Position numbers and translations under genes: made by a program. From positions 1 to 37,255 of IMG/VR virus record IMGVR_UViG_3300010397_000067: a DNA stretch of 37,255 nt; one strand, given 5' to 3'. Below, one piece after another: positions 1 through 37,255 of this stretch. The notes below the pieces were generated by a model that made no database searches, was not told the origin of the DNA, and saw only the letters and a list, made by a program, of their open reading frames with translations. This DNA comes from a virus. The stretch's first letter is position 1. The number at the start of each line of letters is the position of its first letter.

Positions 1-116
1 AGTTAGGAAATAAGGATGGACAAACTCTTAACGAAAGCGTAAAACCCACTCGTCCCGGCCGCCTCTCTATGGCCGGTTTTCAAGTGACCACACATGGCCG
101 CTTTTCAGGTGACCAC
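1..116. mobile_element. Probable terminus of an IS21-family insertion sequence (rest lies left of the window)
   Basis: Positions 69-91 and 94-116 form an imperfect tandem repeat (21 of 23 bases identical, period 25) built on the word TGGCCGSTTTTCARGTGACCAC. Repeated GGCCG-TTTTCAGGTGACCA words are what I know from the multiple-repeat ends of IS21-family elements (istA/istB). The sequence before it (1-68) is open in one frame but not recognisable as IstB. The downstream gene has no start codon and opens just at the repeat, as expected if the element inserted into it. The IS genes themselves are outside the window, so this rests on the terminal words alone. Confidence 0.55.
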
Positions 117-496
117 CGAGGAAGAAAATCATCAATTTCAGAGAATCTAACCAGGCTCTGGCTCAGACTAGCCAAACAGCAATTGCGGGCCGTGGTGAGG
201 CTCCTATTGCGTCTCAAGGCCATTCTAGTAGTCAAGGCAGGAACTTCGACCAAGAGGGTTACGAGAAGTGTGCTTGGACCTACTTCGTAGAGGTGTGTAA
301 CGGTGACTTAGATACTTTCGGCAAGGCGTTACAAGATGGCGTGGTCCATGATGCCTTCCAAGCTATAAAGGCCGATAGCAGAAAGCACTTCTCTCCTTTT
401 AGGCAAGCTGTCAGTAGACATGCTCCAAAGGTCGTTGAAGACTTACCAACCATTCAAGTCGAGGATGAAGTTAACGTAGAAGATATTCCTTGGTAA
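113..496 (+). pseudogene. 5'-truncated small phage gene of unknown function
   Basis: The reading frame is open from just after a TGA at 110-112 to the TAA at 494-496 (127 codons), with no ATG anywhere and the first GTG only at 293. Codons 12-40 are Q/S/G/A-rich (NQALAQTSQTAIAG). A compact segment follows that reads YEKCAWTYFVEVCNGDLDTF, then a charged tail ending VEDIPW. The frame abuts the IS21-like repeat, so the N-terminus was probably removed by that insertion. A short intact protein starting at GTG 293 is the alternative. I do not recognise the family. It lies 14 nt upstream of the next + strand gene and may have been in an operon with it. Confidence 0.5.
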
Positions 497-510
497 TTAA
501 CTAAACACTT

Positions 511-912
511 ATGAAGTTCAAAGTAGGAGATAGAGTAAGACAGATAGTAAGCGGTTGGAACACCAGTCCATATGATAATGAAAAAGAGGCAGTGGTACTG
601 GAAGTTGAAAACGACAAGATTCGTATCCGTGAGATAGGCACTTGGGCTCTGGTAACCACAGAATGGCGAAATGAAAGAGGTTTTGAATTAATATCAATTA
701 ATCAATCAACAATGGACATCAAAGAAAAGTTTCAATTAGCGTTTAAGAGTGAGCCAGAGAAGTCATTTAGAAAAGCTGGTGTAACAAACGGCGACGATTA
801 CCTGACTGATGATGGGCAGAAAATCTTCTTGTCTTGGCTTTTAAAGAAGCATGGGACAGAGTTCAAAACTGAGGTCGTCGATGAGTTATTGAAAGAAGAT
901 AAAGTAGCTTAA
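511..912 (+). CDS. Hypothetical phage protein, SH3-like N-terminus plus small conserved C-terminal domain
   Basis: 133 aa. Residues 1-60 (MKFKVGDRVRQI...AVVLEVENDKIRIR) look like a small SH3-type beta-barrel of the kind found in many short phage proteins. Residues 68-133, beginning at an internal MDIKEKFQLAF, look like an independent small helical domain. I have the impression of seeing similar stand-alone proteins in phage genomes. An internal initiation at the ATG near 712 is therefore possible. It is followed at once by a strong terminator, so it ends the leftmost + strand transcript. Function unknown. Confidence 0.65.
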   Translation: MKFKVGDRVRQIVSGWNTSPYDNEKEAVVLEVENDKIRIREIGTWALVTTEWRNERGFELISINQSTMDIKEKFQLAFKSEPEKSFRKAGVTNGDDYLTDDGQKIFLSWLLKKHGTEFKTEVVDELLKEDKVA

Positions 913-925
913 ACGTCTAGCTTCC

Positions 926-949
926 AAGCCGCCACTAAAGGCGGCTTTT
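926..949 (+). terminator. Rho-independent terminator
   Basis: Perfect 8-bp stem AAGCCGCC/GGCGGCTT (926-933 and 940-947) with a 6-nt loop ACTAAA, running into TTTTAGTTT. It lies 13 nt after the stop of the 133-aa gene. Confidence 0.85.
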
Positions 950-985
950 AGTTTGGGTCTTTCCGCTGCCAACCACCAATATGCG

Positions 986-1020
986 TTGTGGATAAGTGGT
1001 CCAAGTACGTTTGCTATACT
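986..1020 (+). promoter_or_regulatory. Candidate promoter with extended -10 and a 14-bp box shared with 29811-29824
   Basis: TGCTATACT at 1012-1020 is an extended -10 (TGnTATACT). GTGGATAAGTGGTC at 988-1001 lies 10 nt upstream and recurs exactly at 29811-29824, in front of another rightward gene cluster and again before a TGCTAKAST-type word. TGTGGATAA (987-995) is also a perfect reverse-strand DnaA box (TTATCCACA). No good -35 is present, so activation through the shared box is the natural inference. The transcript would read the AP2-HNH gene after an ~80-nt leader. Confidence 0.45.
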
Positions 1021-1033
1021 TAGTGTGTAGCCC

Positions 1034-1072
1034 GTACTAGGGGCCAAGTAATCTGTTCATCGTTGCTAGTAC
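1034..1072 (+). other. Inverted repeat in the leader of the AP2-HNH gene
   Basis: GTACTAG (1034-1040) and CTAGTAC (1066-1072) are perfect complements separated by 25 nt, between the candidate -10 and the HNH start. It could form a leader hairpin or bind a dimeric regulator. It lacks a T-tract on the + strand, so it is not a simple terminator. Confidence 0.35.
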
Positions 1073-1097
1073 CAGCGGTGAGCGGATTTTTTGGTCT

Positions 1098-1589
1098 ATG
1101 GAAGAAATACGTTTAGGTGGAAAGGTCGCTGGTGGTCGCGTGGCCCTCGTCGATGATGAAGATTATGAGTATTTGAGTCAATTTAATTGGTACGCTTATA
1201 AGAAAACAAACAGCTATTACGCAATGAGAACTGCCAAGATAGATGGAAGCAAGCGTAAGGGTGTACAAATGCATAGGGAAATTTTGAAAGTTCCAAGGGG
1301 TTTTATGGTAGACCACAGGAACGGAAATGGTCTTGATAATCAACGCCATAATCTTAGAAAAGCTACTTGCCGGCAGAATCAACATAATCGGAAACCTAAT
1401 TACAATTCCACATCGAGGTATAAAGGCATTAGTTTAGACAAGGGTCGTTGGGTCGCTAGTTTGTGGAAGAACAAAAAACGGCTATACATCGGAAGCTTTG
1501 ATTCTGAGGAACACGCGGCGTTAGCTTACGACTTATGGGCTATTGATTTATTTGGTGAGTATGCAAGAACAAATTTCACACCGATTTAA
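1098..1589 (+). CDS. HNH homing endonuclease with AP2 DNA-binding domain
   Basis: 163 aa. Residues ~55-95 hold an HNH (His-Me finger) nuclease core: MHREIL with H59, [17 protein letters not shown] with D72-H73 and the conserved N residues, then [11 protein letters not shown]. Residues ~105-150 match the AP2/ERF DNA-binding fold ([18 protein letters not shown]...[14 protein letters not shown]). HNH-AP2 is the standard architecture of free-standing homing endonucleases in phages, which nick DNA near their own insertion point. It has its own candidate promoter and leader and is followed by a hairpin, consistent with an independently acquired selfish gene. It is one of four HNH-type nucleases in the window. 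Confidence 0.9.
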
Positions 1590-1592
1590 AGT

Positions 1593-1624
1593 GGAGTTCT
1601 TTGTTTTCCCAAAACAAAGTCTCC
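1593..1624. other. Long hairpin after the AP2-HNH gene
   Basis: CTTTGTTTT (1599-1607) and AAAACAAAG (1611-1619) form a perfect 9-bp stem with a 3-nt loop, closed outside by GGAG/CTCC (1593-1596, 1621-1624). It begins 4 nt after the HNH stop codon. No T-tract follows, so it would be a weak terminator, an mRNA-protecting 3' end, or the boundary of the inserted endonuclease gene. Confidence 0.55.
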
Positions 1625-1700
1625 CTGGTCCTAGTAAGCGACACCATACCATGCGCACCTAGGAACGAAGGGAGAGCCACAGAAGTGGTAACGACACAAG

Positions 1701-2348
1701 CTACGACGAAGGGGAAGAGGGTTTGGCGAGGATTGATTCCAGAGCTTTCATCCTATCTACTAATTTCCTCATTAAGGTATGTTGATTATGTAAAAACCAA
1801 GTACCAGCATCGGTCACTATTTGAATTTCGTCATCAGATAGTCTTAGGTCGTCAATGCACTTAGGATGAGTAATACGATTCCGTATCACTAATGCATCTC
1901 TAAAGGTTGACCATCCTGCATCGTCTACTAACAATTCAAACTCAACTTGGAATGCACGTGTAGCGGCACTAAACGCAAAGCGAATATTTTTCGTCAAGGG
2001 AAGGAATTTAACTTGTTCCTTTGCTTCCCCTTTGTCGTTGAGCTCGTAGCTAATATCTTCAAGCATCGCTAATTCAGCTTGTGAGAATTTGCCTTTGCCA
2101 TGTCTATGCAAGGTGAGAGCGGTTTGTTTCAAGTTAAAAACGGTGCCTTCTATCAGAGCAAAAACGCAACGAACAAAAGACCTACTCGCACTATCGGTTT
2201 TATGTTCTCCTTGAATCAATCTCCCACAGTCGAGCATATCCTCTCTTAAGATGTTTTCCATTGCGTCTAGTTTCGTTAGCTGTTGACCAAGGTCTTCAAG
2301 TTCCGCTTGGAACGCCTCTATTCTCTTCATTACTTCTTCGTTGCCCAT
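1701..2348 (-). CDS. Putative HEPN-domain protein, possible RNase or defence function
   Basis: 215 aa, all-alpha in appearance. An N-terminal coiled-coil (residues ~1-45) is followed by helices and then FRDALVIRNRITHPKCIDDL at ~149-168. RNRITH (R156-x4-H161) fits the RX4-6H active-site motif of HEPN domains, whose members are metal-independent RNases in toxin-antitoxin and abortive-infection systems. It has its own ATG with AAGG about 7 nt upstream, and it is cut off from the upstream minus-strand operon by a terminator at 2375-2408. That arrangement is typical of a separately expressed moron gene. No partner antitoxin is evident, and it converges with the AP2-HNH gene. HEPN assignment is by motif only. 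Confidence 0.6.
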   Translation of the reverse strand: MGNEEVMKRIEAFQAELEDLGQQLTKLDAMENILREDMLDCGRLIQGEHKTDSASRSFVRCVFALIEGTVFNLKQTALTLHRHGKGKFSQAELAMLEDISYELNDKGEAKEQVKFLPLTKNIRFAFSAATRAFQVEFELLVDDAGWSTFRDALVIRNRITHPKCIDDLRLSDDEIQIVTDAGTWFLHNQHTLMRKLVDRMKALESILAKPSSPSS

Positions 2349-2374
2349 GGCCCTTAACCTATCATAATCAAAGG

Positions 2375-2408
2375 AAAAAACCGCTCAATAGTTTTAGCTA
2401 TCAAGCGG
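2375..2408 (-). terminator. Rho-independent terminator of the leftward operon
   Basis: On the minus strand, CCGCTTGATAG (2408-2398) pairs with CTATTGAGCGG (2391-2381), 11 bp including two G-U pairs, and is followed directly by TTTTTT (2380-2375). It separates the DUF932 operon from the HEPN-like gene. Confidence 0.8.
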
Positions 2409-2587
2409 TGTGGCCTCAGGTCAGTATGCTCCCTACCTTTGGCCTATCTAAGCGTGGTCCGACATGCCCCTCATTCGGAACCGGCTTAGAACCTTAATCT
2501 AAGTGGCTATAAAGTTGTCCTCCTTTCATCAGACTCGAACAAACTTGGGAGAGAAGCTTCGGTGAGAGACAGCTTCCCTAGTGTGGT

Positions 2588-2606
2588 AACTCCGGCGTTC
2601 GGAGTT
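2588..2606. other. Small hairpin in the 276-nt gap after the DUF932 gene
   Basis: AACTCCG (2588-2594) and CGGAGTT (2600-2606) form a perfect 7-bp stem with a 5-nt loop, 19 nt beyond the DUF932 stop. The rest of 2409-2624 holds no convincing ORF in either strand; an SD-like AAAGGAGG on the minus strand near 2522 is not followed by a usable start codon. Confidence 0.4.
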
Positions 2607-2624
2607 TGTTGCGGGGTGAGTAAC

Positions 2625-3347
2625 TCAGAAAGGCGGTGTAATCTCGTTCATGTACTTTCCCAAACGGGCAGTAGCTTGAAACTGAGGCACCGGCTTTAGG
2701 GCTTTGAAAGCGGACGTGAATGCGTTTTCGAGACTCCACAGAGTCTTCGGTTTGAACTCATCGTATTTAGGAACGAAGAATTCCTGGTCCACATTCTTCA
2801 TCAGCTTTATCGGGAATTGTCCGGCGATGAAGGCTTCGTAGATTCGAAGGCGTGCCTGGTCGTCGGTGAGCTGGAGATTCCGCCTTTGCTCAAGGGCTTG
2901 TTGCAGCGGGGTCCAGTTTCTTTGAATGCGGTCCACGCCAAGAGTGAGAGCGTCTTGTAGGTTGAACTTCTTCGAGTGCTTAGCAAGCACTGGATGAAAC
3001 TCACCTTGGAAGGCCATGTTGTCGCAGACAAAAACGCGATAGCCGGCAACGAGGCCAAGTCTCATGCTCTTGTCGTGAGCGTTCCTGATGCCGATGGAAA
3101 AGCGGCAGTCGAGGAAAGTCGCGTCCAGTCCAATCAGCCCGAACATCTTTGAACCATCAGGAGTAACGGCGTATTCCTCTCCCACAACTTGAATGTGTCG
3201 AAAGGAAAGCGTTTCTACTAAGGTGTTGATTAGTTCGTGATGTGGAATAGGACGGAAAGTGTCGGTTGGTTCAGGTGTTACGATTTCTGCGAGCGCTTCG
3301 CGGGTGATTTTGTTTGCCCCCGCGTGGGCCATCAGGGTTCCTGGCAT
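2625..3347 (-). CDS. DUF932 family phage/plasmid-like protein
   Basis: 240 aa. The central block is the recognisable DUF932 (DUF945-like, phage/plasmid-like protein) core: FGLIGLDATFLDCRFSIGIR at ~68-87, NAHDKSMRLGLVAGYRVFVC, then NMAFQGEF and GVDRIQRNWTPLQQ. Family members are common on plasmids and phages, often next to replication or recombination genes; their biochemistry is unknown to me. The ATG is supported by CAGGAG seven nt upstream. It overlaps the end of the small zinc-finger gene by 77 nt, which implies translational coupling. It is the last gene of its operon before the 2375-2408 terminator. Confidence 0.85.
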   Translation of the reverse strand: MPGTLMAHAGANKITREALAEIVTPEPTDTFRPIPHHELINTLVETLSFRHIQVVGEEYAVTPDGSKMFGLIGLDATFLDCRFSIGIRNAHDKSMRLGLVAGYRVFVCDNMAFQGEFHPVLAKHSKKFNLQDALTLGVDRIQRNWTPLQQALEQRRNLQLTDDQARLRIYEAFIAGQFPIKLMKNVDQEFFVPKYDEFKPKTLWSLENAFTSAFKALKPVPQFQATARLGKYMNEITPPF

Positions 3348-3474
3348 TTAGTTTCTCCTGAAACATCGGTTCGGTTAGTTCGGTTACTTCTTCGAGACAT
3401 TCGGGATGCAGGTTGGCGTTTCCGACCTGTTCCCGTTTCTTTCGGATAGGTCGGTCACACCAGTCGCATTTCAT
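3271..3474 (-). CDS. Small CxxC zinc-finger-like protein
   Basis: 67 aa. The N-terminus MKCDWCDRPIRKKREQ with a later HPEC (residues ~28-31) gives a C-x2-C...H-x2-C arrangement suited to one zinc ion. The C-terminal third is basic and low in complexity, and overlaps the DUF932 start by 77 nt in another frame. The real functional part is therefore probably the first ~45 residues. It lies 4 nt after the preceding gene. Function unknown; DNA or protein binding is the usual role of such knuckles. Confidence 0.6.
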   Translation of the reverse strand: MKCDWCDRPIRKKREQVGNANLHPECLEEVTELTEPMFQEKLNARNPDGPRGGKQNHPRSARRNRNT

Positions 3475-3478
3475 TGCG

Positions 3479-3664
3479 TTACTTTCTGCGTTCCTCGTCT
3501 TTGTCTTCGTTAGGTTCGCGGATTTGAAAGGTGAGGTCTGGAAAGATGTCTAGTTTGACATTGACTGAACCATCGCTGTTCTCGAAGGCTACACCAGCGC
3601 GATTGAAGTAGGTCTTGTCACCTTTACCAGACACAAGTAAGTAGACAACTTTATGATTTGCCAC
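3479..3664 (-). CDS. Small conserved mobile-element protein
   Basis: 61 aa, GTG start with AAGGAGG four to five nt upstream. The sequence (KVVYLLVSGKGDKTYFNRAG, then VAFENSDGSVNVKLDIFPD and FQIREP) is a compact beta-rich domain. I associate this pattern (K/S-x-W/Y-N-R-x-GVAF-N-DGS-N-KLD) with small hypothetical proteins on many plasmids and phages. It heads the three-gene DUF932 operon. No function is known to me. Confidence 0.75.
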   Translation of the reverse strand: MANHKVVYLLVSGKGDKTYFNRAGVAFENSDGSVNVKLDIFPDLTFQIREPNEDKDEERRK

Positions 3665-4009
3665 GAGTCCTCCTTGTGGATGTGGTTGCGTTTTCGTGTT
3701 TCGGGGAGCAGTCCAACTATTAACGAGTAATAATCAGGCTGCTCGTCGGAACGATTTGAAGCGAAGCGAACGAAGCGTCAGGAAGAGCGTGAGGCTTTGC
3801 GAACGCGGCTGGCGCGAGAGTGAGAAGAGCGGAAGAGCACGGAGGCGTCCGATAACGATATTATGTTTCCGGCTCAAGCTTGCGCAGAGCTTCTCGAAGG
3901 GCGGAACATAATGCACGTTATCGTTGATGCCGTAGTGCGGTGGTCCAAAGGGGGAAGATGTTTCCAATTGATGAGCACCTTCCCGCTCTATGTATAACCA
4001 TTAAAGTTG
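3665..4009. other. 345-nt non-coding block
   Basis: No convincing gene on either strand. The open frames here translate to repetitive R/S/L-rich sequence caused by a purine-rich stretch around 3765-3835 (GAAGCGAAGCGAACGAAGCG-like). The block is dominated by the hairpin at 3837-3938. The promoter for the DUF932 operon must lie near 3670-3720, but I see no good -35/-10 pair. Confidence 0.6.
3837..3938. repeat. ~100-nt imperfect palindrome (attC-like or structured RNA)
   Basis: Nested complementary arms, from outside in: GCAC/GTGC (3837-3840, 3935-3938), GGCGTC/GATGCC with one G-T (3844-3849, 3926-3931), CGATAACG/CGTTATCG (3850-3857, 3916-3923), a 2/3-nt internal loop, ATTATGTT/AACATAAT (3860-3867, 3905-3912), one bulged T at 3868, and CCG/CGG. 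A small inner AAGCT/AGCTT hairpin tops it. Paired outer and inner boxes, an asymmetric spacer, an extrahelical base and a variable cap resemble the folded form of integron attC sites. However, the R-box consensus (RYYYAAC/GTTRRRY) is not met. Alternatives are a structured ncRNA or a cruciform origin. Confidence 0.6.
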
Positions 4010-4165
4010 TTAAGCGCAGCTATAGTAGTGCTTGAGAGGCATTCCGGCGGGTAGCTGCATCCCGCATTTCTTACAGGTTGGTTTTCGTGGTGTGTAGTTG
4101 TGTTCGGCTTTGCGGCGGGCTTTGCGTTTAGCCTTTCTGAAATTCGTCCTCTGTGACTGGTTCAT
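4010..4165 (-). CDS. 51-aa basic zinc-knuckle microprotein
   Basis: 51 aa. A very basic N-terminus (RKAKRKARRKAEHNY) is followed by TCKKCGMQLPAGMPLKHYYS and a final CA, giving C-x2-C and H-x3-C zinc ligands near residues 31-50. It starts inside the holin-like gene and overlaps its last 38 nt in another frame, so translation is probably coupled. Last gene of the lysis cluster. It may bind nucleic acid; the family is not recognised. Confidence 0.65.
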   Translation of the reverse strand: MNQSQRTNFRKAKRKARRKAEHNYTPRKPTCKKCGMQLPAGMPLKHYYSCA

Positions 4166-4352
4166 AACGAAGCATCTTGTCTAAAGCCATCAGGCCGCCA
4201 GTAACAAAGGCGATTCCAATTGCATAGGAAAGAGCTTGCAAGTCCGCTAAAGAACTGACGTTAAATTGACTGGCTGCGAGGATTGCGGCGAGATTAGCCA
4301 CGCCACCGGCGATAAACCCACGAAGGAATCTTAGGAGAATTATTTTGGTCAT
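4128..4352 (-). CDS. Holin-like small membrane protein
   Basis: 74 aa. Two hydrophobic segments, residues ~10-28 (FIAGGVANLAAILAASQF) and ~38-57 (ALSYAIGIAFVTGGLMALDK), are separated by a short turn, with a charged C-terminus (EPVTEDEFQ). Size, topology and position 4 nt after the endolysin gene suggest a class II-type holin or a lysis accessory membrane protein. Holins are too divergent to assign by sequence alone; 7344-7529 is the other candidate. Confidence 0.6.
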   Translation of the reverse strand: MTKIILLRFLRGFIAGGVANLAAILAASQFNVSSLADLQALSYAIGIAFVTGGLMALDKMLRYEPVTEDEFQKG

Positions 4353-4356
4353 GTGT

Positions 4357-4899
4357 TTAATTTATTGATGGACACCTTGGGCCAACTACCCAAGGTGAAG
4401 TTGATTTACGGGAGGCTATATATTTGATAGCTGCTCTTACGTTGGCATCGGCGTCGAAGACGCTTAGACCAACCTTACCCTCATCGGTGGCTTTCCATGT
4501 ACCGCTTAGGTACTGGAAAACACCGGAGGCTGACGAACTTTTGTTTTTGCTGAATTGGTTATAACCGGATTCTAGTCTAGCGATACAAAGCGGAACTTCG
4601 GGATTGATTCCGTATTGTGTTGAGTAGTCTCGGATGAGTTGTTGAACTTCTTCCTTGGAATAATACCGTCCACTGTACGTTGGACGTGCCAACTGCACTT
4701 TAGGACTTTGTGACCGATTACTATTCGAGCGTGGTTGCAATGCATTGTCTTTGATTAAGATGTTTTCGCTAACGTAAGGTTGAGGTGGTTTGGTTTTTGT
4801 TTCGACTTTTGGTTTGTATGTTTCTTGGGCCAACGTTTTAAGCGGGACCAGCCAACATACGATGGCTATTAGCGTGAGGGCTACAAGCTTTAATTTCAA
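4357..4899 (-). CDS. Secreted SLT-type lysozyme / endolysin
   Basis: 180 aa. N-terminal signal peptide or signal anchor (residues 4-24, hydrophobic, ending LKTLAQE), a Pro/Ser-rich linker (~30-75), then a lytic-transglycosylase (SLT, lysozyme-like) domain. The catalytic Glu is E110 in CIARLESGYNQFSKN, followed by the SLT motif SSSASGVFQYLSGTWKAT (S124-G126, Q129, T134). It would cleave peptidoglycan glycan strands. A signal sequence means export may be Sec-dependent (SAR-like). Alternatively it is a virion-associated muralytic enzyme, but the holin-like neighbour favours lysis. Confidence 0.85.
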   Translation of the reverse strand: MKLKLVALTLIAIVCWLVPLKTLAQETYKPKVETKTKPPQPYVSENILIKDNALQPRSNSNRSQSPKVQLARPTYSGRYYSKEEVQQLIRDYSTQYGINPEVPLCIARLESGYNQFSKNKSSSASGVFQYLSGTWKATDEGKVGLSVFDADANVRAAIKYIASRKSTSPWVVGPRCPSIN

Positions 4900-5012
4900 A
4901 CATGAGTCCTATATCTCCCTACAGTCGCCTTTGTCGCTCCTCCGTCAATTCAGGGCGGATTTAGGGGAGTTATTGGTCTTATTTTATTTCAGGGAATCTT
5001 CAGCTTTCTCTC

Positions 5013-5018
5013 ATTATA
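5013..5018 (-). promoter_or_regulatory. Candidate -10 box for the lysozyme gene
   Basis: On the minus strand TATAAT lies ~114 nt upstream of the lysozyme ATG, in the only sizeable gap of the lysis region (4900-5020). No acceptable -35 is found 16-18 nt upstream. It would allow lysis genes to be expressed apart from the long late transcript. Confidence 0.3.
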
Positions 5019-5020
5019 TA

Positions 5021-5329
5021 CTATGGACCATCTGGTTTAGCGGAGTTATCCACAGTAGCGCTTTCCTTAGCCTGATGGACCATAGACAGCGTTTCAGCAT
5101 ATCCGGCAATATCAATTAAATTATCCGGCTTATGTTTGCTGTGTTCCCTAACTACCTTGAATAAAATCATGGCTAGGTTAGCCTCTTCTGATGTGATTGG
5201 AGCGGTCAGTTTTTCGGCAAGTAAAGCCGAAAGAAGTGAGGCGTATTTGCCGAAAAAGATAGCGGGGTGGTCGTAGTCTTTTCGGCGGTCGTTGTGAACT
5301 AGGTTCTTCGCTTCATCGAGGACGCTCAT
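5021..5329 (-). CDS. DUF6378-like conserved phage protein
   Basis: 102 aa. The pattern MSVLDEAKNLVHNDRRKDYD-HP...FFGKYASLLSALLAEK-LTAPITSEEANLAMILFKVVRE...KHKPDNLIDIAGYAETL matches a widespread family of ~90-aa phage proteins (DUF6378 in my recollection). These carry a conserved DR-x-DYGHP and K-x-DN-x-D-x-AGY. The all-alpha layout with acidic residues recalls MazG-like NTP pyrophosphohydrolases, which is an inference only. It overlaps the upstream gene by 4 nt (ATGA junction). A perfect DnaA box (TTATCCACA) falls at 5046-5054 within the C-terminal codons. Confidence 0.75.
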   Translation of the reverse strand: MSVLDEAKNLVHNDRRKDYDHPAIFFGKYASLLSALLAEKLTAPITSEEANLAMILFKVVREHSKHKPDNLIDIAGYAETLSMVHQAKESATVDNSAKPDGP

Positions 5330-6147
5330 ATAACCTTGGTGAATTTATCTACCTCGGCGAAGTCGAGTTTGCCATCTGGCTTCAAAGGTGTCGGCAAACC
5401 GTGAGAACGAAGTAAGGTTACTAAACCGTCTTCGCTGGTCGCAGGTTGGGCTACGGCGTATTCAGAACCATTCTTCACTACATAGGCGTTAGTCATATTT
5501 CCTTTCAGCACTATCTTGAGTGCGTAGGGGTGGATTAATGATACGTGGACTTCTTTTAGAAAAGGTGAGTAGGAGTCAAAGTAGTAAGCAGTCTTGCCTT
5601 CTAATGCGACAAGTGTAACTGCGTGGGTTGGGTCGTCTTTAAGAATGATGATTTGAAGCGGACACTGTTTAAGGTGATGACGCAGTTCTGATTCACTAGC
5701 CACTATTCCTTCATAGGCTATATCAACCTTTGTCGCTCGATTAATAACTTCTTGCGGAATGTCAGCATAGTAGGTTGCCCATGTTGCATTAGGTGGAGTG
5801 GGCCAATCAGATTCTTGTACTAAACCAAACTTCCTTACGGTGTCTGCAACTTTGTCCAGGTAATTTCCTTGCGGAGTGGTGTCTGATAGTTTTGCAATGA
5901 ATCTGTCAGACCAATTAGGTTCGCTGCCGCCTTGTTGCTTGGCTTGAATCTCTAAGACGTTTAAGTCAGAGAACGTTACGCAAGCCATTGTTTCGACCGG
6001 ATTCTTTTGTTTCTCCGCTACGGGTAAGTAAGGTCGCCAGTCTCCAGACTCTAACTTAACCTCATAAGGTATCGTTCCTCCTACCCAAAGACTTTTTGTA
6101 GCACTGCCGAGAAGAACACCAGTATTTTGTTGTGGGATGTCGGGCAT
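5326..6147 (-). CDS. Papain-like (C1/C39-type) cysteine-protease-fold protein
   Basis: 273 aa. Residues ~20-200 have the order of a papain-like fold: ETMACVTFSDLNVLE with candidate catalytic C56, then PTHAVTLVAL with H175, then AYYFDSY with D191. The early GATKSLWVGGTIPYEV block and SDRFIAKLS...GNYLDKVADTVRKFGLV give the impression of a phage/bacterial papain-fold family. The C-terminus (KPDGKLDFAEVDKF) looks like a dockerin/EF-hand-type calcium loop. Probable role: a peptidase or amidase acting on peptidoglycan or virion proteins. It starts at a TAATG junction with the exonuclease gene and has AAAGGAG upstream. Confidence 0.7.
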   Translation of the reverse strand: MPDIPQQNTGVLLGSATKSLWVGGTIPYEVKLESGDWRPYLPVAEKQKNPVETMACVTFSDLNVLEIQAKQQGGSEPNWSDRFIAKLSDTTPQGNYLDKVADTVRKFGLVQESDWPTPPNATWATYYADIPQEVINRATKVDIAYEGIVASESELRHHLKQCPLQIIILKDDPTHAVTLVALEGKTAYYFDSYSPFLKEVHVSLIHPYALKIVLKGNMTNAYVVKNGSEYAVAQPATSEDGLVTLLRSHGLPTPLKPDGKLDFAEVDKFTKVI

Positions 6148-6911
6148 TAAACTCCTTTTGTTTTAATTATTGGACCACTGCTCCAAGCGTGACAGTTTGT
6201 GCATGAGTATTGTTGTCGCTTGCCAGTCTTGGTGTAACCGAAGCCTTCTTTTTTTAAGTTAGGGGAAGCGCAGTTAGGACAGCCATTAGGAAGGTCTGAG
6301 ATAAGTGCGGTATTAGGGTGGTTCGTTATCCAAGGCAGGAAGTGAAGGTAAATCTGTTCCAGTAGAACTACGTCACGTTTGTTGTAAGCAACCATCTTCT
6401 TCCAAGCCTTCGGGTCGCCAACCATACAACCCTTCCACAAGTTAAAGCCCGTATGGACCATCTTCCTGCCGTAGCCTAAGTAATCACCTAAAGCATCGAG
6501 TTTGTTGGAAGTGAAGTTGAAATATCTCTTGGCGATTTTGAGCGTGTCTACTGTCTTGTAAGGTGAGGGTGGTGGGAGATTGTAGTATGTAAATCGAGCG
6601 TTGGCTTTTTTGATGTCGAACTGGTCGCCGTTATGGGCTATGAGGATGTCGGCTTCATCAAACAGTCGCCACAACTCTTTAACTAAATGCTTGTCGTCTT
6701 CGCTACCTGGCTTGTAGCCTTGGAAGTCTGGAAGCGAATAACTGTTAACCTTGCTCTGTCCTAACCATTTGTAAGCGAAGGAAAGGAAGTACTGCTCTGC
6801 CTTAGTGCCTACGATGTTTCCTTCTTTCCAGAGGTCGTAAAACCAGCCAAGAGAAGGAGCGTTTTCTATGTCAAAGAGAAGTATCTTTGGCGTCGTATGC
6901 GTCGAGTTAAT
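6147..6911 (-). CDS. DEDDy 3'-5' exonuclease with C-terminal zinc ribbon; non-canonical start
   Basis: 254 codons. RNase H-fold exonuclease with all DEDDy motifs: FDIEN (Exo I) near 6860-6874, AHNGDQFD (Exo II), and YNKRD (Exo III, Tyr-x3-Asp). A zinc ribbon (CPNC...CTNC) closes the protein. It resembles predicted 3'-5' exonucleases (RNase_H_2/YprB type). The frame opens right after a TAA and the first codon is ATT at 6911-6909, overlapping the stop of the upstream gene (AATTAA). No ATG/GTG/TTG occurs until TTG at 6674, which would delete Exo I. I therefore extend to 6911: an AUU start, ribosomal reinitiation, a +1 shift, or a sequencing indel must be involved. Confidence 0.75.
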   Translation of the reverse strand: MNSTHTTPKILLFDIENAPSLGWFYDLWKEGNIVGTKAEQYFLSFAYKWLGQSKVNSYSLPDFQGYKPGSEDDKHLVKELWRLFDEADILIAHNGDQFDIKKANARFTYYNLPPPSPYKTVDTLKIAKRYFNFTSNKLDALGDYLGYGRKMVHTGFNLWKGCMVGDPKAWKKMVAYNKRDVVLLEQIYLHFLPWITNHPNTALISDLPNGCPNCASPNLKKEGFGYTKTGKRQQYSCTNCHAWSSGPIIKTKGV

Positions 6912-7347
6912 TTATTGTGAAGTTTGTGGTCCTAAGTTCAACCGTTATGGACCGCAAGGGATTGGATGGGTAGTGAAGTACACGGTTGAAATGGTAAGTG
7001 CCTGGGTGAGCGTTGACAGGTATGGTTTCAAGGTCAACAAGTAGGTCTTTATAGCATCCGGTAGTCCCTAGCGTTCCTTGTCTTGGTGGATAGGGTGTAA
7101 GGACTTGGTTGACGATAGCTGATTCAAAAGTGGGAGTGACATTTCGATATTTGCAGAAGGTCATGTAGACACGAACGAGTTCGCCTGGGCGATACGTGTC
7201 TTTCTCGGGTTTGAGCTGCGTAGGGTTCTCAAATTCTATGACCTTATGAACTATATCTCCGTCGAAGAAGGCCCAATAGAAAGCGGTGATACCTGTTAAT
7301 AGAACGAATCCAGTAAGTACCGTAATGAGTAAATGTTTTAGATTCAC
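6907..7347 (-). CDS. Membrane-anchored protein of unknown function
   Basis: 146 aa, GTG start overlapping the previous stop (TTGTGA). One N-terminal membrane segment (residues ~6-28), then an exported, beta-rich domain with two cysteines (FCKYRN ~64-69 and TTGCYKD ~95-101) that could form a disulphide. The hydrophobic, Thr/Pro-rich pattern suggests an immunoglobulin-like fold outside the inner membrane. No family recognised. Its place among small membrane proteins next to lysis genes would fit a spanin-like or superinfection-exclusion role, but nothing in the sequence proves either. Confidence 0.65.
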   Translation of the reverse strand: MNLKHLLITVLTGFVLLTGITAFYWAFFDGDIVHKVIEFENPTQLKPEKDTYRPGELVRVYMTFCKYRNVTPTFESAIVNQVLTPYPPRQGTLGTTGCYKDLLVDLETIPVNAHPGTYHFNRVLHYPSNPLRSITVELRTTNFTIN

Positions 7348-7529
7348 AAGTGTCCAGTTAAAGCTATTCTGACAACCATCCCCACAGCACCTAAGAAAGC
7401 AAGCGCCAGAAGAGTAAAGACAATTCGTTCGACTAACTTAATAGCGTAGCGATTGTCTGACTCTTGGCGTGCCTTGTCAGATTCTTCTCGGATGAGAAGT
7501 TTAGTTTCGATTTGCTGTCTGTTTTTCAT
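7344..7529 (-). CDS. Small single-span membrane protein, XhlA/holin-like
   Basis: 61 aa. A charged, helix-forming N-terminal half (residues 1-32, KNRQQIETKLLIREESDKAR) is followed by one hydrophobic segment (~33-55, VFTLLALAFLGAVGMVVRIA). This is the topology of XhlA-type haemolysin or holin accessory proteins. It overlaps both neighbours by 4 nt (coupled translation). Alternative holin candidate to 4128-4352; the pair may work as holin and antiholin, which is inference. Confidence 0.65.
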   Translation of the reverse strand: MKNRQQIETKLLIREESDKARQESDNRYAIKLVERIVFTLLALAFLGAVGMVVRIALTGHL

Positions 7530-7735
7530 AGAAGTGATTCACATGGAACACCGTCATGGTCGCGGTCCAAGTAAGTAGCATCGTATTCATCAAAAAATTC
7601 CTTAGCTTCTCTATAACTGCGGAAGTTAGTACAGCGAATCGGTGTAACAGGATGTGCAGCGGTTTGATATGCGTCGAATGCTGCTAAGAGAAGCAGGCTG
7701 AGAGCTATTGCGATAATTATGATAAGGGCTTTCAT
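7526..7735 (-). CDS. Excalibur calcium-binding domain protein
   Basis: 69 aa. Signal peptide or anchor at residues 3-22, then an excalibur domain: CTNFRSYREAKEFF...YLDRDHDGVPCESL with the D-x-D-x-D-G-x-x-C-E calcium loop at the C-terminus and paired cysteines (C35 and C65). Excalibur domains are extracellular and often attached to nucleases or cell-wall proteins. Here it stands alone. Last gene of the leftward virion operon before the lysis set; 57 nt separate it from the internal virion protein gene. Confidence 0.85.
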   Translation of the reverse strand: MKALIIIIAIALSLLLLAAFDAYQTAAHPVTPIRCTNFRSYREAKEFFDEYDATYLDRDHDGVPCESLL

Positions 7736-7792
7736 GGGGATAAGTTATTTGACAAGATTAGTGAGAAGAGTAGGGTGTAACTATGAGAACAA

Positions 7793-10192
7793 CTATCGGA
7801 GTCTTCGTCGGATTCGTTTTGGCTTGGTTTCTTTGCTCTTCGAAGGAAAAAATTCGTTAGAGAGCCGGGAGCCAAGTATCGGAATGCGCTTGGTAACATA
7901 CTTACCCAAGTTGCGGCCTTTATTATCACCACCCGCAATGTTGACTAATCCACCCGCATCCGAGACAGTTGGACCAGTGAGGAAGTCTACACCTTTACCG
8001 TATTCTCCAGCTTGAAGCGTATCTAACAGAATGCCCATTGCGCCAACTTGGGCAAGGTCTTCAAAGTAGCGCTTCAATCCTTCGGAATCGCGTTTCTTGC
8101 CATTAGCTACAGAGCGAAGGTCGGCTATCACTTCTCCTGCAATGGGGAAAACGGTTCCTAGTATTAAAAGATTTCGTGTTGCACGAGCGAAGTTCTTATT
8201 CTTGAGTTCGTCAATAAAGGTTTTGTAGAGCAGTCGTGTTTGGCCGTAGATGTAATTTTTGAATTGAAAGAATACTCTTCCACCAGGGGAAGATGCGAAG
8301 ATTGGAAGGTCTTGAGGACGAGAACGAAACTGAGTGAGGTCTGTAAACTTCTTAGCAAGCATTAAGATGTCATCTTCATTCAGACTACCGCGTTTTAGTG
8401 CCGAAGCAGTATCAACTCCTAGTTCTTCAATGAGCCGTTTGGCTCTTTTATTGTTTGGATTTTTCAATAACGTTTCGAATAGGCGGGCTCCATAGCTTTT
8501 GCCAGCATTCGCGGCTATCGTTCGGTTCATGCGTTCCGTTGCAGAAAAACCAGTCACTTTAAGAAATGTCGATAACGCGCCGCTCTCCTTAAGAGTTTCT
8601 TGGAGGGTTGAATCTAAGGTAGCCCCGCTTTTTAGGGCGAACTTACGGCCTTGACTGCGAAGTACGCCACGGACACCGGCAGCGACAGCTCTCATATCGG
8701 CGGCCAAAAGGGAATTAAGAACGCCCTGGGCTGAGTTAGGAATAGTAGCAAGCCCGAGCTTGAATCCTTGGACCATTCGTAGAGCACGAGAAACTTTCAT
8801 TGCTGGTGTATTGGCGTCGTTAATCATTCCTAACGCTCGGTCCACTACCACGCGAACAGTATCGGCATCGCCACCAGAATCACGGACTTTCAGAATCAAT
8901 TGGTTTATCTTTCCGTGGTCCTGTCCGAAACCTTTGATGTGTTCTAATCGAGCGGCTTCATCAGCAACGAATTTAGGGATGACACGAGAAGGGTCAGGGT
9001 CATAGAAAGGAAGGTCTATATCTCGTGAATACTCCAATGAACCAACTCGTTTGATGGTCTTATTGCGGTATTTTTGAAGATTGGAAAAAGCCTCGGCGGC
9101 ATCTTTAGATTGGCCGGATTGGACCATGTAATTTATGAGAGATTCCTGGCGGCCTCCAGTCTCAATAAAATTAACGTAATCGTCCACAAACTGTTTAGCG
9201 GATTGTTCGTCCGGTTTTATTTTGAGACGAACGAGGTTTTGAATAACGTCTTTTCGAACAGAGCTTTTCTTTAAGTCCGAAACTGTCGGAATTCTATGAG
9301 GCTTGAGGTCATCTATTGCTGGTATTTTGTGGGGATAAAAGTCGGTGCGTTTTTCAAAGGGCGTTTCAACGACTGCGCTAATAGGTGAGCCGCTCATAAG
9401 CTTACGCTGTTGTCCTGGCGTCAATCCTTTGATGAAGTCATCATCCGCAAATTTGGTGGCGTCGTATTCAGGAAGAATCTCAGTGCGCCGTTTAACCTTA
9501 ACGCCGATTTGCTTGGCATAGTCAGCCAACTCATCGGTTTGCGTTCGGACAATCCTGAAAGCATCAACAACCTTCTGGCTCATTGGCTTCGCTCGACCTT
9601 CTAAAGAGTCAAGAAGATTAAGCTTTTCCGGTTTGCTTAACTTATTAAGTCGAGCCTCGGTAAGTTGAGCCACCCGCTTACCCGCCTGTACTTCACCTTG
9701 GTCAATCGTGCGAGTGAGTAAACTCTTGAGTTCCTTACCAGCCTGACCTTGATGCGCCACTACAGCTTCTGCGGGCCGCAAGAAATTTTTGACGGTTTCC
9801 AGAACGCCGGGTTTGGGTTTTATGGGGGTGTGTCCTGCATCTAAGTTAGCTATCAACGCAAAGTTGGTTGTTCGACGCAAACGCTCTTGCGGAGTCGAAG
9901 CTTTATTAGGATTCAATTCATCAAATTGTTGACGAAAAGATTCTTTGAGTGGCGTAACCGAATGAGTTTGAACGGAACGACCAATAGCATTTAATCGTTC
10001 GCGGACTGGTGTCAAACCTTGTTTGATACCTGCGGTTGTTGCATCTCCAATCTTTTTGCCTGTTGCACTAGGAAAAGCAACGGCTTTCCGAGCTATATCA
10101 AATTCAGTGTTTACAACCCGGCCAATAAAATTATCGAGTTTTTGAAGAATTGATTGAGATTCTTTTTTGCGAGGTCTTCGAAGGCGAGGCAT
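7793..10192 (-). CDS. Large internal virion / ejection-type protein
   Basis: 799 aa, no signal peptide, very basic at both ends (MPRLRRPRKK... and KRIRRRLR). Largely helical; residues ~600-720 contain ASSPGGRVFFQFKNYIYGQT...LLYKTFIDELKNKNF and hydrophobic helices (LLILGTVFPIAGEVIADL). This layout is typical of large polyvalent or internal virion proteins of podoviruses, which enter the host membrane during genome ejection. Its position next to the 613-aa virion protein and at the distal end of the late operon fits. TAA of the upstream gene and this ATG are directly adjacent. Confidence 0.65.
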   Translation of the reverse strand: MPRLRRPRKKESQSILQKLDNFIGRVVNTEFDIARKAVAFPSATGKKIGDATTAGIKQGLTPVRERLNAIGRSVQTHSVTPLKESFRQQFDELNPNKASTPQERLRRTTNFALIANLDAGHTPIKPKPGVLETVKNFLRPAEAVVAHQGQAGKELKSLLTRTIDQGEVQAGKRVAQLTEARLNKLSKPEKLNLLDSLEGRAKPMSQKVVDAFRIVRTQTDELADYAKQIGVKVKRRTEILPEYDATKFADDDFIKGLTPGQQRKLMSGSPISAVVETPFEKRTDFYPHKIPAIDDLKPHRIPTVSDLKKSSVRKDVIQNLVRLKIKPDEQSAKQFVDDYVNFIETGGRQESLINYMVQSGQSKDAAEAFSNLQKYRNKTIKRVGSLEYSRDIDLPFYDPDPSRVIPKFVADEAARLEHIKGFGQDHGKINQLILKVRDSGGDADTVRVVVDRALGMINDANTPAMKVSRALRMVQGFKLGLATIPNSAQGVLNSLLAADMRAVAAGVRGVLRSQGRKFALKSGATLDSTLQETLKESGALSTFLKVTGFSATERMNRTIAANAGKSYGARLFETLLKNPNNKRAKRLIEELGVDTASALKRGSLNEDDILMLAKKFTDLTQFRSRPQDLPIFASSPGGRVFFQFKNYIYGQTRLLYKTFIDELKNKNFARATRNLLILGTVFPIAGEVIADLRSVANGKKRDSEGLKRYFEDLAQVGAMGILLDTLQAGEYGKGVDFLTGPTVSDAGGLVNIAGGDNKGRNLGKYVTKRIPILGSRLSNEFFPSKSKETKPKRIRRRLR

Positions 10193-12034
10193 TTAATCCC
10201 AAAACTTAATTTTGTCCCAAACATTTTCAAAGAAACTTGGCGCATAGTCATCCCAGGTATCTTCGGCGTATTGTTTGAGTTCTTCTTTATCGTCCTGAGG
10301 AACGGTTGAATCATCGATGGCAGCTCGCACTTCTCCTAAACCAGCCCCGTCTTCAAACATAGAATCAATTTCATCTTGAAAGCTTTTAAAGTCAGAATCC
10401 TCTAATCGGCCACCAACCAATTGACTACCACCACCGTAAATATATTCGTTCTGTTGGTCCTCGGAGAGTTGAGCAAAATCAGTGATACTCATTCCGGCTG
10501 CTGCTGCACCTTTAGAGAGTTGAGAGTCAGTGAAGCTAGAATTAGCACTACGACGAGTTGTTCCGCGTGAGGACGACCGAGTCGTAGCTTTTGTGCGCTG
10601 ACCTAGATAGTCTAAGAACGTACCGCCAAAACCTTGCTCTTGAGCGTATTCGTATTCGGCAATATCGCTAGTAGCTGCTTCGGGAGAAATCTCTACCTTG
10701 TACACGTTGGACCAATCCTGCGAACCGCCATCAGCAAAGAATTCATCGGGCGAAGAATAGGCTTTACCATCACTGGAGCGATATATAGTTCCCCCAACAT
10801 CGTAAAATGGCTTATCAACGCCGTACTGAAGAGCAAATTCTTTGGCCGCTTTCTGCTCCGATTTAGCAAGTTGGTCTAATTCCCGTTGGTACTTATTCAT
10901 ACTCAACAAGAATTCAAGTTGCTCTTGACCGCTTTTGTAGTTCTGTAGGCCAAAGCTCATCATCGTCTCTAAGCCCTTGAGCTGTTGAGTGCGAATACTC
11001 TGAGCTAACTGTAGTTGGTCCACTAGAGGGGCTTGCATCGCCGCCAACGTCTTGAGTTTGAGGTTAGCTTGCTCAACGATGTTCTGTTGCTCACCAATAA
11101 TAGCTCGCATTGGTACAAGCTTCTGTTTAGCGTCTTGAATCCCAGCCTCGGCAGACAAGTTGGTGTTGAGCATTTGATTTTTCAAATCATTGAGCTGCTG
11201 CTGAAGCTTAGTGGTTGCAGGGTCGGGCTTGAGGGCATTCAAATACTGTTGCTGTAATGATTGTTGCTGCTTGATGAAATTGGCGTAGTTAGCTTGGTTC
11301 TGCGCAATAAGAGATTGAATATCTAAATTTGTCCTCGGAACTGCTGTGAGTTGCGAAGAGTTAATTTGAGTCGAAGGATTGATTTTTAAAGGCGTGACTA
11401 ACTGCTGAGCCTGAGCCGCAATAGCCTCAGGGGTCATGCCTTGCTGAGCGTTCACCAAACTATCGTAACTGATGCTTTGCGAAGTGGGACTAGATTGGTT
11501 TAGTGCTTCTTGCTGTGCTCGGCGTTCAGGTGAAAAAGCCGTAATACCGGAAGCTGGGCCTGGGGCAGCTCGTTCTGCTGCAAGCCTTGTTATGTCAGGG
11601 TCAACGTAAGGCGTAATATTTGTAAGTTGCTTCGATGGGTCATTGGCTAATTGCTCGCCTTGTGCAACAGTCGTTGCGCCGGCATTAACTTGATTTCCTA
11701 ATGTTGCGAGGCGTTTCTGTTCGGCGAGCTGTTCGTAAGTGGAAAGTCCTCCCGTTTGGGCCTTGTAGCCGGTAAGTAAAGAGGTTGGTTTATACCTGTT
11801 ATCCTCACCCATTGAATACAAACCTAATCTAAGCACATCTTCTGGTCGTGCTACGTTTTCACTTCCGAGAAAAGAGAAGATTTGGCTAACGTCGCCAGTA
11901 GTGAAATTTTTAGTGGGGTCGTTAGGATTGAAAACCGTGAAAGCACGGCTTCCGGTATCTGTGCCGGCGGCCGTAAGGTATTTCCATGTGGGGTCTATGG
12001 TATAGCCGCCTATGGTGAGGGTATTGGTAGTCAT
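10193..12034 (-). CDS. Virion structural protein with long coiled coil
   Basis: 613 aa. The N-terminal ~75 residues (TLTIGGYTIDPTWKYL...) look beta-rich. Residues ~210-400 are Q/N/L-rich coiled coil (FIKQQQSLQQQYLNALK, TTKLQQQLNDLKNQML). The C-terminus is acidic (EDTWDDYAPSFFENVWDK). The pattern and the place directly upstream of the 799-aa protein suggest an internal core or tail-channel protein comparable in role to T7 gp14/gp15 or P22 ejection proteins. No domain is recognised by sequence. Confidence 0.6.
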   Translation of the reverse strand: MTTNTLTIGGYTIDPTWKYLTAAGTDTGSRAFTVFNPNDPTKNFTTGDVSQIFSFLGSENVARPEDVLRLGLYSMGEDNRYKPTSLLTGYKAQTGGLSTYEQLAEQKRLATLGNQVNAGATTVAQGEQLANDPSKQLTNITPYVDPDITRLAAERAAPGPASGITAFSPERRAQQEALNQSSPTSQSISYDSLVNAQQGMTPEAIAAQAQQLVTPLKINPSTQINSSQLTAVPRTNLDIQSLIAQNQANYANFIKQQQSLQQQYLNALKPDPATTKLQQQLNDLKNQMLNTNLSAEAGIQDAKQKLVPMRAIIGEQQNIVEQANLKLKTLAAMQAPLVDQLQLAQSIRTQQLKGLETMMSFGLQNYKSGQEQLEFLLSMNKYQRELDQLAKSEQKAAKEFALQYGVDKPFYDVGGTIYRSSDGKAYSSPDEFFADGGSQDWSNVYKVEISPEAATSDIAEYEYAQEQGFGGTFLDYLGQRTKATTRSSSRGTTRRSANSSFTDSQLSKGAAAAGMSITDFAQLSEDQQNEYIYGGGSQLVGGRLEDSDFKSFQDEIDSMFEDGAGLGEVRAAIDDSTVPQDDKEELKQYAEDTWDDYAPSFFENVWDKIKFWD

Positions 12035-12042
12035 AAGATTAA

Positions 12043-13053
12043 TTACTCAATGTAAATAGAAACGGCCATATCAACAGAGGTTGGATTGGTGGTCCATGTG
12101 GGCGTGATTAAGAGGATGTCGATAAAATCCCCTGCTGCCACGTTAATGCTTAAACTGCTATTGCTGAATGCGTTGTTTGTTGCGTTGGTTTCAACGGTAG
12201 TGGAAATGTTTGTGTTCGTAGTGTCATTGAGGCGAATAGCGACCGTTGAATCTTCGCCAGAGCTTAATGTGCCGGCTACGTTGATAGTGCCGTAAGCTGC
12301 TTTGATGGTTCCCGCTTTGGGGATATAGAGTCGGGTGCTGCCCCCGGAAGTTGTTGGTAAGGTTGCGAGACGAGTTGAACTGACATAATAGGTTGTTGCA
12401 TCGGCTGGTGCGAAGCTACCGTTGGCAGTTTGACGAAGAACGTAACCTATTCCTCCAGTTACAGTCCCCCAAGTGCCGTCTCCTCGTAAGAACTTTGTCG
12501 TGTCGTTTGGAGCTTTCGGAACGAAGCCGTGCTTCGAAGTTGAGACATCGTTGGTCGTGATGTCGGAAGTTGAAAGGTCCGAATCTTTAACGGTATCCCA
12601 ATTCCCTTGTCCATCCATGAACTCAGTAGCGGTATTGGAAAGCTTTTTTAAGAAACCATGCTTCGAGGTCGAAGCATTGTTGGTTGCTATGTCGGAGGTA
12701 GATAGGTCGCTGTCTTTGACAGCAGCAAAAGCGGGAGTGGAGTCGCCATTAAGAAACTGAGTTGCATTTGCGGGTGATTTAGGAGCGAAACCATGTTTGG
12801 TTGAGGTAACATTATTTGTAGTTACGTCTGAAAGCGATAAATCTAACTCAGTAATAGGTGTGATTAAAGTCGCTTTCCAACCCGGAATGGAGGTGTCGTA
12901 GTAGTAAAGCTGACCGTTATAGATAACAAACTGTTCATCAAACTTTCGTGGAACGTGCGTCGGTGCTACGGGAAAAGTCTTGATAAGACCAGACAGAGTT
13001 TGAATGTGAAGGCTAGAAGAGTTGGGTGTTGGGTTCGTCGACTTGTTCTCCAT
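12043..13053 (-). CDS. Tail fibre / receptor-binding protein with three 43-aa repeats
   Basis: 336 aa. Residues ~71-198 consist of three repeats of ~43 aa, each with DSDLSTSDITTN, then STSKHGF and a K(F/L)-x-x-G-D/G-x-W-type end. KHGF repeats are common in phage fibre shafts and collar domains. The C-terminal ~130 residues (YVSSTRLATLPTTSGGSTRL... to VSIYIE) look like a beta-sandwich tip. It overlaps the end of the upstream virion gene by 41 nt. Likely the adsorption protein or one of several fibres. Confidence 0.75.
   Translation of the reverse strand: MENKSTNPTPNSSSLHIQTLSGLIKTFPVAPTHVPRKFDEQFVIYNGQLYYYDTSIPGWKATLITPITELDLSLSDVTTNNVTSTKHGFAPKSPANATQFLNGDSTPAFAAVKDSDLSTSDIATNNASTSKHGFLKKLSNTATEFMDGQGNWDTVKDSDLSTSDITTNDVSTSKHGFVPKAPNDTTKFLRGDGTWGTVTGGIGYVLRQTANGSFAPADATTYYVSSTRLATLPTTSGGSTRLYIPKAGTIKAAYGTINVAGTLSSGEDSTVAIRLNDTTNTNISTTVETNATNNAFSNSSLSINVAAGDFIDILLITPTWTTNPTSVDMAVSIYIE
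12460..12843 (-). repeat. Three tandem ~129-bp coding repeats in the fibre gene
   Basis: The DNA encoding fibre residues 71-198 is a threefold repeat of about 129 bp with clear divergence between copies. Copies 2 and 3 are closest (both DSDLSTSDI-TN-STSKHGF). Such repeats allow length change by recombination. Confidence 0.7.
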
Positions 13054-14491
13054 AAATGTCGATGCGTTTAATGTAGCTGTAGTTAAGATGACCGGGATAA
13101 GAAAGTGTGTAGCCTAAAGCAAGATAATCAGTAATGGCTCCGTCGGAAGGATTGGAAGGGTAAAAGGATAATTTCTGACTGTTGCCGAAAGTGGTATCTA
13201 CAGTGTTGTCACAAGTAAAGACATAACGACTTGAATAGTCTCCGGCGGGATAAATATTTACAGTTATGGTTTGGTCAGTGCTAAAACGTAAGCCGTAGAT
13301 TATTACAATCTTATCAACACGGTAGGTATCGCCTAAGTCAAAGAAGTTAGTAAAAAATTCTGTGTCAACGTTCGTTGCCCCATATGAATTCGTTGAAAAC
13401 CGGAAAAGACCATCATTGTAAGCCGCGAAAATATTGGTTTCCGAAACAACCTCGATGCAAGTGACATTTGAGTTATTCACTCCGCTGTTAATGCGAAACG
13501 GTTGAAACAACGTTTCAGGAGTATCGACTGCCATTTGGCCATAGGAGAAAAGGTAATCAACACCCTGTGGTCCCCAAAGGAATGCATTTTGAAATACGCC
13601 CTTGGATTGAGAGTATCCTTTTTGAGGAGCTTTTAAGTGGCCAGTCGTGTTGCTTCGAACCTTAAGAGGTTGCGAATTGAAATTAAATTTGTACAACCCA
13701 TCTGCACCAATAGCGTAAACCCAATCGCCAATGCGTTGGAGGGCGCTTACTACCCCTTTATCCGGTATGACCCATTCCTTGTTCCAAGAAGGACTAAAGG
13801 TATCCCAAAAAAGAATCCTAGTTGTCCTACCGTTGTTGATGTTTATTATTAGGTAGGTTCCGTCGTCTTCAATATCATAAACGGTATAGTCGGATTCGAA
13901 GTCTAGTACATTCGTGTTATTAGCTGCGGTTCCTGCGTTGTCATAAACCTTGCCGATTCTGTCTAAATTCCCGTAATACACAGCGCCATTGAATCTGTGA
14001 GTTGGACGAAAACTGGTAGATTGAAGACCAGTAAAATGATTATCAGTCCAGCCCGTAGGGTAAGTTCCAGAAATGTCCCAGCGACCGATTTGAGTGGTGT
14101 TGAAATAGTACATATATTCGGTCCCCGCTGGTGGTTTGAAGAAGAACAATCCGTCAGTTGTTGCGTTAGAAGAACTTCGTAGGACCGTAACGCCACTAGC
14201 CGAAGTTGCGGTTTGACTAATTTTATAAAAGTCGCCATTCGTTTCGGATGTGGCATAAATGAATGAAGTGTCACGTAAGGCAGTCGCTTTAATACTGTCG
14301 ACAATCTTTGTTGCGCCAGAATCAATGTTGATTGGGTTGCCAGTATGAATCAACATTCCTGGGTATGAAAAATCGAAAAGCTGCCAACCAGGAGCCTTCC
14401 AAAATAATTGCTTACTCAGATTTTCAGAGTCGCCAATCCCTGAAAGAAAAGCATCCCTCCCCCACGATAGAATTTTCTTACTGTTGGCCAT
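13013..14491 (-). CDS. Beta-propeller-like tail (nozzle/tubular) protein
   Basis: 492 aa. Repeated short beta motifs with aromatic strand ends (GWQLFDFSYPGML, EYMYYFNTTQIGRWD, RFNGAVYYGNLDRIGKVYD, WVYAIGADGLYKFNF, FAAYNDGLFRFS) suggest a multi-bladed beta-propeller followed by a jelly-roll-like C-terminus. Podovirus tail nozzle proteins (T7 gp12 class) have this fold, and the gene lies between the adaptor-like gene and the fibre. Virion role is fairly safe; exact identity is inference. Confidence 0.6.
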   Translation of the reverse strand: MANSKKILSWGRDAFLSGIGDSENLSKQLFWKAPGWQLFDFSYPGMLIHTGNPINIDSGATKIVDSIKATALRDTSFIYATSETNGDFYKISQTATSASGVTVLRSSSNATTDGLFFFKPPAGTEYMYYFNTTQIGRWDISGTYPTGWTDNHFTGLQSTSFRPTHRFNGAVYYGNLDRIGKVYDNAGTAANNTNVLDFESDYTVYDIEDDGTYLIININNGRTTRILFWDTFSPSWNKEWVIPDKGVVSALQRIGDWVYAIGADGLYKFNFNSQPLKVRSNTTGHLKAPQKGYSQSKGVFQNAFLWGPQGVDYLFSYGQMAVDTPETLFQPFRINSGVNNSNVTCIEVVSETNIFAAYNDGLFRFSTNSYGATNVDTEFFTNFFDLGDTYRVDKIVIIYGLRFSTDQTITVNIYPAGDYSSRYVFTCDNTVDTTFGNSQKLSFYPSNPSDGAITDYLALGYTLSYPGHLNYSYIKRIDIYGEQVDEPNTQLF

Positions 14492-14834
14492 TCGGCTTAG
14501 TTAATCTCTTTGTAAGATTACTTTTTTCAGAATTACTTTTTTCTCGAAGCAGGCTATCTGTCTCTTGAGATAACGAAACTTTATCTGCTTCAAGTTGAGC
14601 AATGAGGTTCCGCATATTCTTAGTAGCCTCATTAATTTGGTTTTCAGTCAACTTTTCATCTTTGTGTTTTAGAATCAAGTCAACCTCAAACTCACCTTCG
14701 TGTTGAGCGTTCTTCTTTAATGGATTGATGTTTAGAGCTTCTAATTCACAATCTGGATTTGCGTCTAAAAGAAGCTTTTGGTGAGCGGCGATAGTCTCTG
14801 GCCTATCATTGGGAAGAATGTAGCGTATTTTCAT
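14478..14834 (-). CDS. Hypothetical virion-module protein
   Basis: 118 aa. N-terminal ~70 residues (MKIRYILPNDRPETIAAHQK...FEVDLILKHKDEK) look alpha/beta; residues ~70-105 form a heptad-like helix (NQINEATKNMRNLIAQLEAD) with a charged tail. It overlaps the next gene by 14 nt and abuts the adaptor-like gene without a gap. Not recognised; a small connector or chaperone is possible from its location. Confidence 0.55.
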   Translation of the reverse strand: MKIRYILPNDRPETIAAHQKLLLDANPDCELEALNINPLKKNAQHEGEFEVDLILKHKDEKLTENQINEATKNMRNLIAQLEADKVSLSQETDSLLREKSNSEKSNLTKRLTKPNGQQ

Positions 14835-15710
14835 TTACTCATAATTAATGTTTTCAGCTTGAAGTGAGATTTGGCCGGTATGCACTGAGAAGTCGTTGAA
14901 GAGTCGGGCTTCCATTTCTTTATACATGCGGTCGTAAAGTTGCGCCTTGCTTGTGTCGGGTTGAATAGAAGTAAAGTAGGTTCTAAGGGCGTCGTAAACA
15001 GGAAGCTCACAGTAAGCTTCGGGCAAGAGAGACATTTGGCCTACGATGTAAGCTGCGTTACCGGCTGCGATAGAAGTCCCTTGGTAGGATTTGAATAGAG
15101 TAATGGTTGTAGTTGAACCACTAGACACTATCTCATACCAATAACCATCGCCTTTGTTAGCAGTATCGCTTTCAGTAATTCGCAAAAACCTTCCTGCCAT
15201 CGAAGCAGTCCAGGTCGTGCCGGTCCCCACAATCGCCGTTGACCCATTAGTGGCTGTAAGAACGCCTCCGGTCGTGTAGTCGGCAATCGACAGGTCTTTA
15301 GGTACAGCTCGACCAAAGAAGTTGACGGTTGCTCCTCCGTTAAGAGGGGTGGGGAATAGACCAACCTTCCCTGCTCGCTTGTAGAAGTGGGTGGGGATAT
15401 CAGAAGAGATAGAGGTTTGAGTTAACACTTGCCAATCACGTTCGGAAGAAACCTCTTTGGGTGTATAAGTGACGTTATTGAGAGTGACACTAAGAGTTTC
15501 GAGCTTGCCGATGCGCTGCGGGATTTCAATGAATTGAGTGGCGGCACTCGTAGTAGCTGTGTCGGTGCGTTCCAAGAAGGGCCACTGGAATAAAGCTAAA
15601 ATCCGCTTTTCAGCGACGTTCATCAGCGTATCAGCAGTAGTGAGATTGGCTGACGTCGAATTGTTGGTGAGGGTGCCGAACAAATTGCGTCGGCCTGTAT
15701 AGCTCAACAT
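14835..15710 (-). CDS. Head-tail adaptor-like protein
   Basis: 291 aa. The N-terminal helices and strands (TADTLMNVAEKRILALFQWPFLE, FIEIPQRIGKLETLSV, SDIPTHFYKRAGKVGLFPTP) resemble podovirus adaptor or tail accessory proteins of the P22 gp4/T7 gp11 type as I remember them. Residues ~145-230 hold an inserted Thr/Gly-rich beta domain (GGVLTATNGSTAIVGTGTTW). A C-terminal helix pair (PEAYCELPVYDALRTYF...YDRMYKEMEARL) returns to the adaptor pattern. Would close the portal ring and receive the tail. Confidence 0.6.
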   Translation of the reverse strand: MLSYTGRRNLFGTLTNNSTSANLTTADTLMNVAEKRILALFQWPFLERTDTATTSAATQFIEIPQRIGKLETLSVTLNNVTYTPKEVSSERDWQVLTQTSISSDIPTHFYKRAGKVGLFPTPLNGGATVNFFGRAVPKDLSIADYTTGGVLTATNGSTAIVGTGTTWTASMAGRFLRITESDTANKGDGYWYEIVSSGSTTTITLFKSYQGTSIAAGNAAYIVGQMSLLPEAYCELPVYDALRTYFTSIQPDTSKAQLYDRMYKEMEARLFNDFSVHTGQISLQAENINYE

Positions 15711-16339
15711 TAAATGTAGTTGATTTCTTCTCCACGACGAACGGCGTCATAACGCTCATTCATAAAGGAGGGATTAAAAGTCTGATTGAAAGGATGTTTG
15801 ATTTGCTTGTTGTGAGAAAAAGCTATTGCTTTGTTGTCTCTGAGTAATTTGAAATTGTAATTAGCCAGGTGCGCTCGAAGGGCTACGTTTACGTTATCTC
15901 CTGCCCAGTGACCGTCCATTTCTTCATCGAAGCCGCCTATCTTTTTTAGACAATCGAGCGGAGCGGCTCCCCAATCAATCTCCCAACTCTGCCAAGTCAT
16001 CTGAGCGTCGGGGTGCGCTCGCCAGTCCCACTCTGTGTTGGTCCAATCGACGGTCTGACCTACGGGTGCGGTAAAGAAAGTGTAAGGGTCTTTCTGGTAA
16101 GCATCCCAAAACTTTTGCAAGCCATCGTGGTCAATCTTTATGAAGTCTTGGTAAGAGACTATAAGTTCTCCTTTTGCGCGACGAAGCATTCGGTTATAAG
16201 CCGCGTTGAGGTCGTGCTTGGTCCGCAAACCGATTTCGACTAACCATTCGAAGTCGGTGAATGTTTGGCGCTCAAGACATTGTTGATTATGTGAGAGTCC
16301 CTCGGGTCGGATTGAAGGAGTTAAGACGCTGATTTGCAT
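15710..16339 (-). CDS. Family 2-type glycosyltransferase
   Basis: 209 aa. GT-A fold start MQISVLTPSIRPEGLSHNQQ with FTDFEWLVEIG, then GELIVSYQDFIKIDHDGLQK in place of the usual DxD strand, and GGFDEEMDGHWAGDNVNVAL, which matches the acceptor-side ED/DN region of GT2 proteins. It would transfer a sugar from a nucleotide sugar. It sits inside the virion operon, sharing one base with the adaptor gene and overlapping the GT4 gene by 19 nt, so it is expressed with capsid and tail genes. Target unknown; virion proteins or a surface glycan are likely. Confidence 0.8.
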   Translation of the reverse strand: MQISVLTPSIRPEGLSHNQQCLERQTFTDFEWLVEIGLRTKHDLNAAYNRMLRRAKGELIVSYQDFIKIDHDGLQKFWDAYQKDPYTFFTAPVGQTVDWTNTEWDWRAHPDAQMTWQSWEIDWGAAPLDCLKKIGGFDEEMDGHWAGDNVNVALRAHLANYNFKLLRDNKAIAFSHNKQIKHPFNQTFNPSFMNERYDAVRRGEEINYI

Positions 16340-17274
16340 AGGCCATCTTCTAAGGATTGAGCATATTTGTGTTCACTCCACTTATCCAAAATGTAATCTC
16401 GAGTATTAACTTCTGTGTCTCGCAGTTGAAGGATTGCATTTCTAATCTTTTCGGGTTCAGGGTCAACTACTAACCCTTGCCCACACTCATACACATATTC
16501 ACTTGTCTTATCTGAGTCCTTCATTGCAATTACGGGAATGTTCATAGCCATCGCTTCTAATACTGTGCGTTGAGAGCCACCAGTCCAGAAAGAAGTGATG
16601 CAGCAAGTTTTGGACGCGGCATATAGGTATCGAAGTACCTGGGGGTCAACATGGGGAAGAGCAAGTGAACCTGTCTTTTGTACCCAGCCGATAATCGGGT
16701 CTTCGTCGGCGACGATGTAGCCCGCTGTTACGCTGCGCAGTCCTTTCGTAGCTTCGGCGTATAAGTGGTGTCGCTTCCATCCCGCATAGGTTGCGGGTAA
16801 ACAAGCATCAAAAACTTTCTGCTGTTCTGGTATTGGTTTGAAAAGGTCTGTATTGGTTCCGAAAGCTGTCGATACTGATTTGCCTAATGCCTCGAAGCGT
16901 TCTTTATAACTCTGTGATTCAACGAAGAAATGGTCAAAGTATCCGTATGTTGGACCATCCACTTGGCCCCCGGCAAAACACAGGGCCATGGGGATGTTCA
17001 ATTCGCTTAGAGGGGCGGCATTCGGTCTGGTGCAGTCTCCCCACATTAGAATGACGTTGGGTTTGAAGAGTGCTACGTCACGTCGGATGTCCGTGGATAC
17101 CTGTATAGAAAAGTAGGGATGGTAAAGGGTATAGTCTTGGCCATTCATTGAACAGGTAAGAATCTGAACTTCGTGGCGTTGTGATAACTTCTTGATTGCG
17201 GCTGCGAGTCCGTCCTGCCATGTGAAGGTTTGCGGGTCGTAGCTGGGCCAATCCCATACAAAGGATAGTTTCAC
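16321..17274 (-). CDS. Family 4-type (GT-B) glycosyltransferase
   Basis: 317 aa, GTG start overlapping the previous TGA. The N-terminal Rossmann half (MKLSFVWDWPSYD...WQDGLAAAIKKLSQRHEVQIL) and the C-terminal donor half with TSFWTGGSQRTVLEAMAMN, then IPVIAMKDSDKTSEYVYE, give the GT4 E-x7-E-like signature region. An unusual feature is the short linker between halves. Belongs with the adjacent GT2 gene and the 777-aa GT2/GT4 fusion to one modification set. Confidence 0.85.
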   Translation of the reverse strand: MKLSFVWDWPSYDPQTFTWQDGLAAAIKKLSQRHEVQILTCSMNGQDYTLYHPYFSIQVSTDIRRDVALFKPNVILMWGDCTRPNAAPLSELNIPMALCFAGGQVDGPTYGYFDHFFVESQSYKERFEALGKSVSTAFGTNTDLFKPIPEQQKVFDACLPATYAGWKRHHLYAEATKGLRSVTAGYIVADEDPIIGWVQKTGSLALPHVDPQVLRYLYAASKTCCITSFWTGGSQRTVLEAMAMNIPVIAMKDSDKTSEYVYECGQGLVVDPEPEKIRNAILQLRDTEVNTRDYILDKWSEHKYAQSLEDGLCKSAS

Positions 17275-17420
17275 TTATCTGGAGTAATTTTTTTAAGAAT
17301 CGACTGAATCATCTGTGCCGCTTCAAGACTTCCGGGTTGTGCGGGCTTCAAAGTTATTTGAGAAAATACCTGGCTGATAAATGCCTTTTCCTGTTCAGTA
17401 AACAATTCAGAAGGTTTCAT
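17271..17420 (-). CDS. 49-aa virion-module microprotein
   Basis: 49 aa (MKPSELFTEQEKAFISQVFS, then ITLKPAQPGSLEAAQMIQSI and a Lys-rich end). It overlaps both neighbours by a few bases: its ATG lies in the stop of the 86-aa gene and its TGA in the GTG of the GT4 gene. That argues strongly that it is translated. Two predicted helices with a PAQPGS turn. Unknown function. Confidence 0.7.
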   Translation of the reverse strand: MKPSELFTEQEKAFISQVFSQITLKPAQPGSLEAAQMIQSILKKITPDK

Positions 17421-17677
17421 TGTAGATTGATTTCTGTTACTCCTGCCTCGGCAGACTTGCGAGCAACGATTAGGTCTTGATTCTTAACAATATTAACGAT
17501 GGTCTGACGAAACATTCGCCTAGCAAAGTTCGCTTTAGTTTCAGGATTAGGAATTTGCGAACCTGGAGCTTGGGGGTCGAATATCATTGTCTGATAGTTA
17601 TATTCGAGACAAATTGCATCAACTATTTTTGATGCTGGAGTACTGCCGGTGTCGTAGGTAAAAGTAAGAGTAGCCAT
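17417..17677 (-). CDS. Hypothetical small virion-module protein
   Basis: 86 aa. MATLTFTYDTGSTPASKIVD, then CLEYNYQTMIF and a helical FARRMFRQTIVNIVKNQDLI. It looks like a compact alpha/beta protein. Its ATG shares a base with the stop of the fibre gene, so it is co-translated with it. Small proteins at this place can be fibre assembly chaperones; that is inference. Family not recognised. Confidence 0.65.
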   Translation of the reverse strand: MATLTFTYDTGSTPASKIVDAICLEYNYQTMIFDPQAPGSQIPNPETKANFARRMFRQTIVNIVKNQDLIVARKSAEAGVTEINLQ

Positions 17678-18852
17678 TAACCAATAAGTCCTAATGATTT
17701 TAAATCACCAATTAATGTACCAAGCACGTCGGCGAGTTCATCGACCGTTGTAGAATTCGCGTCATAAGTTTTATCTGTCGTAACGTTGGATGTCGTGTAG
17801 GCAGAAGGTTGAACGACCGGAGTGGCATTAAAGAAGCCAAGCTTTTGAGTGGTGGCGGTGCCGATTTTAGTTCCGGTTGTGCTATTAAGGACGATGTTCT
17901 TAGCATCAGCGATGGTGATGTGTTCAGAAAAAGTTACACCGTCCGAAAACGTAAAGCCCGCTCCGCTACCAACCGCATTAAATGTAACTCCACCTGTGGA
18001 ACCAACGGTGGCTGAATAATAGTTCGAGGTGTCATAACCTACTCGCAACTGTTCGCCAGTGCTAATAAGATGAAGTCTTGCAGAAGGTGTTCCAGCACCA
18101 GTACCGATGCCAACATTTCCGGCATCAACGTCAAGCAACATAACAAAACTCAAGCCGCTTGGTTCATATCCAAAAATGATGTCAAAGCTACTGTTGTAAG
18201 ATTTGAAAAACAGCCCAGCTCCTCCACCGTTTGCTGAATCGTTTAAAACAAAGCCTCCCTTTTTGGTTGTGTCGGCGCTGAAGAAGTCCATGTACGTCCC
18301 TTCTGAGGTACTGGACGAATGAAGATTGAAGCCTGGCCATTGCGCGCCTGTAAGAGTGACGCCGCTGAACGCAGACGCGTTGATATTTAGCCCGCCAGAA
18401 TTAACTGACAAGGTGTTAGTAGACTTGTCATAAGTTAAACCGGAATCTCCGCCAAATGAACCGCCATCGTTAAATTGGACCTGGGTATTGGAACCGCCTG
18501 GTGAAGTGCTGGCGACATTTAGAGTAGTGCCGGAAAATGAAAGATTCGTACCCAAGGTAATTTCTTCTAGGTCGCCAGTTGATGGGGAAGCTCGGCCTAA
18601 TAACTTGTTGGTCGAGACGTTCTGCATTTTTGCAAATGTCACAACATCATTGTCGATGGTCCAAGCGGCGCCGCTACTTGAAACAGTGACGTCTCCTTTA
18701 TCTCCGTCAGAAAGGCCGGCTGCGGCGATAGTGATGTCCTGGCCGCTTTGGGTAAGCGTAATGTTACTACCACCAGTCAAAGTAACATCGCCTTTAAGTT
18801 TGGCGCTGCCGGACTTCGCTAAGGATTTAACGTCTCTTGTAACTACGGGCAT
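17677..18852 (-). CDS. Second tail fibre / spike protein
   Basis: 391 aa. Gly/Ser/Thr/Asn-rich beta-helical repeats: LKGDVTLTGGSNITLTQSGQ, SDGDKGDVTVSSSGAAWTID, NKLLGRASPSTGDLEEITLG and GTPSARLHLISTGEQL. The C-terminal VDELADVLGTLIGDLKSLGL helix is typical of trimeric fibres. GDVTLTG and GRA-S-GTG-E-ITLG motifs are frequent in metagenomic phage fibres. It differs fully from the 336-aa fibre, so the particle may carry two fibre types. Confidence 0.75.
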   Translation of the reverse strand: MPVVTRDVKSLAKSGSAKLKGDVTLTGGSNITLTQSGQDITIAAAGLSDGDKGDVTVSSSGAAWTIDNDVVTFAKMQNVSTNKLLGRASPSTGDLEEITLGTNLSFSGTTLNVASTSPGGSNTQVQFNDGGSFGGDSGLTYDKSTNTLSVNSGGLNINASAFSGVTLTGAQWPGFNLHSSSTSEGTYMDFFSADTTKKGGFVLNDSANGGGAGLFFKSYNSSFDIIFGYEPSGLSFVMLLDVDAGNVGIGTGAGTPSARLHLISTGEQLRVGYDTSNYYSATVGSTGGVTFNAVGSGAGFTFSDGVTFSEHITIADAKNIVLNSTTGTKIGTATTQKLGFFNATPVVQPSAYTTSNVTTDKTYDANSTTVDELADVLGTLIGDLKSLGLIG

Positions 18853-19218
18853 TTAAGTAAAATATGTATAGCGAACACCGTCGCCATTTACGGTCGAATC
18901 AATAAATACGTCAGCTAAGTTATCTATCTCAAGCTCAAAAGCATCACCCGGTCCAAGAAGAATTCCAGTGCCCGTCGCAATGGTAGCGTCGACACCGGCG
19001 GCTCCCACGGCAATCCAGCCCGTATTGTCGGTCCGCGCTTGAATAGTCACACGCTTGCACGCGGTGGACGCAGCTAAAGCCTCGTCTGTACCGGCGGAGG
19101 CCACAGTTTTGACTCCGTGGGCAATACCCGTAATGTTCTGGCCTAAACTTAAACCGCCAGGAACAGCTACGTCTTGGGTTTTCTTGCCGGCAGAGACTAG
19201 GAAAACTTCATCAATCAT
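18853..19218 (-). CDS. Small beta-sandwich virion protein
   Basis: 121 aa. N-terminal strands, then STACKRVTIQARTDNTGWIA, GAAGVDATIATGTGILLGPG and DAFELEIDNLADVFIDSTVN, a pattern I know from phage decoration-like or fibre-base domains that present an exposed beta-sandwich. It ends next to the fibre gene (TAA/ATG contiguous) and overlaps the upstream gene by 8 nt. Candidate head decoration or fibre attachment protein. Confidence 0.6.
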   Translation of the reverse strand: MIDEVFLVSAGKKTQDVAVPGGLSLGQNITGIAHGVKTVASAGTDEALAASTACKRVTIQARTDNTGWIAVGAAGVDATIATGTGILLGPGDAFELEIDNLADVFIDSTVNGDGVRYTYFT

Positions 19219-19729
19219 AAAAGTCTAATTGCTTGTTTAAGTCTTCAATGTCGTAAAGCGTATCCCTGATAGAATCGAGCTTGGTTTCGTCAAATACCTT
19301 ATCGACCACTCGGTGTTTCTTGTTTTCAAATGCTTGGTCTAATTGTTTTTGTTTTTGTATTTCCCTTTTCTTGTGGTCTATGTCGGCCTTAACACGTTTC
19401 ATATCACCCCTACTTAAAACGCCTTGTTTCAATTGCTGTTCGATGTCCGGTTCAAAATTGGAAGGATTGAGCGTTTGCAACTTAGCCCGCTTTTCGTTTT
19501 GTAAAGCAACGTAAGTCCAGACTGCATCTAGCTTATCCATGCCGCGGTTCTTAGAAAGTACTTTCAAGATTTCAAAGCGGGCGTTTTTATCTTGAAAGTA
19601 GGTAACAATGTCTCGGAGTTGGTTGTACCTTTGCGGATTTGTAATCTCGTAATCCTTCATTCCAACCAATTGAATAACTTGGGTGGCGATAAGGGGGTCG
19701 AGATTTAAGCTATTAAAAGTTCGTTCCAT
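19211..19729 (-). CDS. Helical hypothetical protein between glycosyltransferase and virion genes
   Basis: 172 aa from the ATG at 19729 (MERTFNSLNLDPLIATQVIQ); a TTG start at 19750 would add seven residues without a better SD. Almost entirely helical with heptad-like stretches (LKQGVLSRGDMKRVKADIDH, KKREIQKQKQLDQAFENKKH). The start lies 25 nt inside the 777-aa glycosyltransferase gene, implying coupling. Unknown function; helical size would fit a tape or assembly factor, which I cannot show. Confidence 0.6.
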   Translation of the reverse strand: MERTFNSLNLDPLIATQVIQLVGMKDYEITNPQRYNQLRDIVTYFQDKNARFEILKVLSKNRGMDKLDAVWTYVALQNEKRAKLQTLNPSNFEPDIEQQLKQGVLSRGDMKRVKADIDHKKREIQKQKQLDQAFENKKHRVVDKVFDETKLDSIRDTLYDIEDLNKQLDFYD

Positions 19730-22038
19730 TGATTTGCGATGACAGTCCAATCAAAAGTTTTCTTAGCCCACTGTCGCATAATTAATCGAGTCTCTTCGGA
19801 AGGCGGGTTTTTAAGTAAGTCGATAATCTTGTCGGCCATCTGGTCCAATAGAGTTTCGTCTGTACAAGCAAAATCTGTTTGTCCAGGCAAAAACCAAGTG
19901 TCGTTAGTTAGGTTGGAGTGAAAGAAGAAACCGCCGTGTCCCGCTTTTTCACCGACTGCTGAAAAATCTGTTGCGACGGGTATGGTTCCAGCGGCCATTG
20001 CTTTTGAAAGAGAGATACAATCAATTTCAGCGAAGCCGGAAGGATAAGCCCATACATTAGCTGTTAAAGAAAGGCGAGCTATCTCATCGTGATTGACGCG
20101 GCCAACCTCCTTGATGCCAGCGTCCTTAACTGCTTTCTGCACCGAGGCTTTCCAATCCATCATTGCTTGGTCATCGCTATAGGCGGCATCAAAGGTTCCC
20201 CAACCATAGGCCCATACGCATTCGGCATCAGGCACAGCTTCTTTAATCTTGGGGAATATCTTCGCCAACGCGGTGATGCTTCGGTCGGGGGCGGAAGTGT
20301 TAAGAATGAGTTTTGGATTGCGGGTCGGCTGGTCGAACTGTGTGGGGTCAATGCCATTAGGAATGACCACAAACTTGTTATCAGGAGCTTCAGGGAAAAG
20401 TGAACGGTGGAACTTCGATTTAACTAAAATCTTTGTAACGCGCTCTAAGCGAGAAGGCGTGAGTTCTGCCGGCTGAATAACATCATGAAGGTCTAAGTAA
20501 ATCTTGGGAGCATTGATTTCAAAGTCTAGGTAAATGGGTACTCGCCACAACACAACCACGTCTTGCTTGTCTTTATAATTCCACGTCCAGTATGGGGCGT
20601 AAGTGACGTTACCAAATTTCTGTGTCTTGTGACCGCAGTTATTGTAAACGGTTACATTCCAGCCTTTCTCAGTTAAGAGATTGCTAAGGTGGTAAACAGC
20701 TTCCTCAGAACCTCCGATGCCTTTTGCTTTAATCGTGTCGGGAGTCCACTCCTCTTGGGTGTATCCACAGTAAATGACCAAATCCTTGCCGGAGCTTTCC
20801 GTTTTGAGGAAGTTGATATTTCGTAAATTACAAATACCGGGATGGGACTTGAATTCGTCTGGAATTTTATCAAGCTCTCGACGGAGCTTTTCTTTGTCTT
20901 CGATTTTCGAAAGCCTTTTGATGAGCTGGACGACTTTGTCAAACTTGACGACTTCTTTTTTGATGACTTTGATGAGGTCTTTGACTTGCTGGTCATTGGG
21001 ATAGATTTTGGCACAACCTTCTAAGAGAGGGAGCGCGAAGTCTGGACGTGCAAGTTTGAAGTAGACCTTCGCCAACTCCATCATGGGAACGTAGTCGTAA
21101 TCCCTGGGGTTGTAGACGATTATTTTGTGATAAGGACGTGGCTTGGGAAGGCCGGTTAAATACATCTCGGCGGCCTTCTGCAAGAGGTTCATTTGAGAAT
21201 AAAGAGAACCGAGAGTGAAGTAGGCATCAGGGAAATTAGGCTTTATACCTACAGCAGTTTGCGCATGAAGAATAGCATCGTCATTCTTGCCAATGGTCCA
21301 AAGAACTTCGCTAAGACGAAGGTGAGCAATGTATTTTTCATCCTCGCTCTTCGACATGGATAAGAACTTGATAAGGTTCTCAAACGCTTCTCGATATTGC
21401 TCGGTGCCGACATAAGAGTTTCCGACGTTCCAGTAGGAGCGCGGGTCGTCAGGTTCATCGGCTAATTGAGCAAGGGCTATTTCTAAATTACGGTGCGCTG
21501 CTTGTTCGTAACGCTTTGGATTAGAAAGGTGGATACGTTCGATACCGTCGATGTGATAGCGCGTGAGCTGCCGGTTCTCTCGGAAGTCTTCGTGTAATCT
21601 GCCTACCCAAGTTACACAGCCATCATTCTTAACAACTTGGGTCTTTGCATGAACGACGGTCGGATTCTTGTTCTCATCGAACGCATACATGTAAAAGAAC
21701 GAATAGGCATCTGCCGGATGCTCTTTGATGATGTCTTTGAGTTGCTCTAAACCGCGAACAGCATCATCAGCATCAAGCCACAGAATATACTCATAGTCTT
21801 TAGGGACTTGTGAGAAATTGAAATTCCTGGCTTTCGAGAAATCGTTACACCACTCGAACTGCGACACGTGAGCTTTGTAAAGCTGACAAACCTCAGTGAC
21901 TTTGCTGTTTGGCTGCGTAATGGTTACGAAGATGCCATCAACGTAAGGTGCGGTAAGGGATAAACACTGGGCGAGAGCGTGGGCTTCATCATCTGTACCT
22001 TTGCAGATTAAGGCAAGAGCGATTTTGGGTGAGGTCAT
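19705..22038 (-). CDS. Bifunctional GT2-TPR-GT4 glycosyltransferase
   Basis: 777 aa, three parts. Residues ~1-180: GT2 domain (KIALALICKGTDDEAHALAQ, YILWLDADD with the DxD at 89-91, GRLHEDFRENR). Residues ~185-350: tetratricopeptide-like helices (NLEIALAQLADEPDDPRSYW, YFTLGSLYSQMNLLQKAAEM). Residues ~430-777: GT-B/GT4 domain (IGGSEEAVYHLSNLLTEKGW, VIPNGIDPTQF, SGFAEIDCISLSKAMAAGT, IPVATDFSAVGE). TPR-linked glycosyltransferases commonly modify Ser/Thr in proteins or act on surface glycans. The gene is inside the virion operon between capsid and fibre genes, with 4-nt overlaps, so late co-expression and virion glycosylation are likely. Confidence 0.9.
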   Translation of the reverse strand: MTSPKIALALICKGTDDEAHALAQCLSLTAPYVDGIFVTITQPNSKVTEVCQLYKAHVSQFEWCNDFSKARNFNFSQVPKDYEYILWLDADDAVRGLEQLKDIIKEHPADAYSFFYMYAFDENKNPTVVHAKTQVVKNDGCVTWVGRLHEDFRENRQLTRYHIDGIERIHLSNPKRYEQAAHRNLEIALAQLADEPDDPRSYWNVGNSYVGTEQYREAFENLIKFLSMSKSEDEKYIAHLRLSEVLWTIGKNDDAILHAQTAVGIKPNFPDAYFTLGSLYSQMNLLQKAAEMYLTGLPKPRPYHKIIVYNPRDYDYVPMMELAKVYFKLARPDFALPLLEGCAKIYPNDQQVKDLIKVIKKEVVKFDKVVQLIKRLSKIEDKEKLRRELDKIPDEFKSHPGICNLRNINFLKTESSGKDLVIYCGYTQEEWTPDTIKAKGIGGSEEAVYHLSNLLTEKGWNVTVYNNCGHKTQKFGNVTYAPYWTWNYKDKQDVVVLWRVPIYLDFEINAPKIYLDLHDVIQPAELTPSRLERVTKILVKSKFHRSLFPEAPDNKFVVIPNGIDPTQFDQPTRNPKLILNTSAPDRSITALAKIFPKIKEAVPDAECVWAYGWGTFDAAYSDDQAMMDWKASVQKAVKDAGIKEVGRVNHDEIARLSLTANVWAYPSGFAEIDCISLSKAMAAGTIPVATDFSAVGEKAGHGGFFFHSNLTNDTWFLPGQTDFACTDETLLDQMADKIIDLLKNPPSEETRLIMRQWAKKTFDWTVIANQWNELLIA

Positions 22039-22352
22039 ATTCGGGAAGTAACTCTAAACTCGGGGAAGCGATTGCCAAACCAATGCTGACCTTTAATGGA
22101 GTTGAAGTATTTGTTTTCGGATTCTGACAGAAGCTTGTTGAACAAGAAGAACAGCGTTTCGGGAAATTCGTTTAGAGGGCGCTCTAAAGCGTCGGTCTTA
22201 TTTGTTTTGGTGATGTCCCCAAACTTGTTGGGAAGATGCTTGCGGCGTTCGTTGATTTGCTTGCAGACAGCTTTGTATTCGTCAACGTAAAACTGTTTGT
22301 AAGCTTCGACAACGCCAACTATTTTGTTTTGGAGCTCCGAATAATCGGCCAT
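22035..22352 (-). CDS. Hypothetical protein downstream of the capsid gene
   Basis: 105 aa, helical in the first half (YSELQNKIVGVVEAYKQFYV, EYKAVCKQINERRKHLPNKF) and more mixed at the end (GQHWFGNRFPEFRV). Its ATG follows a hairpin (22361-22392) that carries AAGAGGAG in the loop. A head-completion role is possible from its place between the capsid and glycosyltransferase genes; no family recognised. Confidence 0.6.
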   Translation of the reverse strand: MADYSELQNKIVGVVEAYKQFYVDEYKAVCKQINERRKHLPNKFGDITKTNKTDALERPLNEFPETLFFLFNKLLSESENKYFNSIKGQHWFGNRFPEFRVTSRI

Positions 22353-22360
22353 AGATTGTT

Positions 22361-22392
22361 CTCACATTGCGACTCCTCTTAACCAATGTGAG
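22361..22392 (-). promoter_or_regulatory. Perfect hairpin with SD-like loop between capsid gene and 22035-22352
   Basis: CTCACATTG and CAATGTGAG (22384-22392 and 22361-22369) form a perfect 9-bp stem with a 14-nt loop. Read on the minus strand, the loop contains AAGAGGAG and the 3' arm contains ATGTGA, a start codon directly followed by a stop, five nt after the SD. No T-tract follows. It may lower read-through or translation after the highly expressed capsid gene, or protect the capsid mRNA 3' end. Confidence 0.5.
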
Positions 22393-22415
22393 TAGAAAAG
22401 AGGAATCAACAATCG

Positions 22416-23354
22416 TTACGGTAAGGTTAACGAGAAGCCGTCTGCATACCAGTTTGAGTCCTGGTTATGAACTTCGAGAGTGAACTTACCGACAATCGCA
22501 CGATTGTCGTAGTCACCACTGCGAGCCAAACCAGTATCAACGTAAGGTTTTTGCAGGAAGGCAATTTTCAACTTCTCTGGACGTAGAGCCAAGACACGAC
22601 CAACTGTTACGTTGGCATCGCTGGACTGTTGTAAGTAGCGATGAGTGTGAAGGTTCAAAGTACCAAAGGCAGTTTGATAGGTAGAAACAGTGCGTACAAC
22701 ACTGGTCATGCCAACACCATTGACTACTACGTTGCTCTTTTGAGTGAAGTAGTCAGTAGCCTTGCGCAAGAACGAACCCATGAATAGGTCGGTAGCCACA
22801 TCACCATTGCTGTTATCCCAGTTGAGTTTCATTAACCCATCTAAGATGGTGGCGTTCCAGGTTACAGCGGAAGTGTGAGAAGTGTAGTTCGTGCTCTTGG
22901 AGATAGCAGCGATAATACCGTTCAACTTCGGAGCAGTACCGGATACACCGGAGGCGAGAGTAGCACGGACCAAATCGAATTCGGCGGCGTTAGCCCAATC
23001 CATCAAAGCTTTTTCAGTTTGGCGCTGCAATTCATTACCACCTTGATAGTGGGAAATGTCTTGCTGAGTGCGCGAAACTTTGAAGTTGATGGCAACGATT
23101 TCGACAATGTTCGTTAAGCGGCTCGGGGTTGAGTTGGCGCTGGCAGTGTAGTCAGCGGCTTCCTCAACGGCTTGCGAAGCGGCAGTGCGTAACGTATCAG
23201 TCAGATAAGCGTGAATGGTGTTGATAGCAGTCGTCTTGCCTAACATGTTGAAGATTTGAGTCTCCCGGGCAGTTAGGATTTCGATAGCGTTCATCACCAC
23301 GTCTTCGCGAGCAGATACGTCACCGTATGTACGCAGAATTGCGTCTGATGCCAT
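22416..23354 (-). CDS. Major capsid protein, SU10/DUF5309 type
   Basis: 312 aa. Features of the SU10-like HK97-fold coat family (DUF5309 as I recall): early YGDVSAREDVVMNAIEIL with TARETQIFNMLGKTTAINTI, then AVEEAADYTASANSTPSRLT, NIVEIVAINFKVSRTQQDIS and a late LEVHNQDSNWYADGFSLTLP. Length is normal for the family. The gene follows the scaffold gene and precedes the hairpin at 22361-22392, as expected for the most abundant late product. It assembles into the icosahedral shell. Confidence 0.85.
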   Translation of the reverse strand: MASDAILRTYGDVSAREDVVMNAIEILTARETQIFNMLGKTTAINTIHAYLTDTLRTAASQAVEEAADYTASANSTPSRLTNIVEIVAINFKVSRTQQDISHYQGGNELQRQTEKALMDWANAAEFDLVRATLASGVSGTAPKLNGIIAAISKSTNYTSHTSAVTWNATILDGLMKLNWDNSNGDVATDLFMGSFLRKATDYFTQKSNVVVNGVGMTSVVRTVSTYQTAFGTLNLHTHRYLQQSSDANVTVGRVLALRPEKLKIAFLQKPYVDTGLARSGDYDNRAIVGKFTLEVHNQDSNWYADGFSLTLP

Positions 23355-23377
23355 TTAAGTAGTGGCTTGGAAAGGAA

Positions 23378-23962
23378 CTATTTCGGAGCAAGCTCTGGAT
23401 AAGCTTCTAAGACGGCTCCAACGGCGGCTGATTTGGCCGCTTGGTCATTACCGGCTTGAAGAGCTTCTTTGGCTTGCGTGAATTTATCTGTTACCTGTCC
23501 CAAGCGAGAGTTACTTTGGAGGACAGATTTAGACTTTTCAATTTCGTTGTAGGCTTTTATTTTTTCGTACTGCTCCTTGAATCCTGGGGCTGAAACTAAA
23601 TCAGCAGGACTCTTGCCGGACAATGCGACCATGTTTTTGAAATCGTCATTGTTGTAATCCGGGTTTTGAGCGTAGAACATCGTCTCTTTAAGTTGTTGCT
23701 CAAGAGAACTGACCTTGTTTGAAAGTTCAGGGTCAGCCACAGTTTTTTCAACGACCTGTGGTTCGACTTTCTTTCCGACAAAACTGGTCAAATTTGCAAG
23801 ACCAGCTTTGGCAGTCTCTAGGTCTGAATAATTCCTTTTTGTGATGGCATTAATCTCTTCTAGAGTTAAGCCTTTAGAATCATTCTCACTACCTTCTGAT
23901 GGGACAACGTCGTTTGCGCTCTCACCAGGGACGGCTTCTGAGGGATTGATTTCTTCGTCCAT
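23378..23962 (-). CDS. Scaffolding protein
   Basis: 194 aa, highly charged, low in aromatic residues, with an acidic N-terminus (MDEEINPSEAVPGESANDVV), coiled-coil centre (NKVSSLEQQLKETM) and helical C-terminus (FTQAKEALQAGNDQAAKSAA). Composition, length and position directly upstream of the capsid gene in transcription order are diagnostic for scaffolding proteins, which template procapsid assembly and then leave. Confidence 0.8.
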   Translation of the reverse strand: MDEEINPSEAVPGESANDVVPSEGSENDSKGLTLEEINAITKRNYSDLETAKAGLANLTSFVGKKVEPQVVEKTVADPELSNKVSSLEQQLKETMFYAQNPDYNNDDFKNMVALSGKSPADLVSAPGFKEQYEKIKAYNEIEKSKSVLQSNSRLGQVTDKFTQAKEALQAGNDQAAKSAAVGAVLEAYPELAPK

Positions 23963-24013
23963 TGATATATCTTTTCTGTTTAATAAGTTCTTATTCGACC
24001 ACTAAGAACGTAA

Positions 24014-24301
24014 TTAATAATGAACAATGATTTCTTCCGTTACTTGAGTGACTGTGTTGTTGGAGTGTTGTTCCGCTCGGCTTTCAATCTGCTTAATAAG
24101 GGCAACAAGGGTTTCAACGGCCATGCGGCGGGACTTCAAATCCACGATTACATTCTCTGGTGTGCCATCGACATTCATAATTGATTGAAGGTCCATAATC
24201 TTTTCCATGAGTCGGTCCTTCACCCAGCGCCAACCGTCTGACTCAACATAACTAGCAATCATCTGACCCTCTGCTTGGATTGTTGCTGTTTCGCTATCCA
24301 C
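24014..24301 (-). CDS. Small conserved protein between portal and scaffold
   Basis: 95 aa, mainly helical (SDGWRWVKDRLMEKIMDLQS, SRRMAVETLVALIKQIESRA). W-x-W and R/K-rich helices of this type are usual in the ~90-aa protein that many phages carry after the portal gene. The start overlaps the portal stop by 8 nt. Function unknown. Confidence 0.65.
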   Translation of the reverse strand: MDSETATIQAEGQMIASYVESDGWRWVKDRLMEKIMDLQSIMNVDGTPENVIVDLKSRRMAVETLVALIKQIESRAEQHSNNTVTQVTEEIIVHY

Positions 24302-26102
24302 GTGCGTATGCCTGGGCGTGGCCTAATGCTTCACCCGTATTAGCTTGAGTCATAACTTCAGTTGGGTTCTGTTGGCCCACAGTCGGAGGTGGAGTTGTCA
24401 TTGGGGGTAAGGCGGGAGCGGTGAATGGTCCAATTCCCATTAGGTCAAAGAGTTCATCCAGAATCGGCTTCTTGTATTCGGGTGCAGCCTGTAGAGCAGA
24501 AATCAAATTCTGCATCAACACGCCTTTATCGAAATCTTCATTGGTGATTTGGACATCAACATCATAGTCCATTATTTCCATGGCATCTAAAACCTTTACA
24601 AAACGCTGGTCGCCAGAAGCTTGTAGTTGAGCGATAGCCCGTTGAATCTCCTGTTGGGCCTGGATGGGGTTTACAAAACGTCCTGCGGTATTAATCGCGT
24701 CGATTTGCGTGTAAGCAATCTGGTGAACAAGTTGAGCATCGTAAACTTCTAAAGATTCAGGGTAATAACGAACGACTGTTTCTCGTTTGAGAGCTTTTAG
24801 GATAACCGGCATTGCGTGACGCGTTACCCAACGCTCCAAGAACATTCCAATCCCTTCTTTGATAAGTACAAACTGAGAAGTGGCGTTTCTGTTTTGGATA
24901 GCGCCAATCGTGGCGGTGGTCGAAGACGGTAAGGATTCACCTGTAATGGCTTCGAAAGCGGAGGTTACTTGGCGGGACCAAGATAAAGCGTTCTCTTCGT
25001 CCTTGTATGACGCTGCGGACGCTTCTTGCATAACGAGCTGCTCAATGTCTTGCATACTCTGAACAGTGATAGCACCGTTGGCGCTTAACTTGGATAACGA
25101 TTGCGGTGTGACACCTGAACCGGAACGAATTTTGAAAATACCTAACTGAGAAACGTATGCGCGAATGATGCGAATGTTAACGATGGTGTTGATATAAAGC
25201 TGCATCATCATCACCTTTTCGGCTACGCCTTTGCCATACCATCTGCCGGGAACGCGGGTGTACCAGGCTTCTTCGTAAGGCTTTAGCTTTTTGGTGTTTT
25301 CTTCGATTAAGTGAACAGTCCAAGTGCCGTTAGTGGCAGAGGCAACGATGTGACCGTCAATGTATCCATTGTCTTCCTTCTTTCCGGTCTTGAGTCGTTT
25401 CGGCATCTTGCCCCAACGCTCAAACACTTCCACTAATCGAGTGTCGCCGGTGGTTTGGAAACTTAAATTGGCTTCTCCATCCCTACGGTCTAAATTGGTG
25501 GTGCCGACAATCTGGTCGGTGTTAATCCAACCATCCATGCCTCTAGCTTCGTCTTCGGTGATAACTGCGCGTTCGATAACAGCTTCGGCTTCTTGGATGG
25601 AGTGAGCTGTGGGGTCTATATAAAAATTCAAAAGGTCCACAGGAAGAATCTTGATGCACTTCTTCTTGCGAACCTCATCGGTGTATTCAATGGTTTTCCA
25701 AACAGCGGTTCCGTCGACGGCTAAAGTACGTTCAAGCTCATCTAACGCTTCGCCGAAGTGAATGTAATCAAGTTCATTCTTAACTACATTTCTAACGAGT
25801 CCAGTTAACCCAATAGCCTCAGGCCGCTTAGCTCGGAAAGAAATGTCTTTCGTGTCGAGGTCGATGTTTTTAACAACTGATTCGACTAACGACTCAGTTA
25901 ATGGAACCCAAATCTTTTTCCGTCCGGTTGTAGGGTCTATCGGCTCATCAAAGATTCCCCAATAGTTTTTGCGAAGCTGCCGGATTAGATTGCGCATCTG
26001 GAAGGCTACTTTCTCAGTTACGAAAGCAGTTCCAGTTTCCCACTGAGTCTTTTCGGATTTGATGAGGCCGATGGCTTCCTGCTGAATTTCAGCGTCGGTC
26101 AT
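24294..26102 (-). CDS. Portal protein
   Basis: 602 aa, correct length for a podovirus-type portal. Hallmarks: FDEPIDPTTGRKKIWVPLTE, DLLNFYIDPTAHSIQEAEAV, WYTRVPGRWYGKGVAEKVMM (the conserved clip/stem-side region where a portal usually reads 'G-x-G...E'), and a helical C-terminus ending in a Pro/Thr-rich tail. Forms the dodecameric DNA channel at one capsid vertex and docks the terminase. Overlaps TerL by 4 nt (ATGA). Confidence 0.85.
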   Translation of the reverse strand: MTDAEIQQEAIGLIKSEKTQWETGTAFVTEKVAFQMRNLIRQLRKNYWGIFDEPIDPTTGRKKIWVPLTESLVESVVKNIDLDTKDISFRAKRPEAIGLTGLVRNVVKNELDYIHFGEALDELERTLAVDGTAVWKTIEYTDEVRKKKCIKILPVDLLNFYIDPTAHSIQEAEAVIERAVITEDEARGMDGWINTDQIVGTTNLDRRDGEANLSFQTTGDTRLVEVFERWGKMPKRLKTGKKEDNGYIDGHIVASATNGTWTVHLIEENTKKLKPYEEAWYTRVPGRWYGKGVAEKVMMMQLYINTIVNIRIIRAYVSQLGIFKIRSGSGVTPQSLSKLSANGAITVQSMQDIEQLVMQEASAASYKDEENALSWSRQVTSAFEAITGESLPSSTTATIGAIQNRNATSQFVLIKEGIGMFLERWVTRHAMPVILKALKRETVVRYYPESLEVYDAQLVHQIAYTQIDAINTAGRFVNPIQAQQEIQRAIAQLQASGDQRFVKVLDAMEIMDYDVDVQITNEDFDKGVLMQNLISALQAAPEYKKPILDELFDLMGIGPFTAPALPPMTTPPPTVGQQNPTEVMTQANTGEALGHAQAYARG

Positions 26103-27610
26103 GTATATGATTGTTTATAAAGTTGGAAATCTTGATTCATTTGAGTAGGTAAGGCAGGTTCGGGAGCCATGGCCCAATAGCGGAAGGCGTCTGCGGCGTG
26201 AGAGGTCCAATCGTGGAGAGGTTTATCAGTGAACTTCTTTAGGTCGTCGTCCCATTCCCTGCGGTAGTTAATGAGGGCGTCGAGTCCTAAGCGGCATTTC
26301 TCTTTATCAAAATGGCAGAGGGCGAATTTTTCTTTCGCGGTAAGAATGCCTTGGTTAACGTCTTCTCGAGACAGGATGTAAAAGTTGATGCCTAGCTTAT
26401 GTGCGGTGTCGGCGATAGTCTCGGCTTCGATGGTTCCGGTAACTTGACGTTTACGTAAATCGTGAGGGCCAAAGTGCTGGCCGTAAAAATAACCTTTCTG
26501 GTCCAACAGCTGTCTGTAGTGAGAGAAACCTTTGCCTGATTCTTGGTAGTAGTCAATGAATTTAGCTATAGAACCAGTCCATTGAACGAACCAAATTGCC
26601 ATCGAATCCCCGACACCAATATCCCAATAGGTGTGAACAGGGTAACGAGAGTCATAAGGTACTTCGCCAATTCTTGCCTCGGCTGCTGCTTTATCAATCT
26701 CGTCTTTGTAAATCGCACCGGGAATGATGGGATTATCCCAATCACCATCTCTCCAAGCTCGTTTAAGGTTGGGGTCGGCGATGGATTCAAGTTGTGCGAC
26801 GTAACCGGGGTCAGCCTGTAGGAGTTTGGGGTTGTCTTCGACTTTAGCGTGAATGAATATCCGGTATCTCTCAATAAGTTCGCCGCTTACAACGGCACTC
26901 ATCCCCAAGAGAGGCTTGCCCCAAGAAAATTTGTCTTCGATATTCCATCTGTCCTTTACCCATTGGTGGCCGATATTGCCTGGGTTCGTAGTGCAGAAGA
27001 CTTGAGCCTCGATACCTTCAACAGTTGAGCGGCAACTTGAAATCAGTTTTTCGTAACTTCCAACATCAGGAATCTGCGTAAGCTCCTCGATAAGCATTCT
27101 TTGATACTCATGACCTTGATACTGTGTGTAGGCGTTCTCGTCTTTTAGGTGGCCTGTTCTGAAAATTGGACCACTGGGCCAGCGGATTTCTACCGGAGAG
27201 CCGATAAACTCAGCTCCTAAGGGTTCGTAGAGTGCTTTGGCTTTATCAATCCAGTCGGAGAGGTCTTTCGCGTTTAGACGGATAATGAGAGCGCGATACT
27301 TTTTCAGGCTGTCAATCGTGATTTTGCCGGCTTTAAAGTCATAAAAGGGATAAAGCAACCAACCTATTCCCGCTGCGGTCTTCCCTCCCCCTCTGGCTCC
27401 ACCGTAGAGGACTTCGTACTCCAGTCGTGAGAGAGCTTCAATCTGTTTGGGTTGGGGTTCCCAAAGGACTTTTGACTTCTTGGCCTTGGTAGTACCAAAC
27501 GGCCTACCACGCTTCTTTTTCGGTTGAGTGGTATCAGGAGTAGGACTTGGAGTTATCTCTTCACTGTGAGGCAGATAGAAGGCTTTAAATTGATTCTGTA
27601 GACGTACCTT
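26099..27610 (-). CDS. Terminase large subunit (TerL); start codon not canonical
   Basis: Up to 503 codons. The ATPase Walker A is GARGGGKT with its Lys codon at 27380-27382, followed by GIGWLLYPFYDF. The C-terminal nuclease has DIGVGDSMAIWFVQW and HDWTSHAADAFRYW (RNase H-type motifs I and III). A Lys-rich N-terminal stretch includes KKKRGRPFG, an AT-hook-like word. The first ATG/GTG/TTG is TTG at 27358, downstream of Walker A, so it cannot be the true start. The frame is open up to a TAG at 27611-27613 and lies +1 to a 33-codon ORF ending ATT TAA at 27585-27590. A +1 frameshift, a non-standard start or an indel must explain expression. Packages genomic DNA through the portal. Confidence 0.85.
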   Translation of the reverse strand, partial: KVRLQNQFKAFYLPHSEEITPSPTPDTTQPKKKRGRPFGTTKAKKSKVLWEPQPKQIEALSRLEYEVLYGGARGGGKTAAGIGWLLYPFYDFKAGKITIDSLKKYRALIIRLNAKDLSDWIDKAKALYEPLGAEFIGSPVEIRWPSGPIFRTGHLKDENAYTQYQGHEYQRMLIEELTQIPDVGSYEKLISSCRSTVEGIEAQVFCTTNPGNIGHQWVKDRWNIEDKFSWGKPLLGMSAVVSGELIERYRIFIHAKVEDNPKLLQADPGYVAQLESIADPNLKRAWRDGDWDNPIIPGAIYKDEIDKAAAEARIGEVPYDSRYPVHTYWDIGVGDSMAIWFVQWTGSIAKFIDYYQESGKGFSHYRQLLDQKGYFYGQHFGPHDLRKRQVTGTIEAETIADTAHKLGINFYILSREDVNQGILTAKEKFALCHFDKEKCRLGLDALINYRREWDDDLKKFTDKPLHDWTSHAADAFRYWAMAPEPALPTQMNQDFQLYKQSYT

Positions 27611-27686
27611 CTAACTCAAGACCACGATTATTTGTCATTGGTTGGTCTAAGGCAGAAGGGTCTACGATTATTCTTTTGGTGTTCAT
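27585..27686 (-). CDS. 33-codon leader ORF, possible N-terminus of TerL
   Basis: ATG start with a weak AAAGAA-type SD, sequence MNTKRIIVDPSALDQPMTNN then RGLELEGTSTESI. Its stop TAA falls inside the open frame of TerL. Reading AUU (skip U) AAA, i.e. a +1 shift at the stop, would join it to QFKAFYLPHSEE-type TerL residues. This is formally like the RF2 CUU UGA frameshift, though I see no SD stimulator at the RF2 distance and the P-site re-pairing would be poorer. Alternatively it is just a short coupled leader peptide. Confidence 0.5.
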   Translation of the reverse strand: MNTKRIIVDPSALDQPMTNNRGLELEGTSTESI

Positions 27687-27797
27687 TTCTTTTAGGTTTT
27701 AAAAATTTCTGAGAGGTCTTTTAGAGGAAAAATCTGTGGATAGATGTAATTTTCTTATCGCGCGGGTCCCATCGAAGCCGGGGGTGGGGGGATGGGT

Positions 27798-27823
27798 AGT
27801 CGCCTAACGTATGTTGTGCGACT
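27798..27823. other. Hairpin in the TerS-TerL gap
   Basis: AGTCGC (27798-27803) and GCGACT (27818-27823), 14-nt loop, 15 nt after the TerS stop. The rest of 27687-27838 includes a G/C homopolymer-rich stretch (27778-27795) and AATTTTT/AAAAATT near 27698. No gene apart from the leader ORF. Confidence 0.35.
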
Positions 27824-27838
27824 CTACTACCCTCTTAA

Positions 27839-28204
27839 CTATGAGGACTTTCGCTCTGGAAGCATCACAACACCTACTTGAGCACCATTACTGGTTACGT
27901 CTAGCTTCTGCTGTTCGACATAGCTATGCTTACTCTTAAGGAGGAAGATAGGGAAGACTGGCTTATTCTCGTCGATTCCCTTGCGGACTAATGCTACTTC
28001 TTGAGCTTTATCTACTCTTTTTATAGCCTTTGCGCAGGTGGGGTTTTCTCTATACTTCAACAACGTACTCTCTGAAATACCCAGCTTATATTCGAATTCA
28101 GCTATTAACGGTATCTTCTTATGCTCATCGCATTCTCTTAGATACTCGTTTGCTTTCTGTATTACTTCCTTTGGGGTTAGTTTAGTTTGGCCTTTTTTTG
28201 CCAT
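27839..28204 (-). CDS. Terminase small subunit (TerS)
   Basis: 121 aa. Residues ~12-62 form an HTH-like helical DNA-binding unit (TPKEVIQKANEYLRECDEHK, EYKLGISESTLLKYRENP). A helical oligomerisation segment follows, then PVFPIFLLKSKHSYVEQQKL, whose FLLK-x-K-x-x-Y/G pattern is characteristic of TerS-like DNA-packaging proteins. It recognises the packaging site and loads TerL. First gene of the late operon, next to the regulatory block at 28205-28438. Confidence 0.85.
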   Translation of the reverse strand: MAKKGQTKLTPKEVIQKANEYLRECDEHKKIPLIAEFEYKLGISESTLLKYRENPTCAKAIKRVDKAQEVALVRKGIDENKPVFPIFLLKSKHSYVEQQKLDVTSNGAQVGVVMLPERKSS

Positions 28205-28218
28205 TGAATTGAATTAAT

Positions 28219-28245
28219 TTAGGTTAGTTCGGCTCTAGGCCGAAC
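28219..28245. promoter_or_regulatory. Hairpin element A (pairs in design with 33286-33312)
   Basis: TTAGGTTAG (28219-28227) leads into GTTCGGC-TCTAG-GCCGAAC (28227-28245), a perfect 7-bp stem with 5-nt loop. The same lead 9-mer, the same core GCTCTAGGC and the same loop recur at 33286-33312 with compensatory stem changes. It sits 15 nt upstream of the TerS ATG, in its mRNA leader. Could be an operator, an RNA switch or a recombination site. Confidence 0.6.
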
Positions 28246-28253
28246 AAAGAATA

Positions 28254-28282
28254 TTGACTTCTAACTGAACTCATCATATCTT
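28254..28282 (+). promoter_or_regulatory. Sigma70-type rightward promoter
   Basis: TTGACT (28254-28259), 17-nt spacer, TATCTT (28277-28282). Directly downstream is the tandem repeat at 28287-28323, placed where a repressor would block initiation. The transcript would read towards the 28439 gene. Confidence 0.6.
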
Positions 28283-28286
28283 TCTT

Positions 28287-28323
28287 TCGAAGCGTCTAAC
28301 ACTATCGAACGCATCCAACACTA
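28287..28323. repeat. Tandem operator-like repeat
   Basis: TCGAAGCGTCTAACACTA (28287-28304) and TCGAACGCATCCAACACTA (28305-28323) are back-to-back copies (18 and 19 nt) sharing TCGAA at the start and AACACTA at the end. Location just after the -10 box suggests protein-binding iterons or operators. Confidence 0.6.
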
Positions 28324-28356
28324 ATACTACCGACATCCGCATAAAAACATCTGATG

Positions 28357-28434
28357 TTCTAGGTCTGCAACGACGCAGCGAGCACATCCTGACCGTATAC
28401 ACCACACATCGGATTTAACTGAGCAGACCTAGAA
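28357..28434. promoter_or_regulatory. 12-bp perfect inverted repeat with 54-nt interior
   Basis: TTCTAGGTCTGC (28357-28368) and GCAGACCTAGAA (28423-28434) are perfect complements. The right arm overlaps AGAAAGG, the only SD candidate for the 28439 gene, so folding of a + strand transcript would hide that ribosome site. As DNA it could also be an operator pair or an excision/replication site. Confidence 0.6.
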
Positions 28435-28438
28435 AGGT

Positions 28439-28627
28439 GTGTACGTGTCTCTTGAATCACTCATTATCTACATTGCTGGGCTTATCCTGCTTACTGAGGT
28501 CGGTCTTAAACGATTAATCAGTATTGCTAGGCTATTGCGAGAGCTCCACGATACTGTTAGGGGTGGGCCTTCTTCGCCGCCGCCTCGGGCCTTAAACGAA
28601 GGTGATTCTAAGCGTGAGTTACGTTAG
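28439..28627 (+). CDS. Small membrane protein (early region)
   Basis: 62 aa from GTG at 28439; a second in-frame GTG at 28445 has better spacing to AAAGG. Residues ~5-27 are one membrane segment (LESLIIYIAGLILLTEVGLK), followed by an amphipathic basic helix and a Pro/Ser-rich, charged tail. Only gene on the + strand between the two minus-strand blocks, and downstream of the regulatory promoter. Regulator, inhibitor or superinfection-exclusion peptide are all possible; not recognised. Confidence 0.5.
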   Translation: MYVSLESLIIYIAGLILLTEVGLKRLISIARLLRELHDTVRGGPSSPPPRALNEGDSKRELR

Positions 28628-28668
28628 GTTTAGGTCGTCTGGCTTAATTTGCGAGCGTCCTGGGGCAT

Positions 28669-28842
28669 TTAAATGCGTCGTTCTTGGGCCAAGTCTTCAA
28701 AAACAGTGAAATCAAGGTCTAACTCTGTCCACCATGCGCTTGGTATCTTTATTCCTGTGAAGGTCTTTATGAAGTCTAGTTCATCAGGTATTAGGTTAGA
28801 GCCTATCGGCTCGGGTTCTGGCAACGGAATAACGAGGTACAT
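28669..28842 (-). CDS. 57-aa hypothetical protein
   Basis: MYLVIPLPEPEPIGSNLIPD, then ELDFIKTFTGIKIPSAWWTE and an acidic end. Acidic with aromatic pairs (WW). Its ATG lies in the TAATG junction with the stop of the 84-aa gene, good evidence that it is translated. Last of a five-gene minus-strand set of very small proteins. Confidence 0.65.
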   Translation of the reverse strand: MYLVIPLPEPEPIGSNLIPDELDFIKTFTGIKIPSAWWTELDLDFTVFEDLAQERRI

Positions 28843-29096
28843 TAGCGTATAGCTTTGATTGACTGTATCCAGCCTTTGGGTATGCCGTGGATGTCGAGAT
28901 ATGGCTTCCCGGCTTCTGGCTTGCCGGATGTGAAGATATAAAACTCTGCGGTCTGTTTAATGAAATATAAGGTTTGGTCTGCCGGCTTCTCAAACTGTTC
29001 GATTAACCTTTCAAGTTCCTTATCGTCGGTCCAGCTTGCCTCGCCAAAAGCGTCAATCCATTTAATGCGGTATTGAGTTCCAAACTTCGGCCTCAT
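28842..29096 (-). CDS. 84-aa hypothetical early protein
   Basis: Mixed alpha/beta: KFGTQYRIKWIDAFGEASWT, ELERLIEQFEKPADQTLYFI, AEFYIFTSGKPEAGKPYLDI. The W-I-D-A-x-x-x-x-x-W-T start is like small phage proteins I have seen without known role. Coupled on both sides (ATGA with 29093, TAATG with 28842). Confidence 0.65.
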   Translation of the reverse strand: MRPKFGTQYRIKWIDAFGEASWTDDKELERLIEQFEKPADQTLYFIKQTAEFYIFTSGKPEAGKPYLDIHGIPKGWIQSIKAIR

Positions 29097-29263
29097 TTGA
29101 ATCCAAGCTTAGGCTTAAGTTCGTACTTCAACGCATATTGCCGGTCTTTCCAAACGTCCTGGTCTAAGTAAACATCGTGGGGCTTTGTGCGCTTGGCTAA
29201 TTTGATTGCTTCCTCGATAGTCTCAGCTTCGACGTAAGTTCTCACGATATATCTATGCTTCAT
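29093..29263 (-). CDS. 56-aa hypothetical protein
   Basis: MKHRYIVRTYVEAETIEEAI then KLAKRTKPHDVYLDQDVW. The pattern beta-strand, VEAETIEEAIKLA helix, beta looks like a small ferredoxin-like or 'DpnD/PcfM'-type phage domain. ATG sits in an 11-nt overlap with the 47-aa gene, and its TGA forms ATGA with the next start. Confidence 0.65.
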   Translation of the reverse strand: MKHRYIVRTYVEAETIEEAIKLAKRTKPHDVYLDQDVWKDRQYALKYELKPKLGFK

Positions 29264-29396
29264 TGGTCAGTTCTTTTACCGTCTTAGGCTCTAACTCTTG
29301 CTCGTTATACCTGGCCCATGCCTCAGTGAGAGAGCATTTGTGTTTGAGCATTATGTTAACGAGGTCTTGTTGTACTTGGGTTTCTTTACGAGGCAT
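29253..29396 (-). CDS. 47-aa hypothetical protein
   Basis: MPRKETQVQQDLVNIMLKHK, CSLTEAWARYNEQELEPKTV, then KELTNEA. Helical, with an N-terminal basic patch. Starts 4 nt after the EndoVII stop and overlaps the next start by 11 nt. Could be a small HTH-like adaptor; not recognised. Confidence 0.6.
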   Translation of the reverse strand: MPRKETQVQQDLVNIMLKHKCSLTEAWARYNEQELEPKTVKELTNEA

Positions 29397-29400
29397 TAGG

Positions 29401-29739
29401 CTAGATTAATTCAGGACACGCCTGAATATACTTGATTGCATTCTCAAACCGAACAATATCGTCTGCAAACATTCCCAATCCAGTATTACAATTTCCACAT
29501 AACAAACCACGAACCTGTTTAGTTAAGTGACAATGGTCTATATTCAGTTTGGCCTTCTTCCGACAAATAGCACAGGCAAACCCTTGTTTCGCCAATAGCT
29601 TTTCAAAATCCTGCCTCGTAATCCCATATTGTTCAATGGTGCGAACCTGCTTCCATTGACCAGTTGCTTTACAAGGAGGGCAATACCTCATTCGTCTGTT
29701 AGCCGGTATAAAATCTATTCCACAATTCTTACAAATCAT
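29401..29739 (-). CDS. Recombination endonuclease VII (HNH, T4 gp49-like)
   Basis: 112 aa from ATG 29739 (a TTG at 29790 would add 17 poorly conserved residues). Order: two N-terminal CxxC knuckles (CKNCGIDF, CPPC), EQYGITRQDFEKLLAKQGFA, CAIC, LNIDHCHLTKQVRGLLC, NCNTGLGMFADD. This is the EndoVII-type HNH core with zinc cysteines and catalytic DH/N. The family resolves Holliday junctions and branched DNA before packaging. It is the first gene of the leftward small-protein set and faces the + strand cluster across 216 nt of regulatory DNA. Confidence 0.9.
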   Translation of the reverse strand: MICKNCGIDFIPANRRMRYCPPCKATGQWKQVRTIEQYGITRQDFEKLLAKQGFACAICRKKAKLNIDHCHLTKQVRGLLCGNCNTGLGMFADDIVRFENAIKYIQACPELI

Positions 29740-29810
29740 ACGTAAAGAATTTTTCTTAGCCCGGATTAGTTGGCTTAAATAAGCACACAACTAGAAATGC
29801 GACGCGTAAG

Positions 29811-29852
29811 GTGGATAAGTGGTCTAGACAGATTGCGTGTACATGCTAGAGT
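29811..29852 (+). promoter_or_regulatory. Candidate rightward promoter with shared 14-bp box
   Basis: GTGGATAAGTGGTC (29811-29824) is identical to 988-1001. TGCTAGAGT (29844-29852) is the matching extended -10-like word, 19 nt downstream (10 nt at the other site). The following leader to 29955 holds small hairpins (TGCGA/TCGCA near 29910-29925) but no other gene that I can see. It would drive the + strand cluster 29956-32647. Confidence 0.4.
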
Positions 29853-29955
29853 TAAGGTACTAAGGAAGTATCCCTAGTTAGCCTGTCTCAAGCGGTAGTT
29901 TGGCAACTGCGAGGCTATTCGCAAGAGACTTGGCCCAATCATTAACCTCACGCCA

Positions 29956-30114
29956 TTGGAATACACTTCGTTTCGAGTCAAGAGAGCTACTTATCAACGG
30001 CTTCGTAAGCTAAGAGATAAGAAAAAACTTGAAAGCATTGATTCACTAATCAATATCCTTTTGGATAAGAACATTAATCAACAAAGCAATGAAACCGTAT
30101 CTATCCCCTCGTAG
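29956..30114 (+). CDS. Putative ribbon-helix-helix regulator
   Basis: 52 aa from TTG; the frame is open further upstream to 29912 without ATG/GTG, so the start is uncertain. LEYTSFRVKRATYQRLRKLR then ESIDSLINILLDKN matches the beta-strand plus two helices of RHH/MetJ-Arc DNA-binding proteins (FRVKxxTYxRLxxLR...SIDxLINxLL). First gene of the rightward cluster, overlapped 26 nt by the next, as expected of an autoregulator. The nearby boxes are natural operators. Confidence 0.45.
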   Translation: MEYTSFRVKRATYQRLRKLRDKKKLESIDSLINILLDKNINQQSNETVSIPS

Positions 30115-30259
30115 TTATCCTCACTCTGGCTACCCTCAAGGCTTACAGCATTATCACAAGACAACTTTCTACATTAACGTAGATTGGAAAGCAGTAGCGT
30201 GTTTGGTCGGTGGCGCGCTGATAGTAATCATGGCGTTTTATTCAATGCGACCTATATGA
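30089..30259 (+). CDS. 56-aa single-span membrane protein
   Basis: MKPYLSPRSYPHSGYPQGLQ then HYHKTTFYINVDWKAVACLV and GGALIVIMAFYSMRPI. One C-terminal membrane helix (~38-53) after a Tyr/Pro/His-rich soluble half. Its TGA makes ATGA with the HNH start, strong evidence for real coupled translation. Function unknown. Confidence 0.65.
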   Translation: MKPYLSPRSYPHSGYPQGLQHYHKTTFYINVDWKAVACLVGGALIVIMAFYSMRPI

Positions 30260-30735
30260 ATTGGCGAGGTGGTAAAAGTAAAAAGAACTGTGAACAATGC
30301 TTACTTGATTACAAAACATACCGAGAGAAACAACGCTTTTGTTCTAAAGCATGTTACGGGCTGGACCGCAAGATTAACGACTATCCAGGCAAGTACGGAA
30401 AACAACATTGGACATGGAAAGGCGGTATTACTAAAGATAAAGTCTACGTCAGTTGGTTAAAGAATCGTCGGAATCGGTTCGTCCAGAAAATCAGAAATCA
30501 TACCTTCCAACAATGGCAAGAGCTAAAACAACTTTATCGCTATACCTGCCCAAGATGTAATCGCTCGGAACCTGAGATTAAGCTTACTGAAGACCATATT
30601 ATCCCTCTAGCTCGTGGCGGAGATGACTACATCGGAAATATCCAACCTCTTTGCAGAGTTTGTAACGGCCAGAAGCATTTAAAATTAATCTACTATGAGC
30701 CAATCCTTGGCCTAATAGTGAAAGGAAATCAGTGA
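30256..30735 (+). CDS. HNH endonuclease with N-terminal zinc finger
   Basis: 159 aa from ATG 30256; an upstream start at 30184 is less likely because of the ATGA junction. C12-x2-C15...C29-x3-C33 form a zinc finger; the HNH core is YTCPRCNRSEPEIKLTEDHI with D113-H114, then IGNIQPLCRVCNGQKHLK (N128, C133-x2-C136). McrA-like HNH layout. Function: nicking or cutting of DNA, possibly host DNA degradation, packaging-related cleavage or homing. Confidence 0.85.
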   Translation: MNWRGGKSKKNCEQCLLDYKTYREKQRFCSKACYGLDRKINDYPGKYGKQHWTWKGGITKDKVYVSWLKNRRNRFVQKIRNHTFQQWQELKQLYRYTCPRCNRSEPEIKLTEDHIIPLARGGDDYIGNIQPLCRVCNGQKHLKLIYYEPILGLIVKGNQ

Positions 30736-30956
30736 ATTGGAAAGAACAATTTGATAAGCAATTTGACCACCGGGGCAAAAGATATTCCTTGAATAAACCT
30801 AATGCAGAGCTAGTTATCGCGCCTGTTCCTGAAATTAAGGCCTTTATCTCCACCCAACTAGAAAAGCTGATAGATGAGATACCTGATGAATTACCTTTTG
30901 ATATGCCGGTTGGGTTAAAAGGCATCAAGCAACAACTAAGAGATAAATGGCTATGA
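30732..30956 (+). CDS. 74-aa hypothetical protein
   Basis: GTG start overlapping the HNH stop (GTGA). MNWKEQFDKQFDHRGKRYSL, VPEIKAFISTQLEKLIDEIP. EIKAFISxQLExLIxE helices are seen in several small phage proteins with no role assigned. Highly charged, cytoplasmic. Confidence 0.7.
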   Translation: MNWKEQFDKQFDHRGKRYSLNKPNAELVIAPVPEIKAFISTQLEKLIDEIPDELPFDMPVGLKGIKQQLRDKWL

Positions 30957-31144
30957 GAACTATTCAGAAAGTCGGGAGGATGACTGAGACAGACTTGGAA
31001 ATGTACTTAGGCTATATCGACAAGTCAGCCGTTACCTGGCGAGCAGAGCTTGTTAAGAATCCTTTTGACCTTAATGCAATGCACAACCTTAACTTACTAG
31101 ACAACATGGCTATCACGGCCATTAGTCGATTCCTCAATCAATGA
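30953..31144 (+). CDS. 63-aa hypothetical helical protein
   Basis: ATG 30953 chosen for the ATGA overlap with the previous gene (30947 is an alternative). MRTIQKVGRMTETDLEMYLG, TWRAELVKNPFDLNAMHNLN. Two or three helices. Its own TGA overlaps the next ATG (ATGA). Confidence 0.65.
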   Translation: MRTIQKVGRMTETDLEMYLGYIDKSAVTWRAELVKNPFDLNAMHNLNLLDNMAITAISRFLNQ

Positions 31145-31251
31145 AATCAACTTATCTAAGCCAATTAATCCAATGCCCCGAGTGTGGCCTATGTGACCGC
31201 ACCTGTGATAACTGCGCTCATTGTGGCACTGATGTCCCTGACTCTTATTAA
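31141..31251 (+). CDS. 36-aa cysteine-rich microprotein
   Basis: MKSTYLSQLIQCPECGLCDR then TCDNCAHCGTDVPDSY. Six or more Cys in CPECGLC and CDNCAHC: a double CxxC zinc ribbon. ATGA overlap with the preceding gene supports translation. Probably a single-zinc nucleic-acid- or protein-binding peptide. Confidence 0.65.
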   Translation: MKSTYLSQLIQCPECGLCDRTCDNCAHCGTDVPDSY

Positions 31252-31266
31252 TTAACCTAAACTAAT

Positions 31267-31446
31267 ATGCACTATTTACTTGAATTAGCCATAGACGCTG
31301 ACTTCACCAGTCGACAAATCAAAGCTGGTCTAATTCCGACACGTTCCCTATTCAGTAATGTAAAAGAACTGGCTTATCTATGCGAAGTAGATGAGGTAAT
31401 CAAGAATGCTATTGAAGCAACCGCTAGCGGCGGGCCTGTCCAATAG
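31267..31446 (+). CDS. 59-aa hypothetical protein
   Basis: MHYLLELAIDADFTSRQIKA, then LFSNVKELAYLCEVDEVIKN. Acidic, helical; 15 nt downstream of the cysteine-rich gene, so it probably belongs to the same transcript. No SD of note and no recognised family. Confidence 0.55.
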   Translation: MHYLLELAIDADFTSRQIKAGLIPTRSLFSNVKELAYLCEVDEVIKNAIEATASGGPVQ

Positions 31447-31506
31447 AGGACAGCTAACCTAAATCTTCTATCTTAAGTATAGAACCTACCCCTCATATCT
31501 ACCAAC

Positions 31507-31550
31507 GATTTTTCATCTAAAAATCATTAAGTTAGACCACTAGCGTGGTC
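31507..31550. other. Two consecutive hairpins upstream of the first YopX gene
   Basis: GATTTTT-catct-AAAAATC (31507-31525) and GACCAC-TAGC-GTGGTC (31535-31550), both perfect, in the 121-nt gap 31447-31567. The second could end transcription of the upstream genes weakly (no clear T-tract), or both could regulate the YopX genes. Confidence 0.45.
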
Positions 31551-31567
31551 GGAAAAACCTCACAACA

Positions 31568-32035
31568 ATGAGACCAATCAAATTTAGAGCAAAACGAACT
31601 GACAATCACCCTGTTTTCTGGGCGTATGGTTATTTAGTTAAAACACCTATCACAGCAGAATTTAATGACGTTCATGGAGCATTTTTTGACAGTGCCTCTG
31701 CTGAAAAAACTGAATGGGCAGGTAGATATTGCATTGTGACCGAGCATGGGGTCGCTCACGAAATTGATATTGAAACTGTTGGGCAATTCACAGGACTCTT
31801 GGATAAGAACTCTGTTGAAATTTACGAAGGTGACTTCCTTAATTGGAACAATGACGGATTAAAGTGGCTTGTAGTCTGGGAAGATGGTGCCTTCCGTATG
31901 AAGTTAATTGAAACCCCTGCTTCTGAAGTACCTCTATACGAAAACCTATTCAATCGCAGAACTAAGTATTTACAAGTAATCGGAAACAAATGGGAAGACC
32001 CAAGGGCAGTAGAAACGCCAGCCACAAAAGAATAG
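31568..32035 (+). CDS. YopX-family protein (copy 1)
   Basis: 155 aa. MRPIKFRAKRTDN start, then VGQFTGLLDKNSVEIYEGDF and the end VIGNKWEDP: the typical YopX signature (R-x-I-K-F-R-A...Q-T-G-L-D-K-N/G-x-I-Y-E-G-D...V-I-G-N-x-x-E-N/D-P). YopX proteins are phage early proteins of unknown function. The last 46 nt overlap the HNH gene. Confidence 0.9.
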   Translation: MRPIKFRAKRTDNHPVFWAYGYLVKTPITAEFNDVHGAFFDSASAEKTEWAGRYCIVTEHGVAHEIDIETVGQFTGLLDKNSVEIYEGDFLNWNNDGLKWLVVWEDGAFRMKLIETPASEVPLYENLFNRRTKYLQVIGNKWEDPRAVETPATKE

Positions 32036-32343
32036 TCAGTCATGGTTATATTCACTTATTTGAGCCGAACCACCCTTTAGCAATGAAGAACGGCTATGTC
32101 CGTGAACATCGGAAGGTGCTGTATGACGCAGGAATAAAAGTTAGGCCAAACCAAGAAGTACATCATAGAAATGGCATCAAAGCTGATAATCGTTTAGTAA
32201 ACCTCCAAGTTCTTACGAAGCCACAACACACCTCGATTACCTGGAAAGGAAAGAAACGTAGACCTTGGACCAGAGCTGAACGAGTAGCTAAGAGCAAAGC
32301 TATGCTAGGTAATAATAATTGGAAAGGAGTATATGCAACGTGA
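31990..32343 (+). CDS. HNH homing endonuclease wedged between two YopX genes
   Basis: 117 aa. GYVREHRKVLYDAGIKVRPN, then QEVHHRNGIKADNRLVNLQV with H58-H59, N61 and N67/N71 of the HNH nuclease, then a basic C-terminal half (KGKKRRPWTRAERVAKSKAM). It starts inside the first YopX gene and ends inside the second (11-nt overlap), so no intergenic sequence is lost. Free-standing HNH nucleases spread by copying themselves into uninterrupted phage relatives. Confidence 0.85.
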   Translation: MGRPKGSRNASHKRIVSHGYIHLFEPNHPLAMKNGYVREHRKVLYDAGIKVRPNQEVHHRNGIKADNRLVNLQVLTKPQHTSITWKGKKRRPWTRAERVAKSKAMLGNNNWKGVYAT

Positions 32344-32647
32344 AATTAAATTCAGAATGTGGGACGGCAAAGGAATGTCACAACCCGTATTCCAAGTATG
32401 GTCTGATAGCGCCAACCCACAGCTACACTTTATGCAGTACACAGGATTAAAGGACAAATCAGGAAAAGAGATTTATGAAGGGGATATCATTGGACCTACA
32501 AATCTCACAATAGTTAATTACAACCCTCCAGCATTTGAACCACTTTCAAGACTCGGAGAAAACTGTGAAGTCATCGGCAACATTTACGAAAATCCCGACT
32601 TACTAAAGAGCGAGGAACAATCCACCACAAGCACAGAAAGGGTCTAA
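32333..32647 (+). CDS. YopX-family protein (copy 2)
   Basis: 104 aa. MQREIKFRMWDGKGM, MQYTGLKDKSGKEIYEGDII, EVIGNIYENPDLL: full YopX consensus, shorter than copy 1. Start overlaps the HNH gene; it has GGAG about 6 nt upstream (in the HNH 3' end). End of the rightward cluster; AAGAC/GTCTT at 32646-32661 is a small hairpin just downstream. Confidence 0.9.
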   Translation: MQREIKFRMWDGKGMSQPVFQVWSDSANPQLHFMQYTGLKDKSGKEIYEGDIIGPTNLTIVNYNPPAFEPLSRLGENCEVIGNIYENPDLLKSEEQSTTSTERV

Positions 32648-32679
32648 GACAGTAAAGTCTTGACATGGAGGACCACCAA

Positions 32680-32808
32680 TCAATGATTGAGCTGCTTCGG
32701 CGGCTTTTCATTTCGGTCAAATTCAATAACAACTTTCTTAACTCGAATGGCCCTTACAAACCCGGCAAGAGCAATCAAAAGAACCACTCCTGTTACAAGC
32801 ATTTCCAT
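32680..32808 (-). CDS. 42-aa single-span membrane microprotein
   Basis: MEMLVTGVVLLIALAGFVRA, then IRVKKVVIEFDRNEKPPKQL. One membrane helix (residues 3-20) and a short basic/acidic cytoplasmic tail. GGAGGTGG lies 4 nt upstream of the ATG (strong SD), with TTGGCT-16-TATGTT further up. Convergent with the YopX genes. Function unknown. Confidence 0.6.
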   Translation of the reverse strand: MEMLVTGVVLLIALAGFVRAIRVKKVVIEFDRNEKPPKQLNH

Positions 32809-32834
32809 AGACCACCTCCGATTCACCGAACGCT

Positions 32835-32862
32835 AACATATTTCCACAGCCCGATTAGCCAA
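32835..32862 (-). promoter_or_regulatory. Candidate promoter for the 42-aa gene
   Basis: Minus strand TTGGCT (32862-32857), 16-nt spacer, TATGTT (32840-32835), 26 nt before the start codon. Confidence 0.4.
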
Positions 32863-33581
32863 TTTTCGGTTTAAATTTAGCAGACCATGAAGAAAGCGTA
32901 GTCCATAGGACTGTGAATTAGCGGTTAAATTGTTGCAATTACTAAAGAAATCTTTAAGGACCGGCGTGGAAAAATAAGAAGTCAAAGCGATTGACATTTC
33001 AAAAGAGTGAATCAAAGACTACTGGTGCGTTGCACAATTGCCGGAGAAACTACGATGCAATCTCACCGTTACAGTGTAATTGCCACGTTCAGGGAAGGAA
33101 TTTACAGCGGCTATAATTGCAGTAGACGAGACTACAATTTCATTAGGATTACTCTTGAGTCTTCCTCAGATTCCCCAAACCTGATTCCAGGACAAACCAA
33201 CCAAACAGCTTTAGCTGGCTCCATATAGGCGACGTGCTTTTCATCGTTCCTGTGCCTACTGCTCTCAATATTTTAGCAAACGCTGTTAGGTTAGATTCGC
33301 TCTAGGCGAATCATTGTCCTTGATGGCAGATAAAGTATCCGTGAACCAAGCTCTCACAGTTTACAAATGGATAGCCATGCTCCAACCTTATAACCAAACC
33401 TACTAACAGATACATTCAGACTGCCTATTCCTCTTCCACTTATGGCGAACGGAAGTGAGCCGAATTGTTTACCAAATTTTCCCTGTAGTAGGACGTTCAA
33501 AAAGCAATGTAAATGTTGAGATTAAAAGACTAGGTTAGATTAGGTAAGCTTGTCGGGTTTTACATCCAAAACGGTCCAGCT
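32863..33581. other. 719-nt largely non-coding stretch
   Basis: No convincing gene. One + strand frame (33055-33228) has GGAG near its ATG but encodes Ser/Asn-rich sequence without a recognisable fold. A TTGACA at 32991-32996 lacks a good -10, and a TATAAT at 33112-33117 lacks a good -35. Small palindromes (AGTCC-ATA-GGACT near 32900) and the hairpin at 33286-33312 are present. The region is the gap between the phage early region and the coupling-ATPase operon, so it may contain a junction or a decayed gene. Confidence 0.5.
33286..33312. promoter_or_regulatory. Hairpin element B (pairs in design with 28219-28245)
   Basis: TTAGGTTAG (33286-33294) leads into GATTCGC-TCTAG-GCGAATC (33294-33312). 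Lead 9-mer, loop and core GCTCTAGGC equal those of element A, while the distal stem pairs differ in a compensating way. Same orientation as element A. Confidence 0.6.
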
Positions 33582-34328
33582 TTAACACTCCAAATCGAGA
33601 ATAGACAACCAACGATTCGGGTCCAACGGTGAGACAAAGACCGGCTCATAAGGACCTTCGATGACGCTTTGGTGTTCAGCGACAAGGAACTGATTACCGC
33701 GTTTGAAGTCGGGCAGAACGTCTAAGAGGATAGACTTTGCCCTGGCTCTGGTGGAGGTAAAGACAACATGAAACCTCCGGTCGGGATGAAGCTTGGAGAG
33801 TTCGATGTAGCGTTCGACTTTCTTACGAATGACGGCCAAGGTTTCCGTTCCTTTATCCACTTCCCAAAAGATAATCCGTCCCTCGATATTGCTTGAGCGG
33901 TCTGGCTTCAATCCTAATTCCAAATACTCTTCATGCGGGACGCTCTCCCAAAACCGGATGTTCCACGTCAAACTGTAAGTCACATACAAATCGGCACAAG
34001 CCCGCTCATGTTCATGGTTAGTATTCCGTAGGCCGATGACTTGGGGCGCGTGGAAGTAAAGAGGACTATTATTTTCCCTAGGTATCTTAGTAACTTTGAT
34101 TAGGCTACAAATCTTGCAGAAGCGTTTATGGTAGTCGCCTGTGCGGTTTAAATTATGGTCACACCTCGGATAAGCCATTCGGTTCAAGAGTCGGGTAACA
34201 CCGACATAACCCGGCGGCAATTCTTTACTCGTCAAAAACGCTCTTTGGCCGCTTGATAGCACCGCGAATTGTCTTGCGGTTAGGTGTGGTTCGTTCTTTA
34301 GATGGTTGAGTATCGATTGTCGTTCCAT
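33582..34328 (-). CDS. Replication-relaxation family protein
   Basis: 248 aa. N-terminal winged-helix part (LTARQFAVLSSGQRAFLT...VTRLLNRM), a zinc-like insert (CDHN...H..RFCKIC, residues ~56-73), then the family core HEHERACADLYVTYSLTWNI, RFWESVPHEEYLEL, IIFWEVDKGTETLAVIRKKV. These are the hallmarks of replication-relaxation proteins found on conjugative plasmids and ICEs, often beside a coupling ATPase, as here. They are thought to act in relaxation or initiation of transfer. The start lies 104 nt inside the ATPase gene. Confidence 0.8.
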   Translation of the reverse strand: MERQSILNHLKNEPHLTARQFAVLSSGQRAFLTSKELPPGYVGVTRLLNRMAYPRCDHNLNRTGDYHKRFCKICSLIKVTKIPRENNSPLYFHAPQVIGLRNTNHEHERACADLYVTYSLTWNIRFWESVPHEEYLELGLKPDRSSNIEGRIIFWEVDKGTETLAVIRKKVERYIELSKLHPDRRFHVVFTSTRARAKSILLDVLPDFKRGNQFLVAEHQSVIEGPYEPVFVSPLDPNRWLSILDLEC

Positions 34329-35724
34329 TGAATCTGCGCTTCATCTGCTCCCTGATTTCCTTGGGCGTGTAATTCCACTCATGCGTGAGACACTTGGCAA
34401 TGAAGTCCCTTTCCTGCTGCCGGCTAACTTTCGGGTCCGCTACATCTGGAATCTTTACCCTCATAGGTGATTGCTTGCCCGATTTAATAATGGCGTACTG
34501 CTTGGGAAGGTCGGCGTTAGCGTAAGAAGCCATCAAGGGAGTGATTTCGCCACCGTACCCGAGCGCTTTAATCATTTCCAATCGGTCGCTGTATCCCGGG
34601 GTATTGAACATCACCTTAATCTTGGTTAGTTGCTTGACCGCATCGGCTTTATCTTTGGGGAACTGAAAGAAGCCCTGATGGGCAAGAGAGACGCGGAAAC
34701 CGGATTTGCGTTTTAAGGCCAGCACTCTTACTAGCTTGTCGTTGATGTACTCTCCAGCCTCGTCAATATACAAATAATATGGACGTGCGTAACCCCGCTG
34801 CCTTAGTCGGTACATCGCAAACAGCAATTCGTTAATTACTGCGGTTCCCAACAAACGAGTGTGAAGCGGGTCAACACCGGCTTCGGCGTCTAAGTTAACG
34901 AGGATTACCCAACCGTCAGTAATCATTTTCGTAAAGTCAATCCCCTTATCAGCGCCGAACATCAAATCAAGGGTGGAATCAAAAAACGGCTCAAGTCTCC
35001 TGACAGTCGAACCGAATTGGTTATCGAACCTAGGGTAAGTTTCGAAAACTTCTTCCAGCGCCAACTTATGAGGGTCCATCGGATGCGAGGCGTCTAAGAT
35101 TTCCTGCCTTCGTATCCTGCCCATTTTGTAATTCCGAAAGTGGTTAGCCTCGTGGAGTGTCATGCCAGCATTCCACAAGACATTTAATAAGGCGGGAAGG
35201 TATCGCTGAATGCGGGGTGTTTCAGCCGCGTCTTTGGTCTGAAAGAGAATGCGAACCGTATCCATCAGGTTAGATACGGTAGCTTGCTTATAGGTCTTCT
35301 GACGGTGAAACGGTTGGATTGCTGTTATTCGTCCGTGGGAATGAAGAGTATGCGGGTCAATCAAACAAACTTTCTCGAAACCGATAGACGCGCAATAACG
35401 AAGGATGCGGTAAGCGGTATCAGCTCTGTCGGTGGGGTCTAGGAAACAAACTCCACTTCCCTGTTTGATGTCGCCTCGGATTAAGTGTTCTATGAAGCGG
35501 GACTTACCCTCGCCTGTAGTCCCTAAGATGTGAAGGTGGGATTCGCGGTCTTCTTCTGAAAGATAGAGCTGGCCTTCGGCACCAGTACCCAACAACCTAA
35601 GCGGATGCTTGCTCCTGACTTGCTTCAGCCTCTTCTGAATCACCTGCTCCGCTGTCGTCTGCCGAAAGACTTCTTCTTTCTTCTTCTCCAAGCGTAGCTT
35701 GTATAAATCTATCTTGTTCGCCAC
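34225..35724 (-). CDS. VirD4/TraD-like coupling ATPase (T4SS type, HerA/FtsK fold)
   Basis: 499 aa, GTG start with AGAGG nine nt upstream. Walker A GTTGEGKS (68-75) in HLHILGTTGEGKSRFIEHL; Walker B YYLYIDEAGE (D321-E322). Other TraD-type blocks: DPTDRADTAYRILRY, ALKRKSGFRVSLAHQGFFQF, TKIKVMFNTPGYSDRL. The C-terminus is basic. No N-terminal membrane helices are present; the adjacent membrane coiled-coil protein may supply the anchor. Would pump DNA during conjugative transfer or a related process. No relaxase or mating-pair genes are in the window. Confidence 0.85.
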   Translation of the reverse strand: MANKIDLYKLRLEKKKEEVFRQTTAEQVIQKRLKQVRSKHPLRLLGTGAEGQLYLSEEDRESHLHILGTTGEGKSRFIEHLIRGDIKQGSGVCFLDPTDRADTAYRILRYCASIGFEKVCLIDPHTLHSHGRITAIQPFHRQKTYKQATVSNLMDTVRILFQTKDAAETPRIQRYLPALLNVLWNAGMTLHEANHFRNYKMGRIRRQEILDASHPMDPHKLALEEVFETYPRFDNQFGSTVRRLEPFFDSTLDLMFGADKGIDFTKMITDGWVILVNLDAEAGVDPLHTRLLGTAVINELLFAMYRLRQRGYARPYYLYIDEAGEYINDKLVRVLALKRKSGFRVSLAHQGFFQFPKDKADAVKQLTKIKVMFNTPGYSDRLEMIKALGYGGEITPLMASYANADLPKQYAIIKSGKQSPMRVKIPDVADPKVSRQQERDFIAKCLTHEWNYTPKEIREQMKRRFNGTTIDTQPSKERTTPNRKTIRGAIKRPKSVFDE

Positions 35725-36370
35725 GAATCAAATCCTCTGCGGTCTTGATGTTGTAGTTAAGCTGAGAAAGCTTGTCGTCTTTCGCAGCGTCGTCCGAAGC
35801 TTCAATCTTCTTGCGCTGTTCATACATCGAAAAGAGCCGGTGAGTAGCGCGGTCGATTAAAGCAAGCTTAGTTTGCTCTACCCTGTCAATATTCTCTTGG
35901 TCTTGTTGGTACTCCGTGGCCCTAGCTTCCAAATCAATCTGTTTAAGTTCCCGGTGAAGCGAAATCTGCAAAAAGGTGGTGATGTCCATGCTGGACGCGA
36001 GAGCGAGGGTCATTAACTGGTTGCGAGTTTCCAGCTCTATGCGCTCAGCTCTCAGTTTCTCGATAGTGGTTTGTTGACGCTCAAACTCAACCTGACGTGA
36101 GCCCTCCTGAACGGCAAGGTCAGCTTCCCTTTCCGTGTTGTGGTCTAGTTCGGCCTGTTCTTCGTTAAGAAGCTTTAAGAGATTAACCCTGGCTTGAGCA
36201 ACTACGGTTTCCTTGCGGGCTGCAAAGCGGGTCATGCCCGTTGCGTACTTGGCTGAGATTTCTAGTTTACGTATCTCGGGGTCATTGGAATCTTTCTCAT
36301 ACCCGTACATCAACAGATAGACGACTACACCTATCAATAGCATTCCCACTACGATGAGAATCCAAGACAT
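35597..36370 (-). CDS. Membrane-anchored coiled-coil protein of the ATPase operon
   Basis: 257 aa. One N-terminal membrane helix (residues ~3-23, WILIVVGMLLIGVVVYLLMY), then long heptad helices (~40-205, e.g. RQQTTIEKLRAERIELETRN, YQQDQENIDRVEQTKLALID) and an acidic Ser/Glu tail. Its last 128 nt are also the N-terminal codons of the ATPase in another frame. Could tether the soluble ATPase to the membrane. TAATG junction with the lectin-like gene. No known family. Confidence 0.65.
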   Translation of the reverse strand: MSWILIVVGMLLIGVVVYLLMYGYEKDSNDPEIRKLEISAKYATGMTRFAARKETVVAQARVNLLKLLNEEQAELDHNTEREADLAVQEGSRQVEFERQQTTIEKLRAERIELETRNQLMTLALASSMDITTFLQISLHRELKQIDLEARATEYQQDQENIDRVEQTKLALIDRATHRLFSMYEQRKKIEASDDAAKDDKLSQLNYNIKTAEDLIRGEQDRFIQATLGEEERRSLSADDSGAGDSEEAEASQEQASA

Positions 36371-36873
36371 TATTGAACCGTAATTTGAACAGTTAGAATG
36401 CCAGCGTTATCGTTAAAACTGTCGGTATCGTTGATGCTTAGATAAAGTCTCCCTCGTTGGCCGCTAACTTCATAATCACAACCAACAAAGAATGCAGCAC
36501 TGTCAGTCTTACCAACTAAAGCCCGAAAAGGAGCATTAGCGACTAGAGTTCCGGGCCACGAACCATTACCCATACAATCGGAATAGACTGACGGTGTATG
36601 TTTGCCTACCTCATTGGTCCATTGACCGCCGATGTATTTGACTGTTACTCGCTTGTCCGTAACATCGATACCAGTATCAAACCACTTCTTAGTAGCAGGG
36701 ACTTCAAGCATCCGCGATGACGGTTGCGAAGACGATTGAAAGCTCGGCTGAGCCTGTGATTGTTGGGGTATTTGCGCCGGGGTCGGGCTACGAAATAGAA
36801 AGTAAACCCCGAGACCCAAACAGGCCATGCCGATAAGGGCAATAATGGGAAGCCAAATAGAGGAACGATTCAT
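36370..36873 (-). CDS. Membrane-anchored LecA-like lectin-domain protein
   Basis: 167 aa. N-terminal membrane anchor (residues ~6-27), Ser/Gln/Pro linker, then a beta-sandwich starting ATKKWFDTGIDVTDKRVTVK and continuing YIGGQWTNEVG, FRALVGKTDSAAFFVGCDYE, GRLYLSINDTDSFNDNAGIL. W-F-D-T-G-I...G-x-W...L-x-G-K...F-F-V-G...L-Y-L-x-I-N-D is the pattern of PA-IL (LecA)-type galactose-binding proteins. It would face outwards and may bind host or recipient glycans. First gene of the operon. Confidence 0.7.
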   Translation of the reverse strand: MNRSSIWLPIIALIGMACLGLGVYFLFRSPTPAQIPQQSQAQPSFQSSSQPSSRMLEVPATKKWFDTGIDVTDKRVTVKYIGGQWTNEVGKHTPSVYSDCMGNGSWPGTLVANAPFRALVGKTDSAAFFVGCDYEVSGQRGRLYLSINDTDSFNDNAGILTVQITVQ

Positions 36874-36965
36874 TTGGGGGAAGCTCCTGGGCTGAGCTAA
36901 TTTCTATAGGGTGAATTATACAGATTGGGAAGGTACATGGTACAGTTTTCAGGCATCTAAAAGAC

Positions 36966-36994
36966 GCACTAGACTCTTGAAAATGCACTAGACT
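36966..36994. repeat. 10-bp direct repeat 25 nt upstream of the tRNA
   Basis: GCACTAGACT at 36966-36975 and 36985-36994, spaced 9 nt (period 19), between the lectin-operon start and the tRNA. Spacing suggests a protein-binding repeat: regulator of the divergent operon or arm site of an integration system. Confidence 0.5.
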
Positions 36995-37018
36995 TAAACC
37001 TCGTAACTTGTTGCAAAT

Positions 37019-37103
<85 letters not shown>

Positions 37104-37121
37104 AGGAATTGAATCTACAAA

Positions 37122-37255
37122 ATGAAAACTGAACTTATTGACGTCTCTCCAACTCGCAAGGAGATCAAAATCGAGATCGAGCCGGCGCAGATTCGCGACG
37201 CTTACGATCGCATCAGCAAACAGTACAGCAAGGGCGCAAACGTCCCCGGATTTCG
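37122..37255 (+). CDS. tig: Trigger factor, N-terminal part (runs off window)
   Basis: 44 codons visible: MKTELIDVSPTRKEIKIEIE, AQIRDAYDRISKQYSKGAN, VPGF. The ribosome-binding N-terminal domain of trigger factor, a ribosome-associated chaperone and peptidyl-prolyl isomerase, ends its signature at G-F-R-x-G-K, of which VPGF is seen at the edge. GC and codon use are those of a chromosomal gene and unlike the phage genes. Marks the host side of the boundary. Confidence 0.9.
   Translation, partial: MKTELIDVSPTRKEIKIEIEPAQIRDAYDRISKQYSKGANVPGF

Follow-up and report, generated by a model that had tools for sequence, protein, structure and literature searches.

A conserved VirD4-like ATPase and Replic_Relax gene pair in an SU10-like phage: a possible mobilization module beside a candidate structured RNA

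We sought to explain why a phage genome should carry a conjugation-type ATPase together with a replication-relaxation (Replic_Relax) protein, as seen in IMG/VR record IMGVR_UViG_3300010397_000067. The window, meaning the whole stretch of 37,255 nucleotides that was analysed, is the entire contig of that record; at its right end it runs into a tRNA-Leu gene and then tig, and its left end is cut off. Outside the operon under study, most of the window consists of SU10-like phage genes. An independent contig with the same ATPase-Replic_Relax pair, G001/L005, served as the comparison contig, to which the identities in the following list refer.

22416..23354, minus strand: major capsid protein (phrog_1328, 7.5e-45; 91% identical)
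24294..26102, minus strand: SU10-like portal protein (PF23899, 1.8e-11; 82% identical)
26099..27358, minus strand: large terminase subunit of this phage (phrog_2472/phrog_2; 87% identical)
33095..33340, minus strand: conserved candidate structured non-coding RNA with covariation, just 3' of the operon on the same strand
33582..34328, minus strand: 248 aa Replic_Relax protein (PF13814), a candidate relaxase of the MOBC (PD-(D/E)XK) type
34225..35724, minus strand: VirD4/TraD-like DNA-translocating ATPase, 499 aa, without a transmembrane (TM) domain (TraD profiles, Walker A/B)
35597..36370, minus strand: protein of 257 aa that starts with a TM helix (residues 1-25) and has a long charged region
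36370..36873, minus strand: 167 aa protein, first gene of the operon, with an N-terminal membrane or signal anchor (hydrophobic segment, residues 3-29) followed by a beta-rich domain
37019..37103, plus strand: tRNA-Leu (ARAGORN, Rfam tRNA), on the host side of the right-hand junction
37122..37253, plus strand: 5' end of host tig, trigger factor (Trigger_N, 4.3e-06)

The tRNA-Leu is a possible attachment-site context, and we infer that the phage is temperate. A repeat search found no att repeats of the tRNA-Leu region in the comparison contig or in the window, which lacks its left end. Among the annotated ORFs we recognised neither a ParA/ParM nor a Rep gene; the idea of a phage devoid of replication genes was abandoned, the contig being cut at its left end. 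When 84,980 prokaryote genomes were scanned by tblastn, once with the ATPase and once with a portal alignment, nothing matched, which, given the narrow degenerate-pattern method, is weak negative evidence. Neither the portal nor Replic_Relax matched any of 50,697 phage records, and viral-contig scans returned the comparison contig alone or nothing with the ATPase or Replic_Relax, and no match with the 167 aa protein.

As an earlier note on this DNA had proposed from the letters alone, positions 33582-36873 hold a four-gene operon: four overlapping minus-strand ORFs of 248, 499, 257 and 167 aa. The stop codon of the 167 aa gene overlaps the ATG of the 257 aa gene in a TAATG junction, and the ATPase gene adjoins the PF13814 gene with an overlap of 104 nt, an adjacency and overlap (110 nt) kept in the comparison contig. 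The ATPase and Replic_Relax frames are not chance ORFs, since they are 73% and 79% conserved in that independent contig with dN/dS of 0.10 and 0.08, respectively.

The ATPase matched the profiles SXT_TraD (1.8e-16) and conj_TOL_TraD (1.6e-08), and TrwB_AAD_bind at 7e-4 (3.4e-06 for its counterpart in the comparison contig). It carries Walker A (GTTGEGKS) and Walker B (YYLYIDE) motifs in a nucleotide-binding domain of the VirD4/TrwB type. Its scores lie below the curated TraD cut-offs (59.8 against 366 and 33.6 against 647.6 bits), and judged by sequence it is a relative rather than a member of TraD. No hydrophobic 19-mer or TM segment was found in the ATPase of either contig, so that its description as VirD4/TraD-like and free of membrane helices of its own stood. 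Coupling proteins without a TM domain exist (PMC7434980); CloDF13 MobB requires its TM domain (PMC7431656).

The assignment of the last gene of the operon to the replication-relaxation family was likewise borne out, PF13814 scoring 31.3 bits against a curated cut-off of 25.3 in the window and 41.5 bits in the comparison contig. PF13814 has been classed as a MobC relaxase and is paired with VirD4 in integrative mobilizable elements (IMEs) (PMC5357655), and the active site of MOBC relaxases is of the PD-(D/E)XK type (PMC12857230). The window protein has PD(142-143)...E156-x-D158...K..Y, and the motif PD...ExD...K..Y/W is common to it, the comparison contig and a further relative, G021; related variants were recognised by eye in Bacillus phage Replic_Relax proteins. 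AlphaFold models, built from 2 sequences, were unreliable (pLDDT 38.7) with a helical N-terminus, and profile comparisons gave a weak alignment over about 25 residues.

The two outer proteins are less well conserved. The 257 aa protein has the N-terminal TM segment expected of the membrane coiled-coil protein described earlier; its charged region, judged by inspection, is probably a coiled coil. It is a plausible candidate for a membrane partner or tether of the ATPase. Its positional analogue in the comparison contig (1012-1824) is only about 23% identical and a candidate homologue. The 167 aa protein had been taken for an exported LecA-like lectin, an identity that we discarded after sequence and structure searches gave it no support: there was no Pfam match up to E=10, PA-IL (PF07828) matched nothing across the whole record, and no LecA in the PDB was matched by sequence. 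Its AlphaFold model, from 1 sequence, is all-beta and of low confidence (pLDDT 44), and Foldseek on this model returned non-significant matches that include PllA/LecA-type lectins (E 0.15 and 0.77). The suggestion that a lectin contacts the recipient is likewise unsupported, and the gene has no counterpart in the comparison contig.

We considered whether two mobile elements are stacked at tRNA-Leu, or whether the operon is host sequence adjoining a phage. In the comparison contig the order is tyrosine integrase, membrane protein, ATPase, Replic_Relax, early genes, terminase, portal and capsid, with phage genes colinear with those of the window on the same strand and with neither tRNA-Leu nor tig. 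This shared order argues against both stacking and host genes beside tRNA-Leu/tig, two possibilities that the earlier note had raised, and upholds its view that transfer-type and phage structural genes belong to one element. Between the two contigs dN/dS is 0.097 for the ATPase, 0.076 for Replic_Relax, 0.061 for the terminase, 0.071 for the portal and 0.044 for the capsid; purifying selection acts on the pair much as on the virion genes, the pair co-diverges with these, and a conserved RNA lies between operon and early genes. The window has no integrase or second att site, and the outer proteins are not conserved in the comparison contig, as stacking or host origin would allow. We regard that reading as largely refuted and scarcely credible; from these comparisons, the pair is best described as a long-retained resident part of the phage.

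Looking leftwards for integrase and relaxase genes, as had been advised, gave no integrase within the window, whose contig is cut on that side; the tyrosine integrase does stand beside the module in the comparison contig. A distant relative, G005 (portal 49% identical), has the order integrase, ATPase, wHTH-like protein and VirD4-like ATPase, the last matching T4SS-DNA_transf (3.3e-10) and TraG-D_C (3.7e-08), and G021 has its Replic_Relax gene at the contig edge. Both carry CHC2/DnaG-type primase genes close to the module. Among 50 related records, a PF10412 ATPase was found in 2 of the 3 with an integrase and in none of the 47 without (Fisher p=0.0024). Models of the mating-pore genes VirB4/VirB6 (PF03135, PF04610) had no match in the window (G000), the comparison contig, G005 and G021, all of which lack end repeats and are possibly fragments.

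An unexpected observation, separate from the proteins, was a covarying RNA between the operon and the early genes. The block at 33095-33340 is 79-86% identical in nucleotides to the comparison contig, and conservation around it reaches about 33480. Its consensus fold has an energy of -58.8 kcal/mol, against -27.9 +/- 4.1 kcal/mol when the alignment columns were shuffled (z -7.6; 0/300), and contains 9 doubly compensated pairs where 2.65 were expected (0/300 shuffles); the signal is weaker on the opposite strand. Rfam had no match for it, and searching 87 sources and 42 whole records with an RNA model (R1) turned up no third copy. A coding explanation was rejected: the two contigs share no long frame, and in the single open frame of the best-conserved stretch most differences, on our reading, would alter the amino acid.

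Our best explanation, which we hold tentatively, is that the ATPase and Replic_Relax form a MOBC/VirD4-type mobilization module that acts on the excised phage circle, much as in CloDF13. Replic_Relax, as a winged-HTH plus PD-(D/E)XK-type nickase, would nick one strand of the circle at an origin site; the VirD4-like ATPase, as a hexamer, would pump the nicked strand; and the TM/coiled-coil protein would anchor the ATPase, which has no TM domain, at the membrane. For its exit the strand would use the pore of a conjugative element resident in the cell, providing a second, virion-independent route of transfer; a helper pore is proposed because no mating-pore genes were found. Nicking, pumping, tethering, helper-pore use and the temperate state are the steps that we infer in this mobilization scheme. 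We counted in its favour the gene order of the comparison contig, dN/dS like that of virion genes, the modules in G005 and G021, the integrase association, the gene set of Sinorhizobium fredii plasmid pSfHH103a2 and the PF13814-VirD4 pairing in IMEs. Counted against it were the absence of an identified oriT, an ATPase far under TraD cut-offs and without the TM domain essential to CloDF13 MobB, a membrane protein of 23% identity, which is odd for an essential partner, a window without an integrase, and a Replic_Relax model (pLDDT 38.7) that leaves the PD-(D/E)XK fold putative. In addition, similar pairs in Bacillus phages have been read in papers as genes of plasmid maintenance, DNA injection or induction, not of transfer.

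A relaxase with a coupling protein is a known pairing, both in MOBC plasmids such as CloDF13 and in IMEs with PF13814 and VirD4 (PMC7434980, PMC5704250, PMC5357655); MOBC is the class of those mobilizable plasmids that encode a coupling protein themselves (PMC5704250; PMC7434980). CloDF13, the MOBC1 prototype (MobC and MobB), likewise joins a PD-(D/E)XK-class relaxase to its own VirD4-type ATPase and has no mating pore; here, in a likeness drawn from descriptions, the module sits in a phage genome, and the ATPase lacks MobB's essential TM domain but adjoins a separate membrane protein. In streptococcal IMEs of class 8, which are compact integrative elements, PF13814 and VirD4 neighbour an integrase (PMC5357655); theirs are serine integrases, whereas ours is a phage lineage whose relatives have tyrosine integrases. 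The S. fredii plasmid (NZ_LN735562.1) has the order integrase, ATPase, Replic_Relax and RepA, with hypothetical genes following the integrase-like gene and a VirD4-like ATPase without a TM domain that overlaps Replic_Relax by 14 nt; it differs in being a plasmid with RepA, in having no virion genes in the stretch read, and in an ATPase identity of only about 21%. Prophage transfer by conjugation has a precedent in Phi1207.3 of Streptococcus pyogenes (PMC4260502), a different phage, whose paper names no relaxase and gives no mechanism (PMC4260502).

It is also possible, with somewhat less probability, that the module works inside the cell in plasmid style, Replic_Relax nicking the circle to initiate or control its replication and the ATPase resolving, positioning or segregating DNA during an extrachromosomal or early lytic stage, with no cell-to-cell transfer. 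In the tyroviruses of Bacillus a T4SS-type protein, a replication-relaxation protein and a tyrosine recombinase lie beside ParM and were read as plasmid prophage genes (PMC9703825), and in Pony (L114) and 268TH007 (L115) an FtsK-like ATPase gene overlaps Replic_Relax, the 268TH007 pair adjoining HTH genes and a tyrosine integrase; the primase genes that G005 and G021 carry close to the module point the same way. However, the partner ATPases are conjugation or FtsK-type translocases rather than helicases, and the annotated ORFs include no ParA/ParM/Rep, in a window without its left end, beyond which replication genes may lie.

Two further roles for an ATPase with a nuclease seem improbable to different degrees. 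In a system for defence or superinfection exclusion, an ATPase of the HerA/FtsK type, tethered to the membrane, would act with a nuclease to degrade or block incoming DNA, as in HerA-nuclease systems; the ATPase bears a weak likeness to the defence models for HerA and mad8 (mad8, 7.8e-09), Replic_Relax has a PD-(D/E)XK-like motif, and the partners include a membrane and an exported protein. Yet PF13814 is a plasmid and mobilization family, TraD-type models outscore the defence models on the ATPase, PADLOC matched the ATPase alone and none of the other three proteins, and the pair also occurs on a plasmid next to RepA. We judge a defensive role improbable, and a HerA-nuclease system proper was discarded, having matches to the ATPase and none to a partner. 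Still less probable is donation resembling transjugation, in which ATPase and nuclease would expel DNA without a T4SS, like TdtA and a NurA-like nuclease of Thermus ICEth1. The absence of VirB4/VirB6 homologues from the window and its three relatives would fit, and ICEth1 offers the precedent of a small, four-gene operon with DNA-pump ATPase and nuclease, carried by an integrative element that lies within a tRNA gene (PMC5365140). But ICEth1 is not a phage, kinship to TdtA is by description, an outer-membrane exit route would be needed, and all four records, lacking end repeats, may be fragments.

The claim that no described system has this gene set holds in part. ATPase-Replic_Relax pairs are already annotated in phages, namely tyroviruses, Pony and 268TH007 (PMC9703825); tyrovirus gp17-gp19, Pony gp26-27, 268TH007 gp32-33 and Novomoskovsk all combine a translocase-type ATPase with Replic_Relax, with overlapping genes in Pony and 268TH007 and a tyrosine recombinase close by in tyroviruses and 268TH007. 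These Firmicutes phages are unrelated to ours, no membrane partner or RNA was noted in them, and the Pony ATPase is of the FtsK_SpoIIIE type where that of the window is VirD4-like. We have not found described the full combination of a VirD4-type ATPase, a membrane partner, an SU10-like phage genome and an adjacent structured RNA.

These results suggest that some integrating phages could move, or be maintained, in plasmid-like fashion. A bolder and rather unlikely proposal is that SU10-like integrating phages use a split coupling-protein/relaxase module, with the RNA taking part in the transfer origin or its control, for a dual-route exit by conjugation and in virions. The covarying RNA is a separate, checkable discovery. 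Relaxase and coupling-protein pairs recur across unrelated phages, where annotations usually leave them unexplained, and the link to integrase carriers, in a lineage that otherwise has few integrases, yields a concrete hypothesis on when the module is used. Should mobilization of the phage genome be its function, the phage would be able to spread without lysis and to hosts outside the range that its tail dictates, and one defined operon would allow a test of where phage, phage-plasmid and mobilizable element divide.

The four genes that an earlier note had described at 33582-36873 were found there on the minus strand. The operon is tightly packed: the stop codon of the fourth protein overlaps the ATG of the third (TAATG), and the ATPase and Replic_Relax genes overlap by 104 nt. 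The main features of the window are as follows.

33095-33480, minus strand: candidate covarying structured RNA directly 3' of the operon (3941-4410 in the related contig L005)
Operon, minus strand: Replic_Relax protein, 248 aa; PF13814 score 31.3 bits (cut-off 25.3)
Operon, minus strand: VirD4/TraD-like ATPase, 499 aa; coupling-protein models SXT_TraD (1.8e-16) and TOL TraD (1.6e-08)
35597-36370, minus strand: third protein, 257 aa; one N-terminal hydrophobic helix, coiled coil by inspection only
36370-36873, minus strand: fourth protein, 167 aa; one N-terminal hydrophobic helix
37019-37103: tRNA-Leu, right end
From 37122: trigger-factor gene, start only, right end
Phage genes: portal protein (SU10 portal family), major capsid (phrog_1328), terminase (phrog_2472/2), DNA-packaging gp3

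The TraD and PF13814 matches bear out the proposed pairing of a conjugation-type ATPase with a replication-relaxation protein. The 499-aa ATPase has Walker A and Walker B motifs and no membrane segment, and since its scores lie far under the curated TraD cut-offs it is a relative of TraD, not TraD itself. The Replic_Relax protein carries a PD...ExD...K..Y motif common to its L005 counterpart (PF13814 at 41.5 bits); the related contig G021 has W for Y. The suggestion that the 167-aa protein is LecA-like found no support by Pfam or PDB sequence search, and its predicted structure was too poor for fold comparison.

Scanning with the Replic_Relax protein identified one relative, contig IMGVR_UViG_3300009101_000214 (L005, also G001). 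Its genes run from a partial tyrosine integrase through a 118-aa membrane protein, a TM protein, the ATPase and Replic_Relax to a non-coding block, early genes, terminase, portal and capsid. The TM protein occupies the place of the window's coiled-coil protein, but because the two are only ~23% identical it is a positional counterpart without established homology; the fourth protein has no counterpart in this contig. Identity to the window was 73% for the ATPase, 79% for Replic_Relax, 87% for terminase, 82% for portal and 91% for capsid. With dS near saturation, dN/dS can be given only approximately: 0.097 for the ATPase and 0.076 for Replic_Relax, similar to the 0.061 of terminase, 0.071 of portal and 0.044 of capsid. 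The pair and the virion genes have thus diverged jointly. Of the two arrangements the earlier note had considered, colinearity and similar dN/dS thus argue for transfer-type and phage genes in a single element and against two stacked elements.

The non-coding block between the operon 3' end and the early genes is 79-86% conserved with L005. On the operon strand, RNAalifold gave -58.8 kcal/mol versus -27.9 +/- 4.1 for 300 column-shuffled alignments (z -7.6; two sequences only), with 9 doubly compensated pairs versus 2.65 expected. The opposite strand was weaker (-40.5, z -4.5), and the operon strand is also indicated because G-C or A-U alternates with G-U in several pairs. Single-sequence folding was just mildly unusual (z -1.7). 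The window block matched nothing in Rfam, and a search for a third copy found none. The RNA may be operon-linked or part of an origin.

The window is an entire IMG/VR virus record (37,255 bases) and has no end repeats. Its right end, with tRNA-Leu and the trigger-factor gene, is host-like, and one phage accounts for most of the remainder. From the tRNA/tig junction and the integrases of relatives we infer that this phage is temperate. The contig is truncated at its left end, so the window may lack an integrase, an att site and replication genes; a frame at 293-496, whose ending VEDIPW resembles the acidic tip seen in single-strand DNA-binding proteins, hints that replication genes continue past that end. 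Three glycosyltransferase-resembling proteins (15710-17274 and 19705-22038), one of 777 aa, lie within the virion gene block. Several divergent relatives keep the 777-aa protein close to their capsid gene (51-56% identity), so it may belong to the lineage's core genes. A DUF932-like gene (2625-3347) has a 57%-identical counterpart at the far end of the related contig G005, and a DUF932 gene is also present in the Microcystis element Mwe-JY31. The early regions hold several genes of HNH type, of which one carries a fused AP2 domain, and two YopX genes (1098-1589, 29401-29790, 30184-30735, 31990-32343; the HNH call at 29401-29790 by inspection only).

Portal and capsid alignments added ~80 more contigs, and 50 of the longer ones were surveyed, where gene absence may reflect fragmentary contigs. 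Among these 50, PF00589 integrase occurred in G001, G005 and G041, PF10412 in G001 and G005, and PF13814 in G001 and G021. Coupling-type ATPase and integrase were associated (Fisher's exact test, p=0.0024); the test had just three positives, drew on many fragmentary and mutually related sequences, and counted G001, which an earlier search had already brought up. G005 (41 kb; portal 49% identical to the window's) carries within positions 1-5364 an integrase, an ATPase, a wHTH-like protein and a second, clearly VirD4-like ATPase; the two ATPases are different conjugation/HerA-type proteins. The middle gene had no Pfam match or profile hit and is relaxase-like only from its position and appearance. 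In G021, only 81 bases separate the Replic_Relax start from the contig end, which cuts off any ATPase lying upstream. At 2531-5389 of this contig, between Replic_Relax and terminase, an EcoRII-type restriction gene adjoins a DNA-methyltransferase-like gene.

Similar pairs were found elsewhere. A Sinorhizobium plasmid has an integrase-like gene, an ATPase, an overlapping Replic_Relax and RepA. Mwe-JY31 has a similar ATPase, a Rep3 initiator and a weak, below-cut-off Replic_Relax-like neighbour; it is deposited as a phage, but the genes examined, encoding this initiator, a ParA-like protein and the coupling-type ATPase, resemble those of plasmids, and its annotation lists no virion gene. Bacillus phages Pony and 268TH007 carry an ATPase with overlapping Replic_Relax, followed in 268TH007 by HTH genes and a tyrosine integrase; the 268TH007 pair lies in a 2.5-kb block missing from its 96%-identical sister 268TH002 (PMC9476937). 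The same kinds of protein are described in tyroviruses and Novomoskovsk (PMC9703825, PMC9658697). The pair thus recurs in phages and plasmids, the ATPase type varying.

PF13814 is listed as the MobC relaxase domain and is paired with VirD4 in IME class 8 (PMC5357655); MOBC relaxases are grouped with PD-(D/E)XK nucleases, and pAD1 TraX has a winged HTH (PMC12857230). Mobilizable plasmids encoding a coupling protein of their own are MOBC (PMC5704250, PMC7434980). CloDF13 MobB requires its own TM domain (PMC7431656), whereas the window ATPase has no membrane segment; the missing part could come from the operon's separate membrane protein. No VirB4 or VirB6 families were found in the window, G001, G005 or G021. 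Plasmid-style replication or maintenance is a weaker candidate for the operon's role, defence is improbable, and donation without a pore more improbable still. Given the PF13814/MOBC and VirD4 precedents and the lack of VirB4 and VirB6 matches in these contigs, we tentatively favour, inferring the steps beyond gene identity, a mobilization module that would act on the phage circle via a helper's pore.
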